This document shows, piece after piece, positions 1-64,000 of a DNA stretch of 64,000 bases (position 1 is its first letter; every line of letters starts with the position of its first letter). This stretch comes from Hydrogenobacter sp. T-8. Its GTDB lineage: Bacteria > Aquificota > Aquificia > Aquificales > Aquificaceae. Location: the NCBI RefSeq assembly GCF_011006175.1, contig NZ_CP048795.1, forward strand, positions 992,001-1,056,000, given 5' to 3'. The translations under genes were made by a program, and so were the position numbers. The notes under the pieces are model-generated. The model saw only the letters and a list, made by a program, of their open reading frames with translations, had not been told where the DNA came from and searched no databases.

Positions 1-432
1 GATGCAGAGGTCTACGTGCATCCCTATTCAGGCGAGGCAGGAGCTATAGGTTCAGCACTTATCGCACTTGAGCATTACCAAAAACATGGAAAGACTTCCT
101 TTAGAGGCTTTGAAAGCATAGAGAGGCTCACCTACAGGTCCACCACTTCAAAGGACACAGTGTGTCATTGGTGTCCTGTAAACTGTCAGAGGAGCTTTAT
201 AGATGTTTACATAGGCGAGGGTGAGGGAAGACCTTGGAGCAAAGTTCCACTTGAGGCAGGATGGGTAAGGCTTATTGTTAACAACGCCTGCCCGAAGGGT
301 CTTGTGGAAGACGAAAGAGAGCTAAAGGCAGTCAAAGAAAAGATGGAGAGGTTAAAGCATGAATTTCCTAACCTCGCTGACTTTGTTAAAAAGGAGGCCT
401 TTAAAGTCCCAAGGGGACAGAAGGTCCATTAA
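1..432 (+). CDS. BadF/BadG-type activase large protein, C-terminal part (5' partial)
   Basis: The frame is open from base 1, so the start lies outside the window; 143 codons remain. The residues resemble the middle of large BadF/BcrA-type ATPase proteins (2-hydroxyacyl-CoA dehydratase activator family), where an activase region is followed by a DUF2229 region. A CHWCPVNCQR stretch gives two cysteines that could bind a metal or iron-sulfur cluster. The frame stops at 432, just where family members continue into DUF2229. The next reading frame (359-1525) carries exactly that continuation, so the two are either one gene broken by a single-base change near the G run at 413-416, or two overlapping genes. 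Physiological substrate unknown. Confidence 0.6.
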   Translation, partial: DAEVYVHPYSGEAGAIGSALIALEHYQKHGKTSFRGFESIERLTYRSTTSKDTVCHWCPVNCQRSFIDVYIGEGEGRPWSKVPLEAGWVRLIVNNACPKGLVEDERELKAVKEKMERLKHEFPNLADFVKKEAFKVPRGQKVH

Positions 433-1525
433 GGTAGGTATCCCTAAGTTCCTCAACATATGGGGCACTCACCAATTTTGGGTGGGCTTTTTCCAAAGCC
501 TTGGCGTGGGCAGGATAGTCTTTAGCTCAGACACCTCTGAGGAGCAATACAGAGAATATGGAAAGGGTAGAATAACCATGGACTCCTGCTTTCCTGTAAA
601 GGCTCTCGCAGGGCATATGGGCGAGCTTCTTCACAAGGATATAAACCTGCTTTTTGTTCCCATGATATACTCCCTGCCATCCTTTCTCAAGGGTCATGTG
701 GTGGATACTCTCTCTTGTACTCGGGTAATGATGAGCGTGGAGAATATAAAGGCTGGCTTTTTGAGGGAGAGAAAGGAGTTTGAAGAAAGGGGAATAGCCT
801 TTGTTTCTCCCTTTGTGCCTTTTGCAGAACCTGAACTTCTTCCCAAGTATCTGTGGGAGTCCTTAAAGGAGCATATTCCGGGTCTTACTCTTGAAGAGAC
901 CGCAAGAGCGGTAAAAGAAGGCTTTAGAGCCCTTGAGGACTTTGAAAGAAAAATGAGAGAAAAGAGCCTTGAGATAATAAGGTGGTGCGTAAAAAACAAC
1001 AGACCTGCCATCCTTGTCCTTGCAAGACCTTACCATATGGACCCTGGCATAGGGCATGATATAGATGGAGAATTCCAACAGTATGGCTTTCCTGTGCTTT
1101 GGTATAACTACCTACCCTTAGATGACTGGCTCTTGGAGTGGCTCTTTAGCAAGGAGATAAGGGCTGGCATAATAAGGAGCTACTTTGATATCTCAGATGT
1201 GTGGACTTCCTCATACAGCTCAAACACCAACGAGATAATATGGGGAGCAAAGTTTTCTGCGAGGCTTCCGTGGATAACGGGAGTCATAAGGCTTTCCAGC
1301 TACGAGTGTGGCATGGACCAGCCAACCTTTACACCAGTGCAGAAGATAGTGGAGAGTTCTGGGACGCTCTTTTTCAAGTTCGGAGAGTTAGATGAGACAA
1401 AGCCTGCAGGTAGTGTAAAGATAAGAGTGGAAACCATAGTCTACTACTTGGAAAAGTATTCACAGGACATCATAAAGAAAAAACTCAGCAGGCTTGGAGC
1501 TGTGCCTTCGCAACTTTTGGTTTAA
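359..1525 (+). CDS. DUF2229-type protein, downstream half of the activase
   Basis: Reads KVGIPKFLNIW from about residue 26, then CFPVKALAGHMGEL and ARPYHMDPGIGHDI, which are typical of the DUF2229/COG3580-type region that normally follows a BadF ATPase domain. The first 24 or so residues are out of frame with the better family match in the preceding frame, so the annotated start (ATG 359, GGAG about 12 bases upstream) may be artificial. If independent, it would be translated by coupling with the upstream gene across a 74-base overlap. Role inferred only as a partner or domain of an ATP-driven [4Fe-4S] electron activator. Confidence 0.6.
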   Translation: MNFLTSLTLLKRRPLKSQGDRRSIKVGIPKFLNIWGTHQFWVGFFQSLGVGRIVFSSDTSEEQYREYGKGRITMDSCFPVKALAGHMGELLHKDINLLFVPMIYSLPSFLKGHVVDTLSCTRVMMSVENIKAGFLRERKEFEERGIAFVSPFVPFAEPELLPKYLWESLKEHIPGLTLEETARAVKEGFRALEDFERKMREKSLEIIRWCVKNNRPAILVLARPYHMDPGIGHDIDGEFQQYGFPVLWYNYLPLDDWLLEWLFSKEIRAGIIRSYFDISDVWTSSYSSNTNEIIWGAKFSARLPWITGVIRLSSYECGMDQPTFTPVQKIVESSGTLFFKFGELDETKPAGSVKIRVETIVYYLEKYSQDIIKKKLSRLGAVPSQLLV

Positions 1526-1537
1526 AATGAGAATATA

Positions 1538-2716
1538 ATGCATTCATTTTTCACCACCGCTTACTTTGAATTTGCCTTTATACTGCTCCTTGCGGTTTTG
1601 CTGGGTCTTTTGGGTCTTGTGCTTCGCCAACCTCTCATTATAGCTTACATAATCCTTGGCATTTTGCTTGGTCCCTCTGGCTTTGGGCTTGTTAAGGCAC
1701 AGGACACGGTAGATATTTTGGCTCAAGTAGGCGTTGCGGTGCTTCTCTTTCTTGTAGGTTTGGAACTAAACCCTCAGTATGTGCGTAGACTTGGTGCGGT
1801 GGCGGTAGCCACTGGCTTGGGTCAGATAATCTTTACCAGTGTTATAGGCTTTTTTATAATCTTGCTTCTTGGCAAACTGCTCCTTTTCTTCTTTATAGAC
1901 CTTGGCACTAAGTTTGACTTTTCTGTAATTCGCATGGACTGGCACATTGCGGTTATTCTGTCCCTATTTGTTCTAATTGGCAACCCTCTTATTGTTATGG
2001 TGATAATGGGTATTATGGGATACAGGAAGAAAACAGGCTTCTTGGCAGGTCTTACAGTGGCACAGATAAGCGAGTTCTCCATAATCTTCGTGGCTATGGG
2101 TATGTCCTTAGGTCATGTGGGAATGGACGCCCTTAGCATAACCACCATGGTGGGTCTTATAACCATAGCCCTTTCCACTTATATGATACTCTACTCCCAT
2201 AAGTTATATAAATGGCTTGAGCCTTATCTTAGTGTTTTTGAAAAGAGGACACCTCATGCAGAGCTAAGGTTTGAAAAGCTCTTTTCTGAAGAAAGACCAG
2301 TGGAGGTTGTCATATTTGGACTTGGCAGGCTCGGTGGCGAGCTCTTAGAGCACTGTAAGGAGATGGGTATAAACGCCATAGGCTTGGACTACAACCCTTC
2401 AAGGGTAGGTGAGCTTAGAGAAAAGGGACTGCCTGCCTACTTTGGCTCTGCGGAGGACAAAACAACCTTGGAAGAGCTACCTATAAGTCAGTCCAGCATA
2501 ATAGTTATAACCGTCCCAGAGCTGGAAGACATAAAGACACTGGTAAATAACCTAAGGGACATGGACTACAAGGGCAAAATAATAGCGGTCGCAAGGTCTC
2601 AAAAGGATGCGGAGAAGTTAGAAAAGATGGGAATATACAGGGTAATAAATCCCTACTACTACGCCTTTGAGGAGCTTGTAAAGGAGTTTGTAAGCCATGT
2701 TGGTGCTAAAAGATAA
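1538..2716 (+). CDS. Kef/CPA2-type cation:proton antiporter with TrkA-N domain, internally shortened
   Basis: Membrane protein with a C-terminal nucleotide-binding domain (VVIFGLGRLGGELLEH, a Rossmann GxGxxG at about residue 240) typical of KefB/KefC regulators. The N-terminal helices (LILGILLGPSGFG type motif, then VGLELNP) and the late helices (LLFFFIDLG, GLTVAQISEFSI) match the CPA2 exchanger family. The usual middle part, including the FSST and GAFLAG helices, is absent: residue about 111 of SVIGFFIILLLG joins directly to LLLFFFIDLG. Family members are about 550-600 residues; this has 392. The frame is kept, so the protein is made but may not transport. A TAAAAT box at 1523-1528, nine bases before ATG, suggests a leaderless start. 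Confidence 0.75.
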   Translation: MHSFFTTAYFEFAFILLLAVLLGLLGLVLRQPLIIAYIILGILLGPSGFGLVKAQDTVDILAQVGVAVLLFLVGLELNPQYVRRLGAVAVATGLGQIIFTSVIGFFIILLLGKLLLFFFIDLGTKFDFSVIRMDWHIAVILSLFVLIGNPLIVMVIMGIMGYRKKTGFLAGLTVAQISEFSIIFVAMGMSLGHVGMDALSITTMVGLITIALSTYMILYSHKLYKWLEPYLSVFEKRTPHAELRFEKLFSEERPVEVVIFGLGRLGGELLEHCKEMGINAIGLDYNPSRVGELREKGLPAYFGSAEDKTTLEELPISQSSIIVITVPELEDIKTLVNNLRDMDYKGKIIAVARSQKDAEKLEKMGIYRVINPYYYAFEELVKEFVSHVGAKR

Positions 2717-3353
2717 ACTACCCTCTGCCAGAGATGCGCGCATATACATGTCTGTGGAAAGAACATACCTTGGCTATGTCAGGCTTGCCCTATACACCTT
2801 GTCCTTTGGAGTATTTCTCAGAAAGTTGGAGACACTGGCTGTCATTACCCAAAAGATACATGCTTCTGTGCTTCTTGAATGGACCGCCAAAGTCTCTGGA
2901 GTTATAGGAGTTTTTATGATTATCGCAGGTTTAATTACCTTCTACTTAGACATAAAATACATAGAAGGAGGTATTCCTGTGCATCCAAAGGAAGTTACAG
3001 ACCCAAGGATTTACATGGCAGCGGAGAGGACCTTTCTTGCTTGGGTGAGGACTGCCATAGCCCTTATAGTTTTTGGCTTTGTTATAGAGAAGTTTGAGTT
3101 TTTCCTGCTTCAGCTTGAAAAGGTTTTTAACATTCACCTTGCGGAAGAGCACCACAGGCTTGTAGGCATAGGTATCTTTGTTATAGTGGTTGGCTTGCTT
3201 ACCTTAATCCTTGGCATGGCTAACTTCTACAGAACTATACAGCAGGTTGACAAAGGCTTCTATAGGACACACACTTGGCTTTACAAGGCTTATGGAGTGG
3301 TTATATTTATAGCCTGCTTGGTGCTAACCTTCTATGTGCTGAAGGTAATATAG
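2697..3353 (+). CDS. Tandem DUF202 (YidH-type) membrane protein
   Basis: Two copies of the DUF202 motif are visible: DARIYMSVERTYLGYVRLA near residue 14 and DPRIYMAAERTFLAWVRTA near residue 101. Each is followed by hydrophobic segments (about six membrane spans in total), and a further pair of spans closes the protein. DUF202 proteins usually carry one copy in 100-120 residues, so this 218-residue protein looks like an internal duplication. The start overlaps the antiporter end by 20 bases, so both are co-expressed. Function of the family is not established. Confidence 0.75.
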   Translation: MLVLKDKLPSARDARIYMSVERTYLGYVRLALYTLSFGVFLRKLETLAVITQKIHASVLLEWTAKVSGVIGVFMIIAGLITFYLDIKYIEGGIPVHPKEVTDPRIYMAAERTFLAWVRTAIALIVFGFVIEKFEFFLLQLEKVFNIHLAEEHHRLVGIGIFVIVVGLLTLILGMANFYRTIQQVDKGFYRTHTWLYKAYGVVIFIACLVLTFYVLKVI

Positions 3354-3369
3354 GTTAAAATTTAAAGCC

Positions 3370-5076
3370 ATGAAAAGCTATGACGTAGTGGTTATAGGTG
3401 CCGGTGGTGCTGGTCTTCGCACCGCTATAGAGTGTGCAAGGGACCCATCCATAAGGGTGGCGGTGGTTTCAAAGGTCTACCCCACAAGGTCTCATACAGG
3501 TGCAGCACAAGGGGGTCTAAACGCTGCCCTTGGAAATGCGGTTCCTCAAGATAACCCGGAAGCCCACGCCTTTGATACCATAAAGGGTTCTGACTTTTTG
3601 GCGGACCAAGATGCAGTCTACTTTATGTGCAGGCATGCACCCGAGGTGGTCTATGAGCTTGACCGTTGGGGTGTGCCCTTTTCAAGGATGGAGGATGGCA
3701 GGATAGCCCAAAGACCCTTTGGTGGTGCATCTTTTCCAAGGACTGTTTACTCCGCAGACAGGACGGGACATGTGCTTTTGCACACCCTTTTTGAGCAGGC
3801 ACTTGCCAGAGAAAACATAGACTTTTTCAACGAGTTTTTCCTTCTTGACCTTATCCACGACGGACAGAGGGTCAAGGGTGTGTCCCTATACGATATAAAA
3901 AACGGAGAGGTGGTAAACCTAAAGGCTAAGGCGGTAGTCCTTGCCACAGGTGGCTTTGCACGCATATACTGGCAAAGAAGCACCAACGCAATAGGTAACA
4001 CGGGAGATGGTGTGGCGGTAGCTCTTCTTAATGGTCTCCCCCTAAAGGATATAGAGTTTATCCAGTTTCATCCCACAGGTCTTGCCAAAACTGGCATACT
4101 GCTTTCAGAAGCCTGTAGAGGAGAAGGAGGCTACCTAATAAACAAACTAGGCGAGCGCTTTATGGCAAGGTATGCACCAGAGAAGATGGAGCTCGCACCA
4201 CGGGACATGGTCTCAAGAGCCATAGAATACGAGATAAGGGAAGGCAGGGGCTTTGGAGAGGGGACCTCCGCCTACGTGCTTTTGGACCTAAGACATCTTG
4301 GAGAAGAGAAGATAAAGGAAAGACTACCTCAGGTGCGTCAGCTTGCTATAGACTTTGAGGGTGTTGACCCAGTTTACGACCCTGTGCCCATAAGACCCAC
4401 TGCCCACTACTGCATGGGTGGCATACACATAGAAAACTACATGACCTCCTCCACACCCCTTGAGGGTCTTTATGCAGTAGGTGAGTGTGCCTGCGTGTCC
4501 GTGCATGGTGCCAACAGACTTGGAGGAAACTCCCTTATAGAACTTCTGGTCTTTGGAAAGTTCTGTGGCATATCCGCAAGGGAATACGCCAAACAGGTGG
4601 ATTTTCTTGAGCTTTCAGAGGGAGAAAAGGCTAAGGGTAAAGAGCTTATAGAGGGTCTTATGAAAAGAGAAGGCTACGAAAAACTCGCGGACATAAGGAG
4701 GAAGATGGGCGAGATAACTTGGGAAAAGATGGGTATATTCAGGGATGAGAAGTCCCTACAAAGTGCTTACGAGGAGCTTTCTGAACTTTTAGAGCGTTGG
4801 GAGAACATTCCAGTGGTGGACAAAAGCAAGGTCTTTAACACAAACCTTATAGAGGTGCTTGAGCTAAGAAACATGCTACACCTTGCAAGAGCGGTAGCCT
4901 ACTGTGCCCTCCACAGGAGAGAGTCAAGAGGTGGACACTACAGAGAGGACTATCCAGAGAGGGATGATGAAAACTTCTTAAAGCATACATTGGTTTGGCA
5001 AGAAGGAGACAAGCTCAAGATAGACTACGCAGAGGTAAAGATAACCCAGCACCAACCTGCGGAGAGGAAATATTGA
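3370..5076 (+). CDS. frdA: Fumarate reductase/succinate dehydrogenase flavoprotein subunit
   Basis: 568 residues, the usual SdhA/FrdA length. GAGGAGLRTA near the N-terminus binds FAD; SHTGAAQGG carries the histidine that normally takes covalent FAD; QFHPTGL, RGEGGYL and HGANRLGGNSL are the substrate-site motifs. It interconverts fumarate and succinate at the membrane. In an organism using the reductive TCA cycle, reduction of fumarate is the expected direction, which is inference. No iron-sulfur or anchor subunit lies nearby, so the complex is encoded at several loci. TAAAAT at 3356-3361 is eight bases before ATG and no ribosome binding site is seen. The stop overlaps the next ATG. Confidence 0.95.
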   Translation: MKSYDVVVIGAGGAGLRTAIECARDPSIRVAVVSKVYPTRSHTGAAQGGLNAALGNAVPQDNPEAHAFDTIKGSDFLADQDAVYFMCRHAPEVVYELDRWGVPFSRMEDGRIAQRPFGGASFPRTVYSADRTGHVLLHTLFEQALARENIDFFNEFFLLDLIHDGQRVKGVSLYDIKNGEVVNLKAKAVVLATGGFARIYWQRSTNAIGNTGDGVAVALLNGLPLKDIEFIQFHPTGLAKTGILLSEACRGEGGYLINKLGERFMARYAPEKMELAPRDMVSRAIEYEIREGRGFGEGTSAYVLLDLRHLGEEKIKERLPQVRQLAIDFEGVDPVYDPVPIRPTAHYCMGGIHIENYMTSSTPLEGLYAVGECACVSVHGANRLGGNSLIELLVFGKFCGISAREYAKQVDFLELSEGEKAKGKELIEGLMKREGYEKLADIRRKMGEITWEKMGIFRDEKSLQSAYEELSELLERWENIPVVDKSKVFNTNLIEVLELRNMLHLARAVAYCALHRRESRGGHYREDYPERDDENFLKHTLVWQEGDKLKIDYAEVKITQHQPAERKY

Positions 5077-5720
5077 TGGACCCACAAACCGCGGTAGTAG
5101 CCTTACCAGCCCTTATGATGGCTGTTATTTTGCACGAATACGCCCACGGATGGGTTGCCTATAAGATGGGAGACCCAACCGCCAAGGAGTTCGGCAGGCT
5201 AACCCTAAACCCCATACCCCACATAGACCTATTGGGCACTATAATCCTCCCGGGCATGCTCATGCTTATAGGTTCTCCCATACTCTTTGGCTGGGCAAAG
5301 CCTGTGCCCATAAACCCCCTCAGGTTTAGAGACCTTAGAGTAGGAACTTTTTTTGTTTCCATAGCGGGTATAGTGATGAACGTATGGCTTGCTTTGGTTT
5401 TTGCCTTCCTCTATCGGACCATAAGGGAAGGCTATCTGAACTTTCTGAGTGACGCTATACTCATACCCCTTGCCCTCTTCTCCGCTAATGCGGTTTTGAT
5501 AAACTTGGTGCTTGCCTTCTTTAACGCCATCCCTATACCACCCCTTGATGGAAGCCGGGCGGTGATGAGCTTTTTTTCCGTGAGATACTGGGAGCTCTTC
5601 TATAGGTTTGAGATGTATGGCTTTCTTATAATCACCCTTCTCCTTTTCACTGGTATCCTCGGAAGAGTCATATTTCCCCCAATTCTATTTCTTTGGAAAT
5701 ATCTTTTAGGTAGGCTATGA
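5076..5720 (+). CDS. Site-2 protease family (M50) membrane zinc metalloprotease
   Basis: 214 residues with HEYAHGW (HExxH zinc motif) in the first membrane segment and NAIPIPPLDG, the second M50 signature that supplies the aspartate ligand. This is the short PDZ-less form common in thermophiles; substrates are unknown. The start was set at the ATG overlapping the frdA stop (TGATG) with GGAGAGG about eight bases upstream; a longer in-frame extension to 4995 lies inside frdA and was rejected. The end overlaps the next gene by ATGA, so frdA, this gene and the next are coupled. Confidence 0.85.
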   Translation: MDPQTAVVALPALMMAVILHEYAHGWVAYKMGDPTAKEFGRLTLNPIPHIDLLGTIILPGMLMLIGSPILFGWAKPVPINPLRFRDLRVGTFFVSIAGIVMNVWLALVFAFLYRTIREGYLNFLSDAILIPLALFSANAVLINLVLAFFNAIPIPPLDGSRAVMSFFSVRYWELFYRFEMYGFLIITLLLFTGILGRVIFPPILFLWKYLLGRL

Positions 5721-6145
5721 GGTCTTGGGTTTACTACATAGAGATATCCGCATACTATCAAAAAGGTAGTAGGGAAAGGGCATCCGCCGTCTATGTGGTT
5801 GCTCTGCCAGAGGACAAGCCCTTGAACCCAGTGGACATGGAATGCTACGCCTCTGAATACGCGCCGGTGAGGCTGGCAATAGAGCATGGCATGGCTTACG
5901 CCATAGGCTTTGACGAAGAGATTAAAAATCCACAGGACTACGACCTCATGGGCTACAGGGAGGACATGGAGCTTTATGTATTCAAGGAAGGACTTAGTTT
6001 CAAAGAAGGACTTGAAAGAGTCTATCGGCTTTTATACGAAAGCATAGAAAAGGAAGACCTTGTAGCCATAGAGCCTGTGGTGGATGTGGGAAGTCCACCA
6101 AAGGAGCTGATGTTTGAATGCCTTAAGAGGGCAATTTCAACTTAG
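5717..6145 (+). CDS. Unknown protein, 142 residues
   Basis: Soluble, mixed-charge protein that I do not recognise. It starts by ATGA overlap with the M50 protease and ends nine bases into the converging nuclease gene. The sequence is rich in tyrosine and glutamate (for example YREDMELYVFKEG) and has no signal peptide, cysteine motif or membrane span. Coupling to a membrane protease suggests a shared process, which is inference only. Confidence 0.6.
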   Translation: MRSWVYYIEISAYYQKGSRERASAVYVVALPEDKPLNPVDMECYASEYAPVRLAIEHGMAYAIGFDEEIKNPQDYDLMGYREDMELYVFKEGLSFKEGLERVYRLLYESIEKEDLVAIEPVVDVGSPPKELMFECLKRAIST

Positions 6146-6619
6146 CCCCTTTTCAAAGTCCTCCGGCTTTATGTTTTCAAGCCACTCCTTTAATTTTTCC
6201 TTCTCCTCTTCCTCTTCTGGCTTCGGCACCTTGGACTTTTCAAGCACCTCTTCCTCTACAAATACAGGAGCATCAAACCTCAAGGCAAGGTTTATAGCAT
6301 CGCTCGGTCTTGAGTCTATTACTATAAGGTTGTTGCCCTGCAGGAGGTGAAGCTCCGCATAGTAAGTGCTATCTCTAAGGTCGTTTATGACCACCTTTTC
6401 CAGCCTCGCTCCCATGTTTTCTATGATGCTTTTTGTAAGCTCATAGGTCATAGGTCTTGGGGGCTCAATGTTTTGAAGTTGACGCACTATGCTGTCCGCC
6501 TCAAAGATACCTATCCATATGGGTAAAAGTATCTCTTCGTTGTCCTTAGCCTTAAGCACTACTATGGGCATTTGAGATACAGGGTCAAGGGTCACTCCGT
6601 GCACCACCATCTCAATCAT
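6137..6619 (-). CDS. Bifunctional nuclease (BFN/DUF151) domain protein
   Basis: 160 residues. The first 130 match the DUF151/BFN fold: VVLKAKDNEEILLPIWIG, RPMTYELTKSIIENMGA and IDSRPSDAINLALR are typical. The tail is strongly acidic (a run of six glutamates near residue 136) and charged. BFN proteins in plants and thermophiles have been linked to DNase/RNase activity; the cellular role in bacteria is open. Transcribed toward and overlapping the unknown gene at 5717-6145 by nine bases. Confidence 0.85.
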   Translation of the reverse strand: MIEMVVHGVTLDPVSQMPIVVLKAKDNEEILLPIWIGIFEADSIVRQLQNIEPPRPMTYELTKSIIENMGARLEKVVINDLRDSTYYAELHLLQGNNLIVIDSRPSDAINLALRFDAPVFVEEEVLEKSKVPKPEEEEEKEKLKEWLENIKPEDFEKGLS

Positions 6620-6681
6620 GGCAGACCTCCATGTATAAATTTACTCCTCTCCTTACCTGTAGCAATATGAAGTGTAAGTGT

Positions 6682-7992
6682 TTATCCTATTGCCCTTAGG
6701 ACTTCACACTCCATATTAAAGGGCTTTGAGCTTAGCACTTTTACCTTTACCAACTTTCCGAGCAGGCTCTCCTTTCCATTAAGGGTAGCCCACCGGTTTG
6801 TTCTCGTCCTGCCCATGAGCTTTCCATCTTCGTAGCTCTCTATCAAAACCTCCTGCTCTGTCCCCTCGTAGGACTTGGCTATCTCTGATAGTATCCTCTT
6901 TTGCAATTCAAGAAGTCTTGACATCCTCTGGGTTTTTATCTCATCAGGAATCTGCCCTTCCATGCTATAGGCTGGTGTGTCTGGTCTTGGTGAGTATTTA
7001 AAGGAGAAAACCTGTTCAAACCTCACCTTTTCTAAAATATCCAAAGTATCCTCAAAGTCTTCTTCCGTTTCTGTGGGAAAGCCTACTATTATGTCAGTGG
7101 AGAAGGTTATACCCTTCACATATTCTCTCAGCATTTGGACCTTTTCAAGATATTCCTCCTTTGTATAACCCCTGTCCATGAGCTTGAGTATCCTTGTGGA
7201 ACCTGCTTGGACTGGTAGGTGTATATGCTCGCAAACTTGAGGTATCTCTCCCATAGCTTTGGCGATGCCCTCTGTTAGGTCTTTGGGATGTCCGGTGGTA
7301 AACCTAATCCTTTCCACACCGGGGATTTCCGCAACTCTGTAAAGTAATTCTTCAAAGGGAATACCAAGGTCCTGCCCCCATGCGGTCACGTTCTGACCAA
7401 GCAAATGTATTTCCCTCACACCATCTAACACAAGGCTTTTGACCTCCGATAGTATGCTTTCGAGACTTCTTGACCTTTGCCTGCCTCTTGTTTTTGGCAC
7501 CACACAGTAGGTGCAGTTTTTATCACAACCCTTCATTACCGTCACGTAGGCACAGAACTTGTTGTCCCTTACCGTAGGATATTCCCACAACTTGTCTTCG
7601 TCCTCTGGTGGGTTTTCAAGGATGGCTATAGCCTTATATCCTGCCTGAGCTTGCTGAATTAACTCTGGAAGCTGGTGCATGTTAAAGCTGGAGAACATAA
7701 GGTCCACCATGGGAGCCTTTTGCACCAGCTCCTCTCCCATCCTTTGGGCAAGGCATCCGCATACGCCTATGATAGCCCCCGGGTTTTTCTCCTTTATCTT
7801 CTTGTATTCTCCCAGGTGGGAGTAGACCTTCTGGTCGGGCTTTTCCCTTATGGTGCAGGTGTTTATGAGGATTATGTCCGCCTCTTCCCAGCTTTGCGAG
7901 GGCTCATAGCCCATGCTCTGCAGTATGCCCTTGAGCCTCTCTGAGTCATTAAAGTTCATCTGGCATCCAAAGGTTTTTATGAAGTACTTCAT
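6682..7992 (-). CDS. miaB: tRNA-2-methylthio-N6-dimethylallyladenosine synthase
   Basis: 436 residues with the full methylthiotransferase layout: UPF0004 N-terminal domain starting KTFGCQMN with three cluster cysteines, the radical-SAM motif CDKNCTYC, and a C-terminal TRAM domain. It adds the methylthio group to i6A37 in tRNAs reading UNN codons. The start was placed at MKYFIKTFGCQMN; the frame runs 31 codons further upstream but that part lies inside the divergent gene. Only 19 bases separate this ATG from the divergent ATG at 8012; a TAAATT box (8006-8001) sits eight bases before ATG. Confidence 0.93.
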   Translation of the reverse strand: MKYFIKTFGCQMNFNDSERLKGILQSMGYEPSQSWEEADIILINTCTIREKPDQKVYSHLGEYKKIKEKNPGAIIGVCGCLAQRMGEELVQKAPMVDLMFSSFNMHQLPELIQQAQAGYKAIAILENPPEDEDKLWEYPTVRDNKFCAYVTVMKGCDKNCTYCVVPKTRGRQRSRSLESILSEVKSLVLDGVREIHLLGQNVTAWGQDLGIPFEELLYRVAEIPGVERIRFTTGHPKDLTEGIAKAMGEIPQVCEHIHLPVQAGSTRILKLMDRGYTKEEYLEKVQMLREYVKGITFSTDIIVGFPTETEEDFEDTLDILEKVRFEQVFSFKYSPRPDTPAYSMEGQIPDEIKTQRMSRLLELQKRILSEIAKSYEGTEQEVLIESYEDGKLMGRTRTNRWATLNGKESLLGKLVKVKVLSSKPFNMECEVLRAIG

Positions 7993-8011
7993 GGTGATAA
8001 AATTTAGTTCA

Positions 8012-8869
8012 ATGGAGGAAAGAAGACCAGAGGTAGTAGAAGAAAGCATATGGGTAGCAGGAGAAGCCATCAAAAAAGCCCCCAAGCTATACGGTGTGCC
8101 TACTGGTGTGGAGGGTCTTGATGAACTCTTCTTTACTTCAGAGGTTCAAGGGGGAAAGCCCGTAAAAAAGCCCCTTGGAGGTATACCCGCCTATTCGGTT
8201 GTAAACATAACAGGTGTCTCCGACACAGGCAAAAGCCTTATGGCGGAGCAGTATACGGTAATGCAGGCAAGCAGGGGTGAAGCGGTAGCTTTTATAACGG
8301 TGGAATCCCCCGCTCACTTTACCGTCGCTGGGATTAGAGAGAGGGCAAAAGCTATGGGTATGGACTTTGAAAACATAGAAGAGCGTATTATCCTTATAGA
8401 TGCTGCAAGCCATGGCAGGTTAAGAGAAAACATCCCAGACCTCCTGGCAACCCTGGCTCATGTGATAAAGACTTACAAGGTCAAGCACACGGTTATAGAC
8501 TCAGTCACAGGGCTATACGAAGCCAAGGAGATGCAGGCAAGGCTTGTGGTGCGTCAGCTCTTTAACTTTATGAAAAAGTGGTATCAGACCGCCCTTTTTG
8601 TCTCTCAGAAAAGGAGCGGACACGAGGAGCTTACCGCAGAGGCGGCGGGTGGCTATGCCATAAGCCATATAGTGGACTGCTCCATGGTGCTTTCCAAAGA
8701 CCTCGTGCTCACACAAGCCCAGTCTAAGCTCTACAAAAAGCCCATAGGGGATGTGGTTCGCCTCTTTCGCATAGATGGCTGTAGGCTCTGCGGGCATGAT
8801 ACAAGAACGCACCTTATGGAAATAACAGAAACAGGTCTTGTAAGGATTGGACCACCGCTGAGTGGATGA
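8012..8869 (+). CDS. KaiC-like RecA-family ATPase
   Basis: 285 residues. GVSDTGKSL is the Walker A loop and HTVIDSVTGLYE holds the Walker B region, in the order seen in single-domain KaiC/RadA-like ATPases. The C-terminus has a CRLCGH motif that could hold zinc with nearby histidine. The target is unknown; related proteins act as circadian-clock-like or signalling ATPases or in recombination. It overlaps the next gene, a PP2C phosphatase, by ATGA, so the two are made together, and a regulatory pair is plausible. TAAAAT at 7998-8003 is eight bases upstream of ATG, with no ribosome binding site. Confidence 0.8.
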   Translation: MEERRPEVVEESIWVAGEAIKKAPKLYGVPTGVEGLDELFFTSEVQGGKPVKKPLGGIPAYSVVNITGVSDTGKSLMAEQYTVMQASRGEAVAFITVESPAHFTVAGIRERAKAMGMDFENIEERIILIDAASHGRLRENIPDLLATLAHVIKTYKVKHTVIDSVTGLYEAKEMQARLVVRQLFNFMKKWYQTALFVSQKRSGHEELTAEAAGGYAISHIVDCSMVLSKDLVLTQAQSKLYKKPIGDVVRLFRIDGCRLCGHDTRTHLMEITETGLVRIGPPLSG

Positions 8870-9591
8870 AATTAAGGGTATGCTACTACACCCATCGAGG
8901 CTACAGACTCATTAACGAAGATGCTCTTCTCATTGGGGGGCTTGTCCTTCAGGAGCAGTTCATGGAAGGGGTAGAATGCCTCAGCTTTGAAGGAGGTGGT
9001 CTCTTTGCGGTAGCGGATGGTCTTGGTGGACATGTGGGTGGAGACATCGCCAGCAGGCTACTTCTTGAAATTCTTGCTCAGCTAAGACCGAGGACAGAGC
9101 AGGAGCTTCTGCAGGCTCTTAGGAAAGCCAGAGACAGGCTTGAGGACTTTGTGAGGGAAAAGCCAGTATACTCTGGACTTGGCACTGCGGTAGCAGGTCT
9201 GCTTTTGCTTGAGGAAAGAAGACTTGTTTTCAATGTGGGAGATTGCAGGGTGTATGGTATAAAAGAGGGCAAAGCCCTGAGGCTTACACAAGACCATTCT
9301 GAGGCGGAGGAGCTCGTAAGGGCGGGACTTCTTGATCCCGAAAGGGCAAAACATGACCCAAGGAGAAACTTTCTCACATCTGCTATAATAGGAAGCTCTA
9401 ACCTTAGAAACTTTGAGGTCTTTATGAGAGAGGTGGAACACTACGGACAATACCTCATATGTTCAGATGGGGTGTGGGAACCTCTCGAGGAGCAAGAGCT
9501 TACCCTAACACCAAAAGCTATGGCGGAGCTACTGCTTGAAAAAGGCGGTGATGATAACATGAGCTTTGTGCATATAAGTGTGGAGGTGTAA
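8866..9591 (+). CDS. PP2C-type serine/threonine protein phosphatase
   Basis: 241 residues with the PPM metal-binding motifs in order: NEDA near residue 17, ADGLGGH near 50, [21 protein letters not shown] and GGDDNMS. It dephosphorylates phospho-serine/threonine using two Mn/Mg ions. No partner kinase is in the window; the translationally coupled neighbour is a KaiC-like ATPase, a family in which autophosphorylation is known, so that protein is a candidate substrate (inference). Confidence 0.9.
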
Positions 9592-9592
9592 G

Positions 9593-10849
9593 ATGGAATA
9601 CCATGTAAAAGACCTAAGCCTTGCGGAGGCTGGCAAAAACAGGATTGAGTGGGCGGAAAGGGACATGCCTGTGCTAAGGAGTATAAGGGATAGGTTCTCA
9701 AAGGAAAAGCCCTTCAAGGGCATACGCGTATCCGCCTGCCTTCATGTCACCACCGAGACCGCCAACCTTATGATAACCTTGAAGGAGGGTGGTGCGGAGG
9801 TATACCTGACCGCCTCTAATCCCCTTTCTACTCAAGATGATGTAGCTTCTGCCCTTGTGAAATACTTTGACATACCCGTCTTTGCCATTAAGGGAGAGGA
9901 CACGGACACCTACTATATGCACCTCAGAGAGGTCATAAAAAGAGAGCCACACATAGTAATAGACGATGGTGCGGACCTGATATCCACGCTTCATAGGGAG
10001 TTTCCCGAGCTTGCAAAGAAGGTATACGGAGGAATGGAAGAGACCACCACGGGAGTTATAAGACTAAGGGCTATGGCTCAGCAGGGAGTTTTGCAGTTCC
10101 CCATAATAGCGGTAAACGACGCCTATACAAAGCATATGTTTGACAACCGATATGGTACAGGGCAGTCCACCATAGATGCCATAATGAGGGCTACCAACAG
10201 ACTCATAGCAGGCTCTTACTTTGTGGTCGCAGGATACGGATGGTGTGGCAAAGGTGTAGCCCAAAGGGCAAGAGGTATGGGAGCAACGGTTATAGTCTGC
10301 GAGGTAGACCCCATAAAAGCCCTTGAGGCAAAGATGGACGGCTTTTTGGTTATGCCCATGGCAGAAGCCTGCAGGCTGGGAGACTTCTTCGTGACGGTCA
10401 CTGGCAATACCTCTGTAATAAGAGAGGAGCATTTTGAGAGGATGAAAGACGGTGCCATTATCTCCAACGCTGGACACTTCAATGTGGAGATAGACATAGA
10501 GGCTCTTGAAAAGTTAAGTGCGAGTAAAAGGGAGATAAGACCTTTCGTGGAGGAGTATAGGCTCAAGGATGGTAGAAGGCTCTATCTTTTGGCACAGGGA
10601 AGGCTTGTGAACCTTGCCAGTGCGGAGGGTCATCCTGCGTCAGTGATGGATATGAGCTTTGCCAACCAAGCCCTCTCTGCTGAATACATACTAAGGAACC
10701 ACAAAGACCTCAGGAAGGATGTTTACAGAGTGCCAGAGGAGATAGATAGGGAGGTGGCATTCCTCAAGCTAAGGAGTATGGGCGTGGAGATTGACCAGCT
10801 TACCCCCGAGCAGGTTAAATATCTTTCCTCTTGGGAGTTTGGCACTTAG
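9593..10849 (+). CDS. ahcY: Adenosylhomocysteinase
   Basis: 418 residues. Hydrolyses S-adenosylhomocysteine to adenosine and homocysteine, using bound NAD. The NAD loop [10 protein letters not shown], the substrate region ETTTGVIRL and the C-terminal [14 protein letters not shown] are present. The start was set at ATG 9593 with GGAGGTG seven bases upstream rather than at the upstream codon at 9578. It follows the phosphatase immediately and may be co-transcribed. The 3' end contains the likely promoter of rpmB. Confidence 0.95.
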
Positions 10850-10851
10850 TT

Positions 10852-10857
10852 TATAAT
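10852..10857 (+). promoter_or_regulatory. -10 box for rpmB-aroC
   Basis: TATAAT lies 27 bases before the rpmB ATG, overlapping the ahcY stop region. A TTGGGA 15 bases upstream is a weak -35. The resulting mRNA would have a leader of about 20 bases with a GGAGG site. Confidence 0.4.
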
Positions 10858-10884
10858 ATTGTGTTCCTTGAAGGAGGTTTAGAA

Positions 10885-11088
10885 ATGGCAAGGTGTTATG
10901 TTTGTGGAAAGACCACCAAGTTTGGAAAGAGCGTAACCTTCTCCGCAGAGCAAAACTCAAGGACCTTTAAGCCGAACCTTCAGAAAGTCAAGATTGTTCT
11001 TGAGGATGGAACTGTAAAAAGAGTATACGTCTGCACCAAGTGTCTAAAAGCGGGTAAGGTAGTAAAGGCGGTTTCTGTAAGAGACTGA
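10885..11088 (+). CDS. rpmB: 50S ribosomal protein L28
   Basis: 67 residues, the expected size. It has a CYVCGK pair near the start and a CTKC pair near residue 50, forming the zinc-binding (C+) variant of L28. The start is ATG 10885 with AGGAGG eight bases upstream. The stop overlaps the aroC start as TGATG, so ribosomal protein and chorismate synthase production are coupled. Confidence 0.95.
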   Translation: MARCYVCGKTTKFGKSVTFSAEQNSRTFKPNLQKVKIVLEDGTVKRVYVCTKCLKAGKVVKAVSVRD

Positions 11089-12251
11089 TGCCTATTAGGT
11101 TTCTTACCGCAGGAGAATCTCACGGAAAGGCTTTGGTTTGCATCCTTGAGGGTATTCCTGCAAACCTTGAGCTTTCTTCTGAGTATATAAACAGAGAACT
11201 TCAAAGAAGACAGAGGGGCTATGGCAGAGGAGGGAGGATGAAGATAGAAAGCGACAGGGTGGAGTTTCTCTCTGGTGTGCGCTTTGGCAAAACCCTTGGA
11301 AGCCCCATAAGCATGGTCATATGGAACAGGGACTGGGAAAACTGGCAAGAAAAGATGGCATACGAGGGAGAGCCACCAGAGAGCCTTGTGCCCTTTGTAA
11401 GACCTCGCCCGGGGCATGCGGACCTTGCAGGTGGCATAAAGTATAACCAGAAGGACCTCAGGAACATCCTTGAGAGAGCCTCCGCCAGAGAGACCGCCTC
11501 AAGGGTTGCGGTGGGTGCGGTATGTAAAAGGCTATTGGAGGAATTTGGCATAAGGATAGGTAGTTATGTGGTAAGTATAGGGAGGCTAAAGCCAGAAATA
11601 AGGGAAGAGGACCTTCTCAAAAGGCACGAGCTTGCAGAGCTTTCTGAACTGCGTTTCCCAGACCCCTCAAAAGACCAAGACTTCAGGGCGGTTATTGACG
11701 AGGCAAAGGAGAGAGGCGAAAGCCTCGGTGGTATCTTTGAGGTCTTCGCCGTAGGTGTGCCACCGGGGCTTGGAAGCCATATCCAGTGGGATAAACGCAT
11801 AGATGGAAGGATAGCACAAGCTATGATGAGCATACAGGCTATAAAAGGAGTGGAGATGGGGCTCGGCTTTGAAAGTGGCAGGCTCTATGGCTCTGAGGTA
11901 CACGACGAGATTGGCTGGTCAGAGGAGTTGGGATACTTTCGCTATAGCAACCGCCTTGGAGGAACAGAAGGGGGCATTACCAACGGCATGCCCATTCTTG
12001 TTCGGTGTGTCATGAAGCCCATACCAACCCTTACAAAGCCCCTTAGAAGCGTAGACCTGCGGACAAGGGAGGAGGTAAGGGCAGGAAAGGAAAGAAGCGA
12101 CGTGGTGGCAGTGCCAGCTGCCTCTGTGGTGGGAGAAGCCATGCTTGCCATAGTCTTGGCGGATGCACTGCTTGAAAAGCTGGGCGGAGATTTTATGGAA
12201 GAAATAAAGGAACGATTTGAGAGGTATCTCCAGCATGTCAAAAGTTTTTGA
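11088..12251 (+). CDS. aroC: Chorismate synthase
   Basis: 387 residues. Converts EPSP to chorismate with reduced FMN, the last common step to aromatic amino acids. Family signatures are clear: GESHGKAL at the start, GRGGRMKIE, RPGHADLAGGIKY and RASARETASRVAVGA. The end overlaps the next gene by 17 bases. Confidence 0.96.
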   Translation: MPIRFLTAGESHGKALVCILEGIPANLELSSEYINRELQRRQRGYGRGGRMKIESDRVEFLSGVRFGKTLGSPISMVIWNRDWENWQEKMAYEGEPPESLVPFVRPRPGHADLAGGIKYNQKDLRNILERASARETASRVAVGAVCKRLLEEFGIRIGSYVVSIGRLKPEIREEDLLKRHELAELSELRFPDPSKDQDFRAVIDEAKERGESLGGIFEVFAVGVPPGLGSHIQWDKRIDGRIAQAMMSIQAIKGVEMGLGFESGRLYGSEVHDEIGWSEELGYFRYSNRLGGTEGGITNGMPILVRCVMKPIPTLTKPLRSVDLRTREEVRAGKERSDVVAVPAASVVGEAMLAIVLADALLEKLGGDFMEEIKERFERYLQHVKSF

Positions 12252-12972
12252 GGAGGTGGGAAGGGCTACGCTCCTTACCCTCTGGGGTCTTTACTTTATC
12301 TTCAGAAGACCTCCAAAACTAAGGCACTTTATAAAACAGCTTGCATACCTTGCCTCCGAAACGGTGCCGGTTGTAGTAATTACATCCCTTTTTTCTGGAG
12401 GTGTAATAGCCCTTCAGACCTACAGCACCTTTCATCGCTTTAATGCGGAGTTCCTCATAGGTGCGGTGGTAGCCATATCCATGGGAAGGGAATTGGGTCC
12501 TGTGCTTGCCTCCCTTATGGTGGTGGCAAGGGTAGGCTCCGCCATGACTGCTAATATAGGCACTATGAGGATAACGGAGCAGATAGATGCCCTTGAGGTC
12601 ATGGGCATAAACCCCAAAAGCTACCTTGTGTCTCCAAGGCTCTTTGCGGGCATTGTGGGCGTTCCCATGCTCGTGGTAATTGCGGACATCTCTGGTATAT
12701 TTGGTGGATGGTTTGTGGCGGTCAAACTTTTTGGAGTAAATGAATACCTCTTTTGGGAAAAAATGAAAGACCTCGCAGAGCTTTACGACTTTATCGGCGG
12801 TCTATACAAGGCGGTCTTCTTCGGCTTTATCATCTCTGCGGTAAGTTGCTATTTTGGATACTACACAAGGGGAGGAACAGAAGGCGTGGGAAGGGCAACT
12901 ACCAATAGCGTGGTAGCCTCTTCCATGCTAATTTTGATTTCTGACTACTTTTTGACTGCGATAATATTCTAA
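12235..12972 (+). CDS. MlaE-type ABC transporter permease
   Basis: 245 residues of mostly hydrophobic sequence. GRELGPVLASLMVVARVGSA and the ITEQIDALEVMGI motif are diagnostic of MlaE/TTG2B permeases, which move phospholipids or other lipids between membranes. The ATPase (MlaF) and substrate-binding (MlaD) partners are not in the window. The start chosen is ATG 12235 with GAGAGG upstream, inside the aroC end. Confidence 0.85.
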   Translation: MSKVFEEVGRATLLTLWGLYFIFRRPPKLRHFIKQLAYLASETVPVVVITSLFSGGVIALQTYSTFHRFNAEFLIGAVVAISMGRELGPVLASLMVVARVGSAMTANIGTMRITEQIDALEVMGINPKSYLVSPRLFAGIVGVPMLVVIADISGIFGGWFVAVKLFGVNEYLFWEKMKDLAELYDFIGGLYKAVFFGFIISAVSCYFGYYTRGGTEGVGRATTNSVVASSMLILISDYFLTAIIF

Positions 12973-13002
12973 GTGCATTCTCGCATGACCCGCTGAATGC
13001 AT

Positions 13003-13067
13003 TATAATGTAAGGCAAATGCTCTCAGGTAAAAAGGAAAACTTATATAGGATAGAAAACCTTAAAAT
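13003..13067 (+). promoter_or_regulatory. Two possible -10 boxes before the prenyl synthase
   Basis: The 107-base gap between the permease and the prenyl diphosphate synthase holds TATAAT at 13003-13008 and TAAAAT at 13062-13067, the latter 12 bases before ATG 13080. No good -35 is seen for either. A GCATTC/GAATGC inverted repeat (12975-13000) lies between the genes. Confidence 0.3.
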
Positions 13068-13079
13068 TGCATCAGTAGA

Positions 13080-13913
13080 ATGATAGAGATGGACAATTTA
13101 AATATTCATAAATGGAAAGAAAGAATAGAAGAGAAGCTCAGAGAGCTTTTAACGCCCTTTGAGCCACAGCTCCTTTATCAAGCCATGTCCTACTACCTTT
13201 TCCAGGAAGGCAAACGTATAAGACCCCTCTTTTTGTGTGCGGTGTGTAATGCTCTTGGTGGTGATATGGAAGATGCCATCACTGTGGGCTGTGCGGTGGA
13301 GATGGTGCATAACTACTCTCTAATTCACGATGACCTTCCTGCTCTTGATAACGACAACCTAAGAAGAGGAAAGCCCACCTGCCACATAGTTTTTGGCGAA
13401 GACCTTGCCATACTGGCGGGCGACGCCCTTCTCACCTATGCCTTTGAGGTGCTTTCAAAGAGGGAAAACTTTAATAGTCTTGGGGAAAGGGAACTCCTAC
13501 TCCTTGTAAGAGAACTTGCCAAAAGCTCAGGCTTTGAGGGCATGGTGGGAGGGCAGGTAATGGATATAAGGAGGCTCTCCTCTCAGGAAGAAATAAGTTT
13601 GAAGAAGACCGCAAGGCTCTTCTCCTTTTGCTTTGTGGCAGGGGGCATAGTAGCCAAAAGGTTGGAATTCCTCCAAGCTCTTGAAAACCTCGGGCTAAAG
13701 GTAGGATTGCTCTTTCAGATGGTGGATGATTGGAAGGATAAGGACGGCTTTTATCTTTACTATGGTGAAAGCCTATGGAAAAATATAGAGCTTTTTAAGG
13801 AGGAATGTATTCACGTAGCTGAAGGTATGAATATGAGAACAGAAGAATTCTTAGGGCTTGTGGAACTCATTACTGGCGGAGGGGGAGGGATTCGAACCCC
13901 CGGTGGGCTGTAA
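13080..13913 (+). CDS. ispA: Polyprenyl (farnesyl/geranylgeranyl) diphosphate synthase
   Basis: 277 residues. The first aspartate-rich motif (HDDLPALDND near residue 85) and the second (DDWKD near 220) bind Mg-diphosphate, and GKRIRP binds IPP. It elongates allylic diphosphates with IPP for quinone and lipid tails; chain length cannot be read. The last 13 or so codons (GGGGGIRTPGGL) are encoded opposite the tRNA-Ser gene, and the stop at 13911 lies inside that tRNA. The expected family C-terminus ends near LVELI, so the natural stop seems lost or moved. Confidence 0.85.
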   Translation: MIEMDNLNIHKWKERIEEKLRELLTPFEPQLLYQAMSYYLFQEGKRIRPLFLCAVCNALGGDMEDAITVGCAVEMVHNYSLIHDDLPALDNDNLRRGKPTCHIVFGEDLAILAGDALLTYAFEVLSKRENFNSLGERELLLLVRELAKSSGFEGMVGGQVMDIRRLSSQEEISLKKTARLFSFCFVAGGIVAKRLEFLQALENLGLKVGLLFQMVDDWKDKDGFYLYYGESLWKNIELFKEECIHVAEGMNMRTEEFLGLVELITGGGGGIRTPGGL

Positions 13914-13964
13914 ACCCACTGGTGATTTCAAATCACCCGCCTTCGTCCACTCGGCCACCCCTCC
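13874..13964 (-). tRNA. tRNA-Ser (anticodon TGA)
   Basis: On the minus strand the acceptor GGAGGGG (13964-13958) pairs with CCCCTCC (13884-13878). The anticodon stem GGTGA/TCACC encloses TTTGAAA with anticodon TGA. A long variable arm (GTGGG/CCCAC type) marks a class II tRNA, and the T loop TTCGAAT is intact. CCA is encoded at 13876-13874. Its 3' half is overlapped antisense by the end of the prenyl synthase gene. Confidence 0.95.
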
Positions 13965-13979
13965 TAAGCAGACTATATA

Positions 13980-14456
13980 TTATAGCTTTATCTTCCCTTC
14001 CTTCAACTCTCTTCTTAGCTGTCTCTCAAGGTCTCTTTGACGGAGCTCTTCTCTTCTATCGTGAGCCTTTTTACCCCGAGCGAGGGCTATCTCCACCTTT
14101 GCCTTTCCATTTTTGAAGTATACTCTCAAAGGTATAAGGGTGTAGCCCTTTTCCTTCACCTTTCCCATAAGCCTGAGTATCTCCCTTTTGTGAAGCAAGA
14201 GCTTTCTTGTTCTGAGTGGGTCTGGAGGCTTTATGGTTGCATAGCGGTATGGTGCAATATACAGGTTATAGAGCCACGCTTCTCCGTCTTGAATTCTCAC
14301 AAAGCTGTCTTTGAAGGAAACCGTCTGTCTGTTTCTGAGGGCTTTTACTTCGGGACCTTCAAGGACTATGCCAGCCTCATAGGTTTCCAGTATCTCGTAT
14401 TCCGCTTTTGCTTCTTTGTTGTAGGCTACAGTAAGCTCTCCAGTCTGCTTAGCCAT
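13980..14456 (-). CDS. smpB: SsrA-binding protein
   Basis: 158 residues. Binds tmRNA and delivers it to stalled ribosomes. NKEAKAEYEI, YEAGIVLEGPEVKALR and the basic tail ARGKKAHDRRE are diagnostic. It lies between the TPR gene (five bases upstream) and tRNA-Ser. No tmRNA gene was seen in the window. Confidence 0.96.
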   Translation of the reverse strand: MAKQTGELTVAYNKEAKAEYEILETYEAGIVLEGPEVKALRNRQTVSFKDSFVRIQDGEAWLYNLYIAPYRYATIKPPDPLRTRKLLLHKREILRLMGKVKEKGYTLIPLRVYFKNGKAKVEIALARGKKAHDRREELRQRDLERQLRRELKEGKIKL

Positions 14457-14460
14457 TCTA

Positions 14461-14940
14461 TTAGTTTAGCATAGCCAATATTTGATGCCTTAACACATGG
14501 GCTGGTTTGTAGTCCGGTGCTACCCTTATTGCATTCTCTGCCTCTAAGAGAGCGTCCTTGAACATGCCCTTCATCAGGTAAATTCTCGCCAAGTTCATAT
14601 GTGGATACTGCCGTGGTTCGTATCTGGGTGCGGTTATAGCCCTCTTGAGCCAGGGAATTGCCTCATCAAGTCTTCCCATAGCCATAAGATATGACCCTAT
14701 GTCATTATAGGGATTTCCGAAGTCCGGGTCTATCTCTATTGCCTTCAGACAAAGTTCTATCGCAGTGTCAAGCTCACCGAGCATGCTGTATGCCCAGCCC
14801 ATGTAGGTGTAGGCTTCAGCGGTAGGTTGAAGGTCTATGGATTGTTGGTATAGCTCTATAGCTTGATGCAGATTGCCTGCCATATGTTCCTGAAGAGCCT
14901 TCTCTAAAAGCTCCTTTGCATCCTTGCTTATTTCCCTCAT
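14461..14940 (-). CDS. TPR-repeat protein
   Basis: 159 residues made of about four 34-residue TPR units (for example AEAYTYMGWAYSMLGELDTAIEL, given here only by its A-Y-G-A pattern near residues 38-60, and a second near 70-95). Such proteins are scaffolds; the partner is unknown. It is followed by smpB within five bases. A promoter is visible upstream: TTGTCA (14978-14973), 16-base spacer and TATATT (14956-14951), ten bases before ATG. Confidence 0.85.
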   Translation of the reverse strand: MREISKDAKELLEKALQEHMAGNLHQAIELYQQSIDLQPTAEAYTYMGWAYSMLGELDTAIELCLKAIEIDPDFGNPYNDIGSYLMAMGRLDEAIPWLKRAITAPRYEPRQYPHMNLARIYLMKGMFKDALLEAENAIRVAPDYKPAHVLRHQILAMLN

Positions 14941-14950
14941 AGTGCTATTA

Positions 14951-14978
14951 AATATATCCCTATCACAAAAATTGACAA
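14951..14978 (-). promoter_or_regulatory. Sigma70-type promoter for TPR gene and smpB
   Basis: TTGTCA - 16 bases - TATATT on the minus strand. The distance from the -10 box to ATG 14940 is ten bases, so the leader would be only a few bases long. Confidence 0.5.
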
Positions 14979-14998
14979 TATAAGACTAAAGCATGGGT

Positions 14999-15400
14999 TT
15001 ACAAGAGGTTATACTTTTTCAAAGCCCTTGCAATTCTTTCATCTTCCTTTGCTAAGTCCTTCATGGCTTCCAGTAGGTTTTTAAACTTTCCACTTTCAAA
15101 CTTTTCAAGAGCATCATCTGTAGCTTTTTTAACCACCGTCCTTCTATCCCATATAAGCACACCTATAACCGTTGCGACAAGAGCAATTTGCCCCGCAAAT
15201 ATGGCAAGCATTATGTCGATAAGTCTATCTATTTGCCTTTCTACTTGCTCAAACCTTTTGTCTATCTGCTCAAACCTATGCATGATAGCCTTCTGACCCT
15301 CCTCAAGCCTTATCATTCTGTCTCTGTCTTCTAAGGTAAAGGGAACTTCCTTAGGAAAGGCAATGCCAAAGAGTAGCACTATCAAAAGAAGTTTCACCAT
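14999..15400 (-). CDS. Small secreted or anchored coiled-coil protein
   Basis: 133 residues. A hydrophobic N-terminus (about residues 1-16) looks like a signal peptide or anchor. Heptad-like FEQIDKRFEQVERQIDRL then predicts a coiled coil, followed by a membrane span near residues 64-85 and a charged helical tail. I do not recognise a named function; the shape resembles small DUF1640-like coiled-coil proteins. It has a good ribosome binding site (GGAGG) before ATG 15400. Confidence 0.6.
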   Translation of the reverse strand: MVKLLLIVLLFGIAFPKEVPFTLEDRDRMIRLEEGQKAIMHRFEQIDKRFEQVERQIDRLIDIMLAIFAGQIALVATVIGVLIWDRRTVVKKATDDALEKFESGKFKNLLEAMKDLAKEDERIARALKKYNLL

Positions 15401-15425
15401 AACTTACCTCCGCTTAGATAATAAT

Positions 15426-16217
15426 TTACTCCCACTCCCTCTCTCTTAGAGAACTTTGAAGGTTTTTGGGAACTTCCACCCTTATGCCAAAGAGCAGTTT
15501 TAGCTGAAGAGCATTAAGCACTGCCTGAGCCCTAACAGTGTTGTTGAAGAAGATATAAGTGTCTCTTTCTCCAAGCCTTCTAACCTTTTCCTTTATCTTC
15601 TTTAGCTCATCAAGAGAGTAGAGGTAATCGTATGGTTTTTCTGGGTCTCTTCCGTGTAGCCTTATGTAGTTTATGGCACCTATGCCAATCCACGGACCCA
15701 CGAGAAAACCCTTTCCCTTGGGTGCATCGGTGTTTACAAGGGAAAAGCCAAGCTCTTCAAGGAACTGATAGAAGTCAACCTTCTTAAAGCTCTTGCTTCT
15801 GACTTCAATGACCTTTTGAATGCCTTTAAAATCCTCCGATAGCTTTTTTATGTGTCTAAGGTTTTCCTCTCCATAGCCGAATCGCTCGGGAAACTGAAAG
15901 AGAAGGGCTATAAACCTGTCCTCTTCAAGAGTTGGCTCAAGGGCATGCAGGAACTTCTTGACATCCTCTTGGGTATAGCTCCTGTGGTGGGTGAAGGTTC
16001 TATGAGCCTTGAAGGCAAACCTAAGGCTTGAGCTTCTGGAGAGCATGCTTTTGACCGTGCCTCTGTTGGGAAAGTTGTAAAAGGATGAGTTAATCTCCAC
16101 CACTTGAAAATACTGGGAGTAAAACCTTATGTAGTCCTCTCTCTTTAAAAGGGGAGGGTAGAACCCTCCCACCCAGTCCTTGTAGAAAAAACCACTACAG
16201 CCTATGTATACTCTCAA
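15426..16217 (-). CDS. DUF72 family protein
   Basis: 263 residues. [19 protein letters not shown] at the start, [10 protein letters not shown] and the late FNNT region are the DUF72 signature, a TIM-barrel family of unknown activity. It starts by a four-base overlap with the atpA stop, so it is made with the ATP synthase alpha subunit; no functional link is known. Confidence 0.88.
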
Positions 16218-17725
16218 GGAATGAACTTAGATTTAAAGTCTTTCAGAGCTTCCTCTATCTTTGCCTTGAGCTGGTCATCAAGAGCCTTTTTCTCCTTTAT
16301 TTCCCTGAGGATGTCCGCCCGCTCCCTATCAAGGTAAGCATACAGCTCCTTTTCAAACTTTCTTACAGACTCAACGGGTAGGTCGTCAAGATATCCGTTT
16401 GTGCCTGCGTAGATGGCAATTATCTGCTTTTCTACCGGTATAGGGCTGTAGGGTTCCTGCTTTAGAAGTTCCACGAGCCTAAGACCTCTGTTTATGGTTT
16501 GCTGAGTTGCCTTGTCAAGCTCTGAAGCGAACTGCACAAAGGCTTCCAACTCTCTGAACTGAGCAAGGTCAAGCCTGAGGGTTCCAGCAACCTGTTTCAT
16601 AGCCTTTATCTGTGCCGCACCACCAACCCTGGACACAGAAAGACCCACGTTTATGGCAGGTCTTATGCCCTTGTTGAATAGGTCTGGCTCAAGGTAAATC
16701 TGACCATCGGTTATGGATATAACGTTTGTAGGAATGTAAGCGGCCACGTCCCCCGCCTTGGTCTCTATTATGGGCAACGCGGTAAGGGAGCCTGCACCCA
16801 TCTCATCGTTTAGTTTTGCTGCGCGCTCCAAGAGCCTTGAGTGAAGGTAGAAGACATCTCCGGGGTATGCCTCTCTACCGGGAGGTCTTCTCATAAGGAG
16901 AGAGAGCTGTCTGTAGGCTTCTGCGTGTTTGGAGAGGTCATCATAGATAATAAGGGCGTGCTTTCCGTTGTCCCTGAAGTATTCTCCTATGGTGCACCCC
17001 ACAAAGGGAGCAAGGTATTGCAAAGAGGCTGGGTCTGTGGCGGACGCCACCACCACGCAGGTATATTCCATAGCACCACTTCTTTCAAGAAGCTCTATTA
17101 TTCTTGCGGTGGTGGACCTCTTTTGACCTATTGCCACATATATACAATAGACATCGGTATCCTTTTGGTTTAGTATAGTGTCTATACATATGGTAGTTCT
17201 TCCAGTAGACCTATCTCCAATAATTAGCTCCCTTTGACCCCTTCCTATGGGTATCATGGCGTCTATGGCTTTTATACCCGTCTGTAGCGGCTCGTGGACA
17301 GACTTTCTCTTTACCACGCCTGGGGCTATTTTTTCCACTGGAGACCTGTATTCATATTTTATAGGACCCTTTCCATCAAGAGGATTACCCAATGGGTCTA
17401 TAACCCTTCCTATAAGACCCTCGCCCACAGGAGCGTCCAATATTCTCCCTGTCCTTCTCACTATTGAGCCTTCTCTTATACCGCTCTCGCTACCAAGCAC
17501 TATAATACCCACGTTGTCCTCTTCAAGGTTAAAGGCAAGTCCCATAGTCCCACCTTCAAACTCCACAAGCTCGTTCGCCATCACATTATCAAGCCCGTAA
17601 GCCCTTGCCACACCATCACCCACATAGTAGACCACACCTACCTCTTCCATCTTTGCGGACGCTTCAAATCCCTTTATCTGCTCTCTCAATAACTGAAGAG
17701 CTTCCTCATAGGTTATAGTTGCCAT
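16214..17725 (-). CDS. atpA: F1 ATP synthase subunit alpha
   Basis: 503 residues, full length. Forms the non-catalytic nucleotide sites of the F1 hexamer with beta. The N-terminal barrel, the Walker B region ([16 protein letters not shown]) and the C-terminal helices are intact. The P-loop reads GDRSTGRTT: the lysine normal at this site (GDRQTGKT in most alpha subunits) is arginine. The gene stands apart from atpG-atpD (50394-52693). Start ATG 17725 has GGAGGTTTG upstream. Confidence 0.96.
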
Positions 17726-17736
17726 AACAAACCTCC

Positions 17737-18252
17737 TTAGGGTTTTGGAAGTATTTTACTACAAAACTCACAGAAAAACCTACTCTTGGCATCCACATCC
17801 TGCAGACTGTTGGAGAAGTTCATAACGCATTTTTTATTTTTACAGTGCATCAGTCCAAAAGTATGACCCAGTTCGTGGTTAACCTCCTTGAAGACCCTTT
17901 CAAAGAAAAGCCTCTCATCTTCACTCTTTAATCTGTATGTGCTTACCACCGCATACCTTCCACCAAGTTGGGCAAGCCCAAATATGAAGTTTAGTCCCTC
18001 TTCATAAAGGTCAAAGGGTAAGAGTGCCAGAAACTTTAGCATATCAGGATAGTAAACCTTTGATAGAACCTCTAAAAGCGTATCACCCTTATACTGCCCT
18101 CTTTGTGGGTTATAGCCAAGTCTTGGTGGAAGTGTAATATGCGAGAACCTTACACCAAAACCAAACACCTCACGTATGTTCTTTGCAGTGGCAAGTATGA
18201 GCCTCTTTTCCACACCAAAACCAGCGAGATATATAAACTTACCTTCTTGCAT
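17737..18252 (-). CDS. amzA: Archaemetzincin-type zinc metalloprotease
   Basis: 171 residues. [12 protein letters not shown] gives the extended metzincin zinc motif HExxHxxGxxH, followed by CVM and a CEFC pair, exactly the cysteine layout that distinguishes archaemetzincins (a second zinc site). These are cytosolic peptidases of uncertain substrate, best known from archaea and animals. The start overlaps the mltG end by 14 bases and the gene lies just upstream of atpA. Confidence 0.88.
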
Positions 18253-19204
18253 TTCTGAATTCCCTTACTCTCCTGTTGTGTTCTTGATAAGTTTTGCTAA
18301 AGTAGTGCCCGCCTGAGCCATCCGCAACAAAGTACAGATAATCAACCTCTGCAGGTTCAAGAACAGCCCTTAGGGACTCAATCCCAGGGTTGCATATGGG
18401 AGATGGTGGAAGACCAAAGTAAACATAGGTGTTGTAGGGATCTTCAAGCCTAAGATGGTTAAGTGTCAAACGCCCATCCCATAAGTTTTTTCTTTTCAAT
18501 GCATATATGACGGTGGGGTCTATCTGCAGTTTCATACCCCTTTTTAGTCTGTTGCGTATAACTGCGGACACAAGGGGTCTTTCTTCTGACTTTGCGGTCT
18601 CCTTTTCTATCATGGACGCTATGGTGACCCACTCTTCAAGGGAAAGTTCCTTAAGGTTCTTCCTAAGTTCTTCGGTTTTTCTTAAGAAGTTTTTGTGCAT
18701 TACATCAATAACCCTTAGAGGGTGTGTATTCTTTGAGAAAAAGTAGGTATCTGGAAAGAGAAAACCTTCCATACTGCTTACTTTGAGCCCATATCTCTTA
18801 ATGGTTTCTTCAGAAAGCGCATATTTTAGAAAGTCTTCTGCGGAGCATATGCGATTCTCCTCCAAAATCCTCGCTATATCATAAAGGTCTGCACCTTCTG
18901 GGATAGTTATTCTGTAGACCTTTTTGAGACCTTTACTGAGCTTTTCGTATATGTCCCATGGAAATACAAGCCCGCCAAACTCGTATTCTCCAGCCTCAAG
19001 TTTTCTCTTGTATACCGCATGAATAAGTATAAAACTCATAGGGTTTCTCAGAAGTCCTTCCCTGTATAGCTGGAGGGCTATATCCTTTGTTGGAGTCCCG
19101 TAGGCTATTTCTACAGTTTTTTCCTCAGTTTTTACAGGCAAGAAGGAGTAAAAAATAAAAAGAGCTAAGATAAAGAACGGGAGAAAAAACTTCAGGTATC
19201 TCAT
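18239..19204 (-). CDS. mltG: Endolytic murein transglycosylase
   Basis: 321 residues. One N-terminal membrane anchor (residues about 5-24), then a LysM-like region and the YceG/MltG domain with catalytic glutamate in ASMIEKETAKSEE, and IDPTVIYAL and FGLPPSPICNPG near the end. It cleaves nascent peptidoglycan strands to set glycan length. It overlaps ruvX by four bases upstream and amzA by 14 bases downstream. Confidence 0.94.
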   Translation of the reverse strand: MRYLKFFLPFFILALFIFYSFLPVKTEEKTVEIAYGTPTKDIALQLYREGLLRNPMSFILIHAVYKRKLEAGEYEFGGLVFPWDIYEKLSKGLKKVYRITIPEGADLYDIARILEENRICSAEDFLKYALSEETIKRYGLKVSSMEGFLFPDTYFFSKNTHPLRVIDVMHKNFLRKTEELRKNLKELSLEEWVTIASMIEKETAKSEERPLVSAVIRNRLKRGMKLQIDPTVIYALKRKNLWDGRLTLNHLRLEDPYNTYVYFGLPPSPICNPGIESLRAVLEPAEVDYLYFVADGSGGHYFSKTYQEHNRRVREFRNARR

Positions 19205-19605
19205 AGGTTCTCTATATATTCCAAAAGTATAAGGTAGGCGGATAAACTATCTTTTAGCTTTTCTCTTTTTTTGGGGTTTACATCCTGCATCAGTCTATAG
19301 GCTTCCTCTGTGGTGTATCTCTCATCCCAAAGTAGTACCTCCACATCCTCGGACAAGAAATTTTTGAGCTTTTCCGAGAAATCCTTTACCTCCCTTACTC
19401 TTTGTCCCTCCCTTCCTCTTGGTGTGAGGGGGAGCCCTATAAGAATAATATGTGCACCGAATTCCTTTACTTTATCCGCTATTGTCCGAAGGGTTTTCTC
19501 ACCCCTGTTTTCAATACCTTCCAGCGGTAAAGCTATACCAAGCCTTGTGTCTCCAAGGGCTAACCCTATGCGTTTACTACCATAGTCTATGGCAAGGACC
19601 TTCAA
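19201..19605 (-). CDS. ruvX: Putative Holliday junction resolvase / pre-16S rRNA nuclease
   Basis: 134 residues. AIDYGSKRIGLALGD carries the first catalytic aspartate, ILIGLPL the middle strand and WDERYTTEEA the conserved DERxxT. The family (YqgF) trims the 5' end of pre-16S rRNA and was also assigned as a junction resolvase. It overlaps both neighbours by four bases. Confidence 0.93.
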   Translation of the reverse strand: MKVLAIDYGSKRIGLALGDTRLGIALPLEGIENRGEKTLRTIADKVKEFGAHIILIGLPLTPRGREGQRVREVKDFSEKLKNFLSEDVEVLLWDERYTTEEAYRLMQDVNPKKREKLKDSLSAYLILLEYIENL

Positions 19606-19787
19606 CCTGTCCTTATACCCACCACCCTATATAGGGGGCAGAAGCCTATGGCAGAAGTCCCTATGAACACTATGCCTATTATACCCAATATCCACCAGGC
19701 ACCGCCCTTGGTGAAGGCAAGGTAAAGAAAAACAAGTCCTAGCACTATCCTTATAGCCCTGTCCCATGTTGCCATGTTTTTTTCCAT
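19602..19787 (-). CDS. DUF2892 small membrane protein
   Basis: 61 residues. MEKNMATWDRAIRIVLG followed by two membrane spans and GFCPLY near the end is the DUF2892 pattern. This family is often found beside rhodanese-like sulfur transferases, but no such gene is adjacent here. The start was set at ATG 19787, which has GGAGGTG upstream; 20 further in-frame codons lie in the divergent intergenic region. Confidence 0.8.
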   Translation of the reverse strand: MEKNMATWDRAIRIVLGLVFLYLAFTKGGAWWILGIIGIVFIGTSAIGFCPLYRVVGIRTG

Positions 19788-19828
19788 GGTTTGCACCTCC
19801 TTTTGTAGTAATTTTAACATAATAGACC

Positions 19829-20593
19829 ATGAAGGGTTTTGTGGCAATGCTTACTGACTTTGGGCTGAGGGATGGCTTTGTGGGTGCTATGAAGGGTGTA
19901 ATACTTAGCATTAATCCTGAGGTTCAGGTCGTTGACATAAGCCATGAAGTAGAACCCTTTAATATACTTCATGGAGCACTGCTTCTAAGAGCTCATTTCT
20001 CATACTTTCCTAAGGGTACCATATTTCTATGCGTTGTGGATCCGGGGGTTGGTTCAGAAAGGCTTCCCGTGGTGGTTTCATGTGGAGGCTACACATTTGT
20101 GGGACCTTACAATGGACTTTTTGACCTTGCCCTCAGAAATATAGAAGAAACCCCGAAAGCTTATAGGATAGAAAAATTTACACTTCCAAGGATAAACCAG
20201 ACCTTTCATGGCAGAGACGTGTTTGCACCAGTGGCTGGGTGGCTAAGCAGAGGTTTAGAGCCTCAGGAGGTGGGAAGTCCGATAGACTATCAGTTTAAAC
20301 TATCCTGGGAAGACCCAGAGGATAGAGGGGACGCAGTGGTAGGAAAAATAGTTTACTTTGATCACTTTGGCAACGGTATAACCAACGTACCCTGTGGCAG
20401 ATATGCGGAAGGATATTTCAGAGGAGAAAAGCTAAGGGTTGTTTCCTACTTCCTTGAGGCAGAAAGGTGCAAGCCTGCCTTTGTGTGTGGCAGTTTTGGT
20501 CTTATGGAGGTATTCCTGCCAATGGAAAACCTCAAAGAAAGGCTTGGGGTCAGGCTCGGAGAGGGGGTGATCTTGAAAAAACTACTCACATAA
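19829..20593 (+). CDS. S-adenosyl-L-methionine hydroxide adenosyltransferase (DUF62)
   Basis: 254 residues. LTDFGLRDGFVGAMKG at the start, VVDPGVGSERLPV, FVGPYNGLF and FDHFGNGITNV match the DUF62 SAM hydrolase/halogenase family. With a hydroxide nucleophile it splits SAM to adenosine and methionine. CATAAT at 19818-19823 lies five bases before ATG. Confidence 0.9.
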   Translation: MKGFVAMLTDFGLRDGFVGAMKGVILSINPEVQVVDISHEVEPFNILHGALLLRAHFSYFPKGTIFLCVVDPGVGSERLPVVVSCGGYTFVGPYNGLFDLALRNIEETPKAYRIEKFTLPRINQTFHGRDVFAPVAGWLSRGLEPQEVGSPIDYQFKLSWEDPEDRGDAVVGKIVYFDHFGNGITNVPCGRYAEGYFRGEKLRVVSYFLEAERCKPAFVCGSFGLMEVFLPMENLKERLGVRLGEGVILKKLLT

Positions 20594-20607
20594 CCGATAA
20601 TATACTC

Positions 20608-20871
20608 ATGATTGATAGGGTAGACATACAGAGGATAATTGGGTATATAGCGGAGCTAGAGGAAAGGAAGAGAAGGCAAGTTCAGGAGAAGGAAGAAAGT
20701 CAGGGCGTTAGTGTTGAACTATCCCAGAGGCTTCAGAAGGGCGGGGTTGTAAACTACGAAGACATTAGCAAAAAGGTGGAAAGCATAAGGTCTCAAATGC
20801 AGAAAAACGCCTATGAGGTCTCTCCAGAGAGAATACTGCAAGGTCTTGAGAAGTTCCTTTCCTCTAAATAG
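20608..20871 (+). CDS. flgM: Anti-sigma-28 factor FlgM
   Basis: 87 residues, as in Aquifex aeolicus FlgM (about 88). MIDRVDIQRIIGYIAELEE at the start, a variable charged linker, then a C-terminal helix pair ending in YEVSPERILQGLEKFL, which is the sigma-28-binding part. It holds FliA inactive until the flagellar hook is complete. GATAAT at 20596-20601, six bases before ATG, suggests its own leaderless transcript. The end overlaps the converging ABC gene by eight bases. Confidence 0.85.
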   Translation: MIDRVDIQRIIGYIAELEERKRRQVQEKEESQGVSVELSQRLQKGGVVNYEDISKKVESIRSQMQKNAYEVSPERILQGLEKFLSSK

Positions 20872-21610
20872 CCCTCAGTAATTCTTGAGTGTAGGAGTGT
20901 TTTGGGTTGTCAAAGATACTCCACACATCTCCTTCCTCTACCATCATGCCATCTTTTAAAACTATAACCCTATCTGCCACCTCCGCCACAACGCCAAAGT
21001 CATGAGTAACAAGAATAACGCTTCTGTTCTCCTCCTTCATAGCTCTGAAGAGTTTAAGTATCCTACTCTGAATCGAAACATCTAAGGCAGTGGTGGGCTC
21101 ATCCGCAAGCACAAGCTGTGGGTTGCACACTGTGGCTATGGCAATGCAGACTCTCTGCTTTAAGCCACCAGAAAGATGATGGGGATAGCTGTTGTATATC
21201 CTATCTACTTCCTTAATGCCTGCCTTTTGGAGTGCCTGGAGAGCCTTTTCCTTTGCATCCTCTTTCCCAAAGTGTGCCATATAGGCTTCTTCTACTTGAG
21301 TGCCTACTCTATAAAGAGGGTCAAGATATACGGAGGGTTCCTGGAAAACTATGGATATATGCCTTCCTCTTATGTTTCTGTATTCCTTTTCTGAAAGACT
21401 GACTAATTCTTGCTCTTTGAACCTTATAGACCCTTCAAGTTTGGCATTTTCTGGCAATAGTCCGATTATGGAGTAAAGAATGGAAGTCTTCCCAGAACCC
21501 GACTCACCTACTATGCAAAGCACCTCTCCCTCTTTTAGGTCAAAACTTATGTTCCTCAGGACATGCTTATCGCTATAGTATAGGTTTAGGTTCCTTACCT
21601 CAAGAAGCAT
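20864..21610 (-). CDS. ABC transporter ATP-binding protein, Dpp/Opp type
   Basis: 248 residues with Walker A GESGSGKTS, Q-loop in VFQEPSVYLDP, signature LSGGLKQR and Walker B LVLADEPT. The sequence is most like peptide/nickel importer ATPases of the DppD group but lacks the C-terminal oligopeptide extension. No permease or binding protein is nearby, so the substrate is unknown. The start overlaps the HIT gene by 11 bases. Confidence 0.88.
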   Translation of the reverse strand: MLLEVRNLNLYYSDKHVLRNISFDLKEGEVLCIVGESGSGKTSILYSIIGLLPENAKLEGSIRFKEQELVSLSEKEYRNIRGRHISIVFQEPSVYLDPLYRVGTQVEEAYMAHFGKEDAKEKALQALQKAGIKEVDRIYNSYPHHLSGGLKQRVCIAIATVCNPQLVLADEPTTALDVSIQSRILKLFRAMKEENRSVILVTHDFGVVAEVADRVIVLKDGMMVEEGDVWSIFDNPKHSYTQELLRAI

Positions 21611-22103
21611 TGAGTAGCCTTTTGAATACTGGTTTCATCCTATCATACAGCTCATAAAGGTCTTGAGATATAACCTTAGTATCCGCAAGGGTTTGCATAA
21701 AGTTGGTGTCTCCAAACCATCTTGGGACTAGATGGAGGTGTATGTGGCTTTCCAATCCAGCACCCGCAGCCCTGCCAAGGTTGTAGCCTACGTTTATGCC
21801 GTGGGATTTCATCACTTCCCTTATGAGCTGTATACTCACCCTAGTAAGCTGGTGCATCTCAAGAGCGGTCTCTTGGTCAAGAAGCAGATAATCCCCTATG
21901 TGGTCTATGGGTGCCACCATTAGATGTCCAGGGTTGTAGGGAAACTTGTTAAATATTACAAAAGCCCTTTTACCACGGTGCAGAACAAGGTAGTCTCTGA
22001 GCTTCTCCTCTGGTTGAGATACCGCTTCACAAAGAAAGCATCCCTCTTGCTCGTCCACCTTTTCCACATATTGGCTTCTCCAAGGTGCCCAAAGGAGCTT
22101 CAT
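21600..22103 (-). CDS. HIT-family nucleotide hydrolase/phosphorylase
   Basis: 167 residues. LLWAPWRSQY, GCFLC near residue 21 and the histidine triad HIHLHLVPRW are present; the W-A-P-W start and length match Ap4A phosphorylase-like HIT proteins. It hydrolyses or phosphorolyses dinucleoside polyphosphates or AMP conjugates. Overlaps its upstream neighbour by four bases and its downstream neighbour by 11. Confidence 0.9.
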   Translation of the reverse strand: MKLLWAPWRSQYVEKVDEQEGCFLCEAVSQPEEKLRDYLVLHRGKRAFVIFNKFPYNPGHLMVAPIDHIGDYLLLDQETALEMHQLTRVSIQLIREVMKSHGINVGYNLGRAAGAGLESHIHLHLVPRWFGDTNFMQTLADTKVISQDLYELYDRMKPVFKRLLNAS

Positions 22104-22429
22104 AGTCTCAAAAGCCTCCTTATTGCCCTTTCTACTTCCTCCTCCTCGGGGATGTAGTCATGCCTTTCCAACTCCATAGTATCCCTGAAATATAATACCG
22201 TGGGAAAGTCAAAGACACCAAGGTCTTCTGCACTCGTGTGCTTGCTCACATCCATCCAGTAAAAGTTTATCTTATCCCCATAAAGCCTTTGAAACCTTAT
22301 AAGCCTCTCGTAAAAGGTTTGGTTTTTGGGATTGTCTGGCATGGTAAGTAGCACCACCGCAGGCTTTTCCCCCGCCATTGCCTTTTCGTAAAAGTCTTTG
22401 TCTGTCAACTCCTCAAAGCCCTCAAACAT
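22100..22429 (-). CDS. Thioredoxin-fold protein without the CxxC site
   Basis: 109 residues. NFYWMDVSKHT and FDFPTVLYFRD give the thioredoxin strand and cis-proline region, but the usual WCxxC is replaced by TMPDNPKNQ, so disulfide exchange is not expected. Start ATG 22429 was chosen over the upstream frame because of AGGAGG nine bases before it. Probably a chaperone-like or structural member; partner unknown. Confidence 0.7.
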   Translation of the reverse strand: MFEGFEELTDKDFYEKAMAGEKPAVVLLTMPDNPKNQTFYERLIRFQRLYGDKINFYWMDVSKHTSAEDLGVFDFPTVLYFRDTMELERHDYIPEEEEVERAIRRLLRL

Positions 22430-22494
22430 GTTAACCTCCTGACAGGTTTTATTATAGAGCAATCCGCCTTTTCTAAGTGCTAATATTATTTCCT

Positions 22495-23358
22495 ATGAGG
22501 CTCACAGACTTTCTTAAGGAAAGGAACATATCCGTGGGTGACAACTTTCGCCTTCTACTGGATACCCTAAAGCTTAGCGGGGAAGAATACATAAGGGCAA
22601 AGGAGCAGGAGATTGGGGAGCCCGCCAAGATGTCCAAGTCAAAGGGCAATACCGTTGACCCAGAGGAAGCCATAAGGAAATACGGAGCGGACACGGTAAG
22701 GCTCTACATACTCTTTGCCGGACCTGTGGAAAAGGACTTTGAGTGGACGGAAGAAGGTGTGCAGGGAGCCTACAGGTTTCTCAGAAGGCTATGGAGCCTT
22801 TTCCATCAGCATTTGGAAAGCCTAAGGTTGGTAAAGTATAGCGGAGAGGACTTTACATCCCTTGCGGGAAAACAAAAGGAGATAAGACACAAAACCCATC
22901 AAACCCTCAAAAAATACCTCTCCAGCATGGAAGACCTCTCTTTTAACACAGCAATAGCCAGCATAATGGAGCTTCTGAATGCCCTTCAGGACTTCCAGCC
23001 ATCCCAAGAAGTGGACTACAAGGTGCTAAGGGAATCTCTTGAAACCCTTCTCTTCATGCTCTATCCCATAACTCCTCACATATGCGAAGAGCTTTGGCAC
23101 AAACTGGGACATGAGAGGCTTATGGTCTTCTATCCCTTCCCAGAACCCGATGAGAAAGCCCTTGCCCTTGAGGAGGTAGAAATCCCAGTGCAGGTGAACG
23201 GAAAACTCAGGACCCTCTTAAGGGTTCCGGTGGATGCGGAAGAGGAGCTTGTGAAGGAAATGGCTCTCAAAGACCCAAAGGTGAGCCAATGGCTGGATGG
23301 CAAGCAGGTAAAAAAGGTTATATACATAAGGAACAAACTCCTCAATCTGGTGGTGTAG
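22495..23358 (+). CDS. leuS: Leucyl-tRNA synthetase, beta (C-terminal) subunit
   Basis: 287 residues. Contains only the C-terminal catalytic motif KMSKSKGN (K45-S49), the region KYGADTVRLYILF, and the anticodon-binding helices. The HIGH motif, editing domain and first half of the Rossmann fold are missing. This is the Aquifex-type split LeuRS in which alpha and beta are separate genes; alpha must be elsewhere. The start DFLKERNISVGDNFRLLLDTLKL segment is like that of the A. aeolicus beta chain in order and length. TATTAT lies five bases before ATG. Confidence 0.92.
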   Translation: MRLTDFLKERNISVGDNFRLLLDTLKLSGEEYIRAKEQEIGEPAKMSKSKGNTVDPEEAIRKYGADTVRLYILFAGPVEKDFEWTEEGVQGAYRFLRRLWSLFHQHLESLRLVKYSGEDFTSLAGKQKEIRHKTHQTLKKYLSSMEDLSFNTAIASIMELLNALQDFQPSQEVDYKVLRESLETLLFMLYPITPHICEELWHKLGHERLMVFYPFPEPDEKALALEEVEIPVQVNGKLRTLLRVPVDAEEELVKEMALKDPKVSQWLDGKQVKKVIYIRNKLLNLVV

Positions 23359-23359
23359 G

Positions 23360-23575
23360 ATGGAAAACTTGATAAACCTGCTTCTGTTTTTAGGAAAGCT
23401 CCTGCTTTTGATGGTTCTTGTAGGACTACCACTCCTTTTGATAATAGTCTTCATAGCGGATAGGGTATACAGAAAGGTGGGTCCGAGATACGAAGAGCTA
23501 AGAGATAGAAGGATAAGAGAGCTGGAGGAGGAAGAAAAGAAGAGCGAGGATAAGAAAGGGAAGAAAAAGACATGA
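23360..23575 (+). CDS. Small membrane-anchored basic/acidic protein
   Basis: 71 residues. One N-terminal membrane span (about residues 5-33) followed by a highly charged lysine/glutamate tail. Starts one base after the leuS-beta stop. No family recognised; it could be a membrane tether. The stop is followed by the promoter region of the oxidoreductase operon. Confidence 0.6.
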   Translation: MENLINLLLFLGKLLLLMVLVGLPLLLIIVFIADRVYRKVGPRYEELRDRRIRELEEEEKKSEDKKGKKKT

Positions 23576-23596
23576 TTTTTATCATACAAATTCCCC

Positions 23597-23624
23597 TTGA
23601 CAGCCTTTAAGCTCATGCTAATTT
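23597..23624 (+). promoter_or_regulatory. Promoter of the oxidoreductase operon
   Basis: TTGACA at 23597-23602, a 16-base spacer and TAATTT at 23619-23624 preceded by TGC, an extended -10. The predicted start is about 25 bases before the AGGAGG site and ATG 23656. Confidence 0.5.
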
Positions 23625-23655
23625 TTTGATAACCCATTCATAAGGAGGTTAAGGC

Positions 23656-24369
23656 ATGCCGATGGAAGTTTTGCCAGGACCCGCTGGTTATATACCAACC
23701 CCAGCAGCCTTTGAAGGTGTTGAACTTCCTCCACCAGGAAAAGCATTGCTTTATGGGAAGATAGTGGACGAAGAGACCGCAATGAGAGAGGCTGCAAAAG
23801 CCATGCTTACCAGAAGAAACCCTACCATATTCCCAGGACCGCTGGTTCTTTGGGGATGGAACGCAGGAGCAATGGAAAAGGCAAAGGCTGTTCTTGAACT
23901 TGCCATGGAAATACCCAATTGTAGGATAATACCCATGCCCGACTACAGGCCCAAGTATCCCAAAATAGACCCAGAAGCAGAGATAAATCCAAACCACCCC
24001 AACCTAACCATACTTCACAATAAGATAGAAGCCTGTATCTTTGTAGGTGTGCATTGCCACTATGCGAACCTATCTCTTAGAATGATAAGGGCTGGAACCA
24101 ACTGCTTTACTATAGCCCTTTGTGCAGAAATGGGCCACGAGGATGCTATGGTCTCCCTAAGAGACCAGCATGCGGAAGAAATAAGACGTTTCAAGGATGT
24201 GCTTGTTCAGGTAAGAGAAGAGCTTGGTATAAAGTGGGAGCCAAAACTTCCACCAGAGAACCCATCCCTTCCAAAAGAAGAGTATCAGACCCTTTCTGTT
24301 TTGGACTATGGAGAGTATTCTTATCTTTTAATCCCCAGAAGGGGAGAACACGTGACCGAAAGCGAATAA
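23656..24369 (+). CDS. 2-Oxoacid:ferredoxin oxidoreductase, accessory subunit
   Basis: 237 residues, first gene of the oxidoreductase operon. It starts VLPGPAGYIPTPAAFEG and contains GPLVLWGWNAGAMEKAK and ACIFVGVHCHYANLSL. It has no iron-sulfur motif. Aquificales homologues have been loosely named carbon monoxide dehydrogenase beta subunit family, and a five-subunit enzyme of this sort is known from Hydrogenobacter thermophilus. The order here (this gene, alpha, beta, gamma, small ferredoxin) resembles forDABGE (2-oxoglutarate synthase) more than porEDABG, but the substrate cannot be read from sequence. AGGAGG precedes ATG. Confidence 0.75.
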   Translation: MPMEVLPGPAGYIPTPAAFEGVELPPPGKALLYGKIVDEETAMREAAKAMLTRRNPTIFPGPLVLWGWNAGAMEKAKAVLELAMEIPNCRIIPMPDYRPKYPKIDPEAEINPNHPNLTILHNKIEACIFVGVHCHYANLSLRMIRAGTNCFTIALCAEMGHEDAMVSLRDQHAEEIRRFKDVLVQVREELGIKWEPKLPPENPSLPKEEYQTLSVLDYGEYSYLLIPRRGEHVTESE

Positions 24370-24385
24370 AAACGGAGGTAGTGTC

Positions 24386-25555
24386 ATGCCAGAGCAAAGA
24401 GTTGTAGATGCGGATTACCTTCTTTTAGAGGCACCGAGGGAGAGAAAGTTTATCACCGGTGCCCAAGCTATGGCGGAGGCTGTCAAGCGTGCCAACGTGG
24501 ACATAGCAATAGCATACCCTATAACACCCCAATCTGAGGTTATGCACCTTGTGGGTGACCTATGGGCTCAGGGCTATCTCAAGGACTACTACAGGGCGGA
24601 AGAGGAATACGGTGCTATGTCCGCTATAGCTGGAGCGGTCAGAGGTGGTGCAAGAGCTTTTTCCGCTACTTCTGGACCAGGTCTCCTTAGGGGTTTGGAA
24701 GCCATAGCCTCTTGGCCAGGGCATAGAATACCTGCGGTTCTTGGGGTTCTCACAAGGGTTGTGAACGCACCCCTTTCCATACAGCCTGACAATGTGGAGA
24801 TAGCTTACCTGCTTCACTCTGGAGTGGTGGTATTGCATGCAGAAAACCAGCAAGATGTTTTTGACTTTACGCTTGCCAGCTTTGTTATATCTGAGAAGGT
24901 GGACGTTTATATACCCATAGCGGTTTGCACCGAGGGCTTTTTTGTAACACACGCCAAGGGCTATGTCCACATGACTCCAGAAGACATGAAACTGCCACCA
25001 AGAGACCCCTACAAAGCACCCGTGCCACCCACAGACTGCGAAATACCCCCTGCAAGGATACAGAGGGATGCACCAGTTCAAAAATCTAACTTTATGAGCT
25101 ACCTTATACACGCGGTATGGCAACAAGAAGTTTGGGCTTCTAACATAAGGGCAATGAAATACATCTACAAATACCTTGGTGGTCCTATAGAAGTGGTAAA
25201 CCCAGACGCAGAAGTCTTTATAGTTGCCTCTGGATGTGCCGCAGCACAGGGAAGAGAGGCGGTGCGTTACGCCCAGCTTGAGGGTCTAAATGTAGGGCTT
25301 GTAAAGGTCAAGTCCATAAGACCCTTCCCAGAAAAGGAGATAAGACAAGTTCTTTCAAAGGCTAAGGCGGTTATAGTGCCTGAGCACAACATAGTGGGAT
25401 GGCTTGCAAAAGAGGTAAAGGCGGTCATACCTAACAACGACATAGTTATAGGCGGTCCAAGAGTCTACGGCGGTATGACGCTACCGGTAGAGCTTATCAT
25501 GGAAAAGGTATACGATGCCTTTGGCATAAAGAAAGCAAAGAAAGTTGTTGTATAA
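24386..25555 (+). CDS. 2-Oxoacid:ferredoxin oxidoreductase subunit alpha
   Basis: 389 residues. The PFOR domain I motif AYPITPQSEVMH, the glutamate-rich region EEEYGAMSAI and SGPGLLRGLEA are present, and domain II begins near VFIVASGCAAAQGREAV. Together with beta it forms the thiamine diphosphate site where CO2 is added reductively to acetyl-CoA or succinyl-CoA, using reduced ferredoxin, in the reductive TCA cycle. It follows the accessory subunit after 16 bases. Confidence 0.92.
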   Translation: MPEQRVVDADYLLLEAPRERKFITGAQAMAEAVKRANVDIAIAYPITPQSEVMHLVGDLWAQGYLKDYYRAEEEYGAMSAIAGAVRGGARAFSATSGPGLLRGLEAIASWPGHRIPAVLGVLTRVVNAPLSIQPDNVEIAYLLHSGVVVLHAENQQDVFDFTLASFVISEKVDVYIPIAVCTEGFFVTHAKGYVHMTPEDMKLPPRDPYKAPVPPTDCEIPPARIQRDAPVQKSNFMSYLIHAVWQQEVWASNIRAMKYIYKYLGGPIEVVNPDAEVFIVASGCAAAQGREAVRYAQLEGLNVGLVKVKSIRPFPEKEIRQVLSKAKAVIVPEHNIVGWLAKEVKAVIPNNDIVIGGPRVYGGMTLPVELIMEKVYDAFGIKKAKKVVV

Positions 25556-25577
25556 AAAAACTTAAGGAGGTATAGAT

Positions 25578-26444
25578 ATGGGTTTGGAATACGTCAGAAT
25601 ATCACCAGGCTTTGAAAAATATATGCCCAAGGACTATGTAGACCTGGTCCAATATGGGCAGTTTGGTAGAGAGGTAGATGTGCAACAGCTTGGACAGTTC
25701 AAGGAGCTTGTGGAAGAGCACCCCATGTGTGCAGGATGCTTTATGGCATATTTCATAAGGATATTCTACGCAGCTCTTCCAAAGCCAGAAGACACCATTG
25801 TTATAGGCACCGCAGGTTGTGCAAGACTTGCCCTCTCTCAAGCAGCCGTTCCCTTCATATACGGAAACTATGGAGACACTAACGCAGTTGCTTCCGGTCT
25901 AAAGAGAGCTCTCAGCATAAGGTTTCCCGATAAGGTAAAGGATGTGGTGGTTATAGCAGGAGATGGTGGTCTTATAGACATAGGCTTTGGAATGACCATG
26001 CACTCTTGGTTCAGAAGAGAGAAGTTCACCACCATCATGGTGGACAATGAAGTTTATGGAAACACTGGTGGTCAAGAGAGTGGTATGTCTCCAAAGGGTG
26101 TTCAACTAAAGATGGCTCCCAAGGGCAAGCAGTTTGACAAAATAAACGCGGTGGAGCTTGCAAAGACCGCAGGCTGTGTATACGTAGCAAAGCTGGCACC
26201 CACCAATCCCAAGAGAATAGCAAAAACCGTCCGCAGGGCAATACTTGCCGCAAGGCACTTTGGACCCACCTTTATACATGCCTACACCTCTTGTAACATA
26301 GAATACTCCATACCCACAGAAAAGGTTCTCGAGGATGCCAGAAAGAGAGAAAAGCAAGACTTTGGTTTCTATGAGTGGATGACCGATGAGGTAAAGGAAT
26401 TCTTTGAAGAGATAGAAAGGAAGCCAGAGGAGGTAAAGGCATGA
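25578..26444 (+). CDS. 2-Oxoacid:ferredoxin oxidoreductase subunit beta
   Basis: 288 residues. Thiamine diphosphate/Mg site: GDGGLIDIGFGM followed by DNEVYGNTGGQESG. MCAGCFM near residue 50 and C-terminal SCN supply cluster-ligand cysteines. Catalytic partner of alpha in the cytoplasmic complex. AAGGAGG lies upstream of ATG 25578, and the stop overlaps the gamma start by ATGA. Confidence 0.94.
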   Translation: MGLEYVRISPGFEKYMPKDYVDLVQYGQFGREVDVQQLGQFKELVEEHPMCAGCFMAYFIRIFYAALPKPEDTIVIGTAGCARLALSQAAVPFIYGNYGDTNAVASGLKRALSIRFPDKVKDVVVIAGDGGLIDIGFGMTMHSWFRREKFTTIMVDNEVYGNTGGQESGMSPKGVQLKMAPKGKQFDKINAVELAKTAGCVYVAKLAPTNPKRIAKTVRRAILAARHFGPTFIHAYTSCNIEYSIPTEKVLEDARKREKQDFGFYEWMTDEVKEFFEEIERKPEEVKA

Positions 26445-27124
26445 AAAGGTATAACATACGCATAGCTGGTGTTGGTGGGCAGGGGGTGGTTACCTCCGCC
26501 CACATCCTTGGTAATGCCATGTCTGCCGCAGGTAAATATGCAACTCTTGTCCCCTTCTTTGGTTCAGAAAAGAGGATGGCACCCGTTGAAGCCTACGTTA
26601 GGGTCTCCGACCAACCCATATACGAAGTGGGTGAGGTGGTATATCCAAACGTGATAATGATTTATCACCCTCAGGTCATAACTCATGGAAAGTCCTACAC
26701 CATGCCCTTCTACTCAGGTCTGAAAGAAAACGGTCTTGTGATAATAAACACGGACGTGGACATAATTCCAGAAGAGGACTGGAATATTCTCAAAGAACTC
26801 AACACAAGGGTCTACATGTTCCCAGCTACAAAGATAGCCCTTGACATTGCTGGAACTGAGCTTGCCACAAACATGGCAATGATAGGTCTTTTCTTTGGTA
26901 TAACCCGTATTGTAGGCTTTGAACACATAGAGCAGGCTGTAAGAGAGAGATTTCTTGGAAATACCTTCGTAGCTTCTGGTGGAACAACAGCCCTTGACAG
27001 TGCTATAGAGAAGAAGTTCAAAAAGAAGATGGAGCTTCTTGAGAAAAATATGCAGGTTATAAGAGAAGCCTTCAAGATAGCGGAGGAAAGGGGCTGGGTG
27101 GAAGAAGAAGCTCTTACGGGTTAA
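26441..27124 (+). CDS. 2-Oxoacid:ferredoxin oxidoreductase subunit gamma
   Basis: 227 residues. AGVGGQGVVTSAHILGNAM is the gamma-domain signature (PF01558), followed by SEKRMAPVEAYVRVSD. This subunit contributes to CoA binding. Overlaps beta by four bases and is followed after 27 bases by the small ferredoxin subunit. Confidence 0.93.
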   Translation: MKRYNIRIAGVGGQGVVTSAHILGNAMSAAGKYATLVPFFGSEKRMAPVEAYVRVSDQPIYEVGEVVYPNVIMIYHPQVITHGKSYTMPFYSGLKENGLVIINTDVDIIPEEDWNILKELNTRVYMFPATKIALDIAGTELATNMAMIGLFFGITRIVGFEHIEQAVRERFLGNTFVASGGTTALDSAIEKKFKKKMELLEKNMQVIREAFKIAEERGWVEEEALTG

Positions 27125-27151
27125 ATTAATCTATAAGGAGGCAAGGCAGGT

Positions 27152-27376
27152 ATGTACTATGTGGCGGATGTAAAGGAAGCGGATTGTGCTAAGTATAACT
27201 GTAAGCAGTGTGTGCTCTTCTGTCCAGAGCCAAACACCCTCATGTATCACGACTCCAAGCATGTGGCGTGGGTAAACTACTCAAGGTGTAAGGGCTGTGC
27301 CATATGTGTTTATGTATGCTCTGACCTTTTAAAGAGAAACTGCATAGAGATGGTAATGGTGACCGCTGGAGATTAA
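27152..27376 (+). CDS. 2-Oxoacid:ferredoxin oxidoreductase small ferredoxin subunit
   Basis: 74 residues. Cysteines fall in two groups, CKQCVLFCPEP and CKGCAICVYVCS, with an extra N-terminal CAKYNC. This supports two [4Fe-4S] clusters passing electrons between external ferredoxin and the thiamine site. It is shorter than the delta subunit of typical four-subunit enzymes. GGAGG precedes ATG. Confidence 0.88.
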   Translation: MYYVADVKEADCAKYNCKQCVLFCPEPNTLMYHDSKHVAWVNYSRCKGCAICVYVCSDLLKRNCIEMVMVTAGD

Positions 27377-27387
27377 GGAGGTAGAGC

Positions 27388-27684
27388 ATGAACTTGGAGG
27401 AAAAGTTTAACTTACTGGCGGAAGAGGTCAAGAAGAGTATGGCTAACCCAGACCTTGATATTGAGTTATGCTTTCCCAACGAGGTGGACCAAGCTTGTGA
27501 AATAAGGAGCTATCCATACCTAAGGGTAAAGTATGTGGTGGAGGGGCACGATGTTTATGAAAAGGAGATAGATATAGAGCCCATGTATTGGGAAAAGGAT
27601 ATAAAAGACCTTGCTGGTCTTGTTACTTTTCAGATACAGCAGTTTATGGAAGAGATAGACTCTGTGGAGTACGGCGGAGAGTGA
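27388..27684 (+). CDS. Unknown 98-residue protein of the oxidoreductase operon
   Basis: Small acidic soluble protein with two cysteines (ELCFPN and DQACEIR). No family recognised. It has a strong AGGAGG site, lies 11 bases after the ferredoxin subunit and is followed at once by the CobW-type GTPase. Position suggests an assembly or stability factor for the enzyme or for the metal supply by the GTPase; this is inference from order only. Confidence 0.65.
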   Translation: MNLEEKFNLLAEEVKKSMANPDLDIELCFPNEVDQACEIRSYPYLRVKYVVEGHDVYEKEIDIEPMYWEKDIKDLAGLVTFQIQQFMEEIDSVEYGGE

Positions 27685-27685
27685 A

Positions 27686-28564
27686 ATGCTTCCTGCCTTC
27701 GTGATAACAGGCTTTCTCGGAGGCGGTAAGACTACCCTGTTGCTCAACTCTGCGAGAGAGCACTTTTCTAACAAAAGGGTAGCGATTATAGTCAACGAGC
27801 TTGGCGAGGTGGGCGTGGACGGCAAGGTTCTCAGAAATGCCTATTCTGAGGTGCTTGAACTTCCGGAAGGATGTATATGCTGTTCCCTGCATGCAGAGTT
27901 TGAAAAAGCAATTGAGGAAATAAGGGTTAAATATGAGCCCGAGGTGCTTCTTGTAGAGACCTCTGGCGGTGCGGTACCTTTCCCTGTGATCCTTAGCCTT
28001 CAGTCGCTTGGCTGTTCTGTGGATGGGGTCCTATGCCTTGTGGACTGTGCCAACTTTGAGAGGTACAAGGAAGACAGCACCGCAAGATATCAGATAGGTG
28101 GATCAAACATAGTGGTTCTAAATAAGACCGATTTGGTAGCAGAGGAAAGGGTTTCTGAAATAGATAGAGAGGTAAGAGAAATCTGGAACCTCTACAGACC
28201 GGTTAACTCCTTCACAGGCGAAGCCTTCTACACCAAGCTCAGGGTCTATAGAACCAGCTACGGTAGGCTTCCAGCAGAGGTCTTCTCTGGCGCCTATACC
28301 ATTCCTGAGCTTAAGAGTATAGCAATAGACCACGCACACACCCACAAGCACAAAGTGGTAAGCCTGCTTGAGCCTTTGGATTATGAAGAGCTTGAGAGAA
28401 GATTGAGAAACCTGCCTGATAATATAATAAGGGCTAAGGGAATAGTGAGGCTCAAACACTATCCCTTTCCTGTTGCCATAAACTACTCCTTTGGATACAT
28501 AGATAACCCTGTAGAGGTCAGCGGCTACGACGGACCCTCCTTCCTTGTCTTAATAGGAAACTGA
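27686..28564 (+). CDS. CobW/COG0523-type metal-chaperone GTPase
   Basis: 292 residues. P-loop GFLGGGKTT (residues 9-17), GCICC (C63-x-C65-C66, the metal-binding CxCC motif) and LNKTDLV for guanine recognition. A histidine-rich DHAHTHKHK stretch near residue 215 could bind zinc, cobalt or nickel. COG0523 proteins insert metals into client enzymes. Here it is flanked by the oxidoreductase and the bicarbonate transporter, so a carbonic-anhydrase-like or transporter client is possible but unproven. It starts one base after the previous stop. Confidence 0.88.
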   Translation: MLPAFVITGFLGGGKTTLLLNSAREHFSNKRVAIIVNELGEVGVDGKVLRNAYSEVLELPEGCICCSLHAEFEKAIEEIRVKYEPEVLLVETSGGAVPFPVILSLQSLGCSVDGVLCLVDCANFERYKEDSTARYQIGGSNIVVLNKTDLVAEERVSEIDREVREIWNLYRPVNSFTGEAFYTKLRVYRTSYGRLPAEVFSGAYTIPELKSIAIDHAHTHKHKVVSLLEPLDYEELERRLRNLPDNIIRAKGIVRLKHYPFPVAINYSFGYIDNPVEVSGYDGPSFLVLIGN

Positions 28565-28580
28565 CCTTCGGAGGTATCTT

Positions 28581-29552
28581 ATGGGTCTTGAACTGCTTTT
28601 GCAGAACATACTCAATCCACCTGTGCTAATGTTTTTTCTTGGGCTTGGTGCGGTGCTTCTAAGGACAGAGCTTGAGGTGCCACAGCCTCTTCCGAAGCTC
28701 TTTTCCCTATATCTTCTTATAGCTATAGGTCTTCATGGTGGCTATGAGCTTTCAAAGAGTGGTATAACCCTTGATGTGCTTAAAGTCTTACTCCTTGCTA
28801 TGTTCATGGCGGTTGCTGTGCCCATTTATGCCTTTTTTATACTTAGGCTCAAGCTGGATGTCTACAATGCGGTCGCCATAGCTGCTACTTACGGCTCCAT
28901 AAGTGCGGTGACCTTCATAACTGCAGGCTCTTTTCTAAACAGCCTTGGGGAGAGCTATGGTGGCTATATGGTAGCTGCTATGACCCTTATGGAGTCTCCG
29001 GCTATAGTTATAGGGCTTGTGCTACTGATGCTCTTTGCCAAAAGAAACAACAACTCTGCGGTAAACTGGGGTGAAGTGCTTAGAGAGGCTTTTCTAAACC
29101 CTTCCGTTTATATCCTCATGGGAACGCTCCTAATAGGTTTTCTGACAGGGGAAAAGGGTTGGAAAGCCATGGACCCGCTTTTTGGTGTGCTCTTTAAAGG
29201 TATGCTTGCCTTTTTCCTGCTTGATATGGGTATAGTGGCTGGTCGTAGAATAGGGGATATAAAAAAGGTTGGCTTGTTTCTTATAGCCTTTGGGGTTTTT
29301 CTACCCGTGTTTAACGCCTTGGTGGGTATATTCTTAGCAAAAAGCTTTGGCTTTGTTAAGGGAGATGCCTTTATGTTTTCTATACTATGTGCCAGTGCTT
29401 CTTATATCGCAGTTCCTGCAGCTATGAGGCTCTCCGTGCCCGAGGCAAACCCAAGCCTTTACGTGACCATGTCCCTTGCCATTACCTTTCCCTTCAATAT
29501 AGCGGTAGGCATACCGTTATACTACTTTCTAATAAACCACCTATGGGGGTGA
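28581..29552 (+). CDS. sbtA: SbtA-type sodium-dependent bicarbonate transporter
   Basis: 323 residues, about ten membrane spans in two inverted halves. ILNPPVLMFFLGLGAVL at the start, SLYLLIAIGLHGGYEL and TLMESPAIVIGL match SbtA (DUF897) of cyanobacteria and other autotrophs. It imports HCO3- with Na+. In this operon it would feed inorganic carbon to the carboxylating oxidoreductase. The next gene is the PII-like SbtB, as in known SbtAB pairs. Confidence 0.9.
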   Translation: MGLELLLQNILNPPVLMFFLGLGAVLLRTELEVPQPLPKLFSLYLLIAIGLHGGYELSKSGITLDVLKVLLLAMFMAVAVPIYAFFILRLKLDVYNAVAIAATYGSISAVTFITAGSFLNSLGESYGGYMVAAMTLMESPAIVIGLVLLMLFAKRNNNSAVNWGEVLREAFLNPSVYILMGTLLIGFLTGEKGWKAMDPLFGVLFKGMLAFFLLDMGIVAGRRIGDIKKVGLFLIAFGVFLPVFNALVGIFLAKSFGFVKGDAFMFSILCASASYIAVPAAMRLSVPEANPSLYVTMSLAITFPFNIAVGIPLYYFLINHLWG

Positions 29553-29556
29553 GAGC

Positions 29557-29850
29557 ATGAAACCTATGAAAAAGGTGGAAGTGGTCATTGACAGCATATA
29601 CCTGAGCAGGGTGTTGGAAGTGTTAGAAAAAACTGGAGTCTCTGGCTACACGGTCATAAGGGATGCCCTTGGAAAGGGGGAAAGGGGTATTATGGCGGGT
29701 GATGAGCTAACGGATGTATTTAAAAATAGCTATGTGTTTACCGTGTGCTCAGAAGAAATAGCTCAGAAAATAGCTGAAAGCCTTAGACCACTTCTTAAAA
29801 AGGTGGGCGGGGTATGCCTCATATCAGACGTGCTATGGCTCACACACTGA
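29557..29850 (+). CDS. sbtB: SbtB-type PII-like regulator
   Basis: 97 residues. VVIDSIYLSRVLEVLEK, GVSGYTVIRDALGKGERG and YVFTVCSEEIA match the PII-like SbtB group. SbtB trimers bind cAMP/AMP-type nucleotides and gate SbtA. The C-terminal CGPEGC-like redox loop of some cyanobacterial SbtB is absent. It starts four bases after sbtA. ATG 29566 is a second possible start. Confidence 0.88.
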   Translation: MKPMKKVEVVIDSIYLSRVLEVLEKTGVSGYTVIRDALGKGERGIMAGDELTDVFKNSYVFTVCSEEIAQKIAESLRPLLKKVGGVCLISDVLWLTH

Positions 29851-29863
29851 TATAAGGAAAACT

Positions 29864-29916
29864 TATAATCTTTATCATAATTACTAATGGCACAGGTCAG
29901 ATACAGAACTTATAAT
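29864..29916 (+). promoter_or_regulatory. Promoter region of the sulfur-oxidation locus
   Basis: Two TATAAT boxes (29864-29869 and 29911-29916) lie in the 98-base gap before tusA. The second is the better placed; its -35 (TGGCAC at 29888-29893, 17-base spacing) is weak, as expected for an activated promoter. The leader would end in AGGAGG before ATG 29949. Confidence 0.4.
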
Positions 29917-29948
29917 ATGAGGATAATCTTACACAGGAGGTGTTTGAG

Positions 29949-30185
29949 ATGGCAACTATAACACCAGACAAGACCCTTGATGCTTCTGGGCTTAACTGTC
30001 CTCTTCCTGTTCTTAAAACAAAGAAGGCTATTGAGGAGCTTCAATCTGGGCAGATTCTTGAGGTAATAACCACAGACCCCGGTGCAAAGGCGGACATACC
30101 AGCCTTTTGCAACAGGACAGGGCATCAGCTCCTTGAAACGGTAGAAGAGGGAGGAAAGATAATCTTCTACCTCAAGAAGAAATAA
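29949..30185 (+). CDS. tusA: TusA-type sulfur carrier
   Basis: 78 residues. ASGLNCPLPVLKTKKAIE carries the sulfane-accepting cysteine C17 in the CPxP motif, and DPGAKADIPAFC follows the usual pattern. TusA brings persulfide sulfur to the sHdr pathway in sulfur oxidisers. Start ATG 29949 was chosen with AGGAGG upstream. First gene of the sHdr locus. Confidence 0.92.
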   Translation: MATITPDKTLDASGLNCPLPVLKTKKAIEELQSGQILEVITTDPGAKADIPAFCNRTGHQLLETVEEGGKIIFYLKKK

Positions 30186-30197
30186 GGAGGGATAAAA

Positions 30198-30731
30198 ATG
30201 GCTACAGAAAGGCTTGCTATAATAGCCACAAAGGGTACGCTTGATATGGCGTACCCGCCTTTAATATTAGCCTCAACCGCCGCATCTCTTGGTATAGAAA
30301 CTGCCATCTTCTTTACCTTTTACGGGCTTAATATTATCCATAAAAAGAAAATGCACGAGTTAAAAATAGCCCCCATAGGAAACCCTGCCATGCCCATGGC
30401 TTTCCCTCCCTCCATGCAGAACCCAGTAACAAACGCAATATCTTCCATATTCCCAGGACCTCCACAGATAATGGGTATAATCCCTGGCATGACAGACCTT
30501 ATGAGTTTTATGATGAAAAAGACCATAAAGGAGCATGGAGTGGCGGACATACCTGAGCTTATAGAAGCGTGTAAAGAGGCAGAGGTGAAGCTCATACCAT
30601 GCCAGATGACCATGGAACTCTTTGGCTACAAATACGAAGACCTCATAGATGGTCTTGAACCTCCAGCCGGCGCTGCCACCTTTATGAATTATGTGCTTGA
30701 AGCGGACAAGCCTATGATAATCTTCGTCTAA
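30198..30731 (+). CDS. dsrE: DsrE3-type sulfurtransferase
   Basis: 177 residues. LAIIATKGTLDMAYPPLILA at the start and the active-site cysteine C135 in LIPCQMTMELFG match DsrE3 proteins that act with TusA in sHdr gene clusters. The middle segment is unusually rich in proline and methionine (APIGNPAMPMAFPPSM). Starts 12 bases after tusA with GGAGGG. Confidence 0.87.
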   Translation: MATERLAIIATKGTLDMAYPPLILASTAASLGIETAIFFTFYGLNIIHKKKMHELKIAPIGNPAMPMAFPPSMQNPVTNAISSIFPGPPQIMGIIPGMTDLMSFMMKKTIKEHGVADIPELIEACKEAEVKLIPCQMTMELFGYKYEDLIDGLEPPAGAATFMNYVLEADKPMIIFV

Positions 30732-30742
30732 GGAGGATAGAT

Positions 30743-31159
30743 ATGGCATACGAGAAGGTGCTTTTCTACATTCTAACAGTGCCCTTCTTTGAAAGGGCGG
30801 AGCCGACAACTGGCGAGCTAATTAACCCACAGGCTGGTGCTCCTTTCTTCCTCGCTACCGCAGCCACCACCATGGATTACGAGGTGGAAATGGTTATAAC
30901 TTCAGAGGCAGGCTTTCTACTTATGAGAGACAACGCCAAAAAGGTAAAAGTCAGACCGGGAGTGGAGCAGACCATATACGACTTTATAAAGATGGCAAAG
31001 GATGCGGGTGTGAAGATATACCTCTGTGTGCCTTCTCTTGACCTAACAGAGATATACAAAAAGGAAGATGTGAACCCTGAGCTCTGCGACGGCATAATAG
31101 GTGGTGCTGCCTTCCTTGACAAACTTATGAGTGGCGAGTATGCGGTTCTTACCCTTTAA
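30743..31159 (+). CDS. DsrE-family protein, second copy
   Basis: 138 residues. The same fold as the previous gene, with C95 in KIYLCVPSLDL at the position of the sulfur-carrying cysteine. It lacks the methionine/proline insert. Together with TusA and DsrE3 it probably forms a sulfur relay. It is followed by a 134-base gap, so it ends the first part of the locus. Confidence 0.8.
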   Translation: MAYEKVLFYILTVPFFERAEPTTGELINPQAGAPFFLATAATTMDYEVEMVITSEAGFLLMRDNAKKVKVRPGVEQTIYDFIKMAKDAGVKIYLCVPSLDLTEIYKKEDVNPELCDGIIGGAAFLDKLMSGEYAVLTL

Positions 31160-31250
31160 GGCTTTTTCCACCTCCCCCTTTTTTGAGTATGCACTCATAA
31201 GTTTATCCTTATATATACATAAGCAAAATTTAATTGACTTTTATCATTTG

Positions 31251-31256
31251 TATAAT
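31251..31256 (+). promoter_or_regulatory. Possible -10 box before hdrC1
   Basis: TATAAT at 31251-31256 in the AT-rich 134-base gap, 38 bases before the ATG and its AAGGAGG site. TTGACT at 31234-31239 is only 11 bases upstream, too near for a normal -35. An internal promoter separating the carrier genes from the Hdr genes is likely. Nothing else is seen in this gap except a short CTTAT/ATAAG stem. Confidence 0.4.
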
Positions 31257-31293
31257 ACCTTTATAGAAAGTAGAAACCCTAAGGAGGTTTACC

Positions 31294-32022
31294 ATGGATG
31301 GACATATTTATGGATATAACCTCCCCATATCGGAGAAAACCAAGGCAGTGCCTTGGGAGGAAAAGGTTCGTATAGTGGAGGAGGTAAAGTCAGACTTTCG
31401 TTTTAAGGAATACATCTTTGGCTGTCTTAACTGCGGTGTTTGCACCGCATCCTGCCCTTCCAATAGGTTTTTTGACTACTCTCCAAGGGAGATAGTTCAA
31501 AGGTTCTTGGAAGAGGACGTGGAAGTGCTATATGACATGATGCATGAATACATATGGGCATGCTCTCAGTGCTTTACCTGTTGGATAAGATGTCCCTTTG
31601 TGAATAACCCCGGTGGTCTTGTTGCTATAATGAGAGAGGTGGCGGTGCGTAATGCCTTTGAAGCCACAAAGGACCTTCTAAAACCCTACGGAAGGGTTCT
31701 TCTCAAGGTTATGACCACAGGAAACCAGCTCTCTGCGGACATGCTTCAGCCAGACTTCTTCCCAGACTGGGGTCCCAAGATGGCGGACAATATGGAAAAC
31801 CTGAGGGCAAAGAGGCTTGCCATACCCTTTGACGTGGGCAAGTCTGTCAAGACCGCATGGGAAGTGTCTTTGGAGACCGCAATAGAGATGTATACCATAT
31901 GGAGAGAGACAGGCATCTTTGAGATGCTTGAAAAGCTTGACCCAAACCTCTACAACGTCATCATGGACATAGTAGAGGAAAACGAAGAGAGGTATGCGGA
32001 GCTTTATGAAGAGGAAGAGTAA
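31294..32022 (+). CDS. hdrC1: sHdr subunit C1
   Basis: 242 residues. Two [4Fe-4S] motifs are clear: CLNCGVCTASCP near residue 40 and CSQCFTCWIRCP near 90. This is the HdrC electron-transfer subunit of the sulfur-oxidising heterodisulfide reductase-like complex, extended at the C-terminus compared with methanogen HdrC. The order C1-B1-A-Hyp-C2-B2 is the diagnostic sHdr order. Confidence 0.92.
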   Translation: MDGHIYGYNLPISEKTKAVPWEEKVRIVEEVKSDFRFKEYIFGCLNCGVCTASCPSNRFFDYSPREIVQRFLEEDVEVLYDMMHEYIWACSQCFTCWIRCPFVNNPGGLVAIMREVAVRNAFEATKDLLKPYGRVLLKVMTTGNQLSADMLQPDFFPDWGPKMADNMENLRAKRLAIPFDVGKSVKTAWEVSLETAIEMYTIWRETGIFEMLEKLDPNLYNVIMDIVEENEERYAELYEEEE

Positions 32023-32069
32023 GCTAACAAGAGGGGTTGATGCCCCGAAAAAACTAAGGAGGTGTAATC

Positions 32070-33422
32070 ATGGCAAAACATGGCTTTGGACATAACAGCC
32101 CCGGAGGCCTTCTGAGATATCCAGAACAGCCCCCCTTCCCCCTCAAAGAATACAGCGCCCACTACGACCACATCTTTGAGATGATGGAAGAGCTCGAAGC
32201 CAAGGGCGAAATTCTCATACACAGGATTACGGAGGAGCACCAGCCCGTAGAGGTCTTTACAAGGACCGGAAGGATAAAGCTCATACCCACCAACAAGCTC
32301 TGGCATCACAAGTCCTGTGGTCAGTGTGGAAACATCCCCGGATATCCTGCCTCTGTCTTCTGGTTTATGAACAAGTTTGGCCTTGACTACCTTAACGAGC
32401 CTCACCAAACCTCCTGCACCGCATGGAACTATCACGGCTCTGGCACATCCAACCCAGTAGCTTTGGCAGCGGTCTGGCTCAGAAACATGCACCAAGCATG
32501 GAAGACTGGATACTATCCTCTCATCCACTGCGGAACATCCTTTGGCTCTTACAAGGAGACAAGGGAACAGCTCATCATGAACAAGGAGTTAAGGGATGCG
32601 GTAAAGCCTATACTCAAAAAGCTCGGAAGGCTCACAGAGGATGGAAGGATAGTTATACCCCAAGAAGTGGTCCACTACTCCGAGTGGGTCCACGCTATGA
32701 GATACAGGATAAAGGAGCTATACGAAAAGGAAGGCAAGGCTAAGGGCATAGATGTTTCCAATGTGAGGGTTGCCATACACAACGCCTGCCACACCTACAA
32801 GATGATAGCGGATGACTATCCCTATGACCCAGAGGTCTACAACGGTCAAAGACCTGCTGCTTCTACAGCAGTGGTAAAGGCTCTTGGTGCACAGGTGGTG
32901 GACTACTCCACTTGGTATGACTGCTGTGGCTTTGGCTTCAGGCACATACTTACCGAAAGGGAGTTCACAAGGTCTTTTGCCATACAGAGAAAGCTCAAAG
33001 TTATCGCAGAAGAGATAAAGGCGGATCTCATAGTAACTCACGACACAGGCTGCACCACCACCTTTGAGAAGAACCAGTGGATAGGAAAAGCTCACGGTAT
33101 GTATCACCCTGTAGCGGTTATGTCTGACGTTATGTTTGCAGCTCTTGCTTGCGGTGCTCATCCCTTTAAGGTGGTCCAGCTCTACTGGAACTGCTCCAAC
33201 TACGAGCCTCTCCTTGAGAAGATGGGTATAACCAACTGGAGAGAGCTAAGGAAAGAATGGGAAGACACCGTTAAATACATAGCAGACCTTGAAAAGGCTG
33301 GCAAGTACGATGAGCTCATGGAGTTCTTCAAGGAATACGACCTGTATGAGCCCTACAGCAGAACTTCCACGGGTAAACCAAAGGCTTCCGCAACCGCAAA
33401 CATGCCCCTGTTTAAGTCATAA
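32070..33422 (+). CDS. hdrB1: sHdr subunit B1
   Basis: 450 residues, longer than methanogen HdrB (about 300). The C-terminal half has the CCG-type cluster motif (ACHTYKM, then YDCCGFGFRH, then HDTGCTTTFE). The N-terminal half has a diverged set (CGQCGN, TSCTAW, IHCGTSFG) in which the paired CCG is lost. Such non-cubane clusters reduce or form disulfides in HdrB. Good AAGGAGG site. Confidence 0.9.
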   Translation: MAKHGFGHNSPGGLLRYPEQPPFPLKEYSAHYDHIFEMMEELEAKGEILIHRITEEHQPVEVFTRTGRIKLIPTNKLWHHKSCGQCGNIPGYPASVFWFMNKFGLDYLNEPHQTSCTAWNYHGSGTSNPVALAAVWLRNMHQAWKTGYYPLIHCGTSFGSYKETREQLIMNKELRDAVKPILKKLGRLTEDGRIVIPQEVVHYSEWVHAMRYRIKELYEKEGKAKGIDVSNVRVAIHNACHTYKMIADDYPYDPEVYNGQRPAASTAVVKALGAQVVDYSTWYDCCGFGFRHILTEREFTRSFAIQRKLKVIAEEIKADLIVTHDTGCTTTFEKNQWIGKAHGMYHPVAVMSDVMFAALACGAHPFKVVQLYWNCSNYEPLLEKMGITNWRELRKEWEDTVKYIADLEKAGKYDELMEFFKEYDLYEPYSRTSTGKPKASATANMPLFKS

Positions 33423-33431
33423 GCTTTTTCT

Positions 33432-33446
33432 GGGGGCTCTGCCCCC
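33432..33446 (+). other. GC-rich hairpin between hdrB1 and hdrA
   Basis: GGGGGC-TCT-GCCCCC, a perfect six-base-pair stem in the 50-base gap, followed by TTAAG rather than a T run. It may stabilise mRNA ends or change the ratio of HdrB1 to HdrA; no terminator tail is present. Confidence 0.5.
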
Positions 33447-33472
33447 TTAAGAACAATTAAAGGAGGTTTAGC

Positions 33473-34531
33473 ATGGCTAAGAGCGTATTGGTGATCGGTG
33501 GTGGTCCCGCAGGACTTGCGGCAGCAAGAACCTTGGGAAGGCTCGGAGTTTCCACCATCCTTGTGGAGAAGGACAGTCAGCTGGGTGGGAACCCCATCAA
33601 GAACCATTATCACACACTAATTCCCAGAAAACTAAAACCCTCCCAGGTGATAGGTCCTTACATAAAGGATGTGGAGCAAAATCCCAATATTAAGGTGCTT
33701 CTTAACACGGAGATATCCGCCTGTGAAGGAGAGCCTGGAGAGTATAGGGTAACCCTCTCAAACGGTGAAAAATATGAAGTTGGTGCCATCGTGGTTGCCA
33801 CAGGGTTTGAACACTTTGACCCAAGGAGGAAGGGAGAACTTGGTTACGGGCTTTATCCCGATGTTATCACAAACCTTGAGCTGGAAAGGATGTTCTCTCA
33901 GGAAGGTAAGCTCTACAGACCCTCTAACGGACAGCTTCCCAAGAGGGTTGCCTTTGTCTTCTGTGTGGGCTCAAGGGACAGACAGCTTGGTGTGACAAAC
34001 GTGCACTGCTGTAGATATGGCTGTGCCCTCTCTGGTCTGCAGGGTATGGAGATAAGAGAACACTACCCCGATGTGGATGTTTTCTGCTACTACATGGATG
34101 TGAGGACCTACGGCACTTGGGAATATCCCTTCTACTGGGCTCCTCAGGAGCAGTACGGTGTAAGGTATGTAAGGGGTAGGATTGCGGAGATTACATACAG
34201 CCCTGCAGACGGCAGGCTTAGAGTAAAGCACGAGGATACCATCGTACAAAGACCTGCAGAGGTGCCTATGGACCTTGTGGTGCTTGTGCTTGGAATGGAG
34301 CCATCCCCCGGAACCAAGAAGGTTGCCAAGATACTTGGTCTTGCTCAAGACCCCGACAGCCAGTTCCTTGTTCCCTCTGAAGAGTCTGGCTCTAACATCA
34401 TATCCAATAAGCCGGGAATATTCATAGCGGGTGCCTGTAAGGGTCCAATAGACATAGAGTCCTCCTTCTCGGAAGGTGAGGCTGCTGCTGCTGAAGCTGC
34501 AGCCTTCCTTGGTGCAAAGGTGACAGTATGA
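33473..34531 (+). CDS. hdrA: sHdr subunit A (FAD protein)
   Basis: 352 residues. FAD-binding GGGPAGLAAARTLGRLG at the start, VATGFEHFDP, then FCVGSRD and CCRYGC cysteines that bind a [4Fe-4S] cluster. It is the short sHdrA form without the C-terminal ferredoxin domain of methanogen HdrA. As core of the complex it bears the FAD. It overlaps the next gene by ATGA. Confidence 0.92.
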   Translation: MAKSVLVIGGGPAGLAAARTLGRLGVSTILVEKDSQLGGNPIKNHYHTLIPRKLKPSQVIGPYIKDVEQNPNIKVLLNTEISACEGEPGEYRVTLSNGEKYEVGAIVVATGFEHFDPRRKGELGYGLYPDVITNLELERMFSQEGKLYRPSNGQLPKRVAFVFCVGSRDRQLGVTNVHCCRYGCALSGLQGMEIREHYPDVDVFCYYMDVRTYGTWEYPFYWAPQEQYGVRYVRGRIAEITYSPADGRLRVKHEDTIVQRPAEVPMDLVVLVLGMEPSPGTKKVAKILGLAQDPDSQFLVPSEESGSNIISNKPGIFIAGACKGPIDIESSFSEGEAAAAEAAAFLGAKVTV

Positions 34532-35262
34532 AAAAGCCTGTAGTTCTTGACGACTTTTTGGTTAGGGACTATCTGATAAAGATACTTGGAGAAGGCGAGG
34601 AGTTTGTCCAGGAGTTTTACAAGGACCTCCTCGCCAAGTCCCTCCTTTTCCAGCAGGCTTTTTCCAAAGAAAGGCTACCCTCTCTGACAGAGGAAGACCT
34701 TGACCTTGTGCTTGAAAAGATATTCCCTGCAAGAAGAAGAAGACAGAAAATAATCCAAGAAACAGGCGTTAACAAGCTCAAAAGAGCCATAAGCGACCTT
34801 CTCTATGGCAAAGCTCAGACTTGGGAAGAGAGGGTAGAAAAGTTTGTAAGAGAGATAAGGGGTGTGGACAGGAAGTTTGCAAGGGATATAGCCAGCGAGA
34901 TACTCCACTTTACCTTTCCAGAGGAGTATGTGCTTTGGACCAGTTGGATATGGGACCCAGAGAGCGAAAGTGGTGCAGTGGTTTTTCTAAAGGAAGAGCC
35001 ACCAAAGAGGAGCATGTATGGAGAGACTTACGAAGAGTTTGAGCTCATATACAAACAAATTCAGGAAAAGCTCCTTGACTTTGGTATAAAGGTGAAGGGG
35101 TATCTCTTTGTGGATATATTCCTCGCTATGATATACGCCACCTATGTGGACTATATGACCCTGTCCACCATGCATAGTGCCAAGGGCTTCTTCCCTCCTG
35201 CAGGAGTTATGGCAAGGAGGCTCCTTGGCGTTATAAGAAAGGAAGACCTTTTGGAGGTATAA
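34528..35262 (+). CDS. sHdr-locus conserved hypothetical protein
   Basis: 244 residues between hdrA and hdrC2, the place where a conserved hypothetical gene occurs in sHdr clusters. No cysteine cluster or membrane span is visible. It has a charged helical N-half (EEDLDLVLEKIFPARRRR) and the region FPEEYVLWTSWIWDPESESGA in the middle, given by its W-T-S-W core. Translational coupling to hdrA by ATGA and only two bases to hdrC2 indicate that it is made in equal amounts with the complex. Its function is unknown; assembly factor or subunit are both possible. Confidence 0.8.
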   Translation: MKKPVVLDDFLVRDYLIKILGEGEEFVQEFYKDLLAKSLLFQQAFSKERLPSLTEEDLDLVLEKIFPARRRRQKIIQETGVNKLKRAISDLLYGKAQTWEERVEKFVREIRGVDRKFARDIASEILHFTFPEEYVLWTSWIWDPESESGAVVFLKEEPPKRSMYGETYEEFELIYKQIQEKLLDFGIKVKGYLFVDIFLAMIYATYVDYMTLSTMHSAKGFFPPAGVMARRLLGVIRKEDLLEV

Positions 35263-35264
35263 CC

Positions 35265-36023
35265 ATGGCGATACATGAGCGTAGCCTTGTAGAACCAGAG
35301 AGAATTTTAAGGAAGGAAAGGCTTGTTATTGACGGTGTTGACGTCTCTGGAGACTGGAACCTTATAATCCTTCCAAGGGTTATAAACGACTACGACCTTG
35401 ACTTTGCCAAGGAGATTATAAACTCTCCAGATGGCAAGACCATAAACCAGTGCTATCAGTGCTCTTACTGCACTGCATCCTGCCCTGTGCATAACTATTG
35501 GGATGAAAGATATAACCCCAGGCACTTTATATACTTGGCAAGGCTGGGTATGATAGACGAGCTTCAAAAGCGTGCGGATGTGATGTGGAGGTGCGTTTCC
35601 TGCCACAAATGCACCCACAGATGTCCAAAGGGCGTGCTTGTGGAAGAGGTACTAAAAGCCATACTTAGAACTATGGCAAAGAAGGGACTTATAGAGGAGT
35701 ATCCTTCCAAGAAGTTTGATAAGTTCTTTACAGAGTCTGTGCTTGAATACGGAAGAATAGAGGATGGAGAGCTTCTCTTTGGGTGGATAGAAAAGCAAGG
35801 ATACAAGGTCTTCAAAGACCCCATACTCAAAAAGCCCATACCTTTCCTTGGTGAAACACCTGAGTGGTTAAAAGAGCTAACTGTAAAACCTATAAAGTCT
35901 ATGAACATAGGCTTTCTGGTGCTCAATGCCAAACATATGCTCTTCCATCCAAGAACAAAGAACTGGAGCAGGTTCAAGCAAGTGCTACGCAAGGTTATGC
36001 AGGAAGAAGGTGCATTACATTAA
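35265..36023 (+). CDS. hdrC2: sHdr subunit C2
   Basis: 252 residues with two [4Fe-4S] motifs, CYQCSYCTASCP near residue 63 and CVSCHKCTHRCP near 110. Paralogue of HdrC1 in the same operon. It probably links HdrA to HdrB2. The stop is 11 bases before hdrB2. Confidence 0.92.
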   Translation: MAIHERSLVEPERILRKERLVIDGVDVSGDWNLIILPRVINDYDLDFAKEIINSPDGKTINQCYQCSYCTASCPVHNYWDERYNPRHFIYLARLGMIDELQKRADVMWRCVSCHKCTHRCPKGVLVEEVLKAILRTMAKKGLIEEYPSKKFDKFFTESVLEYGRIEDGELLFGWIEKQGYKVFKDPILKKPIPFLGETPEWLKELTVKPIKSMNIGFLVLNAKHMLFHPRTKNWSRFKQVLRKVMQEEGALH

Positions 36024-36034
36024 GGAGGTTTAAC

Positions 36035-36994
36035 ATGGGTGTGATAGGAAAAAGGGTTGCTTATTATCCAGGCTGTTCCCTTGAGGGTGCAGCGAGGGCT
36101 TACGATGTTTCTACAAGAATAGTAGCAAAGGAGCTTGGTCTTGAACTGGACTACCTTGAGGACTACAACTGCTGCGGTGCTATGGAGTCCAAAAATGTCA
36201 CCTTTATGGGCACCATGCTCCTAAATGCCAGAAACATGTCCTTGGCAAGAAAGCAAGGGCACAATGTTATCGTAGCCCCCTGCAACGGATGTTCCTTTTC
36301 CCTGCAAAGGGCGGAATACTTCCTTGAAACAGATAAGGCGGTATATGACAGGGTCAATGCACTTCTTAGAGAAGGCGGTGTAGACCCCCTTGACCAAATA
36401 CCTCAGACCTATCACATATTAGAATGGTTCTATCACGAGGCTGGACCACAGAAGGTAAAGGAAAAGACAAGAAAGCCCCTGAGAGGTCTTAAGGTGGCAA
36501 ACTACTACGGATGCCTATACACAAGACCCCACTTCTACGCAAGAACCTACGCTCACGCAGGTGGTCAGGACGAAGAGGCAAGACCAAGAAAGAGGGAGAC
36601 CGCCGATGACGACGAACATCCATACTATATGAACGCCCTCCTTGAGGCTGCTGGTGCTACGAGCGTGGAGTTTGAACCCATGCATACCCAGTGCTGTGGA
36701 GGTCCTCACTCGCTTTCTGATGAGATGGTCTCTGAAAAGTTCGTAATGATGATACTGCAGACTGCCAAACGCAACGGTGCGGATATAATAGCTACCGAAT
36801 GTCCCCTCTGCCATGCATCTCTTGAAATGTATCGTCACAGGCTTATGATGAAGGGCGTGCCGGATGTGGATGTGCCTGCTGCCTACTTTACACAGCTTCT
36901 TGGGCTCGCCTTTGGCTACAGTGCAAACGATGTAAAGCTCAAGGACAACCTTTCAGACCCCTTGCCAGTGCTAAAAAGATTGGGACTTGCCTAA
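36035..36994 (+). CDS. hdrB2: sHdr subunit B2
   Basis: 319 residues. Two complete CCG motifs: PGCSLEG with YNCCGA and PCNGC in the first half, YGCLYTRP with TQCCGGPH and CPLCH in the second. This implies two non-cubane [4Fe-4S] clusters, unlike HdrB1. Start ATG 36035 was chosen with AAGGAGG upstream; the frame extends back inside hdrC2 but that is not used. A charged insert (residues about 190-200, EEARPRKRETADDDE) lies in the second half. Confidence 0.92.
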   Translation: MGVIGKRVAYYPGCSLEGAARAYDVSTRIVAKELGLELDYLEDYNCCGAMESKNVTFMGTMLLNARNMSLARKQGHNVIVAPCNGCSFSLQRAEYFLETDKAVYDRVNALLREGGVDPLDQIPQTYHILEWFYHEAGPQKVKEKTRKPLRGLKVANYYGCLYTRPHFYARTYAHAGGQDEEARPRKRETADDDEHPYYMNALLEAAGATSVEFEPMHTQCCGGPHSLSDEMVSEKFVMMILQTAKRNGADIIATECPLCHASLEMYRHRLMMKGVPDVDVPAAYFTQLLGLAFGYSANDVKLKDNLSDPLPVLKRLGLA

Positions 36995-37005
36995 GAGGGT
37001 GAAAA

Positions 37006-37485
37006 ATGGGTGTGGTGCAGGAGCTGGAAAGCGGGAACGAGTGGGAATACAACGGATGCGTTGTCCCTCTTGACTTATACTACGAAATAGAAACCCAAAC
37101 ATGGCTCAAGGTGAACGAGGATGGAACGGTCACCATGGGTCTTACCGATGTGGGTCAAGTAAGGGCTGGAAGGCTCCTGCACGCCCGTATCAAAAATGTG
37201 GGCAAAGTGATTCAGAAGGGTAAACCTGTGGCATCTCTTGAGAGTGGAAAGTGGGCAGGACCTATAAACGCCCTTGTGGAGGGCGAGGTGGTGGAAAGGA
37301 ACGAGAAGATCCTTGAACAGCCTGATATAATAAACTATGACCCATACGGTGAGGGATGGATAGTAAAGATGAAGCCAGTGGACTTGCAAAGAGACATAAA
37401 GGACCTCCTCTATGGTAAAGAAGCCATAGAGGAAATGAGAAAATACATTGATGAATGGGATATAATCTGTATGAGGTGCACATGA
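37006..37485 (+). CDS. lbpA: Lipoate-binding protein LbpA, first copy
   Basis: 159 residues, GcvH-like. The lipoyl lysine is K82 in LESGKWAGP. In sHdr organisms such proteins carry lipoate for sulfur oxidation rather than glycine cleavage. The flanking genes support this: hdrB2 is 11 bases upstream and the next gene starts by ATGA overlap. No glycine-cleavage gene is in the window. Confidence 0.9.
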   Translation: MGVVQELESGNEWEYNGCVVPLDLYYEIETQTWLKVNEDGTVTMGLTDVGQVRAGRLLHARIKNVGKVIQKGKPVASLESGKWAGPINALVEGEVVERNEKILEQPDIINYDPYGEGWIVKMKPVDLQRDIKDLLYGKEAIEEMRKYIDEWDIICMRCT

Positions 37486-37742
37486 TGGCTGCCAAAGATA
37501 AGCATGTTATACTGCTTGTTTCTCAGTGGTGTGCCACATGTCCTGATGCGGATGCCCTTTGGAAAAGGCTTCAATCTGAATATGGCTTTAAGTATGAGGT
37601 GCTTGATGTGGCACAGCCAGAGGGGAGAATGTGGGCAAAGAAGCTCATAGTAAGGGCAGTGCCATCTACTATAATTGACGGGAAGCTTACCTTTGTGGGT
37701 GTTCCTGATGAAGCGGAAGCCAGAAGGGTGATAGAATCATGA
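37482..37742 (+). CDS. Thioredoxin-like CxxC protein of the sHdr locus
   Basis: 86 residues. SQWCATCPDADALWKRL has a thioredoxin active site with C17 and C20, and AVPSTIIDGK gives the cis-proline loop. Overlaps lbpA by four bases and the next dsrE by four bases, so it is locked into the set. A role in reducing LbpA-bound or DsrE-bound disulfides is plausible and not established. ATG 37485 is an alternative start. Confidence 0.82.
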   Translation: MMAAKDKHVILLVSQWCATCPDADALWKRLQSEYGFKYEVLDVAQPEGRMWAKKLIVRAVPSTIIDGKLTFVGVPDEAEARRVIES

Positions 37743-38128
37743 AGGTAGTTATACTGATGACCAGCGGACCAAGAACGCCTTGGAGGTGCGCTTCTCCCTT
37801 TTACATAGCAGCTCTCATGGCTGCTAATGAAGCAGAAGTTGAAATGTTCTTCAACATGGATGGCACAAGGCTTCTCAAAAAGGGTGTTGCGGAGAAGATA
37901 ACGCCCGCAGAACCCAACTGCTTGTCGCCCAACGGCAAGAAGCTTAAAAGCGTATACGATTTTATGAAGGATGCCAAGCAGGCAGGGGTAAAATTCTACT
38001 CCTGCAAGCAAGCTATAGACTCTATGGGTTATAAGCCAGAAGACCTTATACCAGAGCTGGATGGGGTGTTTCCCGCCAGCGAGTTTGCCCTTAGGGCTAT
38101 GGAAGCGGATAAGGTGCTAACCTTTTAA
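37739..38128 (+). CDS. DsrE-family protein, third copy
   Basis: 129 residues. Starts VVILMTSGPRTPWRC and has C89 in VKFYSCKQAIDSMGY at the usual active position, plus C17 and C61. It differs clearly from the two DsrE proteins at 30198-31159. Placed between the CxxC protein and second LbpA, it may serve LbpA rather than TusA. Confidence 0.82.
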   Translation: MKVVILMTSGPRTPWRCASPFYIAALMAANEAEVEMFFNMDGTRLLKKGVAEKITPAEPNCLSPNGKKLKSVYDFMKDAKQAGVKFYSCKQAIDSMGYKPEDLIPELDGVFPASEFALRAMEADKVLTF

Positions 38129-38152
38129 AATTTCTATAAAGGAGGGTAAAGC

Positions 38153-38599
38153 ATGGCAACAGTGAACGGATGCAACATACCCGAGGACCTTCTTTATGAC
38201 GTGGACCCAGAGGCTAACGCCTTCACCTGGGCAAAGGACAACGGAGACGGCACCTTCACAGTGGGTCTCACCTCTGTGGCGGCTGCCATGGCAGGAAGGC
38301 TTGTGGCCTACACGCCAAAAAAGGCTGGCAAGGTCATAGAAAGACGCAAAAGCATAGCCACCATTGAAAGCGGTAAATGGGTGGGTCCAGTTCCTACACC
38401 TCTAACTGGAGAAATAGTGGAGATAAACGAAGCCCTCAAAGGCAACCCAGCCCTTGCAAACGATGACCCATACGGTGCAGGATGGATAGCCAAGATAAAG
38501 CCTACCAATCCCGAGGAAATTAATAGCCTTCTAAGGGGTCAGGCGGCAGTGGACGCCCTCACAAAGGTTATAAACGAGAAGGGTATAAAGTGCGGATGA
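38153..38599 (+). CDS. lbpA2: Lipoate-binding protein LbpA, second copy
   Basis: 148 residues. The lipoyl lysine is K75 in IESGKWVGP. Strongly similar in plan to the first LbpA. AGGAGGG lies upstream. It overlaps the radical-SAM gene by ATGA, which couples carrier and lipoate-forming enzyme. Confidence 0.9.
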   Translation: MATVNGCNIPEDLLYDVDPEANAFTWAKDNGDGTFTVGLTSVAAAMAGRLVAYTPKKAGKVIERRKSIATIESGKWVGPVPTPLTGEIVEINEALKGNPALANDDPYGAGWIAKIKPTNPEEINSLLRGQAAVDALTKVINEKGIKCG

Positions 38600-39609
38600 T
38601 AGACCTCAGGGGGGTAAACCTCCCCCCATCTTTTGAAGATTTAGAGTTAGACCAAACTCTTCTTGATGAGCTCTACGAAGGTTTCCAGATAAGGCTTAGA
38701 AACTTTGGCAAGGATATATTCTTCCATAGCCCGGGCTTTAAGCACTACGAGGTGGAGGACTTTTCCATAAAGACAGGTCCAAAGTTTGTGGATATCTCCA
38801 TAACTGGCAGAAACTGTGAGCTTATGTGTGACCATTGTGCCTCTAAGATACTTTGGCACATGATACCGGCTACAACCCCTGAAGAACTTTGGAGGGTGGC
38901 ACAGGAGCTAAAAGAAAAGGGCGTGGATGGGATTCTCATATCTGGAGGTTCTAACAAGGACGGTGTGGTAGAGCTGTATCCCTTCTTGAATACTATGAAA
39001 AGGATAAAAGAAGAGCTTAGTATGTTCGTAAGCTGTCATGTGGGTTTGGTGGACAAAGAGCTCGCAGAGGGCTTAAAGGAGGCTCGGGTAGATGCGGTTC
39101 TTCTTGATATCATAGGTGATGACCAAACCATAGCGGAGGTATACAAGCTACCTCACAAGAGCGTAAAAGACTACGAGGAGTCCCTGAGGCTTCTTAAAGA
39201 GGCAGGACACAACATAGTTCCGCATGTGATAATAGGACTTCACTACGGACAAATAAAAGGTGAATACAGAGCCATAGACATGATAGCCAAGTTTGACCCC
39301 TCCGCCCTTGTTATGGTGGTGGTTATGCCCTACTATGGTAAAGCCCGTTTTCAGCTTCTACCTCCACCAAAGCCGGAAGAGAGTGCCAAGGTAATACTTC
39401 ATGCCAGAAAAGCACTGCCAAGTAAACCTGTGGTTATAGGTTGTGCAAGACCTGCCGGTCCAGAAAGGGTGAAGTTTGACCTGTATGCCCTTCATGCGGG
39501 GGTGAACGGTATAACCTTCCCAGCGGAGGGCATCTTTACCTATGCAAAAAGCCTAGGATTGAGACCAGTGGTATCACCAAACTGTTGCTCCACTGTCTTT
39601 TTGCATTAA
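38596..39609 (+). CDS. Radical-SAM enzyme, LipS-type lipoate synthase candidate
   Basis: 337 residues. C74xxxC78xxC81 (NCELMCDHC) binds the radical-SAM [4Fe-4S] cluster and GILISGGSNKDG resembles the glycine-rich SAM loop. Two related enzymes, LipS1 and LipS2, insert sulfur into octanoyl-LbpA in sHdr organisms; only one such gene is here, and the sLpl ligase is also absent, so both partners must lie elsewhere. Cysteines near the C-terminus (SPNCCSTV) could bind the auxiliary cluster. Type 1 versus 2 is not resolved. It closes the locus. Confidence 0.8.
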   Translation: MIDLRGVNLPPSFEDLELDQTLLDELYEGFQIRLRNFGKDIFFHSPGFKHYEVEDFSIKTGPKFVDISITGRNCELMCDHCASKILWHMIPATTPEELWRVAQELKEKGVDGILISGGSNKDGVVELYPFLNTMKRIKEELSMFVSCHVGLVDKELAEGLKEARVDAVLLDIIGDDQTIAEVYKLPHKSVKDYEESLRLLKEAGHNIVPHVIIGLHYGQIKGEYRAIDMIAKFDPSALVMVVVMPYYGKARFQLLPPPKPEESAKVILHARKALPSKPVVIGCARPAGPERVKFDLYALHAGVNGITFPAEGIFTYAKSLGLRPVVSPNCCSTVFLH

Positions 39610-39620
39610 ATTTAAAAACC

Positions 39621-39998
39621 ATGAAAGTTTTTGATATTGACACAGCAAGAGACCTAATAACAATTATAAAGCCCATAGTAGAGGATATAAACCTAAAGAA
39701 AGAAGAGCTCTATTCCTGCCTTGCAAGGCTTGAAGAGGAAAAGGACGAGTTAGAAAGGCTCTATCTCCAAAGCCATGTGGAAGACCTTGATATAGAAATA
39801 CGGAGGCTCTTCCAAAAAATAGAGGCACTGGGTGGTGTGATAAAGGGCATAGACCCCATCCTTGTGGACTTTCTCTCCTTCCATCAAAATCGCTACATAT
39901 GGCTTTGTTGGAAAGAAGACGAGGACACACTCATGTATTGGCACGAGCTTGATGAAGGTTTTGCGGGCAGAAAACCCATTGAATTACTTTACGAATGA
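39621..39998 (+). CDS. DUF2203 family protein
   Basis: 125 residues. FDIDTARDLITIIKPIVEDI, a coiled-coil middle, GVIKGIDPILVDF and the end HELDEGFAGRKPIE match DUF2203, a small family of unknown role. TAAATT at 39607-39612 is eight bases before ATG. The last ten bases overlap the converging dcd gene. Confidence 0.85.
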   Translation: MKVFDIDTARDLITIIKPIVEDINLKKEELYSCLARLEEEKDELERLYLQSHVEDLDIEIRRLFQKIEALGGVIKGIDPILVDFLSFHQNRYIWLCWKEDEDTLMYWHELDEGFAGRKPIELLYE

Positions 39999-40522
39999 AA
40001 ATCCATATAGACCTTTGAGGGCGTAGCCCCTCTTTGCCCCTGATATTTACCCCTGTATGGTTTTTCCGCCCTTTTGTCTAACCTTGCCAGAACTATCTGG
40101 CATATGCGTATGCCTTTGTATATGCGTATGGGGCAGTTGTTGGCGTTGTATAGCTCAAGGGTTATCTGTCCTTCGAAGCCTGCATCTACCCATCCTGCGT
40201 TTTCTATGAAAAGCCCAAGCCTTCCAAGAGAAGACCTACCTTCCACAAAGGCGGTAATATTCTCCGGAAGTTTTATGTATTCCTCTGTGGTTGCCAGAAG
40301 GAAAGCCTTTGGTGGTATAAGAATTCCTTCCTCGGGTATGTTTATCTTCTCCACTGACATGTTTTCACTCTTGAGGTCTATGCACCCAGACCTATAGAAG
40401 AGAAGCTCTCCGCCTAAGGTGAGGTCTATGGAGGATGCTTGGACGTTTTCTTCCTTGTATGGCTCTATTACAAGCCTGCCTCTCTTTATAAGCTCCTTGA
40501 TACTTCTATCGCTCAATATCAT
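39989..40522 (-). CDS. dcd: dCTP deaminase
   Basis: 177 residues. ILSDRSIKELIKRGRLVIEP at the start, FVEGRSSLGRLGLF and AGWVDAGFEGQITLEL are the dUTPase-fold motifs; the catalytic glutamate is in the latter. Converts dCTP to dUTP for thymidylate synthesis. The start at 40522 was chosen over an upstream in-frame codon that would lie in tRNA-Leu. Confidence 0.93.
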   Translation of the reverse strand: MILSDRSIKELIKRGRLVIEPYKEENVQASSIDLTLGGELLFYRSGCIDLKSENMSVEKINIPEEGILIPPKAFLLATTEEYIKLPENITAFVEGRSSLGRLGLFIENAGWVDAGFEGQITLELYNANNCPIRIYKGIRICQIVLARLDKRAEKPYRGKYQGQRGATPSKVYMDFHS

Positions 40523-40531
40523 GGCAAGGTG

Positions 40532-40614
<83 letters not shown>

Positions 40615-40628
40615 TGCTGGTATTAAAT

Positions 40629-40634
40629 TATAAT
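40629..40634 (+). promoter_or_regulatory. -10 box for thrC-tsaC
   Basis: TATAAT in the 35-base gap between tRNA-Leu and thrC, 15 bases before the thrC ATG. The predicted leader is about eight bases, with GCAGAG as a weak ribosome binding site. Confidence 0.4.
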
Positions 40635-40649
40635 ATTTCTCGCAGAGTT

Positions 40650-41708
40650 ATGAGCTACTGGCGAGGTATAATACACAAATATAAGGAGTTTTTACCTGTA
40701 AACGAGAAAACACCTATAATAACACTGTGTGAAGGAAATACTCCCTTAATCTATGCAGAGAACTTAGCGAGGGCTATAGGCTTTAAGGGGGACATATTTC
40801 TCAAATACGAAGGTCTGAACCCTACAGGCTCTTTTAAAGACAGGGGCATGACCGTAGCCATATCCAAGGCGGTGGAGGCAGGAAAGAGAGCGGTAATATG
40901 TGCCTCAACGGGCAATACCTCTGCTTCTGCGGCCGCTTATGCGGCAAAGGCTGGTCTCAAAGCCTTTGTCCTCCTTCCAAAGGGTGCAGTGGCTCTGGGT
41001 AAGCTCTCCCAGGCAGTCATATACGGTGCAAAGGTAATAGCCATCCAGGGAAACTTTGACGACGCTTTGTATATTGTGAGAAAAATAGGAGAGCTTCTGC
41101 CTGTAGAGATAGTGAACTCGGTTAACCCCTACAGGATAGAGGGACAAAAGACGGGAGCTTTTGAGGTGTGCGATGCCCTTGGCAGGGCACCAGACTATCA
41201 CTTTATTCCTGTGGGCAACGCAGGAAACATAACCGCCTACTGGAAGGGCTATGGAGAATACCATAAAGCTGGGAAGATTAGAGAACTGCCCAAGATGATG
41301 GGTTGGCAGGCAGAGGGTTCCGCCCCAATAGTGAAGGGCTATCCTATAAAAAACCCACAGACTATAGCCACTGCCATAAGGATAGGAAATCCCTACAGCT
41401 GGCAACCAGCCCTCCAGGCGGTGCGTCAATCTGGCGGGCTTATTGATGCGGTGAGCGATGAGGAAATACTCCACGCTTATAAACTAACTGCTTCAACGGA
41501 GGGTGTGTTTTGCGAGCCTGCCTCTGCGGCCTCTGTTGCAGGTCTTATAAAGCTCACAAGAGAGGGCTTTTTCAAGGGTGGAGAGCTGGTGGTTTGTACC
41601 CTCACGGGCAACGGTCTAAAGGACCCAGATACGGCTATGAAGGTCTGTGAACCCCCTATAACACTTCCGCCAGATGTGGAAAGGGTTATGGAGGTGATAG
41701 ACCTGTGA
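40650..41708 (+). CDS. thrC: Threonine synthase
   Basis: 352 residues. Pyridoxal phosphate lysine in NPTGSFKDRGM; GNTPL near the start and STGNTSASAAAYAA follow. Converts phosphohomoserine to threonine. The start was placed at ATG 40650 (MSYWRG); the frame is open further upstream, but that part lies antisense to tRNA-Leu. The stop overlaps the next gene. Confidence 0.94.
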   Translation: MSYWRGIIHKYKEFLPVNEKTPIITLCEGNTPLIYAENLARAIGFKGDIFLKYEGLNPTGSFKDRGMTVAISKAVEAGKRAVICASTGNTSASAAAYAAKAGLKAFVLLPKGAVALGKLSQAVIYGAKVIAIQGNFDDALYIVRKIGELLPVEIVNSVNPYRIEGQKTGAFEVCDALGRAPDYHFIPVGNAGNITAYWKGYGEYHKAGKIRELPKMMGWQAEGSAPIVKGYPIKNPQTIATAIRIGNPYSWQPALQAVRQSGGLIDAVSDEEILHAYKLTASTEGVFCEPASAASVAGLIKLTREGFFKGGELVVCTLTGNGLKDPDTAMKVCEPPITLPPDVERVMEVIDL

Positions 41709-42409
41709 AGATGGTAAAGCTCACAAGCCATATTCTCAACAACGTAGCCAACACTCTCAAAGAGGGGAAGATAGTATGTTTTCCCACAGACACCATATAC
41801 GGGCTTCTGGCGGTAGCCAACAACAGAGAGGTGGTGGAGAGGCTCTACTCTATAAGAAGACCCTCTGGTAGACCTTTCATAATTCTGATAAAGGGCATCC
41901 ACTGGCTGGAAACCCTTGGGCTATGGGCCAGTGAATTACATACGAGGCTCATGGAAAGGTTTAACGCCACCTTTGTCTTTTATAAAAGAAGTACCTTGCC
42001 CCTATACCTGACCAGAGGAAGAAAAAGCCTTGCGGTGAGGATTCCTCCCTTTGACAGCCCTGTGTATGAGCTTCTTGAATATCTAAACGCGCCTGTGGTA
42101 GCACCCAGTGCAAACCCAGAGGGTCAAAAGCCAGCAACCACCATAAAAGAAGCTATAGAATACTTTGGAGATAAGGTTGACCTTTATGTGGACGGTGGCG
42201 TAAGAAAGGGCAAACCCTCAACCATAGTAAGAGCCCTATACCCTAAAGGTCTTAGGCTCATAAGAGAAGGTAACATACCCTTTAAAAAAATACTCCAAGC
42301 CTACAGGGAGTTAAGGACTACCTTTTCCGCCTTGCCTGAAGACGCTCCTTTAGGGTCTTCCTTTTTGGACCTTTTTGACCCTGATCTGCCTTTCCCTCCG
42401 CTCCGCTGA
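41705..42409 (+). CDS. tsaC: Threonylcarbamoyl-AMP synthase
   Basis: 234 residues, YrdC/Sua5 fold. CFPTDTIYGLL, RPSGRPFIILI and APSANPEGQKPA are family motifs. It makes threonylcarbamoyl-AMP from threonine, bicarbonate and ATP for tRNA t6A37, so coupling to threonine synthase (TGTGA overlap, GTG start or ATG 41711) makes metabolic sense. The last 92 bases overlap the converging secA gene and encode a low-complexity tail. Confidence 0.9.
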   Translation: MKMVKLTSHILNNVANTLKEGKIVCFPTDTIYGLLAVANNREVVERLYSIRRPSGRPFIILIKGIHWLETLGLWASELHTRLMERFNATFVFYKRSTLPLYLTRGRKSLAVRIPPFDSPVYELLEYLNAPVVAPSANPEGQKPATTIKEAIEYFGDKVDLYVDGGVRKGKPSTIVRALYPKGLRLIREGNIPFKKILQAYRELRTTFSALPEDAPLGSSFLDLFDPDLPFPPLR

Positions 42410-45119
42410 AGACTGCCATGCTTAGGAGCTTGTCCCTTTCTTGCTCTTCCCTTTTTAGCTCCTCTTGAACCTCCTCTTGGGTTCTCACCTGCATGTGCAT
42501 TATATCCGATATGGTCTTTTCTCGGAACCTTGATAGCATATCCTCAAATAGGTAGAAGGATTCCTTTTTGTATTCTACCAATGGGTCTTTGGAGGCATAG
42601 CCCCTTAGGTATATGCTCTCCCTAAGCCTGTCCATGGTGTGCAGATGCTCTCTCCAAAGGTGGTCAAGGTTTGAAAGCATGAGAATTTTTGCAAGCTCTC
42701 TGAAAACTTCTTCTCCGAGCTCTTCTTTCCTCTGAAAGAGGGATTCAAGTACCCTTTGGGAGAGTTTTTCTATAAGCTCTTCCTTGTCCCTTGCGCTGGG
42801 TATGTCTATGTCCCTGCCTGTAAGCTCTTTTAGGTAATCCCTTAGGGGTTCAAGCTCCCAAAGCTCCGGCTCTTCTTCCTTTATGAGCTCTTCCACCCTT
42901 TGGGCTACAAGGTCGTAGACAAACTCTTGCAGGTATTCCTCAATCCCTTTAGACTCAAGAAGGTCTCTCCTTATGGCATAAACGGTGAGCCTCTGGGTGT
43001 TCATCACCATATCATACTCAAGGAGCCTCTTTCTTATCTGGAAGTTTTGGGCTTCTACCCTCTTTTGTGCGTTTTGTATAGCCTTGGTAACCATACCGCT
43101 CTCTATGGGCTCTCCCTTGGGAATCTTGAGTATCTCCATGAGCTTCTTTACCCTGTCGCCACCGAATATTCTCATGAGGTCATCTTCCAAAGATAGTACG
43201 AAGCGGGACTCACCGGGGTCTCCCTGCCTTCCTGCTCTACCTCTGAGCTGGTTGTCTATCCTCCGGGATTCGTGCCTTTCTGTGCCTATAACCAGAAGAC
43301 CACCCAAATCCACCACCTTTTTCTTTTCCTCCTCTGTTATCCTGTATGCCTTCTCTAAGGCTTCCTTCCATTCCTCTTCTGTGGCTTCCTCTGGGGCTTT
43401 GCCCTTTGCCCTTAGTATCTCCCTTGCCAAATACTCTGGGTTTCCTCCAAGAAGGATATCTGTTCCTCTTCCTGCCATGTTGGTGGATATGGTGACCGAA
43501 CCAAGTCTTCCCGCTTGAGCTATTATCTCCGCCTCTTTCTCATGCTGCTTGGCGTTTAGCACGTTGTGAGGTATCTTCTCCTTTTGCAGAAGCCTTGAAA
43601 GATGCTCCGAGTCCTCTATGGAAACAGTTCCCACCAGTATGGGTCTTCCCTTCGCATGCTCTTGTTTGATAAGGTCTACCACCGCCTGCCACTTTTCTTC
43701 CTTTGTTTTGTAAACGAGGTCTGGATGGTCCTTTCTTCTCATGGGTCTGTGGGTTGGGACTACCACCACCTCAAGACCGTATATTTCCTTGAACTCAAGA
43801 GCTTCCGTCTCGGCGGTTCCCGTCATGCCAGAGAGCTTTGTGTAGAGCTTGAAGTAGTTCTGGAAGGTGATGCTGGCAAGGGTTTGGTTTTCCTGCTGTA
43901 TGGGAACACCCTCTTTTACCTCTATAGCCTGATGAAGACCGTCGCTCCAACGCCTACCCGGAAGCACCCTTCCAGTGAACTCATCCACTATGAGAACCTC
44001 GTTGTCTCTTATTATGTAATGCACATCCCTTTTAAAGAGGGTGTGGGCTCTGAGGGCTTGGTTTACCGCATGAAGGAGGTCTATGTTCCTTATATCGTAT
44101 AGGTTTTCTACACCAAGGAGTTCCTCCACCTTTCTTATGCCCTGCTCTGTGAGCTGGACAGTTCGGTTCTTCTCATCCACTACAAAGTCCTCGTCCCTTA
44201 CGAGCCTTCTTACCACCTCGTCCGCCTTGTAGTATACGGAGGTATCCATCTCCGCAGGACCAGAGATTATAAGGGGCGTTCTTGCTTCGTCTATAAGGAT
44301 AGAGTCCACTTCGTCCACTATGGCAAAGTTATGCCCCTTTACCTGCACTATTTCCTCAAGGGAAAAAGCCATGTTGTCCCTAAGGTAGTCAAAGCCAAAC
44401 TCGTTGTTGGTTCCGTAGGTTATACTGCACTCGTAGGCTTGTCTTCTGGTGCAGGGCGTTAGCTTAGTATAGAAAGCCTTCTTTGCTTGAACCTTTATGA
44501 GGTCTGAGGGTAGAGTTTCCTCAAAATAGCCCTGTGGCCAAACCCTCCAGTCTTCTTCTATAGCCCTCTGTGCCAGCTCTGGGTCTGCCCATTCTACCCT
44601 GTAGGAGCTATAGTCAGAGTTTATAACACCCACATCAAGACCAAGGAAAAGATATAGTCCACCCATCCATTGGGCGTCCCTTCTCGCAAGGTAGTCGTTG
44701 ACGGTAACCACATGAACCCCTTCCTCTGTCATGGCGTTGACCACCACTGCAGAGGTAGCCACTAAGGTTTTACCTTCACCCGTTTTCATCTCCGCTATCT
44801 TGCCTTCGTGAAGCACAAGCCCACCTATAAGCTGAACGTCAAAAAATCTAAGCCCAAGAGCCCTTTTGCCCGCCTCCCTTACAAGAGCAAAGGCGAGCTC
44901 CACCTCTGGAATTATCTCACCTTTGATTATCTTCTGCTTTAGTGTCTCATCCTGCAGTATCCTTTGCCTTAAGTCTTGTGCTATAAGTCTTATCTCTTTG
45001 TTTGGAAGTTGGTCAAGTTCTTTCTCCTTTTGTGTTATCCTTTGGACTACCTTTCTTAGCCTTTTGACTTCTCTCTCGCTCTTTGTCCCAAGGAGCTTTT
45101 TAACAAGCCATTCTATCAT
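42318..45119 (-). CDS. secA: Protein translocase ATPase SecA
   Basis: 933 residues. Walker A MKTGEGKT, DEVDSILIDEARTPLI, AGRGTDI and QLRGRAGRQGDPG are intact. Between residues about 165 and 225 an extra segment (including VWPQGYFEETLP) precedes TYGTNNEFGFDYLRDN; an insert of about 50 residues here is described for SecA of Aquificales and Thermotogales. The C-terminal zinc-binding tail is missing and replaced by a basic end. TATAAT (45134-45129) is nine bases before ATG 45119, without a ribosome binding site; in-frame codons upstream of this are in the neighbour gene. Confidence 0.96.
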   Translation of the reverse strand: MIEWLVKKLLGTKSEREVKRLRKVVQRITQKEKELDQLPNKEIRLIAQDLRQRILQDETLKQKIIKGEIIPEVELAFALVREAGKRALGLRFFDVQLIGGLVLHEGKIAEMKTGEGKTLVATSAVVVNAMTEEGVHVVTVNDYLARRDAQWMGGLYLFLGLDVGVINSDYSSYRVEWADPELAQRAIEEDWRVWPQGYFEETLPSDLIKVQAKKAFYTKLTPCTRRQAYECSITYGTNNEFGFDYLRDNMAFSLEEIVQVKGHNFAIVDEVDSILIDEARTPLIISGPAEMDTSVYYKADEVVRRLVRDEDFVVDEKNRTVQLTEQGIRKVEELLGVENLYDIRNIDLLHAVNQALRAHTLFKRDVHYIIRDNEVLIVDEFTGRVLPGRRWSDGLHQAIEVKEGVPIQQENQTLASITFQNYFKLYTKLSGMTGTAETEALEFKEIYGLEVVVVPTHRPMRRKDHPDLVYKTKEEKWQAVVDLIKQEHAKGRPILVGTVSIEDSEHLSRLLQKEKIPHNVLNAKQHEKEAEIIAQAGRLGSVTISTNMAGRGTDILLGGNPEYLAREILRAKGKAPEEATEEEWKEALEKAYRITEEEKKKVVDLGGLLVIGTERHESRRIDNQLRGRAGRQGDPGESRFVLSLEDDLMRIFGGDRVKKLMEILKIPKGEPIESGMVTKAIQNAQKRVEAQNFQIRKRLLEYDMVMNTQRLTVYAIRRDLLESKGIEEYLQEFVYDLVAQRVEELIKEEEPELWELEPLRDYLKELTGRDIDIPSARDKEELIEKLSQRVLESLFQRKEELGEEVFRELAKILMLSNLDHLWREHLHTMDRLRESIYLRGYASKDPLVEYKKESFYLFEDMLSRFREKTISDIMHMQVRTQEEVQEELKREEQERDKLLSMAVFSGAEGKADQGQKGPKRKTLKERLQARRKR

Positions 45120-45151
45120 GGTATTAAAATTATAACGCTTTAGCTTTGTGG

Positions 45152-46225
45152 CTAACGCTCTTGAGTATGTTGAGGTGGTGATTGTGGCGGGCTTTGGTTT
45201 GTTGAGGGTTGAGAGGTGGTATCTTGTATTGTGTCCTGTTTTTTGTAGCATTCTTCCGATGCGAGGCACATAAATTGATTGGCTGTCCTTAAATGGTATA
45301 TTGATAGGAGAAAAGACAAAATTACTGCAAAAACCTGAATAAAGAACAAGAAATATGAATAATCCTGTTTATCACTTACATCTATAAGTAAAAAATTTAT
45401 AGAAATAACCAGAATAAAAAAAGCTGAGGATATCAGTATGAACCTTTCAGGCATATTCCTTAAAGAAGATATCAAAGAGTTTAAAAACACGCATTTTTTT
45501 ATTACTAGATTAAGTAAAAGTATCGTGTAAACTATAATATAAATGAATAAGAGAAAGAAGTACATTAAAAAATATGTGATAGCAGACAAGCTTGATATAA
45601 TCTTAGGAAGATTTGAATATGATGCAACAATAGAAAAATTTCTAACAATATAAATTATTGAAAAGATAATCAGCATAGTAGAACACACATAAATGCTTAT
45701 AGAAAGACCAGAAAAACCTTTAGCCAATGCAAAATGAACCTCAGAAATTCCTAAGGTGAATTTTGTTTTTTCATTAACCATAGGTCTAACAAGAGCTATA
45801 AAATGTCTCCATTTTATATCATTATCCACGTATAATTCTCTATTATGTAAACCTGCATCTAAATTTTTCTCGAATAATCCAAGAGTAGAAATTAGTCCAA
45901 TCCAACTAAAGAACTCTCCAACAAAAACAGATACGACCAAAAATGCTATCACATTTTCATTAAAAATCCTTAAGGTTCTCTTCACAGCCCATTTCAAATC
46001 TTTCCATGTAAATCTGAGATTGTTTATGCTAACTTGATTTTTGCTTTCGATGCTGTCCATACTTTGGCGAATAACTTTTTTCTCTGCATCGCTCCTTTGT
46101 GTTTGATTATAATAATACCTCTCTGCAACACTAACATTAAAAATAAAAACCAATATAGTTATAAGCCCTACCGCGACGCTTACCAAAATCCTATACAGCT
46201 CTATCTTTAGCAAGTTTTCAGACAT
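45152..46225 (-). CDS. Orphan multi-span membrane protein
   Basis: 357 residues. Hydrophobic segments near residues 10-33, 92-118, 172-196, 210-245, 262-285 and 300-320 predict about six spans; the tail is polar, proline/glutamine rich (QSPPQSPPQ). The gene is clearly more AT-rich than its neighbours, with many AT-ending codons, suggesting transfer. No family recognised. The IS element inserted 40 bases upstream of its start, next to a TATAAT sequence. Confidence 0.6.
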   Translation of the reverse strand: MSENLLKIELYRILVSVAVGLITILVFIFNVSVAERYYYNQTQRSDAEKKVIRQSMDSIESKNQVSINNLRFTWKDLKWAVKRTLRIFNENVIAFLVVSVFVGEFFSWIGLISTLGLFEKNLDAGLHNRELYVDNDIKWRHFIALVRPMVNEKTKFTLGISEVHFALAKGFSGLSISIYVCSTMLIIFSIIYIVRNFSIVASYSNLPKIISSLSAITYFLMYFFLLFIYIIVYTILLLNLVIKKCVFLNSLISSLRNMPERFILISSAFFILVISINFLLIDVSDKQDYSYFLFFIQVFAVILSFLLSIYHLRTANQFMCLASEECYKKQDTIQDTTSQPSTNQSPPQSPPQHTQER

Positions 46226-46257
46226 AACTCCAACTCCCCCACAAGATTACCTTAAAT

Positions 46258-46264
46258 TATTATA
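46258..46264. repeat. Target-site duplication, left copy
   Basis: TATTATA directly before the left inverted end; the identical copy is at 47189-47195. A 7-bp duplication is within the usual range for IS982-family insertion. Confidence 0.85.
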
Positions 46265-46283
46265 ACGCAAGTTGCAAGTTATA
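46265..46283 (+). repeat. IS terminal inverted repeat, left
   Basis: 19 bases, ACGCAAGTTGCAAGTTATA; two mismatches to the right end. The transposase stop region overlaps its inner end. Confidence 0.85.
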
Positions 46284-47115
46284 TTAGGTTCATTTTCCAC
46301 ATTCTATACAGATTATAGGAAACCACAGCGGTATAGATTTTCACAAGAAGCCCATTCAGGCTAACAGAATAAGGTCTCATACCGATAAACCTTTTAAGGA
46401 CACTAAACACACTCTCCGCAAGCCTCCTGTATAACCTCTTTGCATACTCAATCCATTCACCCTCATATCTGCTTTCCTTTATACTCATTAATGGGTTAAG
46501 CACTATGCCCTCTTCCTTCAAGATATCCTCCATCAGATAATTCTTGTATGCCTTATCACATATGATTTCCTTACTTTCTACACTGTAAAAGCTCATGTTT
46601 GCCAAACCATCAATATCATGCCTACTCCCCTCAAGTAGATGAACCTCTCTAATTAAACCCTTAGAGTCCATAAGTGCGTTTAGCTTAAGCCCGTAAAAGT
46701 ATTCTCTCTTGCTTGGTGTATATCCTCTGTATAGCTCACCTTTTAATGTTTTGCATGTCCATATGCGTGCATTCTCACACACTTTCACTGGCATGCTATC
46801 AATTAGGTAATATCTTTCATCCACCTGTGGTAGAGATGCGAGTTTTAATATGATGGTTTGCATATAAGGTAGCAGTTTTTCAAGTCTTCTTGAGAAGGTA
46901 GATTTATCAGGGACTTTAGGGAAGAGATGACTACAGAAACTTTTAAGCCAATCAAGAGCCTTTGAGTAGTTTGCACAAAAATCTATGTGGGCTATGACTG
47001 CCATTGTTAACACCTCCGAGTTAGATATTACCGCTTGTGGTTCTTCACGAAGTCTAAGTTCATTGAGCAAATCGTCTATAATTGCAAAGTATGTTATTAT
47101 TCTATCTTCTGTCAT
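46279..47115 (-). CDS. IS982-family transposase
   Basis: 278 residues, full length for the family. FPKVPDKSTFSRRLEKL near residue 67 and YLIDSMPVKVCEN near 105 with the catalytic aspartate are IS982 hallmarks; GYTPSKREYFYGLKLNAL and RLAESVFSVLKRFIG follow, the latter with the DDE glutamate. The gene has no frameshift. Its ribosome binding site GGGAGGTG lies partly in a hairpin. Confidence 0.92.
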   Translation of the reverse strand: MTEDRIITYFAIIDDLLNELRLREEPQAVISNSEVLTMAVIAHIDFCANYSKALDWLKSFCSHLFPKVPDKSTFSRRLEKLLPYMQTIILKLASLPQVDERYYLIDSMPVKVCENARIWTCKTLKGELYRGYTPSKREYFYGLKLNALMDSKGLIREVHLLEGSRHDIDGLANMSFYSVESKEIICDKAYKNYLMEDILKEEGIVLNPLMSIKESRYEGEWIEYAKRLYRRLAESVFSVLKRFIGMRPYSVSLNGLLVKIYTAVVSYNLYRMWKMNLI

Positions 47116-47123
47116 TTTTGCAC

Positions 47124-47150
47124 CTCCCTATGGGGATGCTCCATAGGGAG
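47124..47150 (-). promoter_or_regulatory. Hairpin sequestering the transposase ribosome binding site
   Basis: A perfect 10-bp inverted repeat, CTCCCTATGG and CCATAGGGAG, with a seven-base loop. On the minus-strand mRNA the GGGAG of the 3' arm is the start of the GGGAGGTG site, nine bases or fewer before ATG 47115. A transcript reading in from feoB would fold it and block translation. On the plus strand it is followed by six T, so it could also end transcription entering from the left. Confidence 0.7.
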
Positions 47151-47169
47151 CTTTTTTACCACATCTCTT

Positions 47170-47188
47170 TATAACTTGCAACTCGGGT
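47170..47188 (-). repeat. IS terminal inverted repeat, right
   Basis: 19 bases matching the left end at 17 positions when read on the minus strand. Confidence 0.85.
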
Positions 47189-47195
47189 TATTATA
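47189..47195. repeat. Target-site duplication, right copy
   Basis: TATTATA directly after the right inverted end, identical to 46258-46264. Confidence 0.85.
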
Positions 47196-47281
47196 CAACA
47201 CACTCGACCCTCAACTACAGCACGAACCTTTCCTTCCCCTCCGCCAAAGGTAAAACGAGAAGATCACCAACAAAAACGGTG

Positions 47282-49354
47282 CTAAGTATTCCATATCACA
47301 CTTCCTATCCTATATGCAAAGAAACCGAAGAGCCAGCCCACGAGTAGGCTATATGCGAGAAAGGTAAGGGCAAAACCCTTTCCTGCCTCTCTCCACATTA
47401 CCGCCACCGTTCCAAGACAGGAAGTGTATAGCAGTAAAAATACCATAAAAGCCAGAGCGGACGCTGGCGATATACTCTGTGCTATTAAACTTCTTAAGCT
47501 GTCGCTTCCTTTTTCTTCTACTTCAAAAGCAGTTGGCACTGGCTTGAAGATATTTATCACAGCCTCCTTTAAGGCATTACCAAAGCCAATAGCTTGCCCC
47601 TTTAGAGCTTCCGAGAAGACAAAATGTTCTTCTCTCTTCTCTACCTCTGCGGTGTATATGGTTCCCATAGAACTTAGCACTATCTCTCTTGCAAGGAAGG
47701 CTGGTATAAGGGAGGTTGATATTCTCCAGTCCTCAAGACCTAGGGGTTTAAAAATGGGAGATATAGCTTTTCCTATCTGTCCTGCGAGGCTTTCAGAGGG
47801 ATTTTTGACACCCGGTGGTAGATTCAGCAATAGCCATATGAAAACCGACGCTGCAAATATGAGGGTACCAGCTCTGTATAGAAAATCCCTTACATAAACC
47901 CATACAACTCTGAAAAGAAGTCTCAGCGTGGGAAGTCTGTAAGGTGGCAATTCCATAACGAAGTGATAGAGAGTTCCTCCGTATAGAGTTTTTCTCAAAA
48001 GAAAAGCAGTCAAAAATGCAACGAAAATGCCTAAAAGATAAAGTGAAAATATAATGACCGCAGGGTTTTTGAAAAAGAGCACCGCAAAAAAGGAGAAAAC
48101 TACAAGCCTTGCAGGACAACTCATAAAGGGTATCATGGCTATGACGAGAAATTTGTCCCTTTTTGTTTCCAAAGCCCTCGTGGCAACTATGGCAGGCACA
48201 TTACATCCAAAGCCGAGAAGCAAAGGAACAAGGCTTTTACCATGGAGACCAAGTTTATGCATAAACCTGTCCATAAGAAAAGCAACTCTCGGAAGATAAC
48301 CCGAAAATTCCATAAGAGCAAGCAGGAAGTATATGACCGCAATGAGAGGAACGAAAGTCAGAACAAAGCCCACACCACCTATAAAGGCTTCTGCAAAAAG
48401 TCTCTGAACCCAATCACCAACACCCATAAGGGACAGACCTTCTGAAATAGCAGGAGCAATAAAGCCGTTTACAAACCCCTCTACCCACTCCATAAAAGGT
48501 GCAGAAAAGTCAAAGGAGAACTTAAAGAGCAGGAACATTAACAAAAAGAATATGGGTATGCCAAAGATAGGGTGCAATAAAACCTTGTCAAGGGAGTCTG
48601 TTATATCTCTTGAGGTCAGAGGTTTTCTCTCTACCACTTCCCTGTATAGACCATGAGCCTTTGCATACCTTTCGTCCCTAATGACATCTTGAACATCTCT
48701 ACCCATAAGGCTCTTTATGGACTCTCTAAGCTCCCTAAACTTTTCCGAGTTGAGGAGTTTTCTTATAAGCTCCGCCTTGGTTTCGTCTTCCCTTTCTCTT
48801 ACTTTCTCAAGTATGTCTTCCAATTCTTTACTGTATCTCAAAGCCTTTGTTTTTTCCTTAAGGTTAAAAACTTCCACTATGTTTGGAAGTAAAGCCTTTA
48901 CACCTTCGCCAGTCCTTCCGTTTGTCCTGAGGACCCTCACACCAAGAAGTTCAGAAAGCCATTTGTCTTTGACCTCTATTCCCAGCTTTTGGGCTTCGTC
49001 CGTCATGTTTAGGACTAAGATGAGAGGTATTTCATGCTCAAGAAGTTCTATGGTTAAGAGTAGGTCTCTTTCCATGTTGGGTGTTTCTATGATATTGAGT
49101 ATCAAGTCTGGTTTTTCCTGCGTTATATAGTTGTATGCAACCCACTCATCCTCCGATATGGGCTCAAGGGTGTATATACCCGGAAGGTCTACAAGGTTTA
49201 TTTCATAGTCCCAAAACTTTACCTTTCCTTCCCTCTTTTCAACAGTTACTCCGGGCCAGTTACCTACCTTAAGGTTTGTTCCCGCAAGATGGTTAAGAAT
49301 ACTTGTCTTTCCTACGTTGGGATTGCCCGCAAGGGCTACCTTTATACTTTTCAT
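47282..49354 (-). CDS. feoB: Ferrous iron transporter FeoB
   Basis: 690 residues. G-protein motif GNPNVGKTS, then VDLPGIYTL and LNMTDEA in the first 170 residues. The membrane part contains GFGCNVPAI and SCPARLVV, which are the paired gate motifs. It imports Fe(II). It starts by ATGA overlap with feoA. The intergenic stretch after its stop (47196-47281) has no gene or clear terminator, so transcripts may run into the IS element. Confidence 0.94.
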   Translation of the reverse strand: MKSIKVALAGNPNVGKTSILNHLAGTNLKVGNWPGVTVEKREGKVKFWDYEINLVDLPGIYTLEPISEDEWVAYNYITQEKPDLILNIIETPNMERDLLLTIELLEHEIPLILVLNMTDEAQKLGIEVKDKWLSELLGVRVLRTNGRTGEGVKALLPNIVEVFNLKEKTKALRYSKELEDILEKVREREDETKAELIRKLLNSEKFRELRESIKSLMGRDVQDVIRDERYAKAHGLYREVVERKPLTSRDITDSLDKVLLHPIFGIPIFFLLMFLLFKFSFDFSAPFMEWVEGFVNGFIAPAISEGLSLMGVGDWVQRLFAEAFIGGVGFVLTFVPLIAVIYFLLALMEFSGYLPRVAFLMDRFMHKLGLHGKSLVPLLLGFGCNVPAIVATRALETKRDKFLVIAMIPFMSCPARLVVFSFFAVLFFKNPAVIIFSLYLLGIFVAFLTAFLLRKTLYGGTLYHFVMELPPYRLPTLRLLFRVVWVYVRDFLYRAGTLIFAASVFIWLLLNLPPGVKNPSESLAGQIGKAISPIFKPLGLEDWRISTSLIPAFLAREIVLSSMGTIYTAEVEKREEHFVFSEALKGQAIGFGNALKEAVINIFKPVPTAFEVEEKGSDSLRSLIAQSISPASALAFMVFLLLYTSCLGTVAVMWREAGKGFALTFLAYSLLVGWLFGFFAYRIGSVIWNT

Positions 49355-49563
49355 TGAACCTCTATGCCTTTTGCCAGGTCTTTACTTATAACTATCCTTG
49401 AGTTGTCCACCTTCAGAAGAAGGTTTCTTCCAATCTTTTGCAGAAGAGATACCCTTCTACCCTTTCTAAGACCCATTGCCTTAACCTTTTCTAAGACCTC
49501 CTCTCTACCGCTGAGACCAAGTATTACCACTTCCTGCCCAGGTTTTACCTCTTCAAGGTTCAT
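49351..49563 (-). CDS. feoA: Ferrous iron transport protein FeoA
   Basis: 70 residues, an SH3-like domain: LEEVKPGQEVVILGL and VKAMGLRKGRRVSLLQKIG. It assists FeoB. A GGAGG site is nine bases before ATG 49563. It follows a well-formed promoter and lies downstream of rph on the same strand. Confidence 0.9.
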   Translation of the reverse strand: MNLEEVKPGQEVVILGLSGREEVLEKVKAMGLRKGRRVSLLQKIGRNLLLKVDNSRIVISKDLAKGIEVQ

Positions 49564-49581
49564 GCCAGACCTCCAAAAGAA

Positions 49582-49620
49582 TTTGGAAATTAATATACAA
49601 TTCCAAAATTAGAATGTCAA
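49582..49620 (-). promoter_or_regulatory. feoAB promoter with overlapping palindrome
   Basis: On the minus strand TTGACA (49620-49615), 17-base spacer and TATATT (49597-49592), a near-consensus sigma70 promoter. A palindrome TTTGGAA-N12-TTCCAAA (49582-49607) covers the -10 box, where a repressor would block RNA polymerase. The motif is not the classical Fur box. Iron control is the expected signal, by inference from the regulated genes. Confidence 0.6.
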
Positions 49621-49635
49621 GTAGAAAATCCTATC

Positions 49636-52693
<3,058 letters not shown>

Positions 52694-52700
52694 GGAGATA

Positions 52701-53909
52701 TTATACCATATCTTCCAAGTGTTTCATCACATGCATCATGTCCTTGTCGCCCCTGCCAGAGAGGTTAAAAAGCACTATGCCATCCTTCCCTACTTCTTTG
52801 GCTATTTCTACCACCCTCAAGACCGCATGAGCTGGCTCAAGGGCGGGAATGATACCTTCAAGCCTTGAAAGAATCCTAAAGCCTTCAAGGGCTTCTTCGT
52901 CTGTTGCATAGGTGTACTCCGCCCTTCCGCTCTTGAAAAGGTAGGCATGCTCTGGTCCAACACCTGGGTAGTCAAGCCCTGCAGAGATGGAATGGGTGGG
53001 TTGGATTTGTCCCTCTTCATCCTGCAAAAAGTAGGACTTCATACCGTGCAAAACTCCCACAGAACCGCCGTTTATAGAGCTTGCGTGTTTACCCGTGTGC
53101 AGTCCAAGACCTCCAGCTTCTACGCCTATTAGTCTTACCTCTTCGTGCTCCATAAATGGATAAAATATACCCATCGCGTTTGAACCACCTCCTACGCAGG
53201 CAACTACCGCATCGGGAAGCTTGCCCTCCAGCTCAAAAAGTTGTTCTTTTGCCTCCTCCCCTATCACCTTCTGGAAATCCCTAACCATCATGGGAAAGGG
53301 GTGAGGTCCCACCACAGAGCCTATAATGTAGTGTGTGGTTTCCACGTTGGTAACCCAGTCCCTTAAAGCTTCGTTTATGGCATCCTTTAAGGTTCTTGAA
53401 CCGCTCTTTACGATGCGAACTTCCGCACCCAGCAGTCTCATCCTAAAAACGTTAAGTTTTTGACGCTCTGCGTCCTCCTCTCCCATATAGACCACGCACT
53501 CAAGACCAAGTAAAGCACAGGCGGTGGCGGTTGCCACTCCATGCTGTCCTGCTCCCGTCTCTGCTATTACCCTTTTTTTGCCCATTCTCTTAGTAAGAAG
53601 TGCCTGACCAAGTGTGTTGTTTATCTTGTGAGCACCCGTATGCAAAAGGTCTTCCCTCTTTATGTATATCCTTGCACCCCCTGCATACTGTGTAAGCCTC
53701 TTGGCAAAGTAGAGGGGTGTGGGTCTTCCTGCAAAGCTCCTAAGGTAGTGGTTTAGCTCCTCCCAGAAGGAGGGGTCTTCCTTTGCCTTTGCATAAGCCC
53801 TTTCAAGCTCCTCAAGGGCATACATGAGGGTCTCTGGTACAAACCTGCCACCGAACTCTCCAAAGTATCCCCTTTCATCTGGAAGAGTGTATAACTCTTG
53901 TTTTATCAT
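52701..53909 (-). CDS. trpB: Tryptophan synthase beta chain
   Basis: 402 residues. Pyridoxal lysine in [21 protein letters not shown] and GGGSNAMG for phosphate binding. Makes tryptophan from indole and serine. Sequence and length are of the classical TrpB1 type, not TrpB2. No trpA or other trp gene lies near; the operon neighbours are purB and atpG. Confidence 0.95.
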
Positions 53910-53927
53910 AAGCTTTCCTCCTTTCTT

Positions 53928-55229
53928 TTAATCTAAGCTCCTTTTGTATATTTGGTCTATGTGTTTTAAGAAAGACCAGGGGTCTAAGGCTTGCCTTATC
54001 TCTTCTTGACTAAGGAAGACACTGACCTCTTGGTCTTCCATAAGGCTTTTTTCAAAGGATATGCCCTCTTCCCAGCTCCTCATGGCACACCTTTGCACCA
54101 TGTCGTAGGCTTTGTCCCTTGGCACGCCCTTTTCCATGAGTCTAACCAACACCCTTGAAGAGCCATAGAGACCATGGGAGAGTTCCATGTTTTTCCTCAT
54201 TCTCTCTGGGTTTACCACAAGCCCTTCAAGCATTTCAAGGAAGAGACCCAGCATATAGTGGAGTGCTATGGTGGAGTCTGGCAGGATTACACGTTCTGCG
54301 GAGGAGTGAGATATGTCCCTTTCGTGCCAGAGTGGAATATTCTCAAGAGCTACCAGAAGGTTTGCTCTTATTATGCGTGCAAGACCACACAACCTTTCTG
54401 CGTGTATGGGGTTTTTCTTGTGAGGCATAGCAGATGAGCCCCTTTGACCCTTCTCAAAGGGCTCCATAAGCTCTAAAACCTCCGTCCTCTGAAGGTGTCT
54501 TATCTCCGTGGCAAACCTCTCAAGGGCACCGGCGGTGGAGGCGAGTGCGTACATAACCTGCGCATGCCTGTCCCTTGGCACTATCTGGGTAGACACGGGT
54601 TCTACCTTAAGCCCAAGCTCCTGGAGGGCAAGCTTTTCTACCTCAGGCTCAAGGTTAGAGTATGTCCCCACTGCACCAGAGAGCTTACCGTAAGAAACCG
54701 TTCCAAGAGCCTGTAAAAGCCTTTCCTTGTTTCTTTTGAGTTCCTCATACCAGCTTAAAAACTTAAGCCCCAAGGTCATAGGCTCTGCATGCACTCCGTG
54801 GGTTCTTCCCATCATGAGGGTACTCTTGTGTTCAAGGGCAAGGGACCTAAGCCTTTCAATAACCCTGTCCAGCTCTTGGATTATAAGCTCCAGAGCTTCC
54901 CTAATCTGCAGTGCCAGAGCAGTGTCCACCACATCAGAGGAGGTAAGACCCATATGAAAGTAATGAGAATACTCTTGAATCTGCTCGTTTATTGCGGAAA
55001 CAAAGGCAAGCACATCGTGTTTATAAACCCTTTCATACTGGTATATCTTCTCCACTACCTTTTCGTCCACAAAGGTTCTCTTTTCTATTTCCCTTAGTGC
55101 CTCCTCTGGAATTTTTCCGAGCTTGTGCCATGCCCTACATACCGCTATCTCCACTCTGAGCCAGAGCCTGAACTTGTTGAGCTCAGACCATATGTGTCCC
55201 ATCTCCTTTCTTGTATACCTCTCTATCAT
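53928..55229 (-). CDS. purB: Adenylosuccinate lyase
   Basis: 433 residues. GSSAMPHKKNPI is the fumarase/aspartase signature, and GRTHGVHAEPMT and TSSDVVDTA bind substrate. It acts twice in purine synthesis, on SAICAR and adenylosuccinate. The start MIERYT overlaps the upstream gene by 47 bases. Confidence 0.95.
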   Translation of the reverse strand: MIERYTRKEMGHIWSELNKFRLWLRVEIAVCRAWHKLGKIPEEALREIEKRTFVDEKVVEKIYQYERVYKHDVLAFVSAINEQIQEYSHYFHMGLTSSDVVDTALALQIREALELIIQELDRVIERLRSLALEHKSTLMMGRTHGVHAEPMTLGLKFLSWYEELKRNKERLLQALGTVSYGKLSGAVGTYSNLEPEVEKLALQELGLKVEPVSTQIVPRDRHAQVMYALASTAGALERFATEIRHLQRTEVLELMEPFEKGQRGSSAMPHKKNPIHAERLCGLARIIRANLLVALENIPLWHERDISHSSAERVILPDSTIALHYMLGLFLEMLEGLVVNPERMRKNMELSHGLYGSSRVLVRLMEKGVPRDKAYDMVQRCAMRSWEEGISFEKSLMEDQEVSVFLSQEEIRQALDPWSFLKHIDQIYKRSLD

Positions 55230-55764
55230 CCTTTTCCTCCGCTCTAAAGATTGCCACTGGTTTAAGGGGGTTTGTGGGAACGCTTGAATAGAACTTAAAC
55301 CATTCTAAGGGTGCCTTTCCCCATATCCTACGCCAGTTTTCAACCCATCTTTTGGTAAAACCCCAAGGTGGTATGACTGGACAGTTAAGGGCTATGGAGA
55401 CTATCAAGTCTCCCCTTTCGTTTACAGAGGGCACTATAGGAAAACTCCTACAGTCTATGGGATGTCTTCCATGTATTCCACACCAACCATCCACGTTAAA
55501 GGGACAATCCTCTTCGGGTGCAAGAAAGCCTATGCTAAAGCCGTTAACATTCATCTCCGGAAAGGCTTTTCCGTTGAGCAGGGTAAGAAGTCTATTCTCT
55601 CCCGGCAGAAGTATGACAGCTTCCCTTAGTCTGTCACAGGGTTTTAATCTACCACCCTTCGCACACAGGAAACAGTTAATCTCTCCACAGCCAAGCTCTA
55701 TAGGTTCTTGTGCATATATTTCATTGATTATGTCCATAAGCTCCTCGTATGCGGTATCTTCCAT
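55183..55764 (-). CDS. YkgJ-type cysteine-cluster protein
   Basis: 193 residues. Cysteines fall in CGEINCFLC, PCDRL, EDCPF, GWCGIHGRHPIDCRSFP, the YkgJ/CxxCxxCC-like zinc or iron-sulfur pattern. Role in the family is unknown. Start 55764 was chosen: GGGAGGAC lies upstream and the gap from deoC is four bases. A longer frame to 55791 exists. Confidence 0.8.
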   Translation of the reverse strand: MEDTAYEELMDIINEIYAQEPIELGCGEINCFLCAKGGRLKPCDRLREAVILLPGENRLLTLLNGKAFPEMNVNGFSIGFLAPEEDCPFNVDGWCGIHGRHPIDCRSFPIVPSVNERGDLIVSIALNCPVIPPWGFTKRWVENWRRIWGKAPLEWFKFYSSVPTNPLKPVAIFRAEEKDDREVYKKGDGTHMV

Positions 55765-55768
55765 GTTC

Positions 55769-56410
55769 TCAGTCCTCCCCAAGAATTTCAAAGGTGCTAC
55801 TTGTCCCTATCCTTTCCGCACCAAGCTCTAAAAACCTCAGGACCTGAGCCCTTGTCCTTATACCACCGGATGCCTTAATTTTAAGCCTTCCCCTTGATAG
55901 GTCTATGAGAAGTTTTATGTCTTCTTCAGTGGCGCCTGATGGTGCATACCCCGTTGAAGTCTTAACAAACGCCATACCTGTATCCGCAATAAGCTCCACC
56001 GCGAGCCTCTTCTCCTCCTCGCTTAGGTAGGCAGTTTCAATTATAACCTTCCTTACCACCCCCTCTGTGTTTCTGGCTATGGCTTTTAGCTCCTCCTCCA
56101 CATATCCATACATCCCGCTCTTGAGAGCAGAGATATTCAGGACTATGTCCAATTCACTGGCTCCATCCTCCAGAGCCCTAACCGCTTGCATAACCTTCTG
56201 CTCTTTTGTATCAAGACCAAAAGGGAAAGATACCACAGAACATACTACGAGCCTGCCACCTGAGGTCTCCACCGCCCTCCTGACCCAGAAGGGATTTACG
56301 CATACCGCATATACGCCGAGCTCAATACACTGGCGGACCTGCTCCTCAAGGTCTTTAAGGGTGTGGTTTGGTCTCAGTATGGAATGGTCTATGAATTTTG
56401 CTATATCCAT
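55769..56410 (-). CDS. deoC: Deoxyribose-phosphate aldolase
   Basis: 213 residues. Starts FIDHSILRPNHTLKDL; the Schiff-base lysine lies in AFVKTSTGYAPSGAT and ASGGIRTRAQ is the phosphate loop. It splits deoxyribose-5-phosphate. The start overlaps the trxB end by ten bases; a longer frame inside trxB was rejected. Confidence 0.94.
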   Translation of the reverse strand: MDIAKFIDHSILRPNHTLKDLEEQVRQCIELGVYAVCVNPFWVRRAVETSGGRLVVCSVVSFPFGLDTKEQKVMQAVRALEDGASELDIVLNISALKSGMYGYVEEELKAIARNTEGVVRKVIIETAYLSEEEKRLAVELIADTGMAFVKTSTGYAPSGATEEDIKLLIDLSRGRLKIKASGGIRTRAQVLRFLELGAERIGTSSTFEILGED

Positions 56411-57330
56411 GAGTGAATACCATAAGTAAGGTCGTGGTATACGGAAAGCAGAGCCTTTGCACCGTCCCCCGCTGCTGTTATTATCTGTTTTGCAAATACA
56501 TTGGTGCAATCTCCCGCAGCATAAACGCCACGCTCTGAAGTCCTGTTATTGCAGTCTATTATTATCTCCTCCCTTTGCGTGGTAAGAACACCCAGAGACT
56601 TTGCCAACTCAGAGTTGGGCTTTAATCCCACCTCCACAAAAACCCCCTCCACCTCCAGCTCGTAGACCCTCTTGCGGTTGAGGTCTTCCACTAGAACACT
56701 TTTCACATTCCTCTTATCACCTTTTATCTCTAAAACCCTGTGTCTGAGAAGAGGGACTACCTTTTGGCTTGAGAGCACCTTCTCCCTTAAGACCTCGTCC
56801 GCCTTAAACTGCTCCCCTATTTCCATAAGGTATATCCTTCTTGCGTAGTTTATAAGCTGGTCTACTGCCTCAAAGCCCGAGTTTCCTCCTCCCACCACCA
56901 ACACATCCACGTCCTTAAAAAAGGGTGCATCGCATGTATAGCAATAGGAAACGCCCCTTCCCGTGTATTCCCTCTCCCCAGGAACTTCCAGCTTCCTGTG
57001 TTCCGCGCCGGTGCAGAAAAGAACAACCTTTGACACATACTCCTTTCCAGAGAATGTCCTGAGGAGAAACCCTTCTTCCAATCTTTCTACCTTTACCACC
57101 TCATCCAAAATTGGCTTAACCCCAAGCCTTTCCATCTGCTCCATCATCCTTTGCACGAACATAACTCCATCCACCATAGCATAACCCAGATAGTTTTCAA
57201 TCTCACCCGCCTTTATTACCTGACCCCCTATCTCCCTAGTTATAAGGACAAAGTCCATCCTTTTTCTTTGGGCGTATATGCTGGCGGATATACCTGCCGG
57301 TCCTCCGCCTATTATAACCAACTGGTGCAT
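56401..57330 (-). CDS. trxB: Thioredoxin reductase
   Basis: 309 residues. FAD loop GGGPAGISASIYAQR, active-site CYTC (residues about 130-133), NADPH loop VGGGNSGFEA, and C-terminal YAAGDC. It reduces thioredoxin with NAD(P)H. It is the first gene of an eight-gene minus-strand operon (trxB to rph). TATAAT (57343-57338) is seven bases before ATG. Confidence 0.94.
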   Translation of the reverse strand: MHQLVIIGGGPAGISASIYAQRKRMDFVLITREIGGQVIKAGEIENYLGYAMVDGVMFVQRMMEQMERLGVKPILDEVVKVERLEEGFLLRTFSGKEYVSKVVLFCTGAEHRKLEVPGEREYTGRGVSYCYTCDAPFFKDVDVLVVGGGNSGFEAVDQLINYARRIYLMEIGEQFKADEVLREKVLSSQKVVPLLRHRVLEIKGDKRNVKSVLVEDLNRKRVYELEVEGVFVEVGLKPNSELAKSLGVLTTQREEIIIDCNNRTSERGVYAAGDCTNVFAKQIITAAGDGAKALLSVYHDLTYGIHSWI

Positions 57331-57337
57331 AGTGTAT

Positions 57338-57358
57338 ATTATAAAAAACCGCTATAAT
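57338..57358. promoter_or_regulatory. Divergent leaderless promoters of trxB and recR
   Basis: In the 34-base gap a TATAAT faces left (57343-57338), seven bases from the trxB ATG, and another faces right (57353-57358), six bases from the recR ATG. Both predict transcription starting at or next to the start codon. No ribosome binding site is present on either side. Confidence 0.6.
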
Positions 57359-57364
57359 TTTCCC

Positions 57365-57979
57365 ATGTCCTACGAAGATAACCTACCAGAACCACTCAGG
57401 TTAGTTCTTGAAAAGCTCACCCAGATACCTACCTACGGAGGGAGGTCTGCGGGAAGGTTTATTTACAACTTTCTCAAGCTACCTGTAGAGAGAAGGCTTG
57501 AGCTGGTAGAAGCCCTTCAGAAAGTTGCGGAGAAGATAAGACCCTGCAAAGAGTGTGGGCTTTACACGGACCAAGAGATATGCAAAATATGTTCAGACCC
57601 AAAGAGGAGCAAGAAGTTTATATGCGTTGTGGAAGAATCTCAAGATGCCTTTGCTATTGAGAAATTAGAAAGATACTCTGGAGTTTACCATGTGCTGGGT
57701 GGGAGAATAGCGCCCCTTGAGGGCATATCACCAAAAGACCTCAGCATAGACAGTCTCATGGAAAGGATAGAAAGGTATAGACCAAGGGAGGTGATAATTG
57801 CCACAAACCCAAACCTTGAAGGTGAAGCAACCGCCAACTATATCGCAAGGCTAATAAGGAAACAATTTCCCACACTTAAGATAACTCGCATATCTCACGG
57901 TCTGCAATTTGGCTCTCTCATTGAGCTTGCGGATGAGCTTTCCTTAGAAAAATCCGTGGAAAACAGAAGAGCCCTCTGA
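57365..57979 (+). CDS. recR: Recombination protein RecR
   Basis: 204 residues. Helix-hairpin-helix region LTQIPTYGGRSAGRF, zinc finger CKEC...CKIC (residues about 59-73), then a Toprim domain with VVEESQD and LGGRIAPLEGI. Works with RecFO in gap repair. The last 85 bases overlap the converging ChaN-type gene. Confidence 0.95.
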   Translation: MSYEDNLPEPLRLVLEKLTQIPTYGGRSAGRFIYNFLKLPVERRLELVEALQKVAEKIRPCKECGLYTDQEICKICSDPKRSKKFICVVEESQDAFAIEKLERYSGVYHVLGGRIAPLEGISPKDLSIDSLMERIERYRPREVIIATNPNLEGEATANYIARLIRKQFPTLKITRISHGLQFGSLIELADELSLEKSVENRRAL

Positions 57980-58695
57980 AATTCCTCCCTTCTTAATATC
58001 CTCATTCGGACATCTGGTTTAAGCATACGGAGCCTTCTTGGAATTCCGCTTTCATAGTCTTGGGCATGCCCTCTACCTACAAGCACCACTATTTTGTAGT
58101 CAGGATACTTATCCAAAAGTCTTGCTATAGCCAAAGCCATGCCATTGTCCCATGCGTTCTGCACATCAAAGAAACTCTTTTCGTCCACCTTGGGATGGGT
58201 TTTTAGAAACTCTCTTAGCTCTTTTATCTCCTTCTCTGTCTGCGGTATTACAGGATAAGGCAGACTTTCATCTCTTACCTTTTCAATACCTTCTTTTCTT
58301 ATCCTCTGTAAAAGCTCTGAAGAGATGTTTATAGCCACTATCCTTATACCCCTATCCTTAGCAAAGCTCCATATATCTCTGTAAAGGCTTGGGTCAAAGC
58401 CCCACCTTCTTCTATAATCAGTCCTTCTAAGCATTTCCTCTTCACTTATTTGACCAGTTACATACAAGTCAAGGGCATCCTGAAAAGGTTGTTGAAACAT
58501 CTCCATGGCTATTATAAACTTGTAGTTTTTTGAGCTTAGGAGCTTTATAATGTCAAGCTGGAAGTTGTGGTCTTCCTTATTAGTGTGTTCCTCTGGGAGG
58601 AATATAACTTGGTAGTTATTGGCAAAATTTTCCATACTCTCTTGGGCTTCCGTGATTGAAATCAGCAAGATAAAAAACAAAAACAAGGTTTTCAT
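57895..58695 (-). CDS. ChaN-type lipoprotein-like protein
   Basis: 266 residues. Signal peptide MKTLFLFFILLISITEA; then FLPEEHTNKEDHNFQLDII and IIAMEMFQQPFQDAL, the ChaN/DUF399 motifs, and VVLVGRGHAQDYESGIP near the end. ChaN proteins bind haem and may handle iron outside the cytoplasm. No lipobox cysteine is seen, so it is probably secreted, not lipidated. TAAAAT (58707-58702) lies six bases before ATG. Confidence 0.82.
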   Translation of the reverse strand: MKTLFLFFILLISITEAQESMENFANNYQVIFLPEEHTNKEDHNFQLDIIKLLSSKNYKFIIAMEMFQQPFQDALDLYVTGQISEEEMLRRTDYRRRWGFDPSLYRDIWSFAKDRGIRIVAINISSELLQRIRKEGIEKVRDESLPYPVIPQTEKEIKELREFLKTHPKVDEKSFFDVQNAWDNGMALAIARLLDKYPDYKIVVLVGRGHAQDYESGIPRRLRMLKPDVRMRILRREEFQRALLFSTDFSKESSSASSMREPNCRP

Positions 58696-58738
58696 GCTAT
58701 AATTTTAAATGTAGGAAAACTTTAAAAGGAGGAGTAAC

Positions 58739-58978
58739 ATGGCTAGAAAACCTAGAAGAAAGGGTGGTGCAAGGTATAAAAGGGTAGTGCTTTCTCTCCC
58801 CAAGAGGCTCTACTATGTCCTCAATGGTATAGCCATGGGGGACGAAAGGAGATTAAATAGGCTCATAAAGGGCATACTTGAGGACAAGCTCATGGAATCA
58901 ACGGTTGCGGAGCTTGAACTTTATCTTGGAAGGGCTGAGGAGGAAGAAGAGGAGGAACAAGCCCAAGAGCAACAATGA
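58739..58978 (+). CDS. Small basic protein, ribbon-helix-helix-like
   Basis: 79 residues. A basic start (ARKPRRKGGARYKR), VVLSLPKRLYYVLNGIA as a possible strand-helix and RLIKGILEDKLM as a second helix, then a glutamate-rich tail. This looks like a ribbon-helix-helix DNA-binding protein, low certainty. It overlaps hisC by ATGA. A GGAGGAG site precedes ATG. Confidence 0.6.
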   Translation: MARKPRRKGGARYKRVVLSLPKRLYYVLNGIAMGDERRLNRLIKGILEDKLMESTVAELELYLGRAEEEEEEEQAQEQQ

Positions 58979-60024
58979 TAAGTAAAAGGGTAAGGGAACT
59001 TGCCCCATATAAGACGGAAACAACGGAAGCGAAGGTCAGGCTCTCTTCTAACGAGCTTTCCCTTCAGCTTCCAGAGGATGTAAAGAAACGCATAGGGGAG
59101 GAGGTTTCCCGAATCCCCTTTAACAGATACCCAGACCCAGAGGCAAGGGAACTCAAAGAGGTTATAGCCCTTCGCTTTGGAGTAAAGCCAGAGAACATAG
59201 TCTTAGGCAATGGCTCAGATGAGCTCATATACTATCTTTCCATAGCTGTGGGCGAGTTTAGCAGTGGTGTTTTCTGCCCTGTCCCTACCTTTTCCATGTA
59301 CAGTATATCCGCTCAGGTTCTAGGAAGAGAAAGGATTGAGGTAAGACTAAACGAGGAGTTTGATATAGACCTCCAGAAAAGCCTTGAAGTAATAAGGAAA
59401 AAAAAACCAGCCCTTGCCTATTTCGCCTATCCCAACAACCCTACAGGAAACTGCTTCAGCGAGGAAGGGATTAGAGCCATAAGAAACCAAGGAGTCTTCA
59501 CCATAGTTGACGAAGCATACTACCACTACTCTGGGAAAACCTTTCTCAAAGAGGCACTTGAGAGAGAGGATACGGTAGTGCTTAGGACTCTTTCAAAAAT
59601 AGGAATGGCTGGGCTTAGGGTGGGTATTTTGATAGGCAAAGAGGAAGTGGTCAAAGAAATAAACAAGATAAGGCTTCCCTTTAATATAACCTATCCTTCT
59701 CAGGTTATAGCGGTTTTAATACTGAGAGATTTTTATCATATCATAGAAGAAGCTATTCAGACAGTTATCTCAGAAAGACAAAGGGTCTATAAAGAGATGC
59801 TTAAAATGGAAGGTATAAGGGTCTATCCCTCAGAGGCAAACTTTATCTTTTTTAAAAGCCTTTATCTTTCTGGAGATGAGCTTTACAAAAGGCTTTTGCG
59901 GAAGGGGGTGCTTGTTAGGAATTTTTCTTATATGGTAGCAAACTGTCTCAGGGTAAGCATAGGGGAAAGAGAGGAAAACGATGCCTTTCTACAAGCCCTG
60001 CATGAGGTTCTTACTACCTCTTGA
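58975..60024 (+). CDS. hisC: Histidinol-phosphate aminotransferase
   Basis: 349 residues. FARYPDP-like FNRYPDPEAREL, NGSDELIY, YPNNPTGN and DEAYYHYSG mark the fold I aminotransferase of the HisC group; the pyridoxal lysine is in LRTLSKIGMAGLRVG. It forms histidinol phosphate. Its stop overlaps the promoter of the next gene. Confidence 0.93.
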   Translation: MISKRVRELAPYKTETTEAKVRLSSNELSLQLPEDVKKRIGEEVSRIPFNRYPDPEARELKEVIALRFGVKPENIVLGNGSDELIYYLSIAVGEFSSGVFCPVPTFSMYSISAQVLGRERIEVRLNEEFDIDLQKSLEVIRKKKPALAYFAYPNNPTGNCFSEEGIRAIRNQGVFTIVDEAYYHYSGKTFLKEALEREDTVVLRTLSKIGMAGLRVGILIGKEEVVKEINKIRLPFNITYPSQVIAVLILRDFYHIIEEAIQTVISERQRVYKEMLKMEGIRVYPSEANFIFFKSLYLSGDELYKRLLRKGVLVRNFSYMVANCLRVSIGEREENDAFLQALHEVLTTS

Positions 60025-60049
60025 CAAATGATAACTATTTGCATATAAT
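60021..60049 (+). promoter_or_regulatory. Consensus sigma70 promoter for DUF3501 gene
   Basis: TTGACA - 17 bases - TATAAT, a perfect match to the consensus. The start would be near 60056, giving a leader of about 22 bases with AAGGAGG before ATG 60078. Confidence 0.75.
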
Positions 60050-60077
60050 AAAAGAAAACAAACAAAGGAGGCATGCT

Positions 60078-60665
60078 ATGAGAAAGATTACCAGAGATGA
60101 AATCCTCAACATCTACGAGTATGAAAAGATTCGTCCTCAAAAAGTTCAAGAGGTCATACAGCTTAAAAAAAACAGAAGAGTTTTCATAGAGCCGTGGGTG
60201 CATCTTGTTTTTGAAAACAGGGAAACGGTCTGGTTTCAAATTCAGGAGATGATAAGAGCGGAGAGGATGGTAAAAGAGGAAGAGATACAGCAGGAAATAG
60301 ATGTATACAATGATCTCATACCTGATAAAAATGAGTTATCCGTTACCATGTTTATAGAAATACCTGAAGCCAGCGAAAGGAAAAGACTTCTTCCACAGCT
60401 TGTAGGCATACACGACCATCTATATTTTCACATAGGGAATAAACACACCATAAGAGCAGTTGCGGACGAAAGGAGCAGAGAAGACTACGAATATGGAAAG
60501 GCAGCGGTGGTGCATTTTCTGAAGGTAAAGTTTACAGAGGATCAGGTAGAGGATTTCAAAAGAGAGCCTGTGAGGGTTGAAGTAAATCACCCCAACTACA
60601 GGGCTATTACCCTAATCCCTGAGGAGGTAAAGCAAGAGCTTATAAAAGACCTTATTTCTGATTAA
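60078..60665 (+). CDS. DUF3501 family protein
   Basis: 195 residues. KITRDEILNIYEYEKIRPQK at the start and VYFEN-like HLVFENRETVWFQIQEMIRAE match DUF3501. It is a soluble protein of unknown role, often found with rubrerythrin-type or iron-sulfur oxidoreductase genes; none is adjacent here. It has the strongest promoter seen in the window. Confidence 0.85.
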   Translation: MRKITRDEILNIYEYEKIRPQKVQEVIQLKKNRRVFIEPWVHLVFENRETVWFQIQEMIRAERMVKEEEIQQEIDVYNDLIPDKNELSVTMFIEIPEASERKRLLPQLVGIHDHLYFHIGNKHTIRAVADERSREDYEYGKAAVVHFLKVKFTEDQVEDFKREPVRVEVNHPNYRAITLIPEEVKQELIKDLISD

Positions 60666-60675
60666 AATATCTTTG

Positions 60676-61617
60676 ATGATCTATGTCTACGCCAGCTACG
60701 GAGGGGTTTTTAAGAGACTTGGACTTGACCAGTTTGGAGACATAAAAAAAGAATCCGTAGTGTGGCTTGATGTGGAAAAGCCAAGCGATGCAGAAATTGA
60801 CTGGCTTAAAAGTGCCATAGGATTTCACATGCCTCCCAGAGAGGTTTTTGGAGACATTGAAATAAGCAGTAAATACAAGGAGGAAGGAGAAGCTATATAT
60901 ATGAACCTCTCCTTTGTAATACAACAAAAGGAAGATATAAGCGTTGAGCCTGTGCTTTTTTTCATAAAGGGAAGGTATATGGTAAGTATACGATACAGAG
61001 ACATACCAAGCATGTTAATTTTTATAAAAAGGATGGAACAGAATCCCATAAACTTCCAATTTCCAGAAGCCATATTTTCACAGATAGTAAACATAGAGGT
61101 GGACAGACTGGGCGACAGGCTTGAGATATTGGGAAGACGCATAAGAAACCTTAGAAAGGAGGTCTTTGTGGAACAATCTGAAGAAATAATAAGAGAGATA
61201 TCTTACTACGATGAGCTTAATATAACCATAAGGGAAACTATAAACGAAAAGCTGAGAATTCTAAGCCACTTCGTGAAAAGTCCAAAGATAAACGCTCAAA
61301 CAAAGAGGGAGATAAAGATAGTCCTCGATGACTTACATACATTACTTGACTACACAAGTTTTTACATGGATAAGCTGGATAGCATACAAAACTCTTTACT
61401 GGGTCTTATATCCATAAAGCAAAACGAAGCGGTAAAGGTCTTTACGGTGCTTGCTACCATATTCCTGCCTGCAACGCTCATTGCAAGCATCTTCGGTATG
61501 AACTTTGAACACATGCCAGAGCTACATTGGAAGTATGGCTATCCTTATTCTTTGCTTCTTATGGTGGCTATAACTCTATCCCTCATATACTGGGTGAGAA
61601 AGAAGGGGTGGCTATGA
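60676..61617 (+). CDS. corA: CorA-type magnesium/cobalt transporter
   Basis: 313 residues. A large cytoplasmic helical domain followed by two C-terminal membrane spans and the selectivity motif GMNFEHMPEL. Mg2+ channel of the inner membrane. TAAAAT at 60663-60668 lies seven bases before ATG 60676. The end overlaps the next gene by ATGA. Confidence 0.93.
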   Translation: MIYVYASYGGVFKRLGLDQFGDIKKESVVWLDVEKPSDAEIDWLKSAIGFHMPPREVFGDIEISSKYKEEGEAIYMNLSFVIQQKEDISVEPVLFFIKGRYMVSIRYRDIPSMLIFIKRMEQNPINFQFPEAIFSQIVNIEVDRLGDRLEILGRRIRNLRKEVFVEQSEEIIREISYYDELNITIRETINEKLRILSHFVKSPKINAQTKREIKIVLDDLHTLLDYTSFYMDKLDSIQNSLLGLISIKQNEAVKVFTVLATIFLPATLIASIFGMNFEHMPELHWKYGYPYSLLLMVAITLSLIYWVRKKGWL

Positions 61618-62066
61618 AGCTGAGCTACAATAAGGAAGACTTGGTAATAGGCTTTTTTATAGTCCTTGCCATATCTTATCCCTTTATCACCGCACTTTTT
61701 ATTTTCTTAGAGGATGTAAAAGGAAAAAGGCATGAAATGGAAGATTTGAGGGCTTTTTATAGCTTTTTATTCGGGCTTGAGGAGTGCAAAAGGGAAAGGG
61801 CGGAAGAACTTATAGACCTTGTATCTGAAAACCTCTTAAAGGATATAGGAGGTGTGGATGGACTCCTTAGGACCTGTGAATCCTACAGAAGGACATATCA
61901 AGGTGCAAGGGCTGAAGAAAAGGTTATCAAAGAGGGTGAGCTTCTTGTGTCCTTAGTGAGGAAAGAAAAGGGAATGACCCAAAGACTGGTTTCTGTAAGG
62001 GTCTATTATGAAAAGGGAGATGAGAGCATAAAGATAAAAAGGCTTGAATATGAGAAAGGGAGTTGA
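61614..62066 (+). CDS. Unknown single-span membrane protein
   Basis: 150 residues. One membrane span near residues 10-32, then a helical charged domain with CKRERAEELIDLV and a beta-rich end. It overlaps corA by ATGA and the ROK gene by 17 bases. No family recognised. Confidence 0.65.
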   Translation: MKLSYNKEDLVIGFFIVLAISYPFITALFIFLEDVKGKRHEMEDLRAFYSFLFGLEECKRERAEELIDLVSENLLKDIGGVDGLLRTCESYRRTYQGARAEEKVIKEGELLVSLVRKEKGMTQRLVSVRVYYEKGDESIKIKRLEYEKGS

Positions 62067-62907
62067 CATAGGGGGTAGCTTTATAAAGGTTTACTGGGAG
62101 GATGGTAGAAGGGAAAAGCATTACATAAGGGACATATCCAAAGACAGGGAACTTTTTTTACAAAGGATAAGGGAGATAGTCTTTGAGGGATATCCTTCCT
62201 CTGTAGGAATTGCGGTCGCAGGTTTTACCTCCTTAGAGGGTGTGGTTTATAAATCTCCTAACATACCAGCCCTTAATGGTGTAAACCTTAAGGATATTCT
62301 TAAGGGAATTAATGTGAAGGTGATTAACGATGTTTCCGCAGGAGCTTTTGGAGAGTGGTTTTATGACCATAGGGAAAGTAGGGTTTTACTCTTTGTTGCG
62401 GTGGGCACTGGGCTTGGTGCTGGGCTTGTGGTTAATGGAAAGCCTTTTCTGGGAGCATGCGGAAGTGCTCTTGAGCTGGGACATCATACCATACTTCTTG
62501 GAGGAGAAAGGTGTAGTTGCGGAAGGTTAGGGTGCTGGGAGGCTTATTGCTCCTCTTATGGTCTTGAGAGGATATACAAAAACCTCTCGGGAGAGGATCT
62601 CAAGGACTACCAGATAATTCAGAGGGCAAAGGAGAGAGAGACCTATGCTTTGGAGGCGGTGGCAAGTTTTAAAAGGTTTCTTCTCGTGGGTCTTATGAAC
62701 GCAGTTCACATACTAAATCCAGATAGGGTGGTGCTTGGTGGTGGTCTCATTGATGCCATGAAGGACCTACTTGGCAACCTTGAAGCAGACCTAAAAGCCC
62801 TCTGTGAAAGCCTACCTGCGGAGTGCTTCAGTCTTAATTTTTCTTCCTGTGCGGAGTATTGTATGGCACGTGGGGCTTTAGCTCTTGCCCTAATGGACGA
62901 TATTTAA
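62050..62907 (+). CDS. ROK-family sugar kinase
   Basis: 285 residues. Phosphate loop DIGGSFIKV, GTGLGAGLV, and the zinc site CSCGRLGCWEAYCS with the glutamate-glycine-histidine start ALELGHHTI. Likely a glucokinase-type or other hexose kinase; the sugar is not readable. Start ATG 62050 lies within the previous gene. Confidence 0.88.
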   Translation: MRKGVDIGGSFIKVYWEDGRREKHYIRDISKDRELFLQRIREIVFEGYPSSVGIAVAGFTSLEGVVYKSPNIPALNGVNLKDILKGINVKVINDVSAGAFGEWFYDHRESRVLLFVAVGTGLGAGLVVNGKPFLGACGSALELGHHTILLGGERCSCGRLGCWEAYCSSYGLERIYKNLSGEDLKDYQIIQRAKERETYALEAVASFKRFLLVGLMNAVHILNPDRVVLGGGLIDAMKDLLGNLEADLKALCESLPAECFSLNFSSCAEYCMARGALALALMDDI

Positions 62908-62911
62908 CCCT

Positions 62912-64000
62912 ATGGAGATTAGAAGGATAGAAGGTATTCTTCTCCAGCAGGCTATTGAGCAGTCAAAACCTTCTCAAGCACAGAAGGCTGGAGAAGAGTT
63001 CAGGATAAAGGTTTTGTCTAGTGTTCCAGATGTTTTTCTTGAGCTTTCCTCTGGAGGCAGTAGCACAATAAAGGCAGAAGTCTCCTCTTCTGAGGGCAAT
63101 CTTTTAACTCTCCTTCTAAAGGATGGCTTTGAACTGAAAGCTGAAAACAGGTCTTCTCTTAGGTTTTTCCCCGGTGATATCCTTGAGCTTAAGATTGAAG
63201 AAGGAATCCCTCTCACCTTCAGGATAACAGGTCTATATAGGAAGGGCTATGAAGGAAACATCTTAAACCTCGTGCTTGAAGGAGAAGAAAAGTTTTACAT
63301 ATCTATCAATCCGGAGAAGTTCATGGAAGATTTGGATAATTCTGGAATCTTTTACGAGAGAAAGTTGGTTGAACTACTTCTTGGAAAGCTAAAGCCAGAG
63401 GAACTCATTAAAGATAAAAAAGCACAGCTTGTTCAGTCTATGCTTGTATATGCTGAGGAGCTTTCATCTTTGCTTAACATGGAGTATGAGCAAAGTGTTG
63501 ATGGTATAAAAAAACTTCTTGAAGCTTTAAAACTAAAGGTTGAAGAGTTCAATAGGGTATCCTCTTCCCTCAAGACCTTGCTCTTTGAAAACCTTGACCA
63601 TGAAGAATACATAAAGCTGGCAAAGTTTTTTGAATCTATGGGGGAAGTGAATCTCCTTAAGGCTATGGAGACAAAGGATACTCTTAACTTTTTGAGGTCT
63701 TTCTGGAATCTAACAGAGAGGGGTGTTCTTTCTGAATACAGAGAGGTCTTTGAAAAGCTCAAAGACTCCGAAGAACCTGTGGTAAGGGATTTTTTTAGGC
63801 TTGTGATAGAATCCTCAGAAAAAGACGCAAGAAATGTCTATAAAAGTTTTCAGGAATACATAGAGAGGGGTCGCAGTCTTTTGGAGTTTTATAATAGCAA
63901 AGGGGAGCGTATGGAAAGCTTCCTAAGCAGGCTGGAGTTTATAGAGCATCTGCAGTGGCTTTTAGCTAAACAGGGAGGTGCCTTTTACATACCCATATAC
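62912..64000 (+). CDS. Large unknown protein, 3' partial
   Basis: The frame is open from ATG 62912 to the window end, 363 codons without a stop. The N-terminal 140 residues appear beta-rich (LSSVPDVFLELSS, FPGDILELKIEEG), the rest helical and acidic. The visible end LAKQGGAFYIPIY is the kind of strand that begins the C-terminal domain of FliK-like hook-length proteins; this is a weak hint. No confident family. Confidence 0.6.
   Translation, partial: MEIRRIEGILLQQAIEQSKPSQAQKAGEEFRIKVLSSVPDVFLELSSGGSSTIKAEVSSSEGNLLTLLLKDGFELKAENRSSLRFFPGDILELKIEEGIPLTFRITGLYRKGYEGNILNLVLEGEEKFYISINPEKFMEDLDNSGIFYERKLVELLLGKLKPEELIKDKKAQLVQSMLVYAEELSSLLNMEYEQSVDGIKKLLEALKLKVEEFNRVSSSLKTLLFENLDHEEYIKLAKFFESMGEVNLLKAMETKDTLNFLRSFWNLTERGVLSEYREVFEKLKDSEEPVVRDFFRLVIESSEKDARNVYKSFQEYIERGRSLLEFYNSKGERMESFLSRLEFIEHLQWLLAKQGGAFYIPIY

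Follow-up and report, generated by a model that had tools for sequence, protein, structure and literature searches.

SbtA and a PII-like protein in the 2-oxoglutarate:ferredoxin oxidoreductase operon of Hydrogenobacter sp. T-8: a probable inorganic-carbon uptake module for the reductive TCA cycle

To our knowledge, nearly everything that is understood of carbon-concentrating mechanisms concerns RuBisCO. Cyanobacterial SbtA-SbtB (Synechocystis slr1512/slr1513; PDB 7CYE, 7CYF) combines a transporter (PF05982) with the product of an adjacent PII-like gene (PF00543), and its partner pathway is RuBisCO and the carboxysome. In Synechocystis SbtA mutation of the contacts Tyr140 or Ser327 lowered transport, the HCO3- site having been docked, not observed; earlier tests of two homologues, one of Labrenzia and one of an oceanic Prochlorococcus, revealed no uptake (PMC4275256), and the CGPxGC redox loop is conserved in some SbtB homologues only. 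DAB/DAC complexes (DabA-DabB, Halothiobacillus) are vectorial carbonic anhydrases (residues C351, D353, R355, H524, C539; PMC13144422), in which a beta-CA-like/NuoL-like pair hydrates CO2, whereas SbtA is a Na+ symporter, and the two pumps are unrelated in sequence. With regard to the enzyme, the D-A-B-G-E cluster of Aquifex aeolicus was shown to be 2-oxoglutarate:ferredoxin oxidoreductase (OGOR), and it is for this orthologue alone that 2-oxoglutarate-specific activity was demonstrated (PMC10052474). That genes for inorganic-carbon transporters or carbonic anhydrases lie together with those of the reductive TCA (rTCA) cycle was, as a general idea, already published in a 2024 minireview, in which Aquificota were surveyed (PMC10880623, Fig. 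2). The accessible portion of its text contains no swappable slot, PII-like partners, relic, orf98/CobW or icd-sbtA pairing, and a search of the searchable literature for the slot, the dabA relic and the PII-like partners likewise found none.

The window analysed here, a stretch of 64,000 nucleotides from the hot-spring bacterium Hydrogenobacter sp. T-8, holds a run of nine plus-strand genes at positions 23656-29850 in the order forDABGE-orf98-cobW-sbtA-sbtB, with gaps from forD to sbtB of 16, 22, -4, 27, 11, 1, 16 and 4 bases. A sequence-only reading had counted seven genes with gaps of at most 27 bases; the widest gap is exactly 27, and the count has to be raised to nine (five OGOR subunits, orf98, CobW, SbtA and the PII-like protein). 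The first five genes are forD for the delta subunit (23656..24369; CODH beta/ACS epsilon-like domain, PF02552 (CO_dh), 165 bits; placed in the order as aq_1166 of A. aeolicus, PMC10052474), forA for alpha (24386..25555; PF01855/PF17147, POR_N/PFOR_II), forB for the TPP-binding beta subunit with GDGGLIDIG (25578..26444; PF02775, TPP_enzyme_C), forG for gamma (26441..27124; PF01558 (POR), over the TIGR02175 cut-off) and forE for epsilon, a ferredoxin with two 4Fe-4S clusters (27152..27376), which scored below the TIGR02179/Fer4 cut-offs and was assigned by position and conservation. ForA is 87% identical to the OGOR-cluster ForA of the presumed A. aeolicus genome and 51% to the copy in a second for-type locus of its own genome, where the order is E-D-A-B-G. 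Because gene order and the 87% identity match the cluster proven to be OGOR in A. aeolicus, the enzyme is, as judged by orthology, the five-subunit OGOR of Aquificaceae and distinct from PFOR. The OGORs of Hydrogenobacter thermophilus and A. aeolicus have the same subunit set in the same order (ForA 87-96% identical) and differ in what stands behind them, namely DabBA-PII in the presumed H. thermophilus and carB in the presumed A. aeolicus, in contrast to SbtA-PII here.

Between enzyme and transporter genes lie orf98 and cobW. The former (27388..27684) encodes a small Aquificota-specific protein with an invariant C-terminus, EIDSxE[YF]GGE, in the alignment; searches of Pfam and NCBIfam gave no match, and its predicted alpha-beta-beta-beta-alpha fold (pLDDT 80) found no significant match in the PDB (best E 0.037). 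Since it is linked to OGOR in 58 Aquificota genomes, it is a probable OGOR accessory protein. Paralogues occur beside pnp, beside atpH-ndk or fused to a CoaE-like kinase. The latter gene (27686..28564) encodes a COG0523-type GTPase and putative metal chaperone (PF02492, 146 bits; PF07683) with a His-rich stretch, a Walker A motif (GFLGGGKTT for GxxGxGKT) and GCICC for CxCC. Membership of both in the SbtA module was considered and rejected, as orf98 likewise stands behind forE where the genome has DabBA or no pump at all, and CobW is absent from several Dab-type clusters. Both are placed outside the module because they accompany OGOR where SbtA is missing. A role of CobW as zinc loader for DabA only was also discarded, for CobW occurs in congeneric genomes that lack DabA.

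The product of sbtA (28581..29552) belongs to the Na+/bicarbonate-type transporters, as PF05982 (Sbt_1) matches with 394 bits (cut-off 27) and covers residues 1-307 of 308, and both tree and residues place it in a non-classical clade, which shares 24-27% identity with the proven SbtA of cyanobacteria. It retains the Na+ crossover region and two of the four HCO3- contacts of Synechocystis SbtA (Ser114, Tyr140, Ser324, Ser327), namely Ser108 and Ser274 for Ser114 and Ser324, whereas Tyr140 and Ser327 are replaced by Met134 and Ala277. Alanine at the Ser327 position also occurs in the RuBisCO-linked homologue of Cereibacter. A literature search for transport data on this clade found none; one SbtA from an oceanic Synechococcus groups within it in a tree that was calculated without the tested Labrenzia and Prochlorococcus proteins. 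Other neighbours in the superclade are cbbLS, carB and purK, all of inorganic-carbon users.

Four bases behind sbtA follows the gene of the PII-like protein (29557..29850; PF00543 (P-II), 59.7 bits), for which the name SbtB proposed in the earlier reading is too specific: it lacks the canonical Cys-rich C-terminal redox loop CGPxGC and ends ...GGVCLISDVLWLTH. The protein is nearer to the CPII/SbtB type than to GlnB/GlnK, and its closest solved relative by sequence search is CPII of Thiomonas (PDB 5D4N), a PII-like protein associated with carboxysomes. However, the CPII motifs GKGSHGxxEGHLxFNE and HSGVVF, which are common to Dab-linked PII proteins, are missing from it, and its T-loop motif GKGERGxMAGDELTDVFKNSY is the one common to SbtA-linked PII proteins, which fits a partner of SbtA. 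As regards a putative binding of adenyl nucleotides, the GKGxR part is kept and Arg46 is changed to Met. A literature search on CPII and on SbtA in Aquificales yielded nothing informative.

At the upstream end, a promoter had been placed at 23597, where a TTGACA lies within a promoter-like block and operon leader (23590..23655) that is conserved in nine aligned congeneric genomes and reads CCCCTTGACA...TTAAGCTCATGCTAATTTTTTGATAACC; this conservation favours the proposal, whereas the -10 match is weak and the consensus scan, which for promoters and terminators stayed at shuffle level, gave no entry for 23597. Downstream, the interval between sbtB and tusA (29851..29948) carries a conserved TATAAT at 29911-29916 (eight-genome alignment; promoter scan 10/12), and because this separate block stands before tusA, sbtB is probably the last gene of the unit. 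The co-directional sHdr cluster stands 98 bases behind sbtB. The order for-orf98-cobW-sbtA-sbtB recurs in four genera (g1, g6, g8, g9), namely the genus of the window, with 12 loci, and three more, so that enzyme and transporter genes do form one conserved unit, as first proposed, and we infer a single transcript from for to sbtB. In all six gap-free genomes that have SbtA, no more than 10 kb separates sbtA from the OGOR cluster, the six being related and not independent events. Conservation in the genus, in the three other genera and in these six genomes indicates that the arrangement is not due to chance.

Among the 58 genomes with OGOR-linked orf98, 16 have only SbtA within 10 kb, 27 only DabA and one both, in total 17 with SbtA and 28 with DabA, one DabA being a decayed relic. 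About a quarter, the genus Aquifex included, have no pump within this distance, and several others lie at contig edges. DabB-DabA-PII fills the slot directly in genera g3, g4, g8, g10 and g11, and within one genus (g8, including the presumed Thermocrinis albus) both pump types are found there. The slot of genome G026 contains a decayed dabA piece of 86 codons, and intact sbtAB lies on another contig. The relatives' pumps were recognised by PF10070 for DabA (831 bits) and PF00361 for its proton-channel partner DabB (170 bits), and the motifs CIDVR (CxDxR) and H-15-C were seen in Aquificaceae DabA. DAB with its neighbouring PII-like gene is an inorganic-carbon accumulating module, as SbtA-PII would be, and related Aquificota carry it at this very place of the operon.

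A parallel was found in Campylobacterota. In relatives of Sulfurovum an isocitrate dehydrogenase gene lies directly upstream of sbtA in eight loci (8 of 13 SbtA genomes); the enzymes belong to two IDH families, and a gene for ATP citrate lyase is present in the first icd-sbtA genome. CO2 is a substrate of isocitrate dehydrogenase as well. By these gene neighbourhoods, the icd-sbtA pairing in rTCA Campylobacterota is independent of the association in Aquificota.

Because DabBA, a known inorganic-carbon pump, takes the same slot and icd-sbtA is an independent pairing, the best reading of the sequences is that SbtA would provide inorganic carbon for the rTCA cycle. The original proposal of HCO3- supply to this cycle is supported as regards the inorganic-carbon role, and has to be qualified in that the transporter belongs to a distant clade and that OGOR takes CO2. 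OGOR uses CO2, not HCO3-, hence its link to SbtA would be indirect, as HCO3- could feed it only after dehydration. The direct users of HCO3- are biotin carboxylases, three of which are encoded in the genome outside the operon. A simple picture of SbtA plus carbonic anhydrase was rejected, as a search of the genome found no beta-carbonic anhydrase and a search of 136 Aquificota genomes no alpha-carbonic anhydrase in it. It encodes one gamma-carbonic-anhydrase-like protein with the metal-binding histidines present, and hydration of CO2 and dehydration of HCO3- are fast at high temperature, for which reasons the two pools probably equilibrate.

Taking gene content, order, conservation, orthology and replacement of the pump together, we consider it probable that the operon couples the OGOR step with an inorganic-carbon uptake module of SbtA and a PII-like regulator, which feeds the rTCA cycle. 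OGOR, the 2-oxoglutarate synthase step, would be co-transcribed with SbtA and its dedicated regulator; SbtA would bring in HCO3- with Na+ and enlarge the cytosolic inorganic-carbon pool, from which HCO3- would reach the biotin carboxylases directly and, dehydrated by the gamma-carbonic-anhydrase homologue and by fast uncatalysed exchange in the heat, would yield CO2 for OGOR and its paralogue. A PII-like trimer would gate SbtA via the T-loop, in response to inorganic carbon or to the adenylate state. As a swappable cassette, the pump is replaced in relatives by DabB-DabA with a different PII-like protein. HCO3- as substrate, gating by PII and a benefit at low CO2 are what we infer from this arrangement.

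An SbtA-like protein that moves an organic anion, 2-oxoglutarate or another C4/C5 acid, with a PII-like sensor of 2-oxoglutarate, would also connect OGOR and isocitrate dehydrogenase, for both of which 2-oxoglutarate is product or substrate, and the two replaced HCO3- contacts as well as the lack of HCO3- uptake by the Labrenzia and Prochlorococcus homologues (PMC4275256) speak for it. However, it is unlikely, as an unrelated inorganic-carbon pump occupies the same slot, the PII-like protein resembles the CPII/SbtB type more than GlnB/GlnK, and homologues adjoin RuBisCO, carB and purK, with which OGOR and IDH share CO2/HCO3- as sole theme. That the pump serves HCO3--dependent enzymes only, its site behind OGOR reflecting co-expression with autotrophic growth and not CO2 supply, agrees with the three biotin carboxylases, the lack of alpha- and beta-carbonic anhydrases in the genome searches, and carB and purK as neighbours in other lineages; the enzymes concerned would be 2-oxoglutarate, pyruvate and acetyl-CoA carboxylase and those of carbamoyl phosphate and purine synthesis. 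With pools that probably equilibrate through the gamma-type protein and hot dehydration, and with a CO2-using neighbour in Campylobacterota, this is likewise unlikely. Chance neighbourhood without functional link, conceivable in small, compact genomes that group highly expressed genes in many tight runs and where the sHdr cluster follows co-directionally, is highly improbable in view of the six gap-free genomes, two unrelated pump types in one slot and another phylum pairing sbtA with a different rTCA enzyme.

A wider scheme, for which we regard the chances as even, would be that rTCA bacteria of at least two phyla have independently equipped their CO2-fixing operons with inorganic-carbon pumps, each with a PII-like regulator of its own: Aquificota would have placed SbtA or DAB behind OGOR, and Campylobacterota SbtA behind isocitrate dehydrogenase. 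Carbon would then be concentrated without a carboxysome, by pumps that can be exchanged under a PII-type control that is kept. The neighbourhoods also argue strongly, on genomic grounds, for inorganic carbon as what is carried by a large SbtA clade that occurs widely in cyanobacteria, Bacteroidota and other groups, and the swap inside genus g8 makes a direct physiological comparison of SbtA with DabBA possible. Should OGOR-linked pumps feed the rTCA cycle, an adaptation to low CO2 would exist for an ancient, oxygen-sensitive pathway, with the pump drawn from unrelated families.

The window covers G000:C1:992001-1056000 of the gap-free, 1.81 Mb genome of this member of the phylum Aquificota; in it, nine + strand ORFs span positions 23656-29850, separated by 16, 22, -4, 27, 11, 1, 16 and 4 bases. 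Pfam and NCBIfam searches assigned the five oxidoreductase subunits ForD (CO_dh), ForA, ForB, ForG and ForE (a weak 4Fe-4S match). They also identified a CobW GTPase, SbtA (394 bits to PF05982) and a protein of the PII-like kind (60 bits to PF00543), and orf98 (27388-27684) matched neither collection. The sequence-only reading had described a seven-gene operon; ORFs and families give nine genes, and a single transcript is likely. TTGACA at 23597, the proposed promoter, lies inside a block kept across nine congeneric genomes. A second, different conserved block with TATAAT, situated between sbtB and tusA plus the sHdr sulfur-oxidation genes, suggests that the unit probably ends at sbtB. Downstream, 29949-37485 comprises tusA, two DsrE-like genes and the sHdr-type cluster, with its own conserved TATAAT block; before the operon, 22477-23358 encodes the C-terminal half of leucyl-tRNA synthetase as an ORF of its own, a split known from Aquifex.

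Two oxidoreductases of this kind are held by the host, the window copy and one at 899671, whose alpha subunits are 51% identical and whose subunit order is D-A-B-G-E in the window versus E-D-A-B-G at 899671. The window ForA shows 87% identity to that of G001, a genome we match to A. aeolicus, and 96% to that of G029, presumably H. thermophilus TK-6. In A. aeolicus, aq_1166 (delta), 1167, 1168, 1169 and 1171 (epsilon) were identified as the 2-oxoglutarate enzyme by in-gel activity and mass spectrometry (PMC10052474), and the window order is identical to that of this set. Gene order and ForA identities thus point to 2-oxoglutarate:ferredoxin oxidoreductase (OGOR), by which CO2 would be fixed onto succinyl-CoA.

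The central idea of the sequence-only reading, SbtAB supplying HCO3- to the reductive TCA cycle, is not new in kind, a 2024 minireview (PMC10880623) having noted that inorganic-carbon transporter or carbonic anhydrase genes can lie together with those of this cycle. The literature searched, most subscription journals lying outside it, yielded no account of an interchangeable pump with a PII-like partner, of a dabA relic or of a repeated icd-sbtA pairing. SbtA is present in 21 of 136 Aquificota genomes, and the window genus shares the gene order for-orf98-cobW-sbtA-sbtB with the genera g6, g8 and g9. In SbtA-less genomes the same place holds a NuoL/Mrp-like protein of 750-790 aa (PF00361), DabA (~1000 aa; PF10070, 831 bits), together with a 108-aa protein of the PII-like kind. 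DAB is a CO2 hydration complex driven by membrane potential (PMC13144422), and its residues CxDxR and H-15-C were found in the Aquificaceae proteins of this slot. Among 58 genomes with OGOR-linked orf98, SbtA alone occurs within 10 kb in 16, DabA alone in 27, both in one and neither in 14, the last group taking in the Aquifex genus (in G001, half of carbamoyl-phosphate synthase comes after orf98) and several contigs ending beside orf98. All six gap-free genomes bearing SbtA carry it within 10 kb of the OGOR cluster, where the chance for one gene is ~0.012 per genome and the six are kin.

The swap is seen even within g8, where G050 and G051 have SbtA versus DabBA in G052 and G054. In another genome, G026, a decayed internal dabA fragment of 86 codons comes immediately after cobW within the OGOR operon (L227:6085-6342), at a site without an open frame, dabB or a PII gene. 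G026 has its intact sbtAB on a separate contig, and in the tree this SbtA groups as sister with one from another family (100/99), so SbtA was probably acquired horizontally. In a second family SbtA and DabA can co-occur between the OGOR operon and that of the pyruvate enzyme, PFOR (G097). In loci L035 of this genome and L026 of G100, dabB and dabA flank sbtAB, and the gene run extends into the PFOR operon.

The small Aquificota family of orf98, with an invariant C-terminus, is found with OGOR whichever pump is present; our guess is an OGOR accessory. Two or three paralogues occur per genome (in the host also at G000:C1:726493-726768 and 1583061-1583318; L181, L182), each with a short acidic tail at its C-terminus (EYGGE, EYGGG, FEGE), and G033 has one as a fusion with a dephospho-CoA-kinase-like protein (L183:4286-5179). 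CobW carries Walker A and CxCC motifs; DabA as its sole client was ruled out because the window genus is without DabA. A search of the host genome for alpha- and beta-carbonic anhydrases found neither; it holds one gamma-type homologue and three biotin carboxylases, and thus both HCO3- and CO2 users are present.

The window SbtA falls in a large clade remote from classical cyanobacterial SbtA, which also takes in second SbtA types of cyanobacteria (~60% identity) and one oceanic Synechococcus SbtA (51%). Compared with the Synechocystis SbtA structure (PMC8352866), Ser114 and Ser324 are kept, and Tyr140 is replaced by Met and Ser327 by Ala, the latter in all sampled clade members, the RuBisCO-linked one included. 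The six proteins with HCO3- uptake shown in E. coli are all cyanobacterial and, by our reading, of the classical type; no uptake was seen with an SbtA-like protein of Labrenzia or, tested in a different system, with SbtA of Prochlorococcus (PMC4275256), two proteins that may or may not belong to the clade of the window SbtA. HCO3- is therefore a putative substrate, inferred from context.

The PII-like protein has a P-II core, its best PDB match being 5D4N, CPII of Thiomonas (E 2e-8), followed by cyanobacterial SbtB (E 5e-6). It is without the C-terminal redox loop of canonical SbtB and without Arg46; Dab-linked PII proteins, unlike it, bear CPII motifs. Its T-loop motif GxGxRGxxxGDELTxVFxNxY...C recurs in PII-like proteins that accompany SbtA in several other phyla, as would be expected if the loop fits this SbtA type; by analogy with the SbtA-SbtB complex, the protein would gate SbtA.

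A MAG of Sulfurovum and one of Pyrinomonadaceae supply the closest SbtA relatives outside Aquificota (67% and 84%, respectively), and each of these falls inside the Aquificota clade (100/99). In the former, which has ATP citrate lyase, an isocitrate dehydrogenase (IDH) gene (PF00180) precedes sbtA-sbtB. In its family SbtA occurs in 13 of 175 genomes, and IDH lies directly upstream of sbtA-PII in eight loci, one per genome (L250, L251, L252, L254, L255, L258, L260 and L263, the last being the same locus as L061); this pairing spans two SbtA clades, and in six of the eight IDH is the monomeric type (PF03971), unrelated to PF00180. In L253 of the same family, sbtAB is followed by purK. An internal stop or frameshifts mark an SbtA copy of a Pseudomonadales MAG (L113:2343-3311) and the second SbtA copy of a Sulfurovum-family genome (G227, L264). 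In the Pyrinomonadaceae MAG, carB is directly upstream of the Aquificaceae-like sbtAB (L059:4430-9270) on a 510 kb contig, probably through horizontal transfer, or else through a binning or assembly error. On a Cereibacter plasmid sbtA adjoins a LysR gene and cbbLS. The common theme of OGOR, IDH, RuBisCO, CarB, PurK and DAB is inorganic carbon.
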